DNA from: Auriscalpium vulgare
Lineage: Eukaryota > Basidiomycota > Agaricomycetes > Russulales > Auriscalpiaceae
NCBI GenBank assembly: GCA_019915015.1
Contig: JAHBBC010000004.1
Coordinates: 496,001-560,000, forward strand
Length of the DNA stretch: 64,000 nucleotides
Direction: 5' to 3'
Under the pieces are notes generated by a model. That model searched no databases. It was given only the letters and a program-made list of their open reading frames with translations, and was not told where the DNA came from. A program made the translations under genes and the position numbers. Below, in pieces: positions 1 to 64,000 of the stretch. Numbering within the stretch: position 1 is the first letter of the stretch; each line of letters starts with the position of its first letter.

Positions 1-1881
1 GGAGTTTTACCATTTTCTGAGGGAAATGTAAGCAAATACAGAGAGCAGGTGATTGTATTACTTACTAGATGCGTAAGCATACGCCGCAGGCCGGCCACTA
101 ACACGATCATATGTTGCATTTGGCTCGGACATGATGGCGAGTGTCTTGATCTTCGCGGATTTGTCATAACAATAAGGGATGAACACACGACACTGGTCAT
201 TGTAGGCCTTCCATACCGCCGCGGCCCTGCGGCGAGCAATAGCATATTCATGATCGGGATCTACAAAATGAGCCTTCGAACAAGACGATCCAAAAGTGAA
301 AGCTTACCGTTAAGAATTGGTGCTACCTGCCAAGGGTGCACGTCACGAAGCCCGTCACCTTGCTCAAAGCTGAACGCGGACAGGAATTTGTCCGGGTCGA
401 TATGTGCCTGGTGGAACATCCAATCAGCAAGTGCAACGCCAATAGGACCAGGCATCATCACCTTGACGTGTGGAGGCAGCTGGGCGAGAGCGTACACACT
501 CAATTGGTACGTAGAACGTGCCATGAAATTGACAAGCGCCTCGTCATCCATGATCACAGAACCGTCGGCCGCGAACGTCGCATGAGGCGACCATCCTTGC
601 TTGCTGCGGTCTTCCGGGCTGTCAAGCGAACGCACGTTAATGTAAGCGGCGATGGGAAAAAAAGCACAACGTACTTGTTCTTGACAGCTGGATCCAGGGT
701 GAGCATCCCATGAGCCTTCTGAGCTGCATTGTCGCCAGAACGAAGAGTCGCCAGTGCAGTTATGCCGTCTTCGAGAACGACACTTGGGGGATAGCATACA
801 ACAACAAGCCGATATGCCGAGCTGTCGACTTCCTGGCCGCGCGGTGCACGAGGTGGCGTCCCACCGTGGCGGCGAAGTCCATTGAAGTACAGGATGTTAA
901 GACCCTCTAGCCGAACGAACACGCCAAGCTCAATGAGGTGGAAGGTACCCGGATCGTAGCCAGGGGGGAGATCCGGCCACGATACCATGCCCGACAGTCC
1001 AGACACGTCGTCTCCTTTGTCGATATGCAGGAGCCCAAATTCTCCCAGCGAGGCCCATAGGTTTGTCGCCTCTGAGATTGGTGTCAGTAGATAGAGCATC
1101 CATTGTTGTAAGGGACGAACCAATCCAGCTGGCCAGTGCAGGCGAGATGTTCAGCTGAGTATTGCCAAAATATTTGTTGCTGTATACCCCGATAGCCGGA
1201 GCATTAACGAGTTCGGCCTGCATCTGCATGGCCTCACGATGGGCCCTTCCAAGGAAGGAGACGCCAGCACTCGCCGCAGCGACTGAGGTCTATGCAGAGC
1301 AAACGTTACTAGATGATGTGTTACGATTACTCTTAATCGTTTCTTTCTCCAACAGGTCAGGCCAAAATGCGAACACATTATAAGTCGCTTTAGGAAATAG
1401 ATCCCACGGTCAAGTCGCGTCGTCCCAACTGCCTTTTTCAGTAATTCTTAGCTAAGCAGGTCCTGCCCTAAGCGTTGCAGGCTCTTTGCACTTCAAATAA
1501 TACTAGTACTGCATGTAGTTTTGCTGTTGGCTCTAACTTCTTCAATCAGTCGAATGAAAGGAGCTTCCCGTGCTACAACTACTTTCAATCATTTCTTTCT
1601 CTAACCAGTCAGGTCAAAAAGTGCACATCAGGAAAGTCACAAAAGGAAATAGATAGTTGCGTTGTCCCACCTGTCTAACTCAATAATTCTTAGGTAAGTA
1701 GCTTCTGCCTAATGTCTTTCCACATCTTTGCGCTTCAAAAGACGCTCGTGTCTGTGAGTATTTTATGTTTTCCAAGCTAACTAGCGCAGATATGCATATA
1801 ATTCCAATTGTTCTATGATCAGAAAAAGAAGCTCCTGGATTTCTATTTTTGGTAAAAAGTTCCCACGGCTGGTGTAGAGAA

Positions 1882-1927
1882 GCATGACGTAGTTTTCGAG
1901 TGGTTGAGCCGGTTTACTACGTCATGC
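1882..1927. repeat. CATGACGTA hairpin module (element A)
   Basis: Perfect arms GCATGACGTAGT and ACTACGTCATGC enclose a CCGG-containing loop, followed by a second CCGG..CCGGG inverted pair. The same 46-nt span recurs in element C and in three isolated hairpins at 34.8, 36.7 and 38.0 kb. Confidence 0.8.
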
Positions 1928-1992
1928 CTCTCTAACCCGGCTACTACAATACCCGGGCTGAATATCTATATTATTAAAAATGTGCAAAGGGG

Positions 1993-2062
1993 GGGAATTG
2001 AACCTACAACCCATTGCTTACACAATACGATATAAGAGCATTAACCATTAGACTACAGTGCA
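1993..2062 (-). repeat. tRNA-like (SINE-type) module in element A
   Basis: On the minus strand an A-box-like TAGTCTAATGGTTAATGC and a B-box-like GGTTCAATTCC are spaced as in a tRNA gene. A strong acceptor stem is not obvious and the sequence runs into an AT-rich tail and the hairpin module. I read it as a tRNA-derived Pol III promoter module, not a functional tRNA gene. Sister copies are in B, C, D and both arms of E. Confidence 0.65.
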
Positions 2063-2410
2063 GTGGGTATAGTTAAGCTGTGTATAGTCTATACCAACAT
2101 TATCTTGACTCTTGCTCTACAATACATTTTGCTCTTCTCATCACTTTCTGTTCCTTTCCCCAATACAATATATACATATTATATATCTGTAGAATGGTAA
2201 AATTAATGTAAACACAATGGCCAGGATCCCAGAGTCTGGATCATTTGCAAAGTACGAGACATTTTTATATTGCTCACCTGTGTTCAGATCATTTGATTAT
2301 GTGAGCAATATGCAACTTGAGTGGTATGTTGATACACCTTGCTCCGCTGATATGCTTTGAACATAGTGATATGCCTCCTACGTGGGTGGCTACCATTTAC
2401 ACTATTCTGA

Positions 2411-3003
2411 TGCACGTACTACTTCAATTCCGTGAGGGACCCTCCGGGCCCACTCGGTGTACTCCGCGGGGACCCTGCGGAGTCCCGCACGCCATGCACC
2501 CCGCCGGCTCAGGTGCACCCAGCCATTGCTGGAGCGGCTGGAGCTCGCGCGCAGCGCACGAGATGTCGCGAGGTCCTCGCGGGAGCTGACAGGCCAAACA
2601 CCGTCCACGCTGCCGCCACCTGCGCCCCGCGGGGACCCTGCGCACCCGCAAGGACCCTGCGTGCCATGCGTTGAGCGAACAACGAGCCGGCGGAGTCCCT
2701 CGGGAGAGCAATGGTGAGTGCCGCTCGACTCCTGCGGCGCGGGGTTCTGTCGGTTGCGCAGGACCCCTGCGTGGGCGGACGGCGGCTGCATCGACGGTGC
2801 CGCTGAGCCCCCGCCACACACGGTCCTGGCGGCTCCCGCAAGGACCTCGCGGCGTCTCATGCGCTGCGCACGAGCTCCAGCCGCTCCAGCAATGACTGGG
2901 CGGGTCTGCGCCTGCGGGGTGCATGTGGGACTCCGCAGGGTCCCCGCGGAGTATACCGAGTGGGCCCGGAGGGTGCCCCACGGAACTGAAGTCTCTTGAT
3001 GCA
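2411..3003. repeat. GC-rich internal fold-back in element A
   Basis: Arms of roughly 170 bp (about 2411-2590 and 2830-3003) are imperfect inverted repeats. They contain matching CTCCGGGCCCACTCGGT and CTCCGCGGGGACCC stretches. Base composition jumps from AT-rich to strongly GC-rich at the borders. Long ORFs here exist on both strands and look like composition artefacts. Element C carries the same structure (about 52801-53342). Confidence 0.7.
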
Positions 3004-4776
3004 CTGCGGCGCTTATGCAGCAGCTCCTATCTTCACCAGGTATCCCCAATGCTATCACTTTCACTCACCCACTCACACGACAGCTAGCTCTGTAGCTGTT
3101 TGCACAGTAGCTCCATGCAGTTTGCCTGACGCTCGCTCACACTTGCACATTGTCAGATGACGTTTGCCACAGTCTTGCAATATTTGCCCAAGGTCGCACC
3201 AACTCGCTATATATTTAGACAAGCTGGCACACACTCGCAGTCAATACCACAGCTTTGCCCTAGCATCCCTATGCAGTTGCATCACCTGTCCGCACGCAGC
3301 CAGCCACATTACCGCATGGCTCACCCAACTCACCCAAGCATCTAGAGCAGTCCACCAAATGCAATGCATAGCCCTTGAATCTTAGCCCTCTATCACCGCA
3401 TCTGACTCAAGGATGCTATGCAGAAAATTGCAACACAATCATACAGCTGTCCTTGCAAGGACTACAAAGCATGGTGCACCCTCCTCAACTAGCATGTGGC
3501 CACGGGGAGGATTTGCCCCCTTGTTGAGTCCCTAGGTGTTGCCCGCCTTTATCATCCTGAAGGCAGACTTCACCACCCTCCCACAGGAGGTGAACAACTA
3601 CAGTGTGCTCAATGCCAAAACTGTCCCAGACTCTTACCCCTTTCGTGTATTGAGAATATCCTCACTGATTCCACAAAGGGGAAGAAGATCTGGGGTAAGA
3701 AGGACATAACAAACTTGTTCTTCCAGACAAGACACGTGTTAACCCAAACAACATCTACCTTATGGCTGACACAACACCTTTGTTGATAATCTGTAATTCA
3801 GTCTATCTTCAAATCAAGAAGATACCTGCCCTCCTCCCTCCCAACGATTAAGAGTAATTGTACTGCCATGCGTGCACTGGCCATTTCACACCAAGTCAAA
3901 GTGTGGTGTTACGCACCCTCTGTATCTCTTGTTGCATGGCAAGGCCCTCAGACATGGGAAGATCTGGCGAGCCCTTGTTGCCCGCGGACGGCGCCATCAG
4001 CTGCGTAGGTCGTTCGTAGCCGATGCCCAGGTTGTAGGCACGAGCACGCCGGACGGGATGGGCGTTGCCCGACCGCTCAAACGCAGTCCCACCCTCGAAG
4101 CGACCAGTGTCCGGGTTAAGGACAGGCCTGGATAGTGTGCGTTCAGCGTGAGGACCAAGAATTTGCTGCCTTGCTGCATTGAGTTCATCACACAAGATGT
4201 CGCCATCGGGCAAGGCCCGCAGGAGGTTTCTGCCATCGATTTAGCACTAGTAGATCAGACGCAGTGTATGCACGTACTCGCCAACCAGCATCGTTTGCTG
4301 GACGTCCTCGCAACCACAAGCGCACCCTGTCAATGCTCGAGCAAAGAACGCATCGCCTTCCTTCATCTTCACCAGTCCTAAGGAATGACCAGAATTAGAG
4401 GATGCATCTGTATGGATCGCAGGCAATACACACCGACACCTCCATCGTCCAACAAACTGTTCATCGCCTTCGGGATCTCCAGACGGCTTGTATACTCTCT
4501 GAACTCCTTCATCGCCTTCTCTGATGTGTCTTGGATATACACAAAGCAGCGGCCAAGGCTCTGTGTATCACGTAGGCCTGTCCTAGGGTCCTCACGGAAG
4601 GGATGTTGACCACAAACGAGATGCAACGCAGGGAGACGAGGGTCGCGGTTGTCGATAGGTAATTCATCCATGAGCAAAGGGACATGTGGTGGGGCAGGAT
4701 CAGGGCTCGAAGAGCCGTGAGCAGAGCCCATGGGACCAGACTGAGAGTGACCTGCAGATTGCATGGGGGAGGACAT

Positions 4777-5244
4777 CACGAAGGGAGGGAGAAAGGAGCA
4801 CTGAAAATTGCACTGATAAGACAGGAGGCGGAAACGCATGACTCAGCTGAGCCGTTGCTGTGCATGATGATGTCGCTGCCTCTCCTTTCTGTTGAACACC
4901 CTACATCCAGCAAGAACGACCCCCACCCATGCTATTCCAACCAACTCATGGCCATTGAATGCCCCATGTCAGCGCGGAGACACCAAGATACAAGGACGAG
5001 GACACAGCCGACTTGTGCATCACGAATCGAGCAGGTACGTTGCGTGCGGCATTGAACCTGGCAGCCTCGATCATGGATTTCCGCATGGCATGCATAGCTG
5101 CAACGAATTGGTGCGTGGCAATAGAGCTGGAGGAAGGAAACATGGAGCTTGTCCCGATGCGAGATGTAGGTGATCACTACACATGGATCTCAAGCCCACA
5201 CCTATCTGGCGACGGTGCAGATCCGCCACTTTCACGCTGCTGTA
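4777..5244. other. Region upstream of the 58-4776 gene
   Basis: This probably holds its promoter and perhaps a 5' exon. A short minus-strand open stretch (about 5030-5145, rich in Ala, His and Met) looks protein-like and is followed by a GTACCT donor. I cannot join it to a neighbouring gene with confidence. Confidence 0.3.
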
Positions 5245-6145
5245 TTATCTTAGCATACAATATACCGTGGCTTCCCATTCCCCTTTCACTATCGTCCTCT
5301 CCGGGTGCTCGAAGTACCCCCTCCAAGTCTCGATGAACACCACCAGCTCTGTGCCCTGCCGCGGGCCCCACCCAGCTTGCACCCATCGTCGATCTGTAAT
5401 CGCCGCACGCGTCCCCATGGTGGATGTCCCGCATGCGCCAGAGCGCAACAATCTCGATGCCGGGCATGCGCAAGGGCATGGCGGCTTCGCCTGCGCCGAG
5501 CGCGCCGACATTCAACACAGTGATCATGCCGCCGCGCCACGGGAAGCCCGCGGGCGTCAGCACACTGGGCACCTGGCGGTGCAGGTGTGCGAGGTGCTTG
5601 AGATGGCATGCGTGGGCGTACACGGAGTGGTGTCCACGGCCTTGGGCGTGTAGTGCCCCGTCGGGGTGGAGAGCGTGCAGCTCACACCCATCTTCAGGCT
5701 GTGCTCGCCGTTGCCATCGCCACGGTCGACAATCGCGCACGAGCGTATTGATCATGACGCCGCGCACGAGCAAGGGCACGGCTGCCTCACCTGCGTGGCG
5801 CACGGCGCCGAGGACGAGGACCATCCCATTGGGTGGGTTGACCTTGTCGGGGCCGTCGGTCGCGAGCGTCACCTGCATATCCTGTGGACGCCGCAAAATC
5901 CTGCCGGCGATGGCTCGCGGCGCGTGCCCTGCGGGCGAGGCCGCACAACATCCGCCGACGCGGTCAGCGTCTGTTGGACAGCGCGTGCGCGGGCGAAGTC
6001 TGCCAGGGCACAAAGCCGGCGTGTCCACCGTACGGGTCCCGTGGAGATTGTCGAGACAGTGGAGGAGTGTGCTGGGGGCGTGTGATAAGCGAGTGCCGGC
6101 GAGCATTCTACGGCGAGAACGGTGGGTCATCAGCCTCGCTCGCAT
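5245..6145 (-). pseudogene. Degenerate coding region, unknown family
   Basis: Minus-strand reading frames are long and GC-rich. The most protein-like part is the C terminus (about 5245-5420), containing TELVVFIETWRGYFEHPERT followed by a stop. Upstream, a different frame carries two similar segments (around GEAAVPLLVRGVMINTLV and GEAAMPLRMPGIEIVAL), which suggests an internal duplication and a one-base frame change near 5410-5430. The family is not recognised. The long frames on the other strand are probably compositional shadows. Confidence is low because no exon structure could be resolved. Confidence 0.3.
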
Positions 6146-6555
6146 CGCACCACGGTGACACCTACTCGCCTTGATGTCAGCGCGCGAGCATGCGGGACTT
6201 GGACAGTCGTTATCATGGCCAGCTACTGGCCATGTTCAAGGGCCTGGAGGAGGTTGTCGTGTCGCAACCGGGGACGTGGGAGGTGGGCGTGCGGGAGTAC
6301 GCGCTGAGTGGCGTGTCGAAGGGTAACGACCACAGCGCAAGGACCGCGCAGCACGGCCTTCAAGACTAGGCTGACTCGGTGCGGGCCGACCAAAATGTTG
6401 GCGGCGGAGCCCACGGTTCAACGATGAGGAGGATCAGGGAGACTGTGGGACACAGCGCACTGTCTGCGCCGTGGATGGGCAGGCAATGGCGGCGGGCGGT
6501 GAAGGAGAGTGCGCGGGGGATGAGTCGAGTGCGTACAAGGCGCCGTCTTGTGCCT

Positions 6556-6605
6556 GCGTGCCTGTGTACGTGCGTGCGTGCGTGCGTGCATGAGTGAGTG
6601 CGTGC
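6556..6605 (+). repeat. TGCG-type microsatellite next to the retrotransposon
   Basis: A tract of (G)TGCG/TGAG units lies immediately before the 5' LTR. The five bases 6606-6610 (GTACT) are the left target-site duplication. Confidence 0.7.
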
Positions 6606-6610
6606 GTACT

Positions 6611-7223
6611 TGTGACGGGAGAAAGAGGCCCGGAGGTAACGCGGGCAGAAGGTTATCAGTCTCGACGCAGGACGCTATTAGATTACTGTACAATAGATTA
6701 GATTAGTCGGAGTTTGAAGATGTCTGTAAGTATATAAGTCGTGTACTGACAGCATCGTGCATCATCAATACAACGTGTTTCTTTTTCTTTTTCCTCTCCT
6801 CGTCTCATCGTCTCCTATTTTCTCTCTTCAAGTCTCCTACAAGTAAGGTAGTTGCTAGACGACTACGAGAACCGACGACGCAACGACGCGACAAGTCACG
6901 AGCGCGTGAAGCTTCTTGAGCGCCATCAGTGCGCCCACAGAACCACACACGCGCGACGCACTTGGGCCGCCGGCGCCTCGCCCATCTCTCTCTCGAGCCA
7001 GTCACCAGGAGGAAGCCTCCTAACAACTGAGCTCCCGCTCGGGCCTTGCGCCTACGGGCGTGATCATCTCTCCTCGCCCTCCACTCCTTCCGTGCTACGG
7101 AGGAGGTCTGTCAACACGGGGAAGCCCCGTACCGACAGGACGACACACCTTTGGTTCCTTCCTGGGCTCGTCTCTCGCCCGTCCTACTCCGAATCTCGAG
7201 ACTCACCTGCTAGAGGCGTCTCA
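6611..7223 (+). repeat. 5' LTR
   Basis: Begins TG and ends CA. It contains a TATATAAG box at about 6731-6738 that could drive the retroelement transcript. It is identical to the 3' LTR except for one A/G difference near 6891. Short ORFs in it are not credible genes. Confidence 0.95.
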
Positions 7224-7295
7224 AAGGTGGACATATCCGGAACGTAGGACACGAAGACCGGTCCTGAGGAACTTTCTTCGCAAGTCGGGAACAGT

Positions 7296-9280
7296 ATGCC
7301 GCCGCCTAGCCCAAGTCATTTACAGACTCCCTCCAGAGCGGCTACATTGGATTATTCTTTCACTCCCAGGCGCGCTGGAGAAGTGAAAGCCCAGTCGCGA
7401 CATTTGCCAGCAGCCCCTCAGTCAGAGGAAGACATTACTTTGGACAATGTGTCTCGTGCGGAAATTGCGGACAGCATTTACGCGAAATTTCGCACTTCTC
7501 CCGACGACTACGAACCATCTCTAGAAGCACGAGTGGAGGCTTTGATCAGTGCTCCGCTGTCACAACGATATATTCTACGAGATGGACCTCTATTACCCGT
7601 AGGATCGGAGCAATATTCGTTGAAATCTCATGCGTTGTGGCCTGCTATTGGAGTAGCCGCAGAGCTTCAGGATTTAATTTCACAACTCTATGCGCTCCTG
7701 GATCCCCCAAGGTCGAGCTTTGTCATTGACTATAACAATCATCTAATTGTTGCGCTGCGAGGATCCCGTACATTGAACGAGCTCGACTTAGCCTGGGAAA
7801 TCCTTGTACACCGGCTTTCCTTAGCTGTCAAACACTTGGAGAAAGCTAGAGAGGAAATAGTAGGGTCGGTCAGAATCGCTTCGCCAGCCACAACCACGCA
7901 ATCCGAGACAGTGCGACTCCACGGACTAAGTACTCTTAACGTTCTCAAAGAGTATTTACAGCGGCCTGCTTTGAGAGAGCGTATGGATCAATTCATCATG
8001 GATTTACTACGGACAAACGCACAAGCTCTACCTCACGAAGTCTGGCCTCTCCCAGACAATTTCCTCGATGAAGTCATAGCGGCCGAATCGCAGCCGCCTC
8101 CAAGAACTCTAGCGCCCTCTCCTCGACAGAATACTCTTATAACCCCACCTCGTATACGAGATGAGCCCGAGGAAGCCTCGGGACAGGGAAATAAGGGTAA
8201 AGGAAGAGAGGATGAGACTATCATCGGAGAGCAACATACTCGGTACGAAAGTTTTGCGACAGGAGCCTCAAGTCGGCCTCGTTCTTCTCTACCTGCGCAG
8301 TTAACTCTTCAAAATGTGGAGCATCCGCCTTTTCGAAAAGCTGGAGATTTCTTTGAACGGTTCAATAAACCATCGGCTACGTACGTGTCACAGGTGTTAC
8401 CGTATACGCCAGTACGCACGGCCACTCAGGTTTCTATGGCCAGAGGCGACGTCACCCAAGGATTGGGGCTTCCCGGGGATATACCGGGAGCAGACCCGCT
8501 CCCTTCAGAACCGGAAAATGTCGCCGAGCAGATTCAAGTGCAGAGAACACCCGAGGCAGATACTTCCTCCAAAGAAGTAGCGACGTACCTCGCTCCATCG
8601 ATGTACAACGCGGAAACAGGAAGCGTCTCGGCTATGCCATACAAACGCAATCTCTACGCTCAACCTCCGCTTCAGCCGGCCTTCTCCTTAGATGCCATGG
8701 GCGTAAAGACACAGCCTATCACCCAAGGCTTACCGGACCGTCAAACGCCTCCACACCTTCGAAGCGCGAATTTAAATAATTTTGCGACTCAACCTACACG
8801 CGTTGAGCGCACGGTGAACTTCGAGGAACGTGTACCTTGGGACAAGCGTATGGCTAGAGACAATGGTGACGAATTCCCGACCGGGCCTTCCAGTTCTTTA
8901 CCTCTCCTCAAAGGAGAATGGCCCCGGAGCTCACCGTCAAAACCCGATCAGCAGAATCTTACTCCACCATGGGGCAGTAATTACCCATTCGCGCCTCGCC
9001 GGAACACCCTCGTAACCGGTTTTCCCTCTAAACCTGATCCCCTTCCTGAAGATCCATCAGCCGGGTACTCAAACCACGGAGACTCGGCTGAACCAGCTGG
9101 CGGAGGAGTTCCTGGAGGAGGACCCCCGGGATGGCCTCCTTCACTAGGAGGAGCAGGAGGATCGGGAGGTGGACCCCCTGGAGGTCCCCCAGGATTTCCG
9201 GGCGGAGGGCCGCCCGGCGGATATCCTGGAATGCCTGGAGGTGGCGGAGGACCACCTGGAGGAGGGTTGCCTGGAAATTT
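7296..9280 (+). pseudogene. gag: Gag, 5' part (cut by element B)
   Basis: Begins at ATG 7296 shortly after the 5' LTR and runs open to the insertion point of element B. The N-terminal part is Ser/Pro-rich and hydrophilic. The last ~60 residues are a Gly/Pro-rich tract of GGPPGG-type repeats, which resumes after element B. The frame apparently ends at TAA 9294-9296, but that stop lies inside element B. The Gag role (virus-like particle assembly) is inferred from position and from the Gag-like domain in the second half. Confidence 0.85.
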
Positions 9281-10242
9281 TTACGATTACTCTTAATCGT
9301 TTCTTTCTTCAACCAAGTCAGGCCAAGACGTGAACACATTATAAGTCGCTTTAGGAAATAGATCCCACGGTCAAGTCGCGTCGTCCCAACTGCCTTTTTC
9401 AGTAATTCTTAGCTAAGCAGATCCTGCCGCACCTTGCAGGATCCTCACACTTCAACTATAGCACTAGCATGGTTCTCATGACGAGTACTCTTCATTATGA
9501 TTCCTCCTAATCATTTATTTCCTTCATCAGTCAGGCAAAATGCATGCATTAGAAAGATTGCTCTAGGAGATATGTCCCAAAGCTTGGACTAAAGTCAAGT
9601 CGTGTCATCCCACCTGCCTAATTCTGTAATTCTTAGCTAAGTAGCTACTGCCTGCCCTGTGATTTACACACCTTTGCACTGCAAAGACACTCGTGTCTGC
9701 GAGTATTTTGCATTTTCCAAGCTAATTAGCATTGATATACACATGATACCAATTGTTCTCAAGTCAGAAGAGAAGGCCTTCTAACTTCCCTTTTTGGTAA
9801 CATGTTCCCACGGGGTGACAATGGTGAGGTTGGCAATTGGGAGGGCTCTAGTTGCTAACTACCTTGCATTATATATACCAGAAGTGTTGAAAGGATGTTG
9901 ATCATGTGAATAGCCAATAATATAATTCCTCAACAAGCGTGGGAAAATGACGCAGTTGAATCAGGCAGACTGGGATTTTTGCCGGTCAATGAGTCATTGC
10001 TTACTAATCCCGGGGATAAAGTACCCGGTTACCCGGTAATTGAGCAATTTTTAGCTAAGTAGCTCCTGCCCAATGTTTTTCAACACCTTCTCACTTCCAA
10101 AGACACTCATGTCCGCAAGTATTTTGCGTTTTGCAAGCTAACCAGCAACAATATGAACATGTTTTCAATTGTTCTCGAGTCAGCAAAAAATACTGCACGA
10201 TTTCCATTTTAGGTAAAATTTTCCCACGGGTAGGCCAAACAC

Positions 10243-10302
10243 GCACCATGACGCATCAACCGGCACTTTCGACTGTGTGCAGGTTTAAACGCGTCATGGT
10301 GC
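10243..10302. repeat. CATGACGC hairpin module (element B)
   Basis: Perfect 12-bp arms GCACCATGACGC and GCGTCATGGTGC, followed by CCGGCTAC..TACCCGG. The same arms occur in element D at 48611-48622 / 48659-48670. Confidence 0.8.
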
Positions 10303-10366
10303 ACAAACCCGGCTACGACAATACCCGGGCTGAATAATTATATTATTAAAAAGTCGCACAGAGGGA

Positions 10367-10436
10367 GAATTGAACCTACAACCTCTTGGTTCTTTATATC
10401 AACCAATAGTATTGACCACTACACTACAAGGCCATT
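10367..10436 (-). repeat. tRNA-like module in element B
   Basis: Minus strand: TAGTGTAGTGGTCAATACT (A-box-like) and GGTTGTAGGTTCAATTC (B-box-like), then an AT-rich tail. It has the same layout as in elements A, C, D and E. A functional tRNA is unlikely. Confidence 0.6.
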
Positions 10437-11847
10437 CAGCTTTGTAGGATATGTACAGTACTTGTTGACCTTCTATCTTCTCCTGCCCTACAAGACAATT
10501 TGCTCTTTGCATCAATTTCTTTCCCCTTCTTTGGTACTTTGGGAAAAGATATATATATATAAAGCTACAATTATTGTGATTTGCAAAATGGATGAGATTC
10601 ACTGAAAAAAAGAGTTCAGAGGTCTTCGACCCGTGGGCTGCGGCGCCACCAGGTGCCGTGGCTTCGCTCTTGACTCCAACGCTTACACATCACCGCTGCT
10701 TCCCACAACATGTGACGTGTTGTCGCTGTCGTGCTGACGTGCCATGAGACATCGACAACATGTATCTCAGCTTCTACTGCACCTGTGGAGGTGGTTCTGG
10801 GCTCAATCGAGATAGTGATGTATACTATCATGACTGATTCACATATACATGCAATTCTATGGTGCTACTGTGGATAGAAATTACATACATGTGAAAATGA
10901 AATACAACTCTTTTGCCGTGAAATACAGCATCAGATAAACTCTTGGGCATCTTAGGAATACATGACATCCAAGCCCTTGATTGAGCCTGGAACCGCCTCC
11001 ATAGGCGTAGTGGAAGCCAAGATACACATTGTCGATGTCGTGTGGCACGTCAGCACAACGGTGACGGCACTGATACACATCGCTCCATGCTGCGAGGCGA
11101 TCATTACAGAATTTTCGCACTTTCATCAAGTCGACAGACACACAATTCTGAAGATCGCAGCATCGCACAGCAGTGCTCCGACCACCTGATTAGTTCTTCC
11201 AACCGCTCGCAAGATTGGAGTCTTGCAGAGCAGTCACGCAATCGGAATCATACCTTGAACACCACACTCGCGCCAGCGACGCTGTCGCACGCAGCACACA
11301 CAGTCATCCGACCACTTGCTCGTTGTTCCAACTGCCACCATGTGACCTTGAGCACAGCACCTCCCACAGCTGTCACAATGCGTCGGAATTCCATCAGACA
11401 TGTTTACTGTTGAGATTGGCATCAGAATGTATGCACGATGCCACTCCAGTCACTGTGACATCTGTATTCCTCTGCAGTCGCACTATTGTCCTCTGACCAT
11501 TGTTCACCTCAGTTCTTGTACTCACACTGCATCGTTCTGATCCCAATTGTTTTGTATTTTTATCAGCGTCCCGATTATTGCCTCAGGATTCTGACCACCA
11601 TTCCGGAGCATTCTTACCGGAAGAATAATCACAACGTCACAACATTGCAACACTCACCTCCGACCACCTAGTGCATCGGAGCATGCAGGATGTTGAGCTA
11701 CCACCCAGTGATAGAGACAATCCCCAAGCCTAGACTGTCAGCAATTTTGCTTGGGTATATTTAATGGCCAAGCCCCTCTCCCCCCTGCCCCCTAAATGAT
11801 TAAGAGTAATTGTACTGCCATGCTTGCACTGGCCATTTCCCACCAAG

Positions 11848-13618
11848 TCCAGGATATCCCGGAGGAATGCCTCCGGGTGGACCCTATGGACCGCCTGGAG
11901 GTGGAGGACCACCTGGAGGGCCACCCGGTGGAGGCGGAGGGCCGCCTCCGGGGTGGGGTTACCCTTGGCAGTGGCACGGTTATCCCAACAATCCTCAAGG
12001 TAACCTGAACCTCGGGCCGAGGTTAAAGGAAGAGCTAAGGCCCGATCATTTGCCCAGCTGGGATGGGAACAAACATACCGCTATTGCATACTTCGCCGAT
12101 GTTCAGGAATTAGCGGTAATGAATGAGTCGCTTCCCGCGGCCATGGGACGTTGGCTATGGACGCAGCTCAAGGACAACTCGCGAGTGAAGCGGTGGTGGA
12201 TCCAGGTGTCGAGGCGCATGAAAACCTACATGATGGCCAACCACTTGAATTGGCTGAACGGTCTCAAATCCGTATTCCTGGGACGTCAATGGCAGTTGGA
12301 ACGGAACATGGAATTCACGGAGATGTTCTTCCGTCAAAAGAGACATGAACGTGAAATGCCCGAGGATTACCTACAGAGGCGCATTATGTATGCTCGCGCT
12401 CTCCTGAACACGGATAACGGAGGACCCGAAGAAGCCCAGATCGTCCTTCGCAACGTACCCTCTAGCTGGATGACGACTCTGAATGTGCCGTTACCATTAA
12501 GCACGGACGATCTCACTCGAAGGGCTCAGGATAACGCCTTAGCTCTAATTGCTGCTTCGCGTAATTCCAGCGATTTGGTATCTAAAGAAGAGATACCACA
12601 GTTAGTCCGGCAAGCGATACGTGAAGAGAATGCCCGGCCCTTCCGGCCTAGAGCATTCCGCGGCCGTAATGATAGAGGCCAAGCATCCGTCCATCTAGCT
12701 TCCGGGAACGGGGATGAAGCTGAAGAAGCTGATTTCCCTATCGTTAATGAAGATGACGAGGAGAATCTAAGTGCCCCGGACCAAGTCGACCCCGCCGTAT
12801 CAGCACAAGTATTCGCTACGGTGCCCATTCTATTAGGAGAGGACTTCCACCAAGCTTATGAGTTGGCTGTTGAACGAAACTTGGAATCAGGAACTCGAGT
12901 ATACTTCGAAGGACGGAAATACGAGGTTCTAGCTGAAAGAGTTCAAGAGTCAAATGGGAAGGAAGCTCGGATAGCGAAAAGGGTACTGGGGGCTCCACTG
13001 GCACGCTTTATTCTCGCCAAAGCTCATCGTCGGAACAAGGCGAAGCGCAGAGTCTTGAGAAAGGATGCGGAAGGTCCACGAAGCGTGCGGGTATCTAGTG
13101 ACGTCAAAATTCCCCCACATTCAGTGAAGCGTGTACAAGTCTCCGCTAGCTTCACGGACGAGCGCACTTGGATGGTAGAGAAATCTATGGTAGCTTCTTC
13201 CAGAGCTCCCGTCTTCGTAGTTCCCAATACTCTTCTGAACCAATCGTCTCCGTACATCCCGGTAGCGAATACGTCAGCGCACCCTAAGATGCTGCGGAAA
13301 GGAGAAGTCGTAGGACATCTGGTCGACCCTGCTAAATTCCTGGATGCCCCCGGGAGTGTCGAGAATTCGGAAGCTTTAGCAAATCACGCAAGCGTCCTCA
13401 AGCAGTTAGTACACGCGAACTTAAACTTGCAATCTGAAGTAAGAGATGCGGAAGTCAGGGTTGCTCCCGAAAGGCCGACGGAAGCCGTCGAGCCAGAACC
13501 TCAGGAAGAGGAGATTTGGGGGCCCAAAACTGCTGAAGTGCCCGATCCAACCATATGGCCATCTCAAGACATGGAAGAGCTCCTCGATGTAGGGCAACTT
13601 CCGGAGGAGCTGAGAGAA
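11848..13618 (+). pseudogene. gag: Gag, 3' part, plus remnant of the protease region
   Basis: Continues the Gly/Pro-rich tract directly after element B, then a Gag-like domain (RPDHLPSWDGNKHTAIAYF ... RRWIMYA-like helical region, about 12000-12560). After an acidic linker (12700-12800) comes TVPILLGEDFHQAYEL, which resembles the end of a retroviral-type aspartic protease, followed by the usual linker into RT. I see no CCHC zinc knuckle and no DSG/DTG catalytic motif between about 12650 and 12820, so an internal deletion seems to have removed both. It ends at TGA 13619-13621, in the same frame as pol. Confidence 0.8.
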
Positions 13619-13621
13619 TGA

Positions 13622-16483
13622 GCTTGGGAAATGCTGCGACGCAGACAACGAGCATTTGGATTTGATGGAAGATTGGGAAAGCACCAATCGAGGGTGCACA
13701 TTCGTACCGAGGACGGACAAGTGCCTATAGCCGTGCCCATGTACGGGAGCTCTCCGGCCAAACGAATGGTTATTGAAGAGCAACTTAATGTGTGGTTTGA
13801 GCAAGGGGTCATTGAACCATCCGTTAGCCCTTGGAGCGCTCCGGTCGTCATCGTCTACCGAAATAACAAGCCAAGATTTTGTGTAGACTACCGGAAGCTC
13901 AACGCAGTCACTGTCCCAGACGAATTTCCTATTCCACGCCAGTCTGAGATTCTTTCTTCACTCTCAGGATCTCAAGTCTTGTCATCTCTGGACGCTCTAG
14001 CCGGATTCACTCAGTTAGAGATGGCCCCGGAGGATGTAGAGAAAACTGCCTTTCGCACGCACAAAGGGCTCTTCCAGTTTTTGAGGATGCCCTTCGGACT
14101 ACGTAACGGCCCTTCGATCATCCAACGCGTCATGCAAGAGATCTTGTCCCCGTACCTCTGGTTGTTTTGCCTGGTCTACATAGACGACATAGTGGTTTAT
14201 TCGAGGAGCTATGAAGAACACATTGAACATTTGGACAAAGTACTCGGAGCCATTGAGAAATCAGGAATTACATTATCTCCGAAGAAATGTCATCTTTTCT
14301 ATAGTTCCATCATTCTACTCGGACACAAAGTCTCTCGGTTAGGTTTGTCGATGCACAAACAAAAGGTGGAAGCCATCTTGAAGATGCCGAGGCCTACTAA
14401 GGTGGCCGAATTACGCACGTTCCTGGGGATGGCGGTGTATTTTTCAGCATTCATACCACACTACGCTACACTTGCAACTCCTCTATTCTCGCTGACCCGG
14501 AAGGGAGCTGCATGGAATTGGCGTGCCGAACACGAAAGAGCCTTCGAAGAGATCAAGAAAGCTCTATCTCGTGCTCCGGTACTGGCGCATCCGGAGATGG
14601 GGAAGCCCTATCGGTTGTATACGGATGCTTCCGGAGACGGTCTAGGAGTTACTTTGCAACAAGTGCAAATAATGGCCTTGAAAGATCTGAAAGGAACGAG
14701 GACTTATGAGCGTGTCCGTCGGGCATACGAGTCGGGGAAGCCGGTTCCCAAGCTCACGACCACTTTATCGAGCAAGATTATTGACTGTGATTACGAGAGC
14801 TCCTGGGGAAGCTCTTTCGAGGATACGACCGTACAAGTCGAAAGGGTAGTAGGATATTGGAGTCGAACTTTCAAAGCAGCGGAAAGGAACTATTCTGCAA
14901 CGGAGAGGGAGGCTCTAGCCGCTAAAGAAGGGCTCGTAAAATTCCAGCCGTTCATCGAAGGCGAACGTATCTTACTCGTCACTGATCACGCGGCTCTTCA
15001 ATGGGCAAAGACGTATGAAAACAATAATCGACGACTGGGAGCTTGGGGAACTGTCTTCTCGGCTTACGCTCCGGGCCTGGAGATCATTCATCGTCCGGGT
15101 AGGGTACACTCCAATGTAGATCCCATCTCTCGCTTGCTCGAAGGCGTGCCCAGTTATGTAACTCCTAACGACAAAGACTCACCCGCTCTAACGCTCACCA
15201 AGTTGTCCGAGTCTCCTCTGAGGGGCAACTCCGTAGGAGAATTAGAGAAGTCCGTACAATTGGTATTAACGGACTGGAACGACGGCTTGTTTAATCCGCC
15301 ACATCATTGTTTCCAAGTTACGACCCGTTCCTACAAGACGGCTAGTAAGAACCTAGATTCGGAACGCGCGACGAAGGACTACATCTCGGGGGAGCCATCG
15401 TTGGAAGCCGACACAGGAGAGATCAGGGCGTCTGACCTGTCAGAGCATATCGATCTGTACGACAAGCAGCGAGCCTGGGAAGCCGCAAATCCCCCTCCTA
15501 CTATTCATGTCCACATGGATAAGAGTTATCTGCAATCCTTTCTGCAAGGATATAAAGCGGATGCCGCTTTCAAGCAGAGATGGGAAAGTACTAGTACTTC
15601 TCCGGATTCTTGGGATGCGGGACAGCGATATTTCAAGGACGAGAAAGGACTGCTATACTTTAGAGATGCGGATTTCCAACCCCGGCTTTGTGTTCCCAAA
15701 TCCCTGCGAGCCAGTCTGCTCCTTCAAGCTCATGAATCTCCATTCGAATCGGCTCATGCCGGCGCAGAGAAACTATGGCAGCTCATGAGCGGAAAATTCT
15801 TTTGGCCTTCAATGAAGAAAGACGTACAACGGTTCTGTGACACCTGCGATGTATGCCAGAAAATCAAGCACAGGAACTTTACTAAGTTCGGCCGTTTGAT
15901 TCCGAATCCAGTTCCGCGACGCCCCTACGAATCTGTATCGCTGGATTTAGTGACTGGCCTACCTTGGTCGCTAGAGTTCAATGCTGTCCTGGTTACAGTC
16001 GATCGAATGTCAAAACATGCGCAGTTTATCCCTACTACGACTGGCCTAACAGCCGAAGGATTCGCGAAGCTTTTTGTCAATCATGTCATCTGCAGGTTCG
16101 GCGTGCCCGATAACATAGTTTCCGATCGTGATCCTAGGTGGACTTCTGACTTCTGGAAAGGGGTGTCGAAAGCGCTCAAAACTAGAATGTCTCTATCATC
16201 CTCGCATCATCCTCAGCACGATGGACAGACGGAAATCGTAAATCAGAAGCTGGAGATCATGCTACGCGCCTATGTCGCTACGGACAAGACGAGTTGGGCC
16301 GAATGGTTGCCGCTGCTTGAACACGCTTATAATAATCTTCCCCATTCGTCCACGGGGATGAGTCCTCATTTCATACTCTATGGGTTCCAACCCAAATCCA
16401 GCTTAGATTTTGCGCAGGCAGAAGGAGCGGAAGCCGCTCCGCAGGACGCGCTATTGAATGACCGATCCGATGATTTCGTGTGA
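13622..16483 (+). CDS. pol: Pol: reverse transcriptase, RNase H, integrase core
   Basis: The frame is continuous with gag across a single TGA (13619-13621). RT has the YIDDIV active site (about 14177-14194) within a fingers/palm region starting FCVDYRKLNAV. RNase H shows YTDASGDGLG and a later TDHAALQWAK. Integrase has an HHCC zinc domain (H..H then CDTCDVC, about 15730-15860) and DDE residues in SLDLVTG, SDRDPRW and HDGQTEI (about 15940, 16120, 16220). It copies the RNA genome to cDNA and inserts it. A second in-frame TGA (16481-16483) separates it from the chromodomain part. All catalytic motifs I can check are present. Confidence 0.95.
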   Translation, partial: AWEMLRRRQRAFGFDGRLGKHQSRVHIRTEDGQVPIAVPMYGSSPAKRMVIEEQLNVWFEQGVIEPSVSPWSAPVVIVYRNNKPRFCVDYRKLNAVTVPDEFPIPRQSEILSSLSGSQVLSSLDALAGFTQLEMAPEDVEKTAFRTHKGLFQFLRMPFGLRNGPSIIQRVMQEILSPYLWLFCLVYIDDIVVYSRSYEEHIEHLDKVLGAIEKSGITLSPKKCHLFYSSIILLGHKVSRLGLSMHKQKVEAILKMPRPTKVAELRTFLGMAVYFSAFIPHYATLATPLFSLTRKGAAWNWRAEHERAFEEIKKALSRAPVLAHPEMGKPYRLYTDASGDGLGVTLQQVQIMALKDLKGTRTYERVRRAYESGKPVPKLTTTLSSKIIDCDYESSWGSSFEDTTVQVERVVGYWSRTFKAAERNYSATEREALAAKEGLVKFQPFIEGERILLVTDHAALQWAKTYENNNRRLGAWGTVFSAYAPGLEIIHRPGRVHSNVDPISRLLEGVPSYVTPNDKDSPALTLTKLSESPLRGNSVGELEKSVQLVLTDWNDGLFNPPHHCFQVTTRSYKTASKNLDSERATKDYISGEPSLEADTGEIRASDLSEHIDLYDKQRAWEAANPPPTIHVHMDKSYLQSFLQGYKADAAFKQRWESTSTSPDSWDAGQRYFKDEKGLLYFRDADFQPRLCVPKSLRASLLLQAHESPFESAHAGAEKLWQLMSGKFFWPSMKKDVQRFCDTCDVCQKIKHRNFTKFGRLIPNPVPRRPYESVSLDLVTGLPWSLEFNAVLVTVDRMSKHAQFIPTTTGLTAEGFAKLFVNHVICRFGVPDNIVSDRDPRWTSDFWKGVSKALKTRMSLSSSHHPQHDGQTEIVNQKLEIMLRAYVATDKTSWAEWLPLLEHAYNNLPHSSTGMSPHFILYGFQPKSSLDFAQAEGAEAAPQDALLNDRSDDFV

Positions 16484-17044
16484 CTCATGCAATACCATAG
16501 GGAAAGCGCGAGGATGGCTCTCGCGCGAGCTCAGTTGAAACAGAGCGAATCCTACAACAAGGGTAGACGAGAGTTAGAATTCAAGGTCGGAGATCAAGTC
16601 CTGGTGAATCCTCATTCTTTGGAATGGTTGGAAAGTAAAGGGGAAGGGAGCAAGCTAGTACAGCGTGCAGTTGGTCCATTCGAAGTTCAGGAGCGTATTA
16701 ACCCCAAAGTCTACCGTCTCCGACTTCCCGACAATTACCCTGGCTCCAATGTCCTTAATCTCGAACATTTGCGTCTGTACAGACCATCAGATCCCGAATT
16801 CGGGCATCGCACTGTGTTACCAGACACCCGTTCAGACAAGCCAGCTTCTGAAGAATATCATGTCGATAAGATTGTCGGTCATCGTTACGATAAGCGCAGG
16901 AAGCAGATGCTCTACCTCATTCGTTGGGAGGGGTATTCGCCGCTATACGACTCATGGGCAACCGCCACGGATTTACGGAACGCACCCCAACGATTATTCT
17001 CTTACCGACGGGACGCGGGCTTGGCAGGTCCTGCTAAACGATGA
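16484..17044 (+). CDS. pol: Integrase C-terminal part with chromodomain
   Basis: Same frame as the integrase core, after TGA 16481-16483. The first ~100 residues resemble the GPY/F-type integrase tail (VGDQVLVNPHSLEW, then VGPFEVQERINPKVY). The end is a chromodomain (EYHVDKIVGHR .. LYLIRWEGYSPLYDSW), with the aromatic residues expected for binding methylated histone tails. This marks the element as a chromovirus that targets heterochromatin. In an intact relative this would be fused to the integrase. Confidence 0.9.
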   Translation, partial: LMQYHRESARMALARAQLKQSESYNKGRRELEFKVGDQVLVNPHSLEWLESKGEGSKLVQRAVGPFEVQERINPKVYRLRLPDNYPGSNVLNLEHLRLYRPSDPEFGHRTVLPDTRSDKPASEEYHVDKIVGHRYDKRRKQMLYLIRWEGYSPLYDSWATATDLRNAPQRLFSYRRDAGLAGPAKR

Positions 17045-17276
17045 AGCAGGATCGCCTCCATGTATATAATTTCTTCTGATTTTATTTCTTGATGTACTAT
17101 TCATCGCTAAGAGCACCACCTTTTAATTCTATCTTACTTATTCTACGCGACGCGACTGCAGCACGTGACCCCGCCGGGCGCCACCGCCTCGAGGCGCGCT
17201 TAGACGGAGAACGGACGACTCGGGTCCCTCTTCTTTGTCTCGAACCATCACTTCGCCTCTACCCCGTCAAACGCAA

Positions 17277-18419
17277 ATGTCGTCGTGGGCACAACCATCG
17301 TATGGTTGGGGAGCGGAAGCCGCTCCCACGCCCCCGCCGGCAGGGAAACTGCGAGACATTGCGCGTCGACGGCGCGCCGGAGACCCCAAGGCAGTTTACG
17401 ATGAATCGGTCAAGCCATACAGCATAGTGACGTCCGGAGGATATCTCGCCGAAGTATACACGTCTTCAGTTCCAGGAGTTCAATGGGTGGGATTCGGAAT
17501 GGATCCAACGCCGTGCGGACGCTCGCCGGTGCCCTTACCTTCGCGAACTGCTTTACACGCGACTCCCCCATTTCGTTATCGATCGGACGGTCCAGACATT
17601 CCCATCGAATGGTGGGATTACAAACGACCTTGGCTGGCTTATCGCCCGCTGCCCAACGATAGCACCAACGACAAGTGGGTGTATAACGATCAAGCGGACG
17701 GGAACGGCTTCGTACGTGTCGGCAACGACCGGTATCAATGCGCTCCGAAGGCCTTATCGTGGTTAACGGAGTACACAGGCCATATGATGCAGATCGGAGA
17801 GGCCATGCAGAAGTACTTGGGTTACGATGCGGCACCACTACGTATCCCTGCCATGACCCGAGAGCCAGCGGTTAAAGGCGACCTCAAGAAACAACTCTCG
17901 ATCATTCGTCGTTCTATGCACGAGTGGATGGCTTTCGTGGTATTTCTCGCAACTCATGCGGGTCATGGCTGGGAAGCAATCCCTCTCCCTGTAGCTGGTT
18001 GGACCAATACAATCATCATTTGGCTTTCAGGAGAGCGCGTGGGCACCCTCATAGACTTTCATCTCCCTCGAATCACCTGGCCGAATGTTCAAGAACTCTA
18101 CCTTCATGGCGCGAACCCTCGGTATCTGTGGCACTTCGGGTTGGAGAAACCTGAGTTAGAAGTGCTCAACCCTCGCAATCTAGGTGCGCGAGAAATCGGA
18201 GCGGTAACACGTGAACGAGACAAACGCTTGCGCAAGTGGGAGAAAAATGCCGAGAACTTGAAGCATAGGACAAACGAACTGCTCCGCAAAGACCGTATTC
18301 GAAAAGTCAGTGAAGTCCGTCGCTGGCACGAACAGATGGATTCGGACGACCCCTCCACGAGGCGGTACATCGCAGCCAAGCACGTGAAGGATGGCGAGTA
18401 CATGGGATGTGCGGTTCGG
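17277..18419 (+). pseudogene. Third retrotransposon ORF, 5' part
   Basis: Starts at ATG 17277, downstream of the chromodomain stop and before the 3' LTR, in the position of an env or accessory gene. Residues include a Pro-rich start, a Trp-rich middle (IEWWDYKRPWLAYRPLP) and a basic helical segment with many Lys/Arg/Glu near the break. No signal peptide or transmembrane segment is seen, so an envelope protein is unlikely. The frame runs in phase up to codon CGG at 18417-18419, where the Plavaka-type element begins. It resumes at TTT 31703. I do not recognise the domain. Confidence 0.75.
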
Positions 18420-18689
18420 TTGAATCATCATCTGGAAACCTACCCCTCTCTAATTATTTGTCTTACAGGGTCTAACCCTCCCTAAAATGAAAATGTCAGA
18501 ATCTGAATCTCAAATTTGGCGTGTGGGTAGGTCCAAGTGGGGACATCACACACACAAAGAATGAAGCAGATTGGGCTGCAGACCAATGAGCAATCTCATT
18601 TACAAAGTTATCCTTAGATATTAAGGGAAATGTCACACAACAAGTCGCGCTGATGGACACAACCAGGTAGTAGGGCAGAATGCGTAACG

Positions 18690-19900
18690 TAGCACCAATC
18701 CCTAGAGCGCTGCAGAGATGTCGGTGTGTGTGCGAGCGAGCGTCAGGAGTCCCGGAGTAAGCGACGACCGTCTCCGATCAATCGTACTGCGATCCGATCG
18801 AGAGCGCAGCAACGACGAGGCGATCGATCGACTCTCCGACCGATCGGAAAGCGAGGCTTCGACGTACGACGTCGGAAGGCTGCGACGCGACTGCGATCGA
18901 GGACTCGGGCAAAGGGGCAACAACGATGGAACAAGATGAGGGCGATAAGACGGGAAGCGAGAACAAAGGCTAAGGCGATGGCTGAGGCTGAGGCGCGAGA
19001 GCAGTCAACCGATGTTGACCGCTATACGATACGACGAGGGCGAGAGTGCACGACTTGTGCTCGGAGCGATGAGGGGGGAACGTAACTTGCATTTCGCAGA
19101 GTATCCGACGACTATTTATACGTTGCGACGAGTACAGTGCGTGTCCGATCGAGTAAGTACGGAAACATCGGAAAGACAAAAGAAAAGATAGCGGCGTCTT
19201 GTCAAATGGTGCGGACAATGTGCGAGAGTCATGCGACGGTCAGACGACGAGGAACGAGGCGGGGGACGATGTCGAGCGAACGATCAGCGCTGTCAAGGGA
19301 CAAAGGAAACGGCGCGGGAAACAATCCTCTCTGTCGTCGACTGTGGGAAACAGCGTCGGGAAGCGCGGGAACGGACAATGCGCGCCATATCGAGCGCGAT
19401 AGCGGTGGTCCGATGATGTGGGCACGAGGCTGCGCCTTCCGATTGCGAACATTCGGAGTGCACCACTCTCGACGCGGTCGCGACTGGGTCACGTGTCGTT
19501 CGCAAGTCGCGTCGTGACTGCGGGGGCGTAGCGCGGGTCGTAAGGCGCTAGTACGCATCGGAGGGAAGCGGGCGAGTCGGTAGCGCTGAATCGGAGGACG
19601 TCGGGGTAGTCGGACTCGTGTGGCGGACAATGGGCAAGCGGACAATGAGCGACTGAGGCGGTACTCGGATGGCGTGAGAGCTCCGGAGCTGCGTAGCGCC
19701 GAGCGTGGCTGTCGTGCGACCAGGCTGTGCGAGTCTGATGGAAATCTGATGCGTCGTGACGGGCATGGGAAATGCTGTGCTGGCAAGCGTGTGGCGACTG
19801 TGGGCGCGTGGTGCGAGCAGCGTGGGAGTCGGCGGGGCGTTCCGATCGTGGCGCAGGAAGGCCGAGGTCACGTGACCGAGGACTTGGTCGAAAATGCGAA
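18690..19900. repeat. Diverged repeat shared with element D
   Basis: GC-rich DNA with many Arg-rich spurious frames. Blocks such as GGGCAACAACGATGGAACAAGATGAG and a TATTTATA-containing stretch near 19110 match a more AT-rich version within element D (about 46430-47660), in the same order. It may be a relic LTR or promoter. No gene is supported. Confidence 0.5.
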
Positions 19901-20121
19901 AAGACAGTCGAGATCCCCTCCCAGCGCGGGACGGGGCTTGTCAGCGCGTGACCTACATGTCACCTCTAGTGCCACACCCACTCTCTATCGCAATAGCAAC
20001 CATTCCTGAGTAGCTTGCCAATGAGAACACATAATGAACACATATTTCAAGTCCAATATACCGTGTATTTACATCAAAATGACCAAACTAACCATTCCAA
20101 TTTGAAGTATCAGTTAACAGC

Positions 20122-21918
20122 TTACCTGCCCTCATGCATGGCCTTCAGATCCTCCTGAAGCCCCTCCCTCTTTGAGAAGTACTCCACCGATCGCTCCCAA
20201 CGACCCTCTAGCTCTTCTGCTAGCCGCTTTTTGAGGTCAGGGTCTTCTCGGCCCAGCGTCTCCTCCGTACGCTGACCGTATGCGTGCCAGCGGACGAGGT
20301 CGCCTGAACACCATTGCGTCAATGACTGACGATTTTCACCGGCTTGAATCGGTGTGTTACTGTGTGTGAGGAGGGCGGATGGAAGAAGAATTGTGGATCC
20401 AAGTGGGAATTCGATGATCATTTTTAATTCCCACAGGATGAGGTGCCCTCCCTTTGTGTAGTCGTAGTCTCCGAAAGGCGTTACAGCACACCACCCCCAC
20501 GGCACATTTTTCGAGTCGCGGTGGGGGGTGGTCAGCGCCCTGGGGCCAAAATTAAAGGTGGCGACAGGGAACACGCTCCTCGCGAAAGGCTTCTCAAGCG
20601 ATGGGTTGCGCTCACGGACGTCTTCCACAACTTGATCGATCTTCCCAAAGATGCGCGGTGCATTCAGTGATGCTGCGCCTAAGAGGGTATGTCAATTTTC
20701 GCTTCATATGTAGAGGAAGGCAGCAGCACGTACTGCTCTGGAATCCTGCCACGCGGTTCAACCCACGGTGCCGCAGAAGACGTGCTCTCGCCATCTGGTG
20801 ATCATCACTCCCTTTGTTCACATTGTGTGGCTCCTGCGTCGGCGAGGAAGGACGGTGTCGGATGAGCACTGTGGTTTCTGCTCCAAGACAATAAGCACGC
20901 ACCTTTGACCCTCCTCCGAACGTAAAGCCCGCATGCATGACCGGGTATTCGCCGCGTTGATGTTTGAGCTCGCCCGGCTTGAAATCGGCGATCTCCGCGA
21001 CCTCGTCATATTCCTGGCTGATACTCTTCACTATATCTGGCCACGACTTATCGTTCCGCGGGCGGCCCGCCATTTGTAGGAGGATGCGATCCTCGCAGTC
21101 CACAATTGACCGGCTTTCCCTACACATCACGTTTGTCAGGCTCACATCGCACCAACCAAAACTTGTGGCACTTACACTCCGTCCCAGTGTTTGACCTCGA
21201 AGCCATGTTCGGCCACGAGCTCATCAGGAGGGACGAGCTCGTCGCGGTACGCGGCCGCGAGCTCGTCGAGATCAGAAGATCCCGTCCAGCTACCGCTTGT
21301 GACCTGAAAGTCGGCGGCCCTCGTTGGGATTGCATGCGAAATTGATCCGGCGTGAGCTTCGGCCATGAACTGTGTGGGAAGTGGTAGGCCCGAGGCCGTC
21401 ACAGGCCGAGCGTACTCGCGGTCGCCGCGCCGCTTCCGCTTCTTCCTCGCCTTCTGGGGGTGCCCGTTGTTCGCGTCCGAGTCGTCGCCGCCCCGGTCTT
21501 CCCTCAGCGCGTCTTCGCGCCTCTGCTTTTCACGGGCAAGATTTCGCGCCGCAAGTCTGGCATCGTCTTCACGTTGCAATCCGCTCGCTGCAGCCGACGC
21601 AGCGCCTTCTTCCTCTGTTGGGTCGTTGATGCCTTGCGCACCTCGGCGTAGCCTTGAAACGGACTCTGCTATTGCCGCCGCCAGGTCGAAGTCTGCGGAT
21701 GAGTACTCCGAGTAGTACGCTTTGCTTGACCGCGTCTGCAGTGGCCGGAACAAGTCAGCCCATCGCCCGGTGCACAGCGGAACGGTAGCGTACCGTCCGG
21801 TTGCCACCCATAGCGTCCTAGCTTCTTGCACTAGCCGCACAGCGCACCAGACCGCGTTCCGGTTAACTGGCCTGCAACGGGCAGTGGAATGGGATGGGCG
21901 GACGCGAGCATGGACCAA
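20122..21918 (-). CDS. TET/JBP-family 2-oxoglutarate/Fe(II) dioxygenase (5' end unresolved)
   Basis: Minus-strand exons at about 21176-21918, 20903-21119, 20734-20833 and 20122-20678; introns 21120-21175, 20834-20902 and 20679-20733 are GT..AG and keep phase. The double-stranded beta-helix core is intact: HRD iron ligands (codons 20515-20523) before NVPWGWCAVTPFGDYD, then KGGHLILWELK, the distal iron His in LTHSNTP (codon 20362-20364) and the 2-oxoglutarate-binding Arg in ENRQSLTQ (20329-20331). Family members oxidise 5-methylcytosine or thymine in DNA, and fungal ones are often transposon-borne. The N terminus is charged (RKKRKRR, possible nuclear signal). No ATG is seen in the first exon, so an upstream exon is missing. 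It shares its strand with the transposase downstream of which it lies. Activity is predicted, not shown. Confidence 0.85.
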
Positions 21919-22330
21919 GCAAACCGAAGCGCACCTCAGAATCTAGATGCACTGTCCACCCGTCAGCGTTTGCAGCGGTGCGTTTTGACGGCTTACAGCA
22001 AGCTGCCTGTGGAACGGAACGGTCAGACTCGCGCAGCACTCTAGTAACTGAGCGAAACGCACCTAGGAATCCAGTAAAGTTACCCGCACTTCAGCGTTTG
22101 AGACGCGGGCCTTGACGGCTTTGCGGTGGGTTCCCAGCAGCGCGCAAACGCGGCGCAGAAGCAAGCAAGGCTGCGCAGCGCTTGCCTGGGAAATATCTGC
22201 CCTGTTGAAGCTCGTTAGCTGGGTCTGGATTCTTCGAGAGAGAGCTAACTGTGGAGGGGTAGGCGCCGCTCATTCGAGAGGACGCGTCTGCGGTGAGGTG
22301 AAGGGGAATAGAAAAAAAAACGCAACACAC

Positions 22331-22820
22331 GCGTCCAGCGCCGCGCAGGTCGTCGGGACGCGTCTGCGCAGCCAGGAGCCACCTGGTTTGGCGTCATACA
22401 AGGCTACACAGGTGAATTTCGACGGCGCGCGAAGTGCGAGACGCGTCGAGGACGCGTCTGCGGCGAGGAGAAGGCCACGGAATTAGAAAACGCAGGACAT
22501 GCGTCCAGCGCCGCGCGCGTCGTCGGGACGCGTCTGCGCAGCCAGGAGCCGCCTGGTTTGGCGTCATACAAGGCTGCGCAGGCACATCTCGACGGCGCGC
22601 GCCGTTCCAGACGCGTCGAGATGGCGCGCGCGATGGGAGGAACACGCCGGCTTGGCCAAAAATAAAGGAACACATGCAAAACGCGCCCGACACCGTGCGT
22701 GTTGTTGGGACGCGTCTGTGCAACCCAGAGAAGCCTGGTTTGGCATCATACAAGGCTGCGCAGACGCATCCCGACAACGCGTGCAGTGCCAGACGCGTCG
22801 GGACGGTGCGCGCGCCGTAG
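22331..22820. repeat. Three-copy GC-rich tandem repeat
   Basis: Copies start near 22331, 22501 and 22683 (spacing 170 and 182 bp). Each has GTCGGGACGCGTCTGC, a GTTTGGCGTCATACAAGGCT-like block and an ACGCGTCG end, with lower similarity upstream. ORFs crossing it are repeat artefacts. Confidence 0.75.
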
Positions 22821-22829
22821 AAGTCCTCA

Positions 22830-23530
22830 GAGGCGGGGGAAAATGGGCCTGCAACTCACAAAAGACGGTTTATGCACACTTCGGCGGGGTGGGATTGTCC
22901 TAGACTCGGTGGTGGGATGGGGAGAGGTCGACTGGTTGTTGAAGAAGCCCGTGCACGGCGCCTGCGGGGACGGTAACGGTGGCACTGTCACACCGGCTGT
23001 CAACCTCCGGCCCGCACTTACTAGCGTGCTACCTAGCGCCAGTCTTGCGACCCCCGGACTTGCGCTCATCCACCAGCTACAACACGCGTCACCTCCCCGC
23101 GACGTACTCAAGCTAGCCCTCTTTATTATTTCCGTAGTCATCTTCTTGCTTGTCCCAATGAATCTGTGTTCTATCGTCCGTTTGCGTGCTGCTCACCGCT
23201 GTCTGAAGCTGACGGCCTCGGAGTGCCCGACTGATGCATGCCTGACATCCTTGAGAGCGCCTACCCTAAGCCAACATGCTGCCAGCTGCCAGCCCGACGG
23301 CGCTGCACACATGTCTCATCTACAGCTTGTCCGACCATCGCAAAGGAAGCCAATCTAATCTTATGCAGGAGTAACGACGGGTAATGGGGTGCTGAGGCCT
23401 ACACAAGAACTGCCGGCGCCACGGGGTACTATTAGAGAGTCCAAACTACGGGCTGTCAAGACGGACCTAGACACAATTGAGCACAGACGATGGCACGCAA
23501 GACAACGGCACACTCACGAGCGACGTGCGT
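22830..23530. other. No gene resolved
   Basis: Long frames exist on the plus strand to 23358, but I found no splice-consistent or conserved-looking protein. One short hydrophobic run (LFIISVVIFLLVP, about 23120-23160) could be a membrane segment. I leave it unassigned. Confidence 0.3.
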
Positions 23531-23908
23531 TCAGCCTTCGAGCGGCACCTCCACGAAGCCGTCGGAGGCATTGACAATGTCCGACTCCACAGGCGGGAGG
23601 ACGGCGGGAGCGCACGGAGCTGGCGACGCGTGCCCTATATGGCGGGTGCGGACGAACAGAACCCGCTCCTTTGAGTCCCAGGTCGGTGGGTGAGCTCGGG
23701 GGGACGCCGTGGGCGACGGCGCCGGGGTGAGCGGTGGTTGACCTCCAGCGTCGCTTGCCGTCCCTGCGTATTGGAAGCCAGGGATCGCTACGTCAAGCTC
23801 CTGTATGGGCAGTAGAGTCAGCGCGCGAATATACCGTTGGGATTTGATACGCACATAACGGCCAGGCGCGCTCAGAGTAACATCGAGGATCACTTGGATG
23901 GTCGACAT
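23531..23908 (-). CDS. Small hypothetical protein, 125 aa, Plavaka cargo
   Basis: ATG at 23908, stop at 23531. It starts MSTIQVILDVTLSAPGRYVR, continues with an Ala/Pro-rich centre and ends acidic. Amino-acid composition looks protein-like and the other frames are poorer. No domain is recognised. It lies between the TET/JBP and transposase genes, on their strand. It could instead be one exon of a longer gene. Confidence 0.45.
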   Translation of the reverse strand: MSTIQVILDVTLSAPGRYVRIKSQRYIRALTLLPIQELDVAIPGFQYAGTASDAGGQPPLTPAPSPTASPRAHPPTWDSKERVLFVRTRHIGHASPAPCAPAVLPPVESDIVNASDGFVEVPLEG

Positions 23909-24240
23909 GGAGGTTTGGGATAAGAGGTGTAGCGAGCGTGTGCCTGCAGGGCAAACGAAAATGAACTATGTCAGCAGCTGAGCTCCGGACTCACAAGTTA
24001 TCTGGAGACCTGGTAGGCTGCCTCTGTGCATCCGTGCCCCACCAAACGCAGCCGCAGCGGTGTCCAACAACTTTTGACGGCCGGTAGAGGTGTATTGAGA
24101 AGTCGGGTGAGCCGGAGGATCAAGCTAGACCGGGTGAGCGCCACGGGCGCTGCTCTGACCGATGCCCGCCGGCGCACAGCGTACTACCATATCGGGCATG
24201 CCGGCCTCGCTCGCCCTCTGCGCCTTGTTCAACAACAACC

Positions 24241-24667
24241 ATGCCCACTGGCTTCGCCTTCTATGTCACCCTGCCCCCTTCTACGCGCTTTGTGAGTGAC
24301 TGTACTATGGCAAACCATTAGTACTGTGCGTTGACGTGTCGCGCCCGGCCAGATCGTGAGGCTCGTCGTCGCGCCGAACGGCGTTGTATCGTTTGCAACG
24401 CCGGGCCCTCCCGTGGAAGAAGTTGACGGACACGGAGTGCCCCCATTCAAGCCCTACCCTCCTCTGCGCTCTATGAAGGTTGCCCTTGCCTCGATCCAGG
24501 CCCGGGACATCGACAGAATCATCGCCTACGTCCCGCGCGCGGCTGGTACAAACCCGACGGCCCATGCCACCTGCACCGTCAAGTTGACCGTGGCCATCTG
24601 TACGGATGAGGCCGGAGAGGCGACGCTGTGTGTGGAGGACGAAGGGGTTGTTGAGGCAGACCAGTGA
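24241..24667 (+). CDS. Small two-exon hypothetical gene, 121 aa
   Basis: ATG 24241, exon 1 to 24291, intron 24292-24352 (GTGAGT..CCAG), exon 2 24353-24667 ending TGA. The splice keeps phase. The product begins MPTGFAFYVTLPPSTRF, continues IVRLVVAPNGVVSFATPGPP and has a Val/Thr/Cys-rich C-terminal half (CTVKLTVAICTDE) that looks like beta-strands. The family is not recognised. It converges on the transposase 3' end, about 230 bp away. This would be a cargo gene of the Plavaka-type element. Confidence 0.55.
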
Positions 24668-24895
24668 GTACCATCCATCGATCACATCTCCCACCCGTGT
24701 ATTCATTTGCCGCAGTGCGTAGCCAACATGGATGCGGCCTTAAATTTTGAGGCGAGATGGCCACCCCTGCTGCAGCATTGCAGGATCCTGGCACCGGCGG
24801 CGCGCTGTCATAGTTTAGTTGTTTCATGTATGTTCTACTTCCGGCCTGCGTCAATTCATGCATTCCCTCGTCCCGTCGGTGTGGGCAGTGTACTC

Positions 24896-27800
24896 TTAGT
24901 ATATTGTGATGTAGGTATGTCTATCTACGAAGGATGAGACGTAGAATGTATCACAGTAATCAAGAACATTGGATGACGACCAGTGACGCGGCGCCGAGGG
25001 ACCAAACCGAGGGAATAGATGTACACTCCGTCGTATATCTCCCACCGGGATCACCGCCGATTTCCTCGCACCGCCCGTCGAGTACACGCGTTTTACACGG
25101 TAAAGGAGATGGTCCGGTTCTGCTGTGCGCGTGAAAGGAGTGAACCACTCTATGAACGCTAGATGTTTTGGACCGTCGTATTGCGGAGGGAAGACGGCAG
25201 CGTGAGCTTTGATTGGGAGACTGAAGATGGCGTGGACTTGTGCAACGCGATAGCCTGCTCGCAAAAGAACGTGTCAGTCGCTGAGTGTGTGCTTTCAAAG
25301 GGCGACATACCTTGAACACCCTGCCCTTCGTCGCCTGTGCCCGTGTCCACCAAAACTGTATCAAACCTGCCTGGCACGGCGCGGCCCCGGGTGCCCATGT
25401 ACGAAGGTCGAGCGTGTGCGGCATCGCGAGTCTCTGGTGCGCTGTCCACATCTTGAGGGTCGGGCAGCCAGAACTTGATGTTGTTGTAGGTTGCGACGGT
25501 GCGAAAGGGAAGCTTGAGACCCTTGGCAAGATTGGCGATCTGGACGCTGGAATGGCGAGGGTTCCGCGCTGCCAGGATATAGCAGGCAAGCGCGTGCTCA
25601 AAGCCTTCGGCGCCGTGACGGTACTCGAGCTGCGCGAAGGTGACGGACTTGTCAGAGGGATTCCGAGCGATGTGAATACGTGGCCTGAGAGCGACAGGGG
25701 CCGGAGGAGCAGCCAGCAGGCCCGGCGTGTTGTTGAGCCGCCATTCGACGAATTTTGAATGCCGAAGGACCTGCTCGCGGCGCACGAGCCACTTGGTCAT
25801 CTGCGGATAGACGTCCTTGTGGTTTGTCGATCGGTAAGCGTCCTTCGCGTAGTCGATATGGAGTCGTTCGGTGGCCTCGGTGTTGGTATTGTCCGTTGTT
25901 CTAATAAGCTTGATGGAGTCGACATAGTGCGCGAGTGCGTGGAGCTTGGGGAGGTTGAAGCCTTCTCGTATGCCGAGAGCCTCGAAGATATGTTTGCTGG
26001 CATGGAAGCGCTTCAGAGCCTTCTCGAGGTACTTTAGAGTAGCGTCGCTGTGCGATGGATATTGCGCGAGATAGAGGAAATCGAGGAGAGCGCGGGCCGT
26101 GCGGATGACGTCGGTGACGGGCGTTCGGGCGGGAAGATCCAGGTCGATGATAAGGCCGAGTAGAATGCGACAGATATCCTTATGTTCTTGCCCGGATACG
26201 CGCGACAAGATAGAGATTCCGTTCTTGAAGAGGCGGACATTGTGATTGGGAGGGAGTCGTGCACAGCGCGCATCAATCTCGGCAGCTCCAAAGGCATCAG
26301 TAAGCCAGCCCAGGAGGTGTTTCACCATGCCCTGATAGAGTTGATGGAGGACGTCGGGCGTGATCGCAACAAAGACATTGGAGTAGGGAAGATCTGCCCA
26401 GAACGGATGATACACCGGTTTGATCCCAGCTTCTTGGCAGGCCGCGATGTATGCCTCTGGCCCGCGGTCAATAACGGATAGCGCCTCGCGCGCTGCAGCT
26501 ATGCTCCGAGGGGATGGCAGAGAGGGTGTATGGTCCCCTAGCGCATCAGGATAAACGACGCACTTGGGGCACTCGCCGGACTTGACGCATGCGACGAGCA
26601 CCTGTTCAGGGTAATCTCCGATGAAAACGGCAAAGATCGGATGACAGCGCCGAACGACGCCGTCTCCGCTCGCCATTTCAACGCCGTGCAGACCAGGTGA
26701 GATGGTGGGCGACACGATCTTTCGAACGCACGCATGGAAGAGGTTGGCAACAGCGCGGCGGCGCGTGTCCTGATTTTTGATGCTCGTCAGACGGGCGGTC
26801 GGAAGGTAGCCAATCAAGATCTGAGCCTGCTTTGACGGCTTCCTACGATTCTCCTTCGAGATGTTGCCTATGGTAAGGTACAACGGGTACGCGGAGTTGT
26901 TCCGAAAGTTGGTGACGAGGGTCTTGTCAGAGGACAAGATAAGGGGGACAACGGTTGCGCCTGGCGTCTTGTCTTCGAGCAAGGTCTGTGCGCGGAGCAT
27001 GAGCTACACGTTGCTATCAATTGCTGTGCCACGCACCTGTATGTGCCACCACCACTTCCCAGTATTCATTTGGCCGTACACGCGAGTCCTCGGCCGCGCA
27101 GCCTCATCCGCGGGCTCAGCAGCGTCGTCGGCATAGTGACATTCGGGGGTGAAGGCCATGGTCTGTAGGAACTCGGGGTTGCTATAGAGGTGGCGGACGC
27201 ATTGCATGATGTCGCGGTAGAACAGCTCGTATGTCTCGCCGTCGACAGTGATCTCGTCGCACTTGAACGCGGGGATGCTAGGCATGCTTGAATCGATGAT
27301 GGCATTCAGCGCCTTCGAGGAATTGAATGACAGGTTGAGTCGCTCGCGAACCTAGAGCGGGAATGTAAGCGCTGCTCTGCATGCACGTGGGGCGCTCAGT
27401 AAAACGTACTTCGTCGATCTGAAGGAGCTCCGTGAAGGCTGTGGACGTGGGGCCTCGCATCTTCGCCCAGCGCGCGATCTCCCACTCCAGTTTGGAGTGG
27501 AATGGTGCCCAGACGTTCGCTGCGGGATTGTCGCCGGCGTCGAGGGTGTCGCGGTATGCCTCGAACGTTGAGCGCGTGTCGACCTGTGGGATAGTCTCGC
27601 CTGCTCGGCCTCCAAAGTGAACCACCGTGGACGGCTCATGGAGGGCCTCCTCGTCGTCTCGCCGCTGCTCGTCCTCCATGCGACGGGCCTCTTCTTCGCC
27701 GACTGCAGGAAACTCGTAGGCGTCGTCCATTGGAGCGTCTGGGCGCAACTGGTCCGCGCGCGGCCGATCCTCATGCATGGCAGCAATGTCGTGCTCTTCA

Positions 27801-28309
27801 CCGCCAGGGCCGCCTTCTTCGTCGTCGCTATCGTCCTCTTCTTGCTCGTTTGCGCCCTGGGAGGCTGTGGCGTCGACACCCTGCTCGTCTTCATCGCCCC
27901 AGACAAGCTCCTCGGGATCAAGGTCGGCTCTCCACGCGTCGATGGGTAGGTCACAATCTGAGGGGCCGTCAGCAAGGAAATAAAGGTCATGAAAGAATGG
28001 CCGCGTACCTGAAGCCCCATCGTCCCACTCACTATCGGATATGGTGGCGTCAGTCTTGAACCACGCGGGCGGTTCGTCTTGGGGAATGGGGAGCCGATTG
28101 TGCGACCGGAGGAGAGCGGACGGGAGCAACGCCGATCCGCCTGCATCGTTGGCGTCCGAGAGGCGCTGCGTGCGGTACTTGACACATCGTGGAGTTGACG
28201 TGCGGCGCAAGTGTTTGGTGAGGGCTGACGGCTGAAACCACTGGCCACATCCGTGGCACAGCTCATGGCCAGCGTGGCGTTGTGAAGATGGGCCAGCGCG
28301 ACTTGACAT
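24896..28309 (-). CDS. Plavaka transposase (CMC/CACTA group), 1065 aa
   Basis: Minus-strand exons 28009-28309, 27410-27957, 27037-27351, 25311-26985 and 24896-25254 total 3198 nt, in phase throughout. Introns are 51-58 nt, GT..AG. The N terminus has a C2H2-like zinc finger (CHGCGQWFQPSALTKHLRR), then an acidic linker. Hallmark Plavaka segments follow: WAPFHSKLEWEIARWAKMRG, NTGKWWWHIQ, ILSSDKTLVTNF, HPIFAVFIGDYPEQV with a CPKC pair, and PFWADLPYSN..TPDVLHQL. The C-terminal exon (IEWFTPFTRTAEPDHLLY .. FVDRHTYITIY) is also typical. The protein would cut and move the element. No internal stop is seen, so it may be functional, although the element sits in a retrotransposon. The start at ATG 28309 fits the finger position. 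Confidence 0.92.
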
Positions 28310-28558
28310 GGTGGCGCGGGGAAGGCGGTAGGAAGGGAGGAGAGGGTCTTCAGACTTGTGCACTGCAGGCCCGGTTGATTTGAAACCCGTAGTATGGCCG
28401 CCGATCCGTGATACCGCGCGTGGATACGACGGGTCCGGCGGGTAGGTCCGCGGAAAAATACCTATAAAAATTTGCTGCATCAGTAATGGCGGCCGATCGT
28501 TGCCATCTCCCGCCCACTTACCCAGCAGCCCATACCGCCCGCTCGCAGGCCACTTCTC

Positions 28559-31389
28559 ATGACCAGGACGCGCAAGAGCCAGAGGGTCGTTAGCGATGAT
28601 GACGAGGAGAACCAGCCCGCGGAGAACAGCGAAGGCGCCCCGGGAAAAAGCAGAAGGCGCAACACAAGCCAGCCAGCCTAGAGTCCGACGGGGGCGAAGA
28701 GCACGAGTCCATGCCCAGTGAGTTCCGAGGCCGTGACTGCTGGTCTGTGTTGACCGCTGTCCCATAGAAACACGCAGGTCCGCACGTCAGAAGGCAGGAA
28801 AATCGACAAAACGTTGCGTCGCTTACCTTTCTGTCAATTCCTGACCTCACTGGTACGCGCAGCGCCGCGCGCTGGCGGTGGGACCGACAACGTGGTCCCT
28901 GAGTCGCGCAAGCGAGCCGCGTCCGCCGCCGAGCCGCCGTCAACGAAGGCAGCTAAGAAAGCTAAGAAAGCTAAGAAGACGCCCGGTGAGCACAACCGTG
29001 AAGCTCACCTGTAAGTGTGCGCACTGACAAGCGGCTTCTGGATGACTGTAGTGGATGCCAACTCACAGCCTTCTTTGCAAGGCGTCAGCTCGGCTGCTGG
29101 CGAGTCGGCTCAGGCTGTTGCCTCGGCACCCTTGGTACATGGAAATGGTGAGTACACAGCCCGCAAATCGAACGCGTACTGATGCTGGTTGTCCATTGCT
29201 TCACGACCCCTCACAGACTCGTCTACCGTGCACAAGTCCAAACCCACCGCATCCGCCCAGTCCTTCGCGCGTGACGACCTGTTCGGCGAGAGGTCTGAGG
29301 ACGACTCGGAAGGTACTGACCAGGAGCCTGAGAAAGACAAGCAATGGGTGCCGGATGATGAACCGGAGGGCGCAGGTGGCGAGGGCGCGAGCAAAGGGGC
29401 CAGGACTATCAACGCACAATTCAAGAAGGCGGTCAGTCCTCTTTCTCGCGTCGACTTCGCTGTTTGAGGCACTCATGCATGCGTGGGACCGGAGGTTCCA
29501 CAATGGGATTCCACAGACGCCGAACCCGTGACGCTCGACGCTGAACAGCGCGAGTTAATGAGTGCTGTGGACAAGTACCTCAACTTCACCGACCTTGACG
29601 ACCCTGCCCCCGCGCCGGATCGGACCACGAGCGTTCGATCCTCAGCTCCGCGTTCCAAGGCCACATCTATATCGGCGCGCTCAAAGGGCAAAGGCGCCGC
29701 TGTGCCGCAGACCGCCACTCTCAGCAACAGCCGTGTCGGTGTCGCACCTGAGGCACGTCCCTTTTCTTCTTTCATTCTGCTCGTACATTCACATAGGAGC
29801 TACAGCAGGGTCCTATTTTTTCCAAGACACTGGCGAGTAAGGTACGTGGCACGCTGTCAGTCGATGGCGCGCATGACTGAGAGACGCTCGGGTGCACTGG
29901 GCTACAGCCACGCAACAACGACGGCCATGCGGGCGCGCCGCGCGTCGTCGAGGTATCGGACGGCTCGGAAGACGAAGGCCAGGCTAATTCCAATGGGGGG
30001 CGTTCCAGTGACGGACAGGTGCGTGGCCATGCGCTTGAGGGCCGCCAGTTACTGATGAATCCTAGCCTCGGGCTTCCCATGTCCGCCTGTCGCCCTCTGT
30101 CGACACGTCCCCGGCGGCTCTCGAGGTCGAGGAGTCACTCCACGTCGACGCGCGCGGGATCCAGAGCAAGGCCAACACGCCTGGCACGGGCGCATCGGCG
30201 GACCGCGGTGGCAAGTGGCCTGCGTGGACGAACGTCGTGCCCCCAGAAAAGGGCCGCCGTATGACCATGGGCGACCAGACTGAGCAGGTCCAGGCGGTTC
30301 TGAAGCGCACATGTGCTAAGGAGGTGCCAAGGATCATGTGTTTCCGCAACACCTACCCATCGGACGGCGCGCGCACCTTCTACCTCATCGACGGTCTCAA
30401 AAATGCGGCGCGGGCGCTCGGCTATAGCGACATCTTGGCGAGGCTCGAGCAGGAGCCGGCATATCACGAGCTCCTCATCAAAATCGTACGTGCACTCGTT
30501 TGGGTCGCCTGCACTGTAACTGATTGGTGACGGAGCGACCACCAGCCAGAGGCCCGTATATCCATTTTCCGCGGGGATGTCAAGCGCGGCGCCGACGATA
30601 CCGTGAAGCGCGCGTACCACCTCAACCGCATCCCGGACTCCGTGTACGTCAAGAGCATGAAGCGCGTGCTGACCGAAGGATTGAACGGCCGGCTGTACGT
30701 CTTCCCCGCCGACATATCTGTAAGCACAGATCCGCTACTCCATCGCGTCCCTCTTCAATTAACTTGCCTACGCTATGTATGTCTAGAAGATGACATTCGA
30801 CACAAGCAGTCCATTCTGCCACAAAGCGATCACTGACATCCTACACGACAAATTCTTCGGCGCGCGCGCGGTGCACCGGTTCCCTACCGCCGATTACAAG
30901 GCGGTATCCCCGAAAGGCGACACTCCAGTCATCCCGCCGGTTATGCTGGCGCTCGTCACTACCATAGTATACCTCTTTAACTACCCTGACATTTTGCCAC
31001 GGTCCTGACCGCCTGATTTCACAGATTGATGCTGGTCTTGTTTCACACTCGCTGTCACCAGGCCCTGCCACCAAGGTCGACTTCCATGCCGACAAGTTCA
31101 AGGTCGTGTACAAAGAACACATCCACCGCCTTCGGAGGCTCAAAAAAAGGAGCGAGAACGGTTTCTGGGGCCTGCTGGGGCTCCTGTACTCGAAAGCGTC
31201 GTGAGCATTACGACTCTGTGGTGTGGCTCCGAGTCTCGCCCCTCTGACTGCACCTGATATCTTAGGAAGGGGTCTGTCGACCCAGACTCCCTTGAGCCAC
31301 CGCTCGAAAGCGACGGGGACGACAACGATGATGACGACGATGACGTCGTCGTTGACAATGACGGTTTCGCAGCAAATTTCGCGCGGTGA
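28559..31389 (+). CDS. DUF6532-like gene, divergent from the transposase
   Basis: Starts at ATG 28559, about 250 bp from the transposase start, so the two share a bidirectional promoter region. Many small exons (for example about 30180-30486, 30546-30719, 30789-30955, 31025-31197 and 31265-31389) read into a DUF6532-type domain: SPFCHKAITDILHDKFFG, PTADYKAVSPKGD, VIPPVMLALVTTI, FKVVYKEHIHRLRRLKK. The tail is acidic (DGDDNDDDDDD). The N-terminal part is Lys/Arg- and Ser-rich, probably disordered and nuclear. Near 28638-28649 (a CCCC-GGG-AAAAA run) the frame must shift by one base to continue, which could be a real defect or a sequencing error. Such proteins are repeatedly seen with Plavaka elements; their role is unknown. 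Confidence 0.7.
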
Positions 31390-31702
31390 TTCAACGGTGC
31401 TGGGGGTGCGTTTCCCATCATATTGTTGCTCATATGATGCGTCTAATTATGCTCTTATTTCAGGGCCCTTCAATGACCTGTAGTACTTATTATGTCCTAC
31501 TGCGTGTCTTATTTATGTCTCATATGTGTCTAATAAGATGTCCTGCATTCGTGCATATCTACCATGTGCTTTCAGTAAGGCTCAAATAAGATGCTACTTA
31601 AGATACTACTTAGCAACAAATATGACTTGCCCAACCTTAGCTAAGTCTAATGCAAAGAAGGTCTTATGAGACCTAATTATCCACAAATAAGCACAGTATA
31701 GG
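31390..31702. repeat. AT-rich subterminal region of the Plavaka-type element
   Basis: Contains repeated short motifs (TCTTATTT/AAATAAG, AAGATACTACTTA, AAGATGCTACTTA), as found inside CACTA-group ends where transposase binds. No gene is seen. Confidence 0.5.
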
Positions 31703-33112
31703 TTTCCAGATGATCCTGAACCCGGGGACGGTACCGTGTTCGTCGACATAACCGACTTCCGTGCGACCAAGGAGCTGCCGGGCGAATGGGAGATGCTCCC
31801 GCTTCCCGCCTATGACCAGGACGAAGAAGACGATTTCATCGAGTCTATATACGGGAAGAACATCGGTCCCATGAGGCCGCCGGCCGATCCTCCAACCCCT
31901 TCAACTGCCGAGCCGCGCGCCTCATCGCCATCCGGGAAAGGGAAGCAGAGAGCACACGTCGACCCATCATCCCCACTCCGCGAAAGCGACGCGGATGTTG
32001 AACATCAGCTGCATCAAGAAGAGGCCGACGTTCAAACCGCCATTCGTGTCTCTCTCCAAACTCTCCATCACGGGCCTGGAGAAAGTTCGTCGCAACGTGC
32101 CTCATCGGACGTGGTTATGGAGGACAGAACTGGACAGTCCGGTTCTGCGAAGAAGGATAGCTCTTCTTCATCCTCCCGAGCACCAACCACGCCCATCGAG
32201 GCACGCGGACGTAAAAGACCTCGAGAGGACAGCTCTCTCGAGGGTGGATCGAGCGCTCGGTCTCTTCTTGATCGTCTGACGGGTCCCACATCAATGGTTG
32301 AGAGTATATCGAGAGAATTTGACACTCCAAAAGTTCCAACGTTGCTGGCTCGCATGTCCCACGGAATTTCTGTTAAGCCCGCATCTTTGTTGTCGCGGTT
32401 GGATACAGTGCCCACGACTTCACTGATGGACAGAATATCCGAGACGCGCGGCGATCGGTCGACGGCCATGGACACCGAGCCTGTTTCCCCCGCTCCGGCC
32501 AACGTCAGCTTAGAGGAGCAGCCCGTCACTGTTAATACGGAAGTGTACGGGCCATCTTCACCGCTGCATGGGGTCGCTACGTTCTCAGCGGCTATCTTAC
32601 GTCCTTCGGAGACTCCGTTGTCCATCCCGCCCACCACTCCCATCCTTACGGGGCATATTCACTTGCTGTCGCGCTCGAAACTGCGAGTAGCGATGTGGAG
32701 AGATGCTTGCACTGCACCGTGGCCAGACGTGATTGCCTTCATGCTCAGCAAAGGCATTTCCTTCCGATGGAGCTATCCAAAGAGTCGTTTACCGCGGCCA
32801 CTTCCAATCCTGCCGGACAGCTGGGCGGCGTACGCGCACGTCAACCTCACCCAAGTTCGTTGGTGGGAGACACGCGCCAACATCTGGGACGCGTACCTCG
32901 CAACTGTGCGCGACCTCATGACACAGCCTAACGCACGCATGTTCCTCCAAGCGGGTGGCATTTCTTGGAGACTCGCCCTTCAATTTGGGCCTCCTAGCCT
33001 GTTGGAGGATGCGGGTACGGGGCCTTCGCGGCTAGTAACGGAATATGGCATTGGCGACGCGACCACCACTCCAGTTCCTAGCTCCTTCGACCGCATGACC
33101 CATCGGAGGTAG
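31703..33112 (+). pseudogene. Third retrotransposon ORF, 3' part
   Basis: Resumes in phase with FPDDPEPGDGTVFVDI after the Plavaka insertion. It has a Ser/Pro/Glu-rich disordered centre (EARGRKRPRED) and a Trp-rich C-terminal module (RSKLRVAMWRDACTAPW, RWWETRANIWDAYLA). It stops at TAG 33110-33112. A minus-one shift just before (about 33095-33110) would extend it as SEVDRLYGG.. to a TGA at 33481-33483 inside the LTR, so a frameshift mutation or recoding is likely. With the first part the protein would be about 850 aa. The function is unknown. Confidence 0.7.
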
Positions 33113-33483
33113 ATCGGCTGTATGGAGGAAAGAGCGGACGAAGCCTTTGGCCGAGACAGAAGGACTTCTTGGACAGTCGCGCATGGAACGGTGAATGGTC
33201 ATGGTCCAACGAAGTCTGGTTCACCACACGTCTGAACAATCTCTCCGCGGCAAAGCAAGACCTCACCCTCACGCCGACACAGTGGACTAAGGAACTGCGT
33301 AATGCCTTGCGCCCAGCTGAACGACGTGCACTGGACGGTGTAGGCTCGGAAGCACATGCAGAAGGCCAGATCAACGCGGACCCCAACATCGCAGCCCTGG
33401 GAATCCTCGACTTGGGCGCGCTGCAGGCCTCTTGGGACAATTCGAGCGAAGCTTCCAACGCCGAGACTGGGGGGGCTTTGTGA
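33113..33483 (+). pseudogene. C-terminal extension of the third ORF after a frameshift
   Basis: Open from about 33103 in the minus-one frame to TGA 33481-33483. It has protein-like content (DSRAWNGEWSWSNEVWFTT, LTPTQWTKELRNALRP). It ends two bases into the 3' LTR. A G-rich polypurine tract (about 33469-33476) lies immediately before the LTR and overlaps this coding. Confidence 0.55.
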
Positions 33484-34091
33484 CGGGAGAAAGAGGCCCG
33501 GAGGTAACGCGGGCAGAAGGTTATCAGTCTCGACGCAGGACGCTATTAGATTACTGTACAATAGATTAGATTAGTCGGAGTTTGAAGATGTCTGTAAGTA
33601 TATAAGTCGTGTACTGACAGCATCGTGCATCATCAATACAACGTGTTTCTTTTTCTTTTTCCTCTCCTCGTCTCATCGTCTCCTATTTTCTCTCTTCAAG
33701 TCTCCTACAAGTAAGGTAGTTGCTAGACGACTACGAGAACCGACGACGCGACGACGCGACAAGTCACGAGCGCGTGAAGCTTCTTGAGCGCCATCAGTGC
33801 GCCCACAGAACCACACACGCGCGACGCACTTGGGCCGCCGGCGCCTCGCCCATCTCTCTCTCGAGCCAGTCACCAGGAGGAAGCCTCCTAACAACTGAGC
33901 TCCCGCTCGGGCCTTGCGCCTACGGGCGTGATCATCTCTCCTCGCCCTCCACTCCTTCCGTGCTACGGAGGAGGTCTGTCAACACGGGGAAGCCCCGTAC
34001 CGACAGGACGACACACCTTTGGTTCCTTCCTGGGCTCGTCTCTCGCCCGTCCTACTCCGAATCTCGAGACTCACCTGCTAGAGGCGTCTCA
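33479..34091 (+). repeat. 3' LTR
   Basis: 613 bp, TG..CA, one difference from the 5' LTR, preceded by a G-rich polypurine tract and followed by target duplication GTACT (34092-34096). Confidence 0.95.
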
Positions 34092-34777
34092 GTACTCGCC
34101 CCCTGCAAAGTACACAGTGTCAGCTGTCGTCCCACCATAATGACAACTGCTTGCTTACCTGATTCTCAGATCCTCTTCGACTCGGTGCGCAAGGGTCTGG
34201 CATGCCAACGGGAGCGCAGCAGCGCCGGCTCCGTGGGATGTCGGCATGCGCCGAGTTGCGGGCAACCGAGCAGTGGACGCCGAGCCAGTGCACTTGGTGG
34301 CAAGGGAGGAAGAGGGGAGTCCACACGGCAAAGACCCTCAGCACGACGCCGCAACGGCAGCTGGCAGGGCGGTCCAGGCTTGGACGATGACAAGTGGCCG
34401 AGCTACAGCGTCGGTGCGAGCTGGACGCACTGTCTGCGCCGTGGATGGGCAGGTTGGACGCACGTACAAGCAGACTGCGACACCAGTCGGCCGTCAGCCT
34501 CGCTGTCGTTGGACTGTGCTGACAACTGCTCACCTTGACCTCACTACTCAGTGGTGGCCTCGCAATGTGCGCCTCAGGGGCAAGCTGGAAGCGGCGTAGG
34601 GTTGTCGAGGAATGGTCAACCGCGGTCGTCAGGACGCTTGTTCTGAGCTGTATGAGTCTATTAGCAATGTGTGGGCTAATTGACAAGCCAGGCACTTACA
34701 GCTCAGGCAATATCGAGGCAATATAGAGGACACCGGTCGAAGATGTGGAGGTGGACAAGAGTAGGGCCGAGCACCTG

Positions 34778-34827
34778 AAGCATGACGTAGAAATCCGGCT
34801 AACCAAAGTGGAAAGTACGTCATGCTT
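34778..34827. repeat. Isolated CATGACGTA hairpin 1
   Basis: Arms AAGCATGACGTA and TACGTCATGCTT are perfect, with a 26-nt loop containing CCGGCTAACCA. A downstream CCGG..CCGGCGCCGG block follows. There is no tRNA-like sequence nearby. Confidence 0.85.
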
Positions 34828-36681
34828 CTCAGCACCGGCTGCAGACGTACCCGGCGCCGGCAGGACCCCAAACAACATGTTGCTGAGCACAGGTGGGCGC
34901 CTGCTGGACGACTCTGAGAGCGGGCGGTGGCCAATACGCGCTGCAGAATTACGTTGGCCAGCGGCACACGAGATGGCGAGGAGCCAGTGCTGAGACACCG
35001 CACTGCGGGCACCACCGCTGCTCCGATTCGCACACGCGTGCGACGTACGTCACGCCGTGTTCCTCAAATCGCCGGTGGCCGTATCTTGACGTACAGCCAC
35101 GCGGCCAGCGACCTGGGACGAAGTGCGCAACGGCAGTCGACCACACATCTCGCCAATCCCGCGCATGACCACCCCTGGATCGTCGTCTACAGGAAGACAC
35201 GCATCAACACCGACCGTCGCAAAGCAGAATGGAATCAATCTTACGCAGCCGGGCCAAACTTGTCGCTGCGCGGATTGCATCGGGCAGGATGGCGTTGGGC
35301 AAGGATCCTGCCAACGCAGGGCCAGGGCCGCCACCGTTGCGATGCGTGCTGGGTCCGACACGCGCGCGCGCGGTACGTTGCAGTGTGCTCTTCAAACCAC
35401 CGGTGGAGCTGACCTTGTCTGCATTGAGGGAGCGGGCCAGCAATCTCGGGCGCAGAGTGCTCATCAACGCAACAGGGGCACTCTACAGGGGTGCCGGACG
35501 GCGCTCAAAGCTCGCGCGCGACCCGCCTGAGCTCCCAAGCGACAGGCAACTTCGCCTGCAGGAACACATGGTCAACACCAACGGTCACCAGCAGGATGGA
35601 CGAAGCTCACCGTGCATGGCATCACGCGCCGTCGTCGCCATGGCGCTGTCGATCCCCCGCGGGGCTTGCAGTCACGCGCCGCCGGTGTGGCGATGCGCCC
35701 TCGGGCGATGCCAGTGCCGTCGAGCAGCGCAACGTGCTCGCCTCGCGCGCAGCGCAGGCGTTCCGGTGACGGGGCGTGCGATCGATTTGCACTCCATTGC
35801 TGGGCGCGCCGAGGTTGGGGGTGCCTGTGGTGTTGGTGTGGCACTTGCAGAAACTTCATTTTTCTGCAACCGCGAATGCGCGATGACCCCGGAAATCGAG
35901 TATCTCTTGAGATCTTGGTGGCGTGCGGGCTGTCCGCAGGCGAGGTGTTGCGCCTTGGACGAGCGCGGGCGTGCGGGCGACATGCCGCGGGACGTTCTGA
36001 GGGCGACGCTGAGCCCACTTAACGCACTTGCACAGACGAGCCTCGTGGCTCGTGGCTGTATACATTGTCTTAGTACAGTATAAGCAAGCGCAAGCGCTAA
36101 ATAGAACGCACAGTCCGCTTCCAGCAGCAGCGACGGTGTCGCAAACTAGCAAGCTGCCAGAGGATAACGGTACAATAACCGTACAGTGCCGAGTCGACTG
36201 TCAAGGCGAGTGTCGACGGCGTTCGTTTTGCGATCCTTGGGCTGACTTCCCATCTTGCAGCTGGTTTGACATGTGTCTGTGCGAGCCCAGCTGCTAGCAA
36301 AAATGCTCCACGTCCGTGGCGTCGTTCCGTGGCGTCGTGGCAGTATTCGCGTACGCAGACGGCGCGTGAGACAAGGCCGCTAAGAAAAGCCTTTGCAGCG
36401 TGTCCCTTCGTCTGCGCAGCGCTTCATGTGCCGCGTCAGAGGACCGGCCGATGCTCAGCTGCGCCGCAGCCGTTTACGAGCGAGCCTATTGCGCCGAGGT
36501 CGGTGCTCGATGGCCGCAGGATGTGGCGAGGGCTGGACGGGTTTGTGAGTCGGCGGACCAGTTCAGAGCAGATCAGAAAGGAAACTCACAGTAGTTCGAG
36601 CACAGCACGACAACACTCGCCTCGACCGAAGAATCAGCGGTGCATGAGAGCTGGCTGCAGCCCCCCTGACTAGGGCAGGCG

Positions 36682-36731
36682 AAGCATGACGTAGATTTCC
36701 GGCTAACCAGAGCAGAAAGTACGTCATGCTT
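36682..36731. repeat. Isolated CATGACGTA hairpin 2
   Basis: Same 12-bp arms and 26-nt loop as hairpin 1 (loop with CCGGCTAACCAG), followed by GTACCCGGCGCCGG. Confidence 0.85.
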
Positions 36732-38000
36732 TAGGACACCGGGTGCAGACGTACCCGGCGCCGGTGGGCAGGAAAGCAATTACATAAGTACGAGCTCCAG
36801 GCAACATAGCCCAGAGCATGTACAGCGGGCACGAGCGTCCTCTTGTGCATTGAAGATAGGTGTTTCATTGCCAAGAGATGGATCCATCACTTGATACGAA
36901 TGAGGCAGCTTGACGCCTTGGTGTGTGGGCAGGAACAACACGAGCACCCCATCGCTAACACGCAGACTGCAAGTCAATCGTGATCGCAGCCGGGGCGCAA
37001 ACGCGCTCGTGGTCTTGGAAGCTTGAAGAGTGAGGCGTGGCGAGGGGGAAATGGGGCGGTATGTATGATGAGGGGAAGGGGTGTCCTCGAGCGCTCGGTC
37101 TTGCAGGGGCTCGGCATTGTACATAAAAAGACATCGCACGTACATTCATCCAATGCAATGGGGTGCACCCACTTACATTGGCAGATCTGTGTACTGCGCT
37201 TAGGGCGGGTGTGATTTGAAGATGAAGATTGAAAATCAGAATGCTGATGCCAAAGCCAAACATGAGACCAAGTCACACAAGACGAGGTTAAATCAAGGTA
37301 CCTGCTGGCCCCGCGAACACCCGCTCAAAGCAATGACGCCACACTGGAGGTCAGGGCCAGCTGTGGCGGAGGAAGAGTCGTGGCAAGGAACAAGAAGCGA
37401 CGGGCGGTTATCAACATGGCAGCGTGCGAATCGGTGTTGTTGACTGCTTCTTTGAGTTGCTTCTCTGCCCGCTGAATGGCAGCAAGTGAAAGGAATGGAG
37501 GTCGAAGCTGGCGTACAGGGTTTTCGTCTTCGGAGCGCAAGGAGGACACGTGCATGAAAATTGACTCGTGTGCTCTACACTGGTTTCACATTTGTCAGCA
37601 TCAGTGTCTCCTGTCTTGCAGTACCACGAAATTTGACCGCTCCTACACCGCACCCATTACGACTCGACAAGACGCTACCCGCTTTGTCCACAAGACAACG
37701 CCGTCAGCCGCTAGCCCGCCACCCACTTTCAAACAGCGTCATGAGCACGCAATCTGGTTGTGGTGCGATCGGAAAGCGGTTGCTTGGGTGGTGGACGAGA
37801 AGACATGACGGATGGATGCGTGAAGAGTGCTTACGGTTGATGTGCCGCCCTCGGTGGATTGAACGCTTCCTATGAAAGTGAGGATGGTCAGCTTCACTTA
37901 CCATCACACATGCTAAAAATTACGTGCCTCATTAGCGGCCTGTTCGCTGGCTGATGAATCACTGATGATAAGGTGCGCTGTATCTTGGCTGTGTGTTCAG

Positions 38001-38056
38001 GCGAAGCATGACGTAGTTTTCCGGCTAATCAAACCAGAAAGTACGTCATGCTTCGC
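38001..38056. repeat. Isolated CATGACGTA hairpin 3
   Basis: Arms extend to 15 bp (GCGAAGCATGACGTA / TACGTCATGCTTCGC). The 26-nt loop contains CCGGCTAATCA. Followed by CCGGCTGG and GCCCGACGCCGGC. Confidence 0.85.
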
Positions 38057-38323
38057 CTCTCCGGCTGGAAATGTGCCCGACGCCGGCGGCTGGACCACAT
38101 GAATACGTAAGCATGAGCTCTAGCTAGCATTGTACAGAGCACGTACGCTGGCCATGAGAACCTTCTCGTGCATTGAGACATGGCCAATCCTAGGGCAACG
38201 AAGTGCTCCGGCATTTGGAACGGAGGAGGAGGTGGTGCGTGTGCAGGAACATGACATGGGCACTGATCGCTAACACGCAGACCGCAAGCATCGTTGGCGG
38301 TTTTTCAGATTAAATTGAGCACA

Positions 38324-38937
38324 TGTAAGTAATGACAAGCGAAGCAGCGGGCAGCACGCCGTACTGCCTAGCAGGTCAGACTCACAGGGGTTGCAGTGGT
38401 GCCCCACGGAGATCCCGAAGGATTGGGAACACGGTCGCAACCCCAATCCCAAGCATGTCGAGGAGTATATAACCAATCCTAAGTAAGTAATGACACGCGA
38501 AGCAGCGGGCAGCACGCCGTACTGCCTGGCAGGTCACACTCACAGGGGTTGCAGTGGTGCCCCACGGAGATCCCGAAGGATTGGGAACACGGTCGCAACC
38601 CCCAATCGCAAGCATGTCGAGGAGTATATAACCAATCCTAAGTAAGTAATGACACGCGAAGCAGCGGGCAGCACGCCGTACTGCCTGGCAGGTCACACTC
38701 ACAGGGGTTGCAGTGGTGCCCCACGGAGATCCCGAAGGATTGGGAACACGGTCGCAACCCCCAATCGCAAGCATGTCGAGGAGTATATAACCAATCCTAA
38801 GTAAGTAATGACACGCGAAGCAGCGGGCAGCACGCCGTACTGCCTGGCAGGTCACACTCACAGGGGTTGCAGTGGTGCCCCACGGAGATCCCGAAGGATT
38901 GGGAACACGGTCGCAACCCCCAATCGCAAGCATGTCA
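38324..38937. repeat. Minisatellite, 159-bp unit, about 3.9 copies
   Basis: The motif AGCACGCC recurs at 38353, 38511, 38670 and 38829 (spacing 158, 159, 159). Because 159 is divisible by three, a minus-strand frame reads through as repeated 53-residue blocks; this is probably not a gene. Copies are nearly identical, so expansion is recent. Confidence 0.9.
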
Positions 38938-39164
38938 AGTACTGGGATAACATTGTCAAAGCCACAACAAATATTGCGTGGGCAGCATGCCGTCCGCAAC
39001 ATCCGAAGGGTCGACCACAGACCAGAGTCAAGGGGACAAGGCCGGTGTGCTGACGTGGAGGCACCGCCTCCAGGCAAACTTAATGTAAGCGCAAGTGCAA
39101 ATAAATGAAAACATATCTGCTCACCAGTGTACAGGGAGCGGGTGCTGGGGTGGGCTGACGTTGT

Positions 39165-39530
39165 CGGCGGCGACGGCGCGGCGAGCGCGCGCGTGTTGGT
39201 GACGTGGCGAGAGCGCGCGCGTCGCCGCGCGTGGGTGTTGGCGAGAGTGCGCGCGTTTGGGAAGTGGTGAGCGCGTACATTGGTGGCGAGGCGTACGCGC
39301 GTGTGGTGGTTACGCGACACGCGCTGTCTTGAAGTGCTGGGTGGCGACGGCACGCGCGCATTGGTGACGTGGCGAGAGCGCGCGCCAACGCGCGCGTGGG
39401 TGTTGGTGAGAGTGCGTGGATTTGGGAAGTGGTGAGGGCGCACGTTGCTGACGAGGCGACCACACGAGCAGTCCTTACGTGGGACGCATAGTCTTGAAGC
39501 CGACGTCCTGGGTGGCGACGGCGTCCGCGG
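39165..39530. repeat. Imperfect tandem duplication, ~180-bp unit
   Basis: Two copies (about 39169-39346 and 39347-39530) share TTGGTGACGTGGCGAGAGCG, CGCGTGGGTGTTGG, TTTGGGAAGTGGTGAG and GTCTTGAAG blocks, rich in GCGC. No gene is supported. Confidence 0.6.
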
Positions 39531-40399
39531 CATTGAGAACACGGCATGCGCGGCATTGAGAGCTCGGTGTCGCAATGTTGAACAGGTGGCATGGCGGCTG
39601 TGGCAGCGGGGCAGCAAAATGACGGCGGTGCGAGCCCGTGCAGTGTCGGAGGCGACAGGGCCGGTGGTAAGGCCTTGAGACTGGGCGTTGCATCGAGAGG
39701 GCGGCGGCGAGGCTTTGCTGGCGCGAGCGCGGATAGTTGGGGCATCAAGGGTGGATCTCGCCAGGACACAGATGAAGCCTCTATGAGCATGTTCAGTACA
39801 CAACCAGCAGAGAGCGCAAATTGCGCACCAGGAACCCACAATGTAGTCACCCTGCCGGTTGACGGGTTGAGCGGAGGTGGAAGAGGCTGTAGAGCAAGTC
39901 AGTACCGGTACGACACAGAATAGCTGCCACTCATGAAGGAAGCGCGACCGCGTGGTTCGCGCTGCGTGGCCTTGCGTTTCTTGCATGTCTGTGGGGTGTA
40001 AGTAACAAAGTTTGAGTGCAGATGCATGACTGGAGAGTTCAGCAGCTGTGCTCGAACCTTGTCGGAACCCTCCGAGTCAACCCTCGGGATCCGTGGCCAT
40101 GAGCGCTTGTTGAATGCGCGACGCATTCCCCCTTCCACTTCCTCCTCTGTCTTTTGTTCTTCGACTTCCTGACTGTTTTGCGGTGCTCACAGCACACCAA
40201 CGCGGGGTTCGTTGCATGGCACGTCGTGCTTTACATTTTGCTGGAGGGTCTGTAAGCTAATGCGAACGCGGGACTCCTTAGCAGTGACTAGCAACTGCGC
40301 TCGCCCGCTGCAAGGCCTCCTCCATTCATTCCAGCGCGCTGCGCACAACCCCGCACACACCGAGGACCAAGCACGACCCCGTCTCAAGTGCCCACCGTC

Positions 40400-42000
40400 A
40401 ATTTCTTTGCGCCCACTGGTCCGCGCGCTGCGCAAGACCCAACGAAGCGTGCCCACCGTCTGGTCACTCTGGTCCGTCGTCCTACGCGTCTCATCGCCCA
40501 CGCTCGCTTACCCAACGTCCCTCTCACCTCGCATGACCCCGTCTCTATCACTTATCCCCAATTCCCGCTCGCCCACCGTTCAGCGCATCACGCACGTCCC
40601 AAAGACGCTCGCCCACCGTCCATCCGCGCTCGTACGTTGTCCTACACGCCTCATTGCCCACGCTCGCTTACCCACCGTCCCCCTCCTCTCGCACGACTCC
40701 GCTTCGATCATCCATCCCAACTTCTCGCTCGTCCACCGCGCCGCGCGCCGCGCACGACCCAACGATGCTCGCCCACCGTCCATCCGCGCTCGTACGTCGT
40801 CCTACACGCCTCATTGCCCACGTTCGCTTACCCAACGCCCCCGTCCTCTTGCACGACTCCGTCTCGATGATCCATCGCAATTTTTCGCTCGTCCACCGCG
40901 CCGCGCGCCGCGCACGACCCAACGATGCTCGCCCACCATCCATTTGCCCTCGTACGTCGTCCTACACATCTCATCGCCCACGCTCGCTTACCCAACGCCC
41001 CCGTCCTCTTGCACGACTCCGTCTCGATGATCCATCGCAATTTCTTGCTCGTCCCCCGCGCGCCGCGCCGCGCACGACCAACCCAATGACGCTTGCCCAC
41101 CGTCTGTTTGCGGTCGCAAGCCGGTCTGCGCGTTGTGTATCGCCCGCGCTCACTCGCCCGCCGTTTCCTGCGCGCCGCATCGAGCGCATTTGCTCATACA
41201 ACATCCCTGTCTCCCCGCACGCCCCCGTGTCGTTCGCGCCCCATCTGATCGCTCTTGTACGTCGTTCTACGCGCCCCATCGCGCACAATCGCTTACCCAA
41301 TGTCCCCCTCCCCTTGCACGAACCCGTCTCAATCACCGACCGTCAATTTGGGTGTGCCCACCGTCCCGCGCGGCGTGCACGCTCCCGCTTCATTCCCACG
41401 CCGTCCAAATGCTGTCCCCTGCCATCCCGCACGCTGGGCGCGCGCGTTTGTGTACCGCCCGTTCATGCTTGCATGCACCCTCCATGTCGAGCAACGCCCG
41501 TGCTCGCTACCACGTCCTCTCCTGCCCGCAACATCGCCCGCGCTCGCTCACCCAACGTCCCGTGCGCTACCCACGCCTCCGTGTCAGCCGCCCACCGTCC
41601 AAACCCGCTTGCCTGCCATGCCACGCGCTGCACGCAACCACACCTCACTCACGCACCACCTATTGTTGCTTGCCCGCCGTCCTGCTCGCCGCACCGCACG
41701 CGCTCGCTCACACACAAACCCACGTGCCACCCACGACCCCGCCTGACTCGCACACCGTCCATTCTGAGGCGCCCATTGTCCTGCGGACAGGCCATTGTCG
41801 CTCGCCCAAGGTCCTGCGAGTCAAGCACGCCTCTCTTTTGCTGGCCTACTATCCCGCGCGCTGCGCACAACCCGCCTAACTCATCCCCCATCCATTTTCG
41901 CTCGCCCGCCGTCCTGCCCGCCGCACCGTCCACGCTCGCTCACACAACATCGAGCGTCGCTCACCCACCGCCTCGCTGGCTCGCTCAGCGGCTACCGTGC
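40400..42000. repeat. GC-rich minisatellite, 160-bp unit
   Basis: The block CCGCGCGCCGCGCACGACCC recurs at 40741 and 40901, with weaker copies about 160 bp before and after (near 40421, 40581, 41061). Each unit carries GCTCGCCCACCGTCC and CTCGCTTACCCAACG. Similarity decays towards 42000. The long plus-strand frames here are repeat-driven and change frame each unit. Confidence 0.8.
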
Positions 42001-42882
42001 AGCCCACCCACCGCCCTTGCTCTCTTGAAGTGCCAGGTAGGTCCCAAATATTGATTTTTGACGCTGTCGACTAAAGCAACGTGCGTGCAGTCTACCTTGC
42101 AGAGTCAGCAGGTTGCTCACCACCCACTGCCCTGCTCGCCCAGTGCGCTCCACGCCGCGCACACACAACGCTGCGCGTCGCCCACTGATCCATCTCTTGC
42201 GCCCATAAAACCGCACACCCACCACTCACCGACGGCCTGCTCGCCCGGTGCCTTGCGCACATATCACTTCGCTCCCGCAGAGCTCTGCGTGCCGCTCACC
42301 GACCGCTTCGCTCGCACAGCGCACCGACTCGCTAAGCGTTCCACAGAGCACACCACCGTCTCAAACCGCCACCGTCAGGGCCACAGCGTGCGTGCCCATC
42401 ACACTCGGTCATCCACCGTCACGAAACACTGCCTTTTGCGTTGCGGCGTCGTGCACACCATCTCGTAGCATCCCTGCGCCTCGCGGTCAGGCACCTAATT
42501 GTTACGTGAGCTGCGTCGCGAGCTCTGCCCCCTACCGCACCACCATCAGCCCGAAATTGTTGTTTGTCGTGACTTTAGTGCATCAGAGCGGCGTGCTGCC
42601 CATCTTGTGTGCCATTGCTCATTGACCGTGCTCCGTATAGTCTACTTGATACTGCTGGGGCTTAGTGGCCACACTCTGTGATTGATTGCATAGAGCATAG
42701 TGATACGGCGTGCTGCCCATCACTTTTGCACTTCGTATATTAATTACTGCTTTGGATTCTGGACTGGTGTTTGCTGCCTCTGCTACCTGCTGTGTACCCT
42801 ACACAGTCCACCCAATGTATGTACAGATGAAGAGGTGTGATGATAAAAAGTGACTAACTCGATCCTGTGTTCCCGTAGTGTC
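42001..42882. other. Intergenic, no gene seen
   Basis: The compositional transition from the GC-rich repeat to AT-richer DNA lies here. It probably holds 5' sequence of the next gene. An acceptor-like CCGTAG sits just before the ATG at 42883, so a first exon may be present. Confidence 0.3.
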
Positions 42883-45454
42883 ATGGCCCCACCACCTTTC
42901 ATCGACATGTTCTCATGGCTGTCTAACAGCCACATCATGATCTCTTGCAATGCGCAATGTATCCCTGCCCCTCTACCGTCATCTTTCAGCTTCGAGGTTC
43001 CGCCGCAAATTCAAGAGGATGGCTTATGGGGCGAGTGTGAGTGGACCACATTCCCGCAACCCTTCAATCCATCTGCTCCATATCTTGCATACATTCCTAT
43101 TGCCTCCAGCACCTTTGCTATTCATCTTTGCTCTGTGCGCAAGGAAATGTGGGCGCCACACCCTGACAGCAGCGGAATGCATGTTCTGGCAAAAGAAATA
43201 GCTAAGACCCTGCACTCGGCGATGGAGTGGGCCACTTTGGTCACACAAAAAGACTTTCCTGCCTTCCATCAACACGCAAAGTCATCACCTCTGCTACAAA
43301 ATGTTGTTCTTCCCGAAGAAGCTTTGCGCAGGCTGCGCGTGTGTTTCTACACATTACAACAGGATGGGGTTCGAGCGTGGCGCGATTTTGTCGACTACTT
43401 TAGAAATGCCCAGCGCGCATTACTAGAATTTATCGCATTCACTGCATGGTGGCAAGATCTCAAGGGCTTTCGACAACATACAAACTACCAAGCCCCTTCT
43501 CGAGCGCCAACCCGTGGCTCATTGTTTCCCAATCAAGATCTCTACGAATACTTTGCGCGCATGAAAGTGGCGTCATACTTGCTGGGAGTGGGCCGACGCG
43601 TAGCGCGGCAGTACGATTCCGCTCTGAGGGGGTTTCTGGTTACATAATCAAATATATACATAAATAATAGTCTTGAGACACTATGTACTAGACACCAAAA
43701 CGCGACTGGGAGTGGCCCTGGTACCAAATTTAAGTCATGGTGGGCAATACTGTTCACTGGAGGGCATTAAAATTTACATAAGTTGGGTGTGCAGCTGCAC
43801 CTGAGGTGGTGGTTGTGAAATCAAGAGTGATGACATCATTTCGGGCTCTAATTGTAATTTAAAACCCCGGAGTGACATCATCGTATTTCTGCCTGTGTTG
43901 TCTGGTGCATCTCAGTTGTTGCAACATCACTGTTCTGCAACTTCTGTATATGTTGCATGGCCTAGTAATCAGTGTATTTAGGCAATCATTTGTGTATATT
44001 GTGTGGAGCAAATGAGGAGGGGTAAAGTCGTGAGTTGACATAGCGTGGGAGCGAATTTCCAAAAAAGGCGACACAGATGATCGTTGCATGGGGTCGAAAA
44101 AACGCTGTATATGGATGACATAAGCAACGATTCGTAGGAATCGTAATCCTATCATTCCAGCCAACCTCTTGCCCAATATCAATTCAGTCCCCTGTGTGCC
44201 CTTCACGGCGCGCTCAAACCTGTGCATGACGAATAATCCGCGGCCCATGGGTGCCAAGCAGGAGCACAGCATAGAGCTTTGGTGCTATCCCCCAGCCGTT
44301 CTCGATAGCTCATGGTTTGAGAGCGCTGCGCGTGGGATGTCCAGCCGTGATGATGAGTTCAATCCCACTCACGAATACGCTGCAGCCCTGCAGAAAAAGC
44401 AGAACAAAAAAAATGCCCCTCGAAGTACGTCCTGCATGCTTTGAGCCTTAATAGATAACTAACTGGCCTATCAGAATTCAATTTCTTGTTCCATGAACTT
44501 CAAGACTATCGACGCGCTTACAGCACTCCCCCACCTCCTCCAAACATCTTCCCACCACACCTTCCCTTCTATGAACAAGCCCTGAATCATGTCAACCCAA
44601 TGAAGGCAAAAGTTACAACTGAGTCTCGGCGTTTTGCATTTCCTCCACTATATCATTTCTGGAGCGGCACTCCTGAACGACAAACAGCATTCTATAAACG
44701 GATCGACTCTCTCTCCAGCTTCTTGGTTATCCGGGACAGTCATGACCTGGACTTCCATCAATACACTGCTGCGGAGTGGAAGGAAATTCTCGGTGATGTG
44801 TACTGGAAAAAGCAGTGGCCTACCAAGGATCCCTACAAGTTCAACCCTGCTGTGGATGAGGCGTATGACCCTGCTGTCTTCTGGAAGTATGGTGGGAAGC
44901 AGTTCTTTGGGAAGTACGAGAAGGACGCGATTGAAGGCAAGCTGAAGCTCGGCCCTTCAAAACACAGCTGTGGATGCTTGCCAGACAACAGTGTATGGGA
45001 TGACCCAGCCTTCTGACGGTTGATGTTGTACAATATCAAACGCCACCAACTGCGGGATGACCTCTATTACATGCTGCGGGCAACCACTGAACTGAGAGGC
45101 TATAAGGAGGAAAGGGAGGGGCTCTTTATTGCTTTTTGGAAGAAGGTTCCTTCTTTTCCGGGTCCTTGTGAATTTTGGGAGGCACGCCGGGATTGGCTTC
45201 AGAGCCTGCAAGACATGCTGCCTGAGTTTATAGGCTATGAGCAGTATACTTCGCGATTTCCTATTGACCTTCGATCTGCAAAAATTCCTTCTTTGGATCA
45301 TCAAGGCTTTCTGAATGTAGAGTTACAGCTTTTGACTTGTTATGTAGAGTTATTCTTGATTCATTTTGGTTGGCATCCCAGTGCGCTTCTTGTTGAGCCT
45401 CACTCTACACAGTATTGGCTTATGCCTTGCTCGCAACACTGGGGAGTAGTTTAG
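42883..45454 (+). pseudogene. Gene of unknown function (about 650 aa), split by element F1
   Basis: ATG 42883. Coding segments are 42883-43577, then 44147-44424 after element F1, then 44475-45454 after a 50-nt GT..AG intron (44425-44474). Removing F1 and the intron leaves 1953 nt in one frame, apart from TGA 45014-45016, which would read Arg if CGA. Visible features: an N-terminal region with MFSWLSNSHIMISCNAQ, a central RNLCMTNNP-like segment, and an aromatic-rich C terminus (WEARRDWLQSLQDMLPEF, HFGWHPSALLVEPHS). No known domain is recognised. It ends three bases before the CACTA-like element, so its natural 3' end may be lost. Confidence 0.65.
43578..44146 (-). mobile_element. Element F1: short HINE-like element inside a gene
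   Basis: Minus-oriented: 5' end TTACGATTCCTACGAATCG at 44146, 3' end CCCAGCAAG at 43578, host T (A on plus) at 43577. Near the 3' end, GGAATCGTACTGCC matches the corresponding tail of elements A-D. Exact removal restores the host frame without duplicated bases. It carries a paired TGACATCA module (43829-43882). Relatives are at 60824-61386 and 62230. Confidence 0.85.
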
Positions 45455-48335
45455 TGCACTATGTCCCTACAGTTGTAACAAGTGGGTGGTGTCATAGGCA
45501 GATAGGATAGTGAAGTGCAAGTATAGGGCAGTATAGTGCACTCTAGTGCATATAACAGTACTATAGTGTCCTTGGATGCACTATAGTAGTAGCATGACTG
45601 TAAGGACCATTGTATTTTTGCACCAATATAATGGGCTTTGAAAATGTTATAAATAATGGTGTAGATGCACAGGTGAAACTGCTATATAGAGGTAATTTAG
45701 CCGAATATATCTGGCTAACGGTAGAGAGCTGTAGGGCAATCACTGGCCAATGGATCCCATGGATTTATGTACTATAGTGAATCAATAATATATTACAGAA
45801 ATGCTGGGATATATGCACCTTCTCTCCTTTCAAATGAGCTCTATAAATTCGGATAATCTTACAGCATGTGGCTTAGTAGAGTGCATATGTGACCTGAATT
45901 TACCAGAATACAGGGGGTCATTTCTGAGGAGTTATGCAGTGCACACTGTATCAGATATTCATCTACTATAGTGATATTATACTCTTTAAAGCTTTCTTAA
46001 TTTGTTATGGGATGACTGGACATTCATAAATCATGAAGAAAAAGGTGAGCATATGTACCACGCATGCCACTGCTGTCTGAATTTATCATAATATTTAAGA
46101 CTAATGGCAAGCCGCACCAATGCATATATACTTATACACTATAGTGTTATTTAGCTTGCTTCTATCCTCAAACTTTTTCAGCACTGAATAGCTCCTCAAT
46201 ACTTGGGGAAACAAATCCCTAGATATTCCAGAGCACTATTACACCACTTGGTGGGAAATGGCCAGTGCAAGCATGGCAGTACAATTACTCTTAATCATTT
46301 AGGAGGCAGGGGGGAGAGGGGCTTGGCCATTAAATATACCCAAGCAAAATTGCTGACAGTTTAGGCTTGGGGATTGTCTCTATCATTGGGTGGTAGGTGT
46401 GGGGTGCAATGCAAGATGGGGTATCATGTCACAGCATAAGTGCGATCGAGGGTGCAACCGCGACAGGACAAATGGAAGCGAGGCTGGGATCTCTCATGTC
46501 CCAAGACGGTAGGAGCAACAATGAGTCGTGCAGGCAATGATGCAGAACCGTGTGGATGGTCAGAGGAGCGGGGGCGATGGGCGGAAGATAGGGATGAGTG
46601 GTGCAAGTACACCGATTCATGTTGCGATCGCTGCGGGACGAGCGGAACACAATTGTGATCTCCGATGTTGCAAGACACTCGGAGCGATGAAGTGCGAGGG
46701 CAACAGCGGATGCAATGATGATGGAATAAGATGAGAGGGAGGAGAACAATGAGCTGAGTGCGCGAGACGACGACGAAGACAAAGGCAAAGGCAAAGGTGA
46801 CAGAGCTTGCCTCGAGCTAACTATACAATAGAGACAGAGATGCTGTGCTCCGAATGAGATCTGAACCATGGGGGGGAACCGAATCTGTATTGCAGTATGG
46901 ATGCGACCGCTATTTATATGTTTCGACCGCTGCAGTACAAGTCCGATCAAGAATGAAGTCGGAATAAAGGAAAATGGTCGGAACAAAAGCAAACAATGGT
47001 GCGCAAGTTGCACATGGTACAGACAATGGAGGAGAGTCAAGAGGCTGTATAGAACAATGTAGAGCAAGTGATCAGCGCTTATCAGGAGGACAGTGCAAGC
47101 ACATGGAAAACAATCTGCGCTATCAAGGAGTGCGGGAGAGACATCCTACAGAGTCGAACAAGACATTACGACTAGAAAAGGAGACAATGGAGGTGTGGCT
47201 GGCGAGTGGTAGAATACACTCCGACGTGTGAGGGGGCTGCAGGTAAGTGTTGCGATTTTGCGACTCGTCAAACGGTCGGAAGAATGCTCTGGTATTGCGT
47301 GTGCAATGGTCAGAGCAGTGGAGGGATAATCGGAGTGCTGGTCCAACCGCAGAACGATCGGGATCGAATATATGTAGTGCAAACTTGAGCACTGAGCTGG
47401 ACAATGGTTGGCGGACAATGGCGCAACTGTGGGGGTACTCGGAAGTCGCAGAGACGTCGCAGATACGTGGCGCACGTGCTGAAACAACGATCCCAAGAAT
47501 CAAAATGTCTGATGGAATTCCGGTGCGTTATGACAGCTGTGGGAGATGCTGTGCTTGAGGTCGTGTGGCGGCAGTTGGAACAACGAGCAAGTGGTTGGAT
47601 GACTGCGTGTGCTGTGTGCAACGGTATTGCTGGCGCGAGTGTGGTGTCCAAGGTATGATTCCGATTGCGTGACTGCTCTGCAAGAGTCCAATCTTGCGAG
47701 CGGTCAGAATAACTAATTGGGTGGTCGGAGCACTGCTGTGCGATGCTGCAATCTTCGGAATTGTGTGTCTGTCGACTTGATGAAAGTGTGAAAATTCTGT
47801 AATGATTGCTTCGCAGCATGGAGCAAGGTGTATCAGCGTCGTCACCGTTGTGCTGACGCGCCACACGACATCGACAATGTGTGTCTTGGCTTCCACTACG
47901 CCTATGGAGGCGGTTCCGGGCTCAATCGAGGGCTTGGATGTCATGTATTTCTATGATGCCCAAGAGTTTTATCTGATGCTGTATTTCATGGCAAAAGAGT
48001 TGTATTTCATTTTCACATGTATGTAATTTCTATCCACAGTAGCACCATAGAATTGCATGTATATGTGAATCAGTCATGATAGGATATCTCGATTGAGCCC
48101 ATAACCGCCTCCACAGGCGCAGTAGAAGCTGAGATACACGTTGTCGATGTCGCGTGGCGCGTCAGCACGACAGCGACGACGCGCCACATGTTGTGGGAAG
48201 CAGCGGCAATGTGTAAGCGTTGGAGTCAAGAGCGAAGCCACGGCACCTGGTGGCGCCGCAGCCCACAGGTCGAGGACCTCTGAACTCTTTCTTTTCCAGT
48301 GATTCTCCTCCATTTTGCAAATCACAATAATTGTA

Positions 48336-48337
<2 letters not shown>

Positions 48338-48366
<29 letters not shown>
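48338..48366. repeat. (AT)n microsatellite in element D
   Basis: About 14 TA units. Element B has a shorter version near 10547-10561, so the tract varies in length between copies. Confidence 0.9.
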
Positions 48367-48369
<3 letters not shown>

Positions 48370-48476
48370 CCCAAAGTACCAAAGAAGGGGAAAGAAATTG
48401 ATGCAAAGAGCAAACTGTCTTGTAGGGCAGGAGAAGATAGAAGGTCAACAACTACTGCACATATCCTGTAAAGCTA

Positions 48477-48546
48477 AATGGCCTTGTAGTGTAGTGGTGA
48501 ATACTATTGGTTGATATAAAAAGCCAAGAGGTTGTAGGTTCAATTC
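48477..48546 (+). repeat. tRNA-like module in element D
   Basis: Plus strand: TAGTGTAGTGGTGAATACT (A-box-like), then GGTTGTAGGTTCAATTCCCC (B-box-like), then a T-run. It has the same layout as the other copies. Confidence 0.6.
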
Positions 48547-48610
48547 CCCCTCTGTGCGACTTTTTATTAATATAAATATTCAGCCCGGGTATTGTAGTAG
48601 CCGGGTTTGT

Positions 48611-48670
48611 GCACCATGACGCGTTTAAATATGCACACAGTCGAAAGTGCCGGTTGATGCGTCATGGTGC
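48611..48670. repeat. CATGACGC hairpin module (element D)
   Basis: Perfect 12-bp arms GCACCATGACGC and GCGTCATGGTGC, reverse orientation of the element B copy. Confidence 0.8.
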
Positions 48671-51027
48671 GTGTTTGGCTACCCGTGGGAAAGTTTTACC
48701 TAAAATGGAAACTGTGCAGTATTGTTTGCTGACTCGAGAACAATTGAAATCATGTTCATATTGTTGCTGGTTAGCTTGCAAAACGCAAAATACTTGCAGA
48801 CATGAGTGTCTTTGGAAGTGAGAAGGTGTTGAAAAGCATTGGGCAGGAGCTACTTAGCTAAAAATTGCTCAATTGCCGGGTAACCGGGTACTTTATCCCC
48901 GGGATTAGTAAGCAATGACTCATTGACCGGCAAAAATCCCAGTCTGCCTGATTCAACTGCGTCATTTTCCCACGCTTGTTGAGGAATTATATCATTGGCT
49001 ATTCACATGATCAACATCCTCTCAACACTTCTGGTATATATAATGCATGGTAGTTAGCAACTAGAGCCCTCCCAATTGCCAACCTCACCATTGTCACCCC
49101 GTGGGAACATGTTACCAAAAAGGGAAGTTAGAAGGCCTTCTCTTCTGACCTGAGAACAATTGGTATCATGTGTATATCAATGCTAATTAGCTTAGAAAAT
49201 GCAAAATACTCGCAGACACGAGTGTCTTTTGCAGTGCAAAGGTATGTAAATCACAGGGCAGGCAGGAGCTACTTAGGTAAGAATTACAGAATTAGGCAGA
49301 TGGGATGACACGACTTGACTTTAGTCCAAGCTTTGGGACATATCTCCTATAGCATTCTTTCTAATGCATGCATTTCGCCTGACTGATGGAGAAAATAAAT
49401 GATTAGGAGGAATCATAATTAAGAGTACTAGTAATGAGAACCATGCTAGTGCTATAGTTGAAGTGTGAGGATCCTGCAAGGTGCGGCAGGACCTGCTTAG
49501 CTAAGAATTACTGAAAAAGGCAGCTGGGACGACGCGACTTGACCGTGGGATCTATTTCCTAAAGCGACTTATAATGTGTTCACGTTTTGGCCTGACTTGG
49601 TTGAAGAAAGAAACGATTAAGAGTAATCGTAATGCCCCTTCCATCCCTGAAAGTTTTGTGTCCTTGCATGCAATTGGTATATAGTACCATACTTCTGATC
49701 CTTTGATACAGCCTAAATGATCCATATGTCCCTGTCCCATCTATCCAAGCATATGTGTGAACTGAAATGATTATTTATCTTTCAATGAGCCATGATCCAT
49801 GAAGCTTACTTGAGCACAAGCTCATCCTCTGTAAAAGAAATAGCCATTTATATTCATATGCCTGATCATAAACTGGATCACCCTGGGACAAGGATACCTC
49901 AGACATTACAGGCTGTATGAGAGTGTAAGTACAGCACTTTCTGCCAACTCTAGATAGAATTCCCATATTTTGAGCATTGGGTGGGGCATGGTCTGTGAAT
50001 GCTCTATAAATCTCTGGATTATATTGACCAAGTACTGGAGAGCTATTGGACACATCATATGCTTTTGTGGCCAACCAATTAGATCACCACTATAGTGCAC
50101 AAATCTATATGCCTTGGTGTGGCTCACCAATGGCTTCAGATATTATGATAAATTCTGACAGCAGTGGCATGTGTAGTACATATGCTCACCTTTTTTGTCA
50201 TGATTTATGAATGCCCAGTCATCCCATAACAGATTAAGAAAGCTTTAAAGAGTATAACATCAGTATAGTAGATAAATATCTGATACAGTGTGGACTGCAC
50301 AACTCCTCAGAACTGACCCCCTATATTCTTGTAAATTCAGATCACATATGCACTCTACTAAGCCACATGCTGTAAGATTATCCGAATTTATAGAGCTCAT
50401 TTGAAAGGAGAGAAGGTGCATATATCCCAGCATTTCTGTAACATATTATTGATTCACTATAGTACATAAATCCATGGGATCCATTGGCCAGTGATTGCCC
50501 TACAGCTCTCTACCATTAGCCAGATATATTCGGCTAAATGACCTCTATATAGCAGTTTCACCTGTGCATCTACACCATTATTTATAACATTTTCAAAGCC
50601 CATTATATTGGTGCAAAAATACAATGGTCCTTACAGTCATGCTACTACTATAGTGCATCCAAGGACACTATAGTACTGGTATATGCACTAGAGTGCACTA
50701 TACTGCCCTATACTTGCACTTCACTATCCTATCTGCCTATGACACCACCCACTTGTTACAACTGTAGGGACATAGTGAATAAACTAAGCCCCACAGCCCT
50801 TGCTCGCGGCATGGCATCACATCTCATTCTGATTCTCCAATGTCTTCACTTACGTCTCTTACCTCAGACTAGTAGTCATGTGTTTGCTCCCATTTTTTTA
50901 TGCGTCTATCAATCAAACTTTGTGCCGGGTTCAAAGGTTCTGCCACACTATGTCTCACTGCCATCAGTCAATACAGGTCTTCCATCATCTTCCACGCCCC
51001 AATTCTGCCCGCACAGGCATCCATTAT

Positions 51028-53846
51028 CTACATATCAGTAATGTAAGTATTGAACTCTGCGTCGTGATTCTCTCCAATGAGTTTGTTTGTAGTCGGAAAA
51101 ACATGTTGAACCAGTTTTCCCAGTTTGGTGGGATGGTACCATTCCAAGGTGAGCTACGCATACAATATGAGCTTTAGCCATGCACATAGGAAACAAATCA
51201 CTCACCCTTCGAATGCCACATACAAAACGGTCAGGGTGTTCCGACTTCTCATGCACAGCAACAACGGCTGCAAATGCCTTCAAAAAGCTCGCCTCCTTCC
51301 AATACCACCTGCCCGCCTTCAAAAAAGCCACATCATCTGCCTCCATGCCCTCCACATCCTTCTCCCCGAGCTTGAGCAAATCAATCGCGTGCGAGCAGAA
51401 ACCAACCACACATCGGTAGACTGCGCTGTCGGGCAAATGGGGATGGGTGAGGAAAAACTCCCACATTGGACCGGAGACGGCATTGTTGCGCGTCATATAG
51501 ATGCGATCCGGGTGCATGTAACGTAATGCCCTCAAATGCTCCGCCTTAAAGTCGGCCTCGGCCTGCGAGTCTGGCAGGTTCAGTACTCTGTCCTGATAAA
51601 CACCATTCATAACCTGAATATGAATGAAATCATTCAGTACAATACAGGTGCAAACTTTGGGCACCTGTTACTCACATGACGCCTCCTGATGGCAGGGACT
51701 TCCTTTACGATTACTCTTAATCGTTTCTTTCTCCAACAGGTCAGGCCAAAATGCGAACACATTATAAGTCGCTTTAGGAAATAGATCCCACGGTCAAGTT
51801 GCGCCGTCCCAACTGCCTTTTTCAGTAATTCTTAGCTAAGCAGGTCCTGCCCTAAGCGTTGCAGGCTCTTTGCACTTCAAATAATACTAGTACTGCATGT
51901 AGTTTTGCTGTTGGCTCTAACTTCTTCAATCAGTCGAATGAAAGGAGCTTCCCGTGTTACAACTACTTTCAATTGTTTCTTTCTCTAACCAGTCAGGTCA
52001 AAAAGTGCACATCAGGAAAGTCACAAAAGGAAATAGATAGTTGCGTTGTCCCACCTGTCTAACTCAATAATTCTTAGGTAAGTAGCTTCTGCCTAATGTC
52101 TTTCCACATCTTTGCGCTTCAAAAGACGCTCGTGTCTGCGAGTATTTTATGTTTTCCAAGCTAACTAGCGCAGATATGCATATAATTCCAATTGTTCTAT
52201 GATCAGAAAAAGAAGCTCCTGGATTTCTATTTTTGGTAAAAAGTTCCCACGGCTGGTGTAGAGAAGCATGACGTAGTTTTCGAGTGGTTGAGCCGGTTTA
52301 CTACGTCATGCCTCTCTAACCCGGCTACTACAATACCCGGGCTGAATATCTATATTATTAAAAATGTGCAAAGGGGGGGAATTGAACCTACAACCCATCG
52401 CTTACACAATACGATATAAGAGCATTAACCATTAGACTACAGTGCAGTGGGTATAGTTAAGCTGTGTATAGTCTATACCAACATTATCTTGACTCTTGCT
52501 CTACAATACATTTTGCTCTTCTCATCACTTTCTTTTCCTTTCCCCAATACAATATATACATATTATATATCTGTAGAATGGTAAAATTAATGTAAACACA
52601 ATGGCCAGGATCCCAGAGTCTGGATCATTTGCAAAGTACGAGACATTTTTATATTGCTCACCTGTGTTCAGATCATTTGATTATGTGAGCAATATGCAAA
52701 GTGGTATGTTGATACACCTTGCTCCGCTGATATGCTTCGAACATAGTGATATGCCTCCTACGTGGGTGGCTACCATTTACACAATTCTGATGCACGTACT
52801 ACTTCAATTCCGTGAGGGACCCTCCGGGCCCACTCGGTGTACTCCGCGGGGACCCTGCGGAGTCCCGCACGCCATGCACCCCGCCGGCTCAGGTGCACCC
52901 AGCCATTGCTGGAGCGGCTGGAGCTCGCGCGCAGCGCACGAGATGTTGCGAGGTCCTCGCGGGAGCTGACAGGCCAAACACCGTCCACGCTGCCGCCGCC
53001 TGCGCCCCGCGGGGACCCTGCGTGCCATGCGTTGAGCGAACAACGAGCCGGCGGAGTCCCTCGGGAGAGCAATGGTGAGTGCCGCTCGACTCCTGCGGCG
53101 CGGGGTTCTGTCGGTTGTGCAGGGCCCCTGCTCAACGGTGCCGCTGAGCCCCCGCCGCACACGGTCCTGGCGGCTCCCGCAAGGACCTCGCGGCGTCTCA
53201 TGCGCTGCGCACGAGCTCCAGCCGCTCCAGCAATGACTGGGCGGGTCTGCACCTGCGGGGTGCATGTGGGACTCCGCAGGGTCCCCGCGGAGTATACCGA
53301 GTGGGCCCGGAGGGTGCCCCACGGAACTGAAGTCTCTTGATGCACTGCGGCGCTTATGCAGCAGCTCCTATCATCACCAGGTATCCCCAATGCTATCACT
53401 TTCACTCACCCACTCACACGACAGCTAGCTCTGTAGCTGTTTGCACAGTAGCTCCATGCAGTTTGCCTGACGTCGCTCGCCCGCCTTTATCATCCTGAAG
53501 GCAGACTTCACCACCCTCCCACAGGAGGTGAACAACTACAGTGTGCTCAATGCCAAAACTGTCCCAGACTCTTACCCCTTTCGTGTATTGAGAATATCCT
53601 CACTAATTCCACAAAGGGGAAGAAGATCTGGGGTAAGAAGGACATAACAAACTTGTTGTTCCAGACAAGACACGTGTTAACCCAAACAACATCTACCTTA
53701 TGGCTGACACAACGCCTTTGTTGATAATCTGTAATTCAGTCTATCTTCAAATCAAGAAGATACCTGCCCTCCTCCCTCCCAACGATTAAGAGTAATTGTA
53801 CTGCCATGCGTGCACTGGCCATTTCACACCAAGTTTCATAATTCAT
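51028..53846 (-). pseudogene. Three-exon gene of unknown function (191 aa), split by element C
   Basis: Minus strand: ATG 53846, exon 1 is 53834-53846 plus 51676-51704, separated by element C; exon 2 51206-51613; exon 3 51028-51153 ending TAG. Introns are 51614-51675 and 51154-51205 (GT..AG). Lengths 42, 408 and 126 nt give a clean 191-aa frame only when TTACG..CAAG is removed exactly. Content: RALRYMHPDRIYMTRNNAVS, SAVYRCVVGFCSHAIDLL, ADDVAFLKAGRWYWKEA, LEWYHPTKLGKLVQHV. No domain is recognised. Further upstream exons may exist. Confidence 0.7.
51705..53833 (+). mobile_element. Element C: HINE-like, close relative of A, inserted in an exon
   Basis: Left end TTACGATTACTCTTAATCG at 51705; inverted copy at about 53783-53800; tail to CACCAAG at 53833, host T 53834. 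It is nearly identical to element A over shared parts, including hairpin 52266-52311, tRNA-like module (minus, about 52379-52445) and GC-rich fold-back (about 52801-53342). It lacks about 400 bp that A has between roughly 3131 and 3540. Removal restores the 191-aa gene. Confidence 0.9.
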
Positions 53847-54017
53847 ATATGCAAGAGAGACCTAGGAATCAAAGCTGACAGAGATATACCATATTAGGCA
53901 GGAGTCACGACGTGACTTGACCGTGGGAGCCAACTTCCTAGAGCGACTCATAAAAATGTGCGACGAAAAGCCTGACCTGTGGATTAAATAAACGATTATA
54001 GTAATCGTAAAGTAGTA
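53847..54017 (-). mobile_element. Orphan 5' end of another family member
   Basis: On the minus strand TTACGATTACTATAATCGTTT starts near 54013 and is followed by the family's CAGGTCAGGC, GAGTCGCT.TAGGAA and CCCACGGTCAAGTC blocks. No matching 3' end is found, so it is a truncated copy, possibly cut by the events around element C. Confidence 0.6.
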
Positions 54018-54119
54018 GGTCAGCCTAGTATCGTGTTCAAAGCCTCTATTGCTATTGTATGTACCATTAGCTAGTGTTCAATAGCACATTTTGACTACAG
54101 TCCATATACTTTTGAACTA

Positions 54120-54480
54120 TAGTATGTACGCTCTTTTTACTGTAGTGCATGTGAAAGTCAGCAGCATTTGTATACTACAGTGCACCCGGCGGTCCCCCGC
54201 GTACTACAGTACTTCACGCCGGCGGCCGCAGCGCTGGATGGGGCCCTGTATATAGCCCCCTTTTTGGCGAGGGCAGCGGAATCCCTGCCGCAATGCAATA
54301 CTGTACATATTATTCCGCTATATACTACCGTACACAGCGGCAGCCACGTACTGCTGTACATTGTGCCGGCCAAATACTGTAGTACACCGCGGCACCACGT
54401 ACTCCACGTACTGTAGTACAACGCAGCCGCCATGTACTGTAGTACACCGCGACAGCGGCAGGCTAGATTCCTCCGCGTTA
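54120..54480. repeat. Cluster of TACTGTAGTAC palindromes
   Basis: The motif (G)TACT(G/A)(C/T)AGTAC(A) recurs at least eight times at 25-50-bp intervals between about 54170 and 54450, in GC-rich spacer DNA. It resembles a transposon subterminal region or a multi-site promoter. No coding is seen. Confidence 0.6.
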
Positions 54481-54831
54481 TTTTACATATTATTTTATTA
54501 TCAAACGTACAGTACGGGGTCAAGATACATACAGCAGGGCACACACACAACAAGGCAAAACACAACAAAGCAAAATATACAAGTATCACAGCAGGGCACA
54601 CACACATCAAAGCAGGGTTACACAGGTATCACACACGAAGGAATGGGACGAAGGGCAGGCAATCAAACACGGATGTCAGATATCGGACAAGAAAGGGGCG
54701 CAATCAATACACAAGATATACATACACGCGCACAACAGCACGACACGGCTTTGAGCGACGTCCAACCTAGAGCTTCACCCTGTGGGAGCAGCGAGGTCAG
54801 CTACGATTGCAAAACCTCCGTCCAGGCGTAC

Positions 54832-55487
54832 TTACTTTTTTGTGGCAGGTTCTTCAATGCCTTCGGATGTCGGGCGCTTCGCTCCGCTAGCACGCGGCGC
54901 TATCCTCATCGAAACCCATTCGACATCTTCAAGGGCGGACAAGACCTCGCGTGCATGGCCATCGGTCCTTGCGGCGCTCGTCCACCACATCAGCGTGATC
55001 AGGATCAAGACAAATCTGTTCTTGCCCGCCTTGCGGATGCCGGACCATGCCTCGTCGGGGTGTTCGGCCCTCAGCAGGGGCCAGCCGTCGTGTTCGTCAG
55101 GCAGGCGCCAGGTAGGCTGCATCGAGGTCCACCATGCTCGCCACCGGATAGCGAACATCTTGACATTGGAGATGTGGGGCGGCTTTACAAGCTTGCGACC
55201 ACTCTTGAACCACTCGTGCACCTCCTTCGGCCTGACACGCATGTCGACGTTCAGCCAATGTGATTTGTCCTGTTCATTGGAGACATTAGTTGCGGTGATA
55301 GCGCTATATGAGCGCAACTTACGCGGCTGTGCACGTCGCCCACCTCCTGCTCGAGCGCGAGCCAGTTGGTGACGCAGGAGATCCATTCTGGCTCGTTGAT
55401 TGCTCCGCTGATGAAGGCGCGGGCCTCTACGAGCCACTTAGCTTTGACTGATGCCGAAGGTCCCGCTGTGGCGGCTTCAGCGAGCAT
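54832..55487 (-). CDS. Two-exon gene of unknown function, 200 aa
   Basis: Minus strand: ATG 55487, exon 1 55323-55487, intron 55270-55322 (53 nt, GTAAGT..CAG), exon 2 54832-55269. Content: KWLVEARAFISGAINEPEW, CVTNWLALEQEVG, then KEVHEWFKSGRKLVKPP, RWRAWWTSMQPTWR and a basic C terminus. Trp-rich helices of this kind occur in many uncharacterised agaricomycete proteins (recalled pattern, no name assigned). No internal stop, so it is possibly intact. It lies next to the palindrome cluster and could be transposon cargo. Confidence 0.65.
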
Positions 55488-55710
55488 GACGTTGGCTGTG
55501 GCGGCGGAAACATGTAAGGTCTACAGTATTAAATATCATTACACAACGGGAAGTCGGGGTTTGCCTTAAGGTGTCTTGACTCGGAAGTGTGCCCGTCCCC
55601 TCCTGTTGATTGCACCTCACCTACCACACCACCGTCAAGAGCAATGGTCACCCAGTTCGTGTTGTCCTTCTTTGGCTTTATCGCTCAATATAGTCTAATC
55701 ACACACCTAG

Positions 55711-56746
55711 GCCTTCACGTCCTAAACGAAACACGAAGGGTGGTGGAAGGACTGGCAAGCTATCTCGCAGTGATTGCGCTCTGATCCGCCTACGGAAGGG
55801 TAAGGGTTGTACTCAAAAATCCCTCACCACCTTCTTTGGCGTCTCTATGAGTGCTATACAATACACTCTCAAGAACATGCAGGACGATGACACGTGTGAT
55901 GATGTTTCGTATGCGTCAGGTGACTTGCCCAATCACCTACCTCTCAAACAAGAGTCGCCAAGCAAAGGCGACACAGACGACATCAACCTCAGCGAGGGTC
56001 ATCGTGTAAACCTCAATCACGCCACGATGGACCCCCCGAACAGACGACACCATCAACTAGTACCGTCACTCCCCCCCACCCATCCGTGTTTCAGCCCTCA
56101 GTGATTACGCACGCAGCTGCCAAGCAGAAGGGGACCAAGGTCATACAGGATCAAGGTACAGCTGACCCAATAAAGTCCGTGCTTACAGTACGTCTTGACT
56201 CTTTTCTAAAGGCAACCGAGATACAGCTCCCACTAGCAACTCGGAAACTCAGCTAGATTCTACTTCCCTCCGCGCTTCAGTGATATCAAGCTGAATAGCG
56301 CTGTGCCAGGCAATAGTGCGGTTGTACCAGGCAAGAGTAGCCCACTCGCTATGGTAATCTCCGGTTTGAAGAACGGTGCTGAAGATGTTCGTACCCCAAG
56401 GACCGAGTCTTCACGTCTGCGGTCTGGGACTGCGACCATATTAAATATCCGGCGGCAGATATCCTGCAAGGTAAGTCACACAAATCAATGATCAGCACGA
56501 AGCTAACCCATTGGAAAGTTGAGGGCCTTGGCCTTGCCATACGTTCGACCAGCCGGTGCAAAGCAAGACGACAAACTGCAAATTGAAAATTTGAGCCAAA
56601 GCACGTTGAGCCGGTTTCAACCCGCAGCTGGGGAATTTCCCGCGCCCGATGGCCAGCTTTTGGCATTTTCAGCGCGCAGTAGGCCTTCGCGGCTGCAGCA
56701 CGTAGAGGGAAGTATGAATCTTTACGCGGAGCTTGGGCTTGGATAA
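55711..56746 (+). CDS. Spliced gene with N-terminal helix-turn-helix-like region
   Basis: Plus strand. The first recognised exon begins after CACCTAG (55710). It encodes a basic stretch then SDCALIRLRKGKGCTQKSL-TTFFGVSMSAIQYTLKNM, which looks like a helix-turn-helix of the homeodomain/resolvase type. At a six-C run (56032-56037) a one-base shift is needed to continue into QTTPSTSTVTPPHPSVF; this may be a sequencing error. Later exons run to about 56463 (KLNSAVPGNSAVV .. NIRRQISCK), then a GTAAGT..AAAG intron, then 56519-56746 ending TAA. Likely a DNA-binding protein; the function is not assigned. Element E starts 83 bp downstream. Confidence 0.55.
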
Positions 56747-57229
56747 AAATCAATACACCATCATGTTGTCCGAAGGGATCAAATCGGTTGCAGACCTAGG
56801 ATCGATTAGCCGAGATGAACAAAAAGTATTACGATTCCCTTGAATCGTTTCTCATGTAAGCACCAGTTGCGGTTTTTGACCCCCCTGTGACCTTCATCTT
56901 GTCCCCCCAAATGCAAATATGTTCTCACGATTCATTTTCATTTGTAAACCCATTTCTACCTCTTCCCTCTTCAAAAGACTCTCGATTCTGTCAGTATTTT
57001 GCATTTTGTAGGCTGACTAGGATAGATATGCATATAATTACAGTTGCTCCTAAGTCCGATGAAAATGCTCTATAATTGCTATTTCTGGTAAATAATTCCC
57101 ACGCTCAATGCCATGACGTCAGTCTCGGATGCACAGCACATGTGCACTCGGAAACTACCTCATTTCTCTCTACTCCGGCTACTGTACTACCCGGACTTGA
57201 TTACCAATCTGTTCAAAACTTTTCATAAC

Positions 57230-57293
57230 AGGAATTGAACTGCAAGCCTCCAAGTTTTGAAGACTGTAAGATACCACTAGACTACAGAGCCTT
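57230..57293 (-). repeat. tRNA-like module, left arm of E
   Basis: Minus strand: TAGTCTAGTGGTATCTTAC (A-box-like), then GCAGTTCAATTCC (B-box-like), more tRNA-like than the A-D copies. The mirror copy is at 60029-60092. Confidence 0.65.
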
Positions 57294-57472
57294 TGACAAT
57301 ATACTACATATCCTATAGACCATTCCTTTAGGCTTTTCAAAGCCTCTAAGTCTGTCACCTCCCCATTCGTGCATCTAGAAATTATGTCATGTCTGAGCTC
57401 TAGCCAAAGTACTACCCGGACTAAAATACATGTAAGCGTTTCGATCAGAAATAGAATTGCAGACCGTGCCCT

Positions 57473-57530
57473 CAATCAATACCTGGCGGCCTGCGCAAGC
57501 TTGTGAGCCAGGCCGGCCAGGTATTGATTG
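57473..57530. repeat. 58-bp palindrome within left arm of E
   Basis: Near-perfect inverted repeat from CAATCAATACCTGG to CCAGGTATTGATTG centred on AAGCTT. Mirrored at 59792-59849. Confidence 0.8.
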
Positions 57531-57888
57531 GGGCATGGTTGTGTCCATGTTTCACAGAGAAATGCACAATGTTGCTGAGCAAGTTCTTGCATAGCAAAGA
57601 TGGGCACCCACATGTAGTAGGGTGTACTAACATTAACTACATAATGATATTCAGAAACAATTAGAAATGGAACCGTACCTGCCGTGCTTAGCACCGGCCC
57701 ACTACCAGCAAGTTTGGACTGCGTCGGCGGCGCGCTGATGGCAAGGGGGTTCTCGATGTTTGAACACATGAAGCTGAAAAACACCGTGAGTGCTGCACAC
57801 ATCTTGTCAGCCCTCTAGATTCGCTGAGTCTCACATATTGAGCAGATACAACTTTGAAAGAAGTGATTTGCGCTCCTGGCAGTGACAT
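57476..57888 (-). pseudogene. Possible captured gene fragment in left arm of E
   Basis: An open frame with protein-like content (FFSFMCSNIENPLAISAPP), mirrored at 59434-59846. It looks like a fragment of an ordinary gene captured by the element, with a splice-like GGTAC just after SKLAGSGPV. No domain is recognised. Confidence 0.3.
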
Positions 57889-60028
57889 TGTTGTTCAGAG
57901 ATTGTGTACCAATCATGAGTGTCAGGGTTCTATCATGCATCAGCACAACGATGGAGGTCATTGTTGTAAGACACGTCAGTCATTTTACTTATAAATATAC
58001 ACAGTTGTTGTACCCAAATCAAACAGTCTCACCGTATCCCCGAGTTCGCTGAGTCGGAGGTGGGGACAGTCGAAACGCGGGGGAAACCGGGGCGGAGCTC
58101 AAGGGGCATGGCGGGGGCCGGGGCGGAGCTGAGTCGGAGGCGGGGACAGTCAGGACAATGGGAAACTGGGGCGGCGCTCAAGGGGCATGGTGGGCCGGAG
58201 TGGCCCTGAGTCAGAGGCTGGGGAGCCGGGGCAGAGTTGAGTCAGAGGTGGGGACAGTCGGGCGGAGGGAAACTGGGGTGGCACGCAAGGGGCATGGGGG
58301 GGCAGGGGCGGCGCTGAGAGAGAATTGTTCCATCTGTTGATGATCTTGGATATGTTTGCCTGAGTAATACCACTGAACTTGCACCCAAACCTGCAACCCA
58401 TGGTGAGGACGGATATATGCAGAGCAACAAGTCAGCCCACATCTTCAAATTCAAAGGCCCCTCTGATGGACATGATGGTTGCTGCCCAGAGATCTTCCAG
58501 CGGGGGTGCCTGCGCTCCGAGGGCCAATGCCGGTTGGAGGCGGGAACGGGCGGGACAATGGGAAACTGGGTCGGCCCTCAAGGGGAATGGGGGGGCAGGG
58601 GCGGCGCTGAGAGAGAATTGTTCCATCTGTTGATGGTCTTGGATATGTTTGCCTGAGTAATACCACTGAACTTGCACCCAAACCTGCAACCCATGGTGAA
58701 GACAGATATATGCAGAGCCTGCCCCGGCCCCTTATGCCCCTTGAGGGCCGACCCAATTTCCCATTGTCCCGCCCGTTCCCGCCTCCAACCGGCATTGGCC
58801 CTCGGAGCGCAGGCACCCCCGCTGGAAGATCTCTGGGCAGCAACCATCATGTCCATCAGAGGGGCCTTTCAATTTGAAGATGTGGGCTGACTTGTTGCTC
58901 TGCATATATCCGTCCTCACCATGGGTTGCAGGTTTGGGTGCAAGTTCAGTGGTATTACTCAGGCAAACATATCCAAGATCATCAACAGATGGAACAATTC
59001 TCTCTCAGCGCCGCCCCTGCCCCCCCATGCCCCTTGCGTGCCACCCCAGTTTCCCTCCGCCCGACTGTCCCCACCTCTGACTCAACTCTGCCCCGGCTCC
59101 CCAGCCTCTGACTCAGGGCCACTCCGGCCCACCATGCCCCTTGAGCGCCGCCCCAGTTTCCCATTGTCCTGACTGTCCCCGCCTCCGACTCAGCTCCGCC
59201 CCGGCCCCCGCCATGCCCCTTGAGCTCCGCCCCGGTTTCCCCCGCGTTTCGACTGTCCCCACCTCCGACTCAGCGAACTCGGGGATACGGTGAGACTGTT
59301 TGATTTGGGTACAACAACTGTGTATATTTATAAGTAAAATGACTGACGTGTCTTACAACAATGACCTCCATCGTTGTGCTGATGCATGATAGAACCCTGA
59401 CACTCATGATTGGTACACAATCTCTGAACAACAATGTCACTGCCAGGAGCGCAAATCACTTCTTTCAAAGTTGTATCTGCTCAATATGTGAGACTCAGCG
59501 AATCTAGAGGGCTGACAAGATGTGTGCAGCACTCACGGTGTTTTTCAGCTTCATGTGTTCAAACATCGAGAACCCCCTTGCCATCAGCGCGCCGCCGACG
59601 CAGTCCAAACTTGCTGGTAGTGGGCCGGTGCTAAGCACGGCAGGTACGGTTCCATTTCTAATTGTTTCTGAATATCATTATGTAGTTAATGTTAGTACAC
59701 CCTACTACATGTGGGTGCCCATCTTTGCTATGCAAGAACTTGCTCAGCAACATTGTGCATTTCTCTGTGAAACATGGACACAACCATGCCCCAATCAATA
59801 CCTGGCCGGCCTGGCTCACAAGCTTGCGCAGGCCGCCAGGTATTGATTGAGGGCACGGTCTGCAATTCTATTTCTGATCGAAACGCTTACATGTATTTCA
59901 GTCCGGGTAGTACTTTGGCTAGAGCTCAGACATGACATAATTTCTAGATGCACGAATGGGGAGGTGACAGACTTAGAGGCTTTGAAAAGCCTAAAGGAAT
60001 GGTCTATAGGATATGTAGTATATTGTCA

Positions 60029-60092
60029 AAGGCTCTGTAGTCTAGTGGTATCTTACAGTCTTCAAAACTTGGAGGCTTGCAGTTCAATTCCT
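60029..60092 (+). repeat. tRNA-like module, right arm of E
   Basis: Mirror of 57230-57293. Contains TAGTCTAGTGGTATCTTAC and GCAGTTCAATTCC, followed by a T/A-rich tail. Confidence 0.65.
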
Positions 60093-60493
60093 GTTATAAA
60101 AAGTTTTGAACAGATTGGTAATCAAGTCCGGGTAGTACAGTAGCCGGAGTAGAGAGAAATGAGGTAGTTTCCGAGTGCACATGTGCTGTGCATCCGAGAC
60201 TGACGTCATGGCATTGAGCGTGGGAATTATTTACCAGAAATAGCAATTATAGAGCATTTTCATCGGACTTAGGAGCAACTGTAATTATATGCATATCTAT
60301 CCTAGTCAGCCTACAAAATGCAAAATACTGACAGAATTGAGAGTCTTTTGAAGAGGGAAGAGGTAGAAATGGGTTTACAAATGAAAATGAATCGTGAGAA
60401 CATATTTGCATTTGGGGGGACAAGATGAAGGTCACAGGGGGGTCAAAAACCGCAACTGGTGCTTACATAAGAAACAATTCAAGGGAATCGTAA

Positions 60494-60780
60494 CTCACAT
60501 CCACTTGCACTTTCACCTTCCTCTCATTTGCCCGGAATGATTCGCATACATTGCTTCATTTGCAGTATATTTCAGACCATAGAGCACCTACAGAAGCCGC
60601 AAAACAGTGATATATTGCAGGGCTTGAACAGCGGTAGCAGAAAGACGATGACATCACTCCGGGTTTTAAACACAATTTACGACCCCGGAATGACATCATC
60701 GCTGACATTATCACACATGATCATGTTGATATTATGTTGTTTACTCAAAACGTGCCCCAGCCTAATGCGGGGAGAGGGTA
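60494..60780 (+). mobile_element. Element G1, truncated, abutting E
   Basis: Matches the inverse of 62490-62745 almost base for base but lacks the first ~130 bp, because E begins directly at that point. It carries a TGACATCA/CCGG module (60648-60700). Confidence 0.7.
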
Positions 60781-60823
60781 TCGGGGTCACGCACTAACAA
60801 AGCCGAGAGGAGTTGTAGTGGTG

Positions 60824-61386
60824 CTTGCTGGGAGTGGGCCGACGTGGAGCGCGGCAGCATGATTCCGCTCAAAGTGGTTTCTGGTTACATAATCAAATAT
60901 ATACATCAAATAATAGTCTTGAGACACAATTGGATACTAAACCACAACTGGGTGGCCCTAGGGGTACCAAACAATGGTGGGCAATAATGTGCACCATTGG
61001 GCGACACCGGAGGGCATGAAATTGGGCGTGCAGTTGCAGCCTGAGGTGGTCATTGTGGGATCAAGGGCGATGACATCATTCCGGGTTCTAAACGTAATTC
61101 AAACCCCCGGATTGATGTCATCGTATTTCTGCCTGTGTTGTCTGGTGCTGCTTAGTTCTGCCAACATTACTGTTCTGCAACTTCTGTATGTGTTGCATGG
61201 TCTAATAAATGGCGTATGTAGGCAATCATTTGTGTATGTTGTGTGGAGCGAAAGTGAGGAGGGGTAAAGCGTGAGTAGACATAGCGTGGGAGTGAATTCC
61301 AAAAAAGGCGACACAGACTGTCGTTGCATGGGTCGAAAAAAATGCTGTATGTAGATGACATAAGCAATGATTCGTAGGAATCGTAA
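60824..61386 (-). mobile_element. Element F2, relative of F1
   Basis: 5' end TTACGATTCCTACGAATC at 61386; 3' end CCCAGCAAG at 60824. Module GATGACATCA..TGATGTCATC at 61069-61122. Flanking host DNA (60765-60823) is shared with 62180-62229. The base after CAAG is C here, the only exception to T. Confidence 0.8.
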
Positions 61387-62229
61387 TCGATGCAAGTCTA
61401 GATCGACCTGTCTGAGGGCGAGGGTACAAGATGAGAGGAGGTAGCCCTGCGCCGTTCTAGCACGCACTTCAGAGTATCAGAGGGGAGCAGATACAAATGA
61501 ATAGGCTGAAGAGTCGTCGTATGTACATGGGGTTTATATAGTAAAGGGAGTCTTCCGTATCAGCCAATCAGTACGTGCGGGATATAAGTACCACAGCTGT
61601 TGGGATGCATGCAGGAGGCCTGCAGGCATATCAGTCATGGATCAGTCATCCATCCGTCACATGATAAAGTAAGGTGTTAGGGGATAAGAGAAAGAAAGTC
61701 ATACTATGTCCGTGCCGTTACCAAGCGAGGCAGTGCGGCGTGTAACAGGTGACCCATTTCAGCGTGGTGACCCACGACGCAGTATATGACTGTATGTTTC
61801 ACAGCGATATACCATTGGGTGTGAGTATTTCATGTGCTGTCACCCTTCGGTGTGTGTTCTTCCCAGTGTGTAGGGTTTGGTGTGTATGTTTCGCTCTCAC
61901 ATGATATCCGGTGTGTATATTTCACGGACGATGCCATACGGTGTGTATATTTCACGACCGATTACTTTTCATGTGTGTTTTTCACGTCCCATCCGATGTG
62001 TATATTACACGGCCGATTGCTTTTGGTGTGTATCTTTCACGTTCAGAGGCTTGGTGTGTTTTCCTTCCTGTATCATATCAGTTTCAATGTCCCGTTTTCA
62101 CGAGGGCGCATAGATTGGTGTGTTTTCTTCATGGACTATATTCAGACGTTACACTCTAGCCCGCACGCGGGATGCGGGGAGGGGTATCGGGGTCACGCAC
62201 TAACAAAGCCGAGAGGAGTTGTAGTGGTA
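61387..62229. other. Spacer with a degenerate GTGTGTATATTTCACG repeat
   Basis: From about 61800 to 62120, units built on (G)GTGTGTATATTTCACG recur at roughly 35-45-bp spacing with variants. The rest (61387-61790) shows no gene. Confidence 0.5.
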
Positions 62230-62285
62230 CTTGCTGGGAGTGGGCCGACGTGGAGCGCGGCAGTACGATTCCAAGCTCAATACAG
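62230..62285 (-). mobile_element. Element F3, 3' terminal fragment
   Basis: CTTGCTGGGAGTGGGCCGACG.. as in F1 and F2, then diverges after GATTCC. It is preceded by the same host block as F2, with host T. Confidence 0.65.
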
Positions 62286-62489
62286 GGCTGGATGGATGAT
62301 CCTGTAACTCTGTACAATTGCAAGTACATGAAATAATGATGAAGACTACTTAATTGTTGCTATAACACTATCCCTGAAACACTTCGGTAATATGCATGCT
62401 CTCTCAAGCCACCGGTACTAAGCACCAAATGGGGTTGTCACTGCTGGCCAGCCTTGAGCCAGCATCAGAGCAAGGTTACGACCCCTGGG

Positions 62490-62867
62490 CTGGGGCATGT
62501 TTTGAGTAAACAATATAATATCAACATGATCATGTGTGATAATGTCAGCGATGATGTCATTCCGGGGTCTTAAATTGTGTTTAAAACCCGGAGTGATGTC
62601 ATTGTCTTTCTGCTACCGCTGTTCAAGCCCTGCAATATATCACTGTTTTGCAGCTTCTGTAGGTGCTCTATGGTCTGAAATATACTGCAAATGAAGCAAT
62701 GTATGTGAATCATTCCGGGCAAATGAGAGGAAGGTGAAAGTGCAAGTGGATGTGAGTGGACATAGCGTGGGAGTGAATTCCCAAAAAAGGCGACACAGAT
62801 GATCGTTGCATGGGTTGAAAAAATGCTGGATGTAGATGACATAAGCAATGATTCAAAGGAATCGTAA
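62490..62867 (-). mobile_element. Element G2
   Basis: 5' end TTACGATTCCTTTGAATC at 62867, followed by the same subterminal blocks as F (GCTTATGTCATC, TGTGTCGCCTTTTTTGG, CCCACGCTATGTC). Module GATGATGTCA..TGATGTCATT at 62550-62602. The other end is not clear. Confidence 0.65.
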
Positions 62868-63446
62868 CGGCGCTGCAGGGCATGCACGATAAGGGAATAG
62901 TCCGCGACGATTATGGGCGCAACGCGCTGGGGCGCATGATGAAGTACTATGACGAAAGGTGCGTCGGTCGAGCAAGAGGCCAAGTGGGTTGGGGCTGACC
63001 GTCCCGAGCCAGAGGTCTTCCTGGGAACACGAATATTTTGCGTTGGCTGCTTGGACGGGAGCCGATATCATTAAAGGTGTATATTGCACGAGAGCTGAGT
63101 GCGGTGAGGCAGTAGTAGCGAGCGAAGTAGATCGCTTGTACTCCTCTGCGGCCTCGTCATCCCGAGACTAATCGCAGTGTGCTATCGAGTGTGCGTGCTT
63201 GGACGCCATTCTTGCTGCCGCAGCCTCACGCATTTAGCACATCAGATAGGACACCACCTAGCCTCTGCTCGTTTGATAAGATGAATGTAGCTTTGGACTT
63301 GGAGGCGAGAAGGCGCACAGACTCAAGAAGGAAGTCATTTGGTTCAATATATGACATGAAGCCGGTCCAGGGCTATCTGTACATCTGCGAAGAAGAGAAT
63401 CAAAAAAAGGGGTAGTGTATGAGTATGAAGTACAAGAAGGTCTGCA
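62868..63446. other. No gene resolved
   Basis: Short frames on both strands with occasional protein-like content (for example MNVALDLEARRRTDSR at about 63280). No splice-consistent model was found. Could contain exons of a gene running off the window. Confidence 0.3.
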
Positions 63447-63863
63447 TCAGTGGAGCACATACTCCTTGACTTCATTCTCTCCGAAAACCGCTCCCATCAG
63501 GGTAGCATTTCCGTAGGATATCTCCGGCAGCTTATTATCATGTGAGACATCACATATCGACGGAGAAACAAACGCAGTAAAGACCAACAACATCTTTCCG
63601 GCCAGTGGGGTGATGAACTGGAGCAGTGTTTTACCCCTATCCCGAGCGGATCGAATCAGGCGGGTCGCCTCTTCCTGAGCTTTACCAGCCTCGGCCGGTA
63701 TGTAGACGTGGCGAAGTGCATAGCAATAAGGAGGAGCGGTATCAAAAGAGACGCAAATGGCAATTTGGGAGAGAGGGACACCGGGATGCAGTCGCGCGGC
63801 CCGGGAGCGGATATCTTCCGCGTCACTCAGAGTGTTCTGCACTGCAAGGTTAAGTGTGAACAT
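63447..63863 (-). CDS. Hypothetical protein fragment, 138 aa, near window edge
   Basis: Minus strand, ATG 63863 to stop 63447. Contains DAEDIRSRAARLHPGVPLSQ, DTAPPYCYALRHVYIPAEAG and GKMLLVFTAFVSPSICDVS. The same frame extends upstream (RLGNNVPTRSDI), so the true start lies further into an upstream exon; the join there is unclear. The family is not recognised. Confidence 0.45.
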   Translation of the reverse strand: MFTLNLAVQNTLSDAEDIRSRAARLHPGVPLSQIAICVSFDTAPPYCYALRHVYIPAEAGKAQEEATRLIRSARDRGKTLLQFITPLAGKMLLVFTAFVSPSICDVSHDNKLPEISYGNATLMGAVFGENEVKEYVLH

Positions 63864-64000
63864 GATGTCCGATCTGGTCGGGACGTTGTTTCCAAGGCGT
63901 AGGGCTGTCTTCTTTTAGTTGACTTACATTTGCGGCGAAGAAAAACGGGAGGACACGTACAGAGTTGGAGTTGGACAGAGCAACACCTCTTATGTTCACT

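Follow-up and report, generated by a model that had tools for sequence, protein, structure and literature searches.

Short repeats in the window, a stretch of 64,000 nucleotides analysed here at its full length, share a palindromic 5′ end, which raises the questions of what class of transposon they belong to and which enzyme moves them. We conclude that the seven copies with both ends (A–D and F1–F3) are, very probably, non-autonomous Helitron-type (rolling-circle) elements with the anatomy of Helitron2, moved in trans by the Rep-helicase (RepHel) of very large elements of the same genome that share their TTACGATT...CAAG termini.

Matched ends of the short copies

In the window, the start sequence TTACGATT is present 11 times where 1.07 would be expected, a count reached in 0 of 100 shuffles. 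Copies A–D (2.1–3.4 kb) and the short relatives F1–F3 (563–638 bp) have both ends, giving n=7; three short minus-strand copies were taken as the F1–F3 of an earlier sequence-only reading because one of them, 61386-60824, is followed by C. The features are as follows.

1321..3895, plus strand: copy A, 2575 bp, a complete non-autonomous element with both ends; 5′ flank GATGTG, 3′ flank TCAAAG
9281..11847, plus strand: copy B, 2567 bp, both ends, within a Gypsy-type LTR element; unoccupied copies on C2 and C8
46247..49632, minus strand: copy C, 3386 bp, both ends
51705..53833, plus strand: copy D, 2129 bp, both ends
43578..44146, minus strand: short relative F1, 569 bp, C:G type hairpin, both ends, then T
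60824..61386, minus strand: short relative F2, 563 bp, both ends, then C
62230..62867, minus strand: short relative F3, 638 bp, both ends, then T
1323..1340, plus strand: inverted repeat on the 5′ side of A, forming a hairpin 2 bp inside the terminus (sequence; fold z −5.2)
3844..3861, plus strand: inverted repeat on the 3′ side of A, separated from the terminus by 34 bp (sequence, DNA pattern search)
3865..3881, plus strand: short 3′ palindrome of A, GCCA..TGGC (sequence; fold no better than shuffles)
56829..60493, no strand: long palindrome whose two outer tips each carry a TTACGATT end (inverted arms)
60623..60742, plus strand: unoccupied form of the site holding the nested 1435-bp copy C4:32674-34108 (joined-flank alignment)
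62508-62627, minus strand: second unoccupied form of the same C4 site (joined-flank alignment)

The sequence-only reading had held that every copy begins with a palindrome, as is the case, and copy A runs exactly from 1321 to 3895. The inverted copy of this start, which it placed about 30 bp inside the opposite terminus, sits 34 bp ahead of the CAAG 3′ end in all seven elements. The proposed terminus CA(C/G)CAAG ends 7/7 window copies; outside the window, 3′ termini also read CCCCAAG, CCCCCAAG and CAGAAAG. The 5′ end consists of TT followed by ACGATTA-CTCT-TAATCGT, a 7-bp hairpin (−4.6 kcal/mol, z −5.2; folded for A, B and D, whose letters are identical here). The 3′ regions of the same three copies do not fold more stably than shuffled sequence (z 0.2 to 0.5), and their GCCA..TGGC hairpin is short.

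An assembly-wide search for the ends, which the earlier reading had suggested, returned 346 matches to the 5′ palindrome against 4 for a reversed-pattern control, and 111 A-type 3′ ends against 0. The hairpin pair is complementary in 98 of the 100 genome matches listed, and agrees with its 3′ partner in 11 of 11 elements that have both ends. The genome holds two kinds of matched ends, A:T with T and C:G with G; the change of matched bases is essentially a single switch between two lineages.

The long palindrome has arms of 1781 nt that are 99% complementary around a 103-nt spacer, and no 3′ end was seen within it. The LTR element that hosts copy B is Gypsy-type by Pfam, and its analysis gave Plavaka and chromodomain Gypsy matches, which are typical of mushroom-forming fungi and on which the assignment to a fungus is based. 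ARAGORN scans of the window and of 14 loci yielded no tRNA, and Rfam gave zero matches at the gathering level; a single weak match (E 0.061), far below its cut-off, was discounted.

Target sites and empty sites

The base after CAAG had been read as T in A, B, C, D, F1 and F3 and as C in F2. The flanks agree, and across the ends scanned this base is T in 20/21 and C in 1/21. Before the 5′ end the base is G in 16, T in 12, A in 12 and C in 0 cases (n=40). Four insertions with known empty sites lack a target duplication, again as had been claimed, with the proviso that a 1-bp T duplication would be indistinguishable from none if the element start is read as TACGATT. At the site of the nested 1435-bp copy, the joined flanks align with the two empty forms over 120 gapless columns at 94% and 93% identity. 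Two results had been named that would speak against a rolling-circle origin, a consistent target-site duplication and a DDE-transposase copy with these ends; neither was found.

Rep-helicase partners and their size

The autonomous partner predicted to lie elsewhere in the genome was found, in the form of a Rep-helicase element whose termini are the same. RepHel elements of family iii end in the same 3′ sequence as the short copies, and one RepHel-family copy of 27,975 bp (C10:1138622-1110648) carries both termini at an occupied site whose empty form was found; the 5′ junction predicted from that empty site has one occurrence in 51.6 Mb, with 0 mismatches. Other candidates were set aside. The RepHel at C24:663933 and the 5′ end at C24:671316 do not form one element, because the latter is the end of an A-like copy of 2571 bp that was inserted upstream and has its unoccupied site in L067. 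Families ii and iv end in CTAG|T, no 5′ terminus was located for either, and no TTACGATT...CAAG pair was attributable to families a and v.

In Pfam, family ii, read whole, matched Helitron_like_N, DUF6570 and PIF1; family iii, read as the N- and C-terminal pieces on either side of a 2.2-kb middle with the helicase stretch, matched Helitron_like_N and DUF6570. PIF1 matches were confined to families ii, a and v. With E<0.05 as the limit, an AP endonuclease was detected neither in the complete family ii nor in the two pieces of family iii. Searched up to E 1, family iii did not match Helraiser, whereas a Helitron1 of the same genome did, and phmmer against solved structures returned nothing useful for family iii. 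The C-terminus of the family-iii protein may resemble ubiquitin-specific proteases (USP); its structural model is weak (pLDDT 52.7; TM-scores of structural matches 0.24–0.36) and so backs a motif reading of a USP-like domain but cannot stand alone.

How large the coding elements are depends on how their spans are read. A diagnostic 5′ subtype lies upstream of a family-iii-type RepHel and a 3′ end, on the same strand, in 5/5 copies, with end-to-end spans of 30.4, 31.0, 31.8, 35.9 and 73.8 kb, the third after subtraction of a nested element; the 31.0-kb copy lies at C23:385908-416941 and the 31.8-kb one within C10:1109323-1169104. It is quite possible, without being probable, that such spans arose by chance or are composite: short copies would lie upstream of RepHels by accident, or an ordinary RepHel element (about 8–12 kb) would have been enlarged by nested insertions, the short elements still being RepHel-driven. 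The 5′ parts do differ among the five copies, C10-minus departing from the common sequence after 452 bp and C23-minus after about 210 bp; the 73.8-kb copy, on C2, has its 3′ end 30 kb past the Rep domain rather than 5.8 kb; two further RepHels of this type, on C9 and C4, had no 5′ end of the subtype; and some of the interior of C10-minus is similar to multi-copy DNA found elsewhere. Against a chance or composite origin, all five subtype ends are correctly placed on the right strand, three net spans (30.4, 31.0 and 31.8 kb) are in agreement, at least 1.8 kb of 5′ interior is common to two copies whose flanks differ, a diverged C24 relative keeps this interior at 73% and at the same distance, and an empty site bounds the 27,975-bp copy. 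Tentatively, we propose a giant fungal lineage of Helitron2 type, whose coding units of ~31 kb may have kept their size although the RepHel differs by 16% and the 5′ interior DNA by 27% between large-element copies. Such units would carry some 20 kb beside a RepHel with a USP-type deubiquitinase C-terminus instead of OTU or AP endonuclease, and might support hundreds of short hitch-hikers through the matched hairpin/inverted-repeat code.

Class of element, mechanism and significance

A MITE-like DNA transposon of the cut-and-paste kind, whose terminal repeats have degenerated, would account for inverted repeats close to both ends and for the high copy number, but it is hardly credible given 3′-side repeats that are not terminal, four insertions without duplication and ends that belong to RepHel elements. 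A true Helentron/HINE family, the non-autonomous partners of a RepHel-endonuclease element inserting in TT, is very unlikely. It would fit the sub-terminal palindromic repeats that lie 2 bp inside the 5′ end, the palindrome near the 3′ end and the lack of duplication, all described for HINEs (palindromic sub-terminal repeats 2–4 nt from the 5′ end and 38–60 bp from the 3′ end; short copies more numerous than coding ones; PMC4067079). However, the C-terminal AP endonuclease and TT preference of Helentrons (PMC4067079; PMC5148889) were not seen: the endonuclease is absent from the RepHel parts read, C-terminus included, T is the 5′ neighbour in just 12/40 with T as the 3′ neighbour in 20/21, and the T-rich target and variable T number at the ends of Helentrons (PMC4067079) have no noted counterpart here. 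The earlier label, HINE-like, holds for a non-autonomous rolling-circle element with asymmetric inverted repeats and no duplication; the name HINE/Helentron is not strictly right, because the RepHel parts read lack an AP endonuclease and bases other than T may precede the 5′ end.

Helitron2 offers the closer description. Its 5′ inverted repeat 0–2 bp from the end, with a hairpin and a T start (PMC3627910), is present as TT plus the 7-bp hairpin; its sub-terminal 3′ repeat lies here at 34 bp against 20–30 bp quoted; a RepHel-coding partner is given by Helitron_like_N in family iii together with the shared termini and linkage; and the general lack of duplication is matched at the four empty-site insertions, a 1-bp T being possible. 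The 3′ hairpin of Helitron2 may have a counterpart in GCCA..TGGC, whose folding does not exceed that of shuffles. Compensatory changes between the ends are another feature in common with Helitron2 (PMC3627910). The elements differ from it in their target (N^T, N not C, versus TTTT^T/C), CAAG end, distance of the 3′ repeat, USP-like RepHel C-terminus and very large RepHel-bearing copies (PMC3627910). Helitron1 features (5′ TC, 3′ CTRR, A^T target) are absent, the elements here having TTACG...CAAG and N^T. Among fungal relatives, FoHeli of Fusarium oxysporum likewise has asymmetric terminal repeats, hairpins and copies with repeated 5′ ends, but differs in its termini (FoHeli1/2 TCAG...ATTTT, FoHeli3-5 TGCCT...CTCCTGT) and lengths of about 5–11 kb (PMC5148889). 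HELPO1/HELPO2 of Pleurotus ostreatus are RepHel elements that also occur as coding and non-coding copies of varied length, unlike the present ones in their T[C/G]...CTRR (or CTTG) ends, A^T target and RepHel of about 1400 aa; their largest named copy is 13.3 kb (PMC4289320).

By this Helitron2-type reading, the HUH/tyrosine Rep domain would nick the 5′ end next to the hairpin and the helicase would peel one strand away, perhaps through a circle. The 3′ inverted repeat would then pair with the 5′ one, opening the 5′ hairpin and marking the stopping point, and the CAAG end would be joined before a T with target neither lost nor duplicated. Movement of the short copies would occur in trans, and the USP-like domain might shield the transposase, or a helper, against turnover that depends on ubiquitin.

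For fungal repeats, these results link abundant protein-less copies to their enzyme by ends, empty sites and a confirmed prediction. The Helitron2 mechanism is mostly inferred, and the A:T-with-T and C:G-with-G types make its proposed stop signal directly testable. Among the matches listed (titles and abstract starts), no report described a fungal Helitron near 30 kb, and no USP-bearing Helitron appeared among the best 12 of 506 matches and a related listing; a review gives 14 kb for enlarged fungal Helitrons (PMC6431247). If the 31 kb unit is real, fungal rolling-circle transposons move far more DNA than that, and could carry whole genes.

Termini of the repeat family

Both termini are present in seven copies in the window (C4:496001–560000), namely A–D, the larger protein-less ones (2.1–3.4 kb), and three short relatives (563–638 bp); the end sequence TTACGATT occurs 11 times in the window against about 1 expected. 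Each of A–D starts with TT and the hairpin ACGATTA-CTCT-TAATCGT (4/4), bearing out the palindromic start claimed in the sequence-only reading, and the inverted copy which that reading placed about 30 bp inside the 3′ terminus lies 34 bp ahead of the closing CAAG. A is closely related to D and B to C, and the two pairs have about 176 bp in common at the 5′ end (90–92%), plus weaker inner stretches. A whole-assembly search for these ends (51.6 Mb, 96 contigs), also proposed there, returned 346 5′ palindromes (171 + 175; reversed-pattern control, 4) and 111 A-type 3′ ends (57 + 54; control, 0).

At the seventh base pair of the 5′ hairpin stem, A–D have A:T and the short type C:G; the matching base of the 3′ repeat is T or G accordingly in all 11 elements with both ends in the sequences analysed, leaving aside one row that joined an outer 5′ end to the 3′ end of an inner element. 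Among the 100 genome matches listed (of 346), 98 have complementary bases at this hairpin position. For the most part the matched change reflects a single switch between two lineages; Helitron2 is reported to show similar compensation (PMC3627910).

Tandem double 5′ ends occur in copies at five loci (L014, L018, L010, L022 and L029), examples being C9:1418065/1419008, C9:1481346/1482289 and C19:178741/179178; copies with repeated 5′ ends are likewise described for FoHeli (PMC5148889). Other features of the window are as follows.

1990–2065, 52375–52450 and 57230–57290, minus strand: tRNA-like stretches
48475–48550 and 60030–60095, plus strand: tRNA-like stretches
25159–27000: fragment of a Plavaka transposase (E = 1.3e-83)
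38283–38939: direct tandem array, units of about 159 bp
40410–41189: direct tandem array, units of about 160 bp
45457–46146 and 50088–50777: inverted arms of 690 bp, 95% complementary, flanking copy C
53900–54010, minus strand: diverged A-type 5′ end (TTACGATTACTATAATCG), just after D
56829–60493: 3.7-kb palindrome, arms of 1,781 nt, 99% complementary, 103 nt between; the TTACGATT end on both outer tips and no 3′ end found inside

The palindrome arose either by recent inverted duplication or through misassembly, and another inverted-repeat element may enclose copy C. The tRNA-like stretches, with an A-box and a B-box (GTAGTCTARTGG ... GTTCAATTCC, 44–51 bp apart), lie within A, D, C and both palindrome arms, and are possibly an internal pol III promoter; neither ARAGORN nor Rfam called a tRNA at them.

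Target site and empty sites

Across the window and 50 of the 80 fetched loci (L001–L030 and L061–L080), the base after CAAG or a near variant was T at 20 of 21 distinct 3′ ends and C at one, much as had been claimed. The base ahead of TTACGATT was G at 16, T at 12, A at 12 and C at none of 40 distinct 5′ ends. Given the window composition, the chance of at least 20 T in 21 is about 2e-12 and that of zero C in 40 about 5e-6, guides only, because duplicated DNA yields copies that are not independent and a 5′ end served as bait in fetching 30 of the loci. The 5′ pattern missed the short minus-strand copies F2 and F3, which have AATCAT in the 5′ palindrome and A and G, respectively, as 5′ neighbours.

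Copy B sits in a Gypsy element with an unoccupied second copy on contig C2, where position 1701943 matches window 9281 and also 11848, with one T; a more distant Gypsy copy (C8, 171433) has the same one-T pattern. An A-like copy (C24:668746–671316) is absent from the corresponding place in L067 (...AATGT^TAAC), and the empty site of an element on C10 encoding a Rep-helicase (RepHel) reads CACCCAAA^TCAGTTCC. The joined flanks of a nested 1,435-bp copy (C4:32674–34108) align without a gap over 120 columns to window 60623–60742 (94%) and likewise to 62627–62508 (93%). At the four insertions with empty sites there was no target duplication beyond a possible single T, in agreement with the earlier claim that none is present.

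Probable Rep-helicase partner

Helitron_like_N was found at 50 places in the genome, with open frames of up to 2,523 aa, and the 30 Rep domains fetched fell into several families. The three family iii copies read (L066, L068 and L026) all end in ...ACGATTAAGAGTAATCGT(A/G)CTGCCATGC.TGCA.TGGCC...CCAAG|T, which is also the 3′ end of A–D. At L026 this end, on the minus strand, splits an element that is uninterrupted at L025; searching with the half of L025 absent there placed the far side of the insertion at C10:1138622, which predicted a minus-strand junction GCACCCAAA|TTACGATTN6AATCGT. That junction has a single genome match (C10:1138603–1138631, minus, 0 mismatches with one permitted; control, none). 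The nested element so delimited measures 27,975 bp, its Rep domain lying 22.2 kb in from the 5′ end, and is the probable autonomous partner expected elsewhere in the genome. Also on C10, 414 bp separate the 5′ ends of two large RepHel elements arranged head to head, at C10:1108908 (minus) and C10:1109323 (plus); one of the two contains a nested third.

The whole family ii protein (2,482 aa) contains DUF6570, Helitron_like_N and PIF1 (Pfam); the family iii N-terminal piece contains the first two, and its C-terminal piece matches no Pfam family. No endonuclease or OTU domain was found with Pfam at E<0.05 in these three sequences. Family iii has the string LTLHLHMLL, which we take to be the HUH motif. 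Families ii, iii and iv share SCAYDS, two CxxC, HFTAR and WxHDG within their last 260–285 residues (4/4 sequences); in USPs the order is Cys box, zinc-binding cysteines, His box. The structure model of the C-terminal part is poor (pLDDT 52.7), and Foldseek at E≤0.001 matched it to USP-type deubiquitinases or the SAGA DUB module in all 42 cases, with TM-scores of only 0.24–0.36 and r.m.s.d. of 11–18 Å. Motifs and model point to a putative, USP-like domain. Helitrons with OTU and herpesvirus-like VTD deubiquitinases are already known (PMC9741609).

The terminal anatomy of the family is that of Helitron2. The HINE-like assignment stood as regards the lack of target duplication and the RepHel partner, but Helentron (HINE) membership fails on the absence of an endonuclease in the RepHel parts read and on a target other than TT. 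Helitron1 membership fails on 5′ TC, CTRR and the A^T target. At E up to 1, family iii did not match Helraiser; L031 (C18:949340), a separate canonical RepHel of Helitron1 type, is closely similar to it (E = 5.8e-205). Families ii and iv (2,482 and 2,323 aa; L061–L064, L069–L072) end in GG(A/G)(A/T)CGT..GCCATGCTCTGCAATGGC...CTAG|T, in which a related 3′ palindrome is followed by a Helitron1-like CTAG.

Size of the RepHel-bearing copies

One subtype of the 5′ end (...CTCCAACGA) is found in the genome as five exact copies, each followed downstream on the same strand by a family iii RepHel and a 3′ end.

Spans from subtype 5′ end to 3′ end
C23 plus: 31,034 bp; 3′ end 5.8 kb after the Rep domain start
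C10 minus: 30,375 bp; 3′ end 5.8 kb after the Rep domain start
C10 plus: 59,782 bp (31,807 after subtracting the nested 27,975-bp element); 3′ end 5.8 kb after the Rep start
C23 minus: 35,945 bp; 3′ end 7.2 kb after the Rep domain start
C2: 73,761 bp; 3′ end 30 kb after the Rep domain start

The C2 copy, its ends paired by the c10-type letters of its 3′ end, is interrupted, given that 30-kb distance. A diverged relative on C24 has a matching 5′ interior (73% over 1,051 bp) and spans an estimated 31.8 kb.

That these spans are one large unit is favoured by the 5′ interior common to C23 plus and C10 plus (1,333 bp + 486 bp, 99–100%) within different flanks, and by 3.6 kb upstream of Rep common to all five (98–100%). 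Against it, the common 5′ sequence continues for only 452 bp in C10 minus and about 210 bp in C23 minus, the C10-minus interior is partly similar to multi-copy DNA elsewhere, and two further RepHels of this type (C9 and C4) have no subtype 5′ end. The middles of the large spans may contain further insertions. Fungal Helitrons are typically 6–7 kb, enlarged ones 14 kb, and those of maize reach 39 kb, according to a review (PMC6431247), so there is precedent beyond fungi for the size by itself. The repeat family is real and explained in kind, a novel variant within Helitron2-type elements; a specialist would want to check two points, how large its RepHel-bearing copies are and the USP-like domain.
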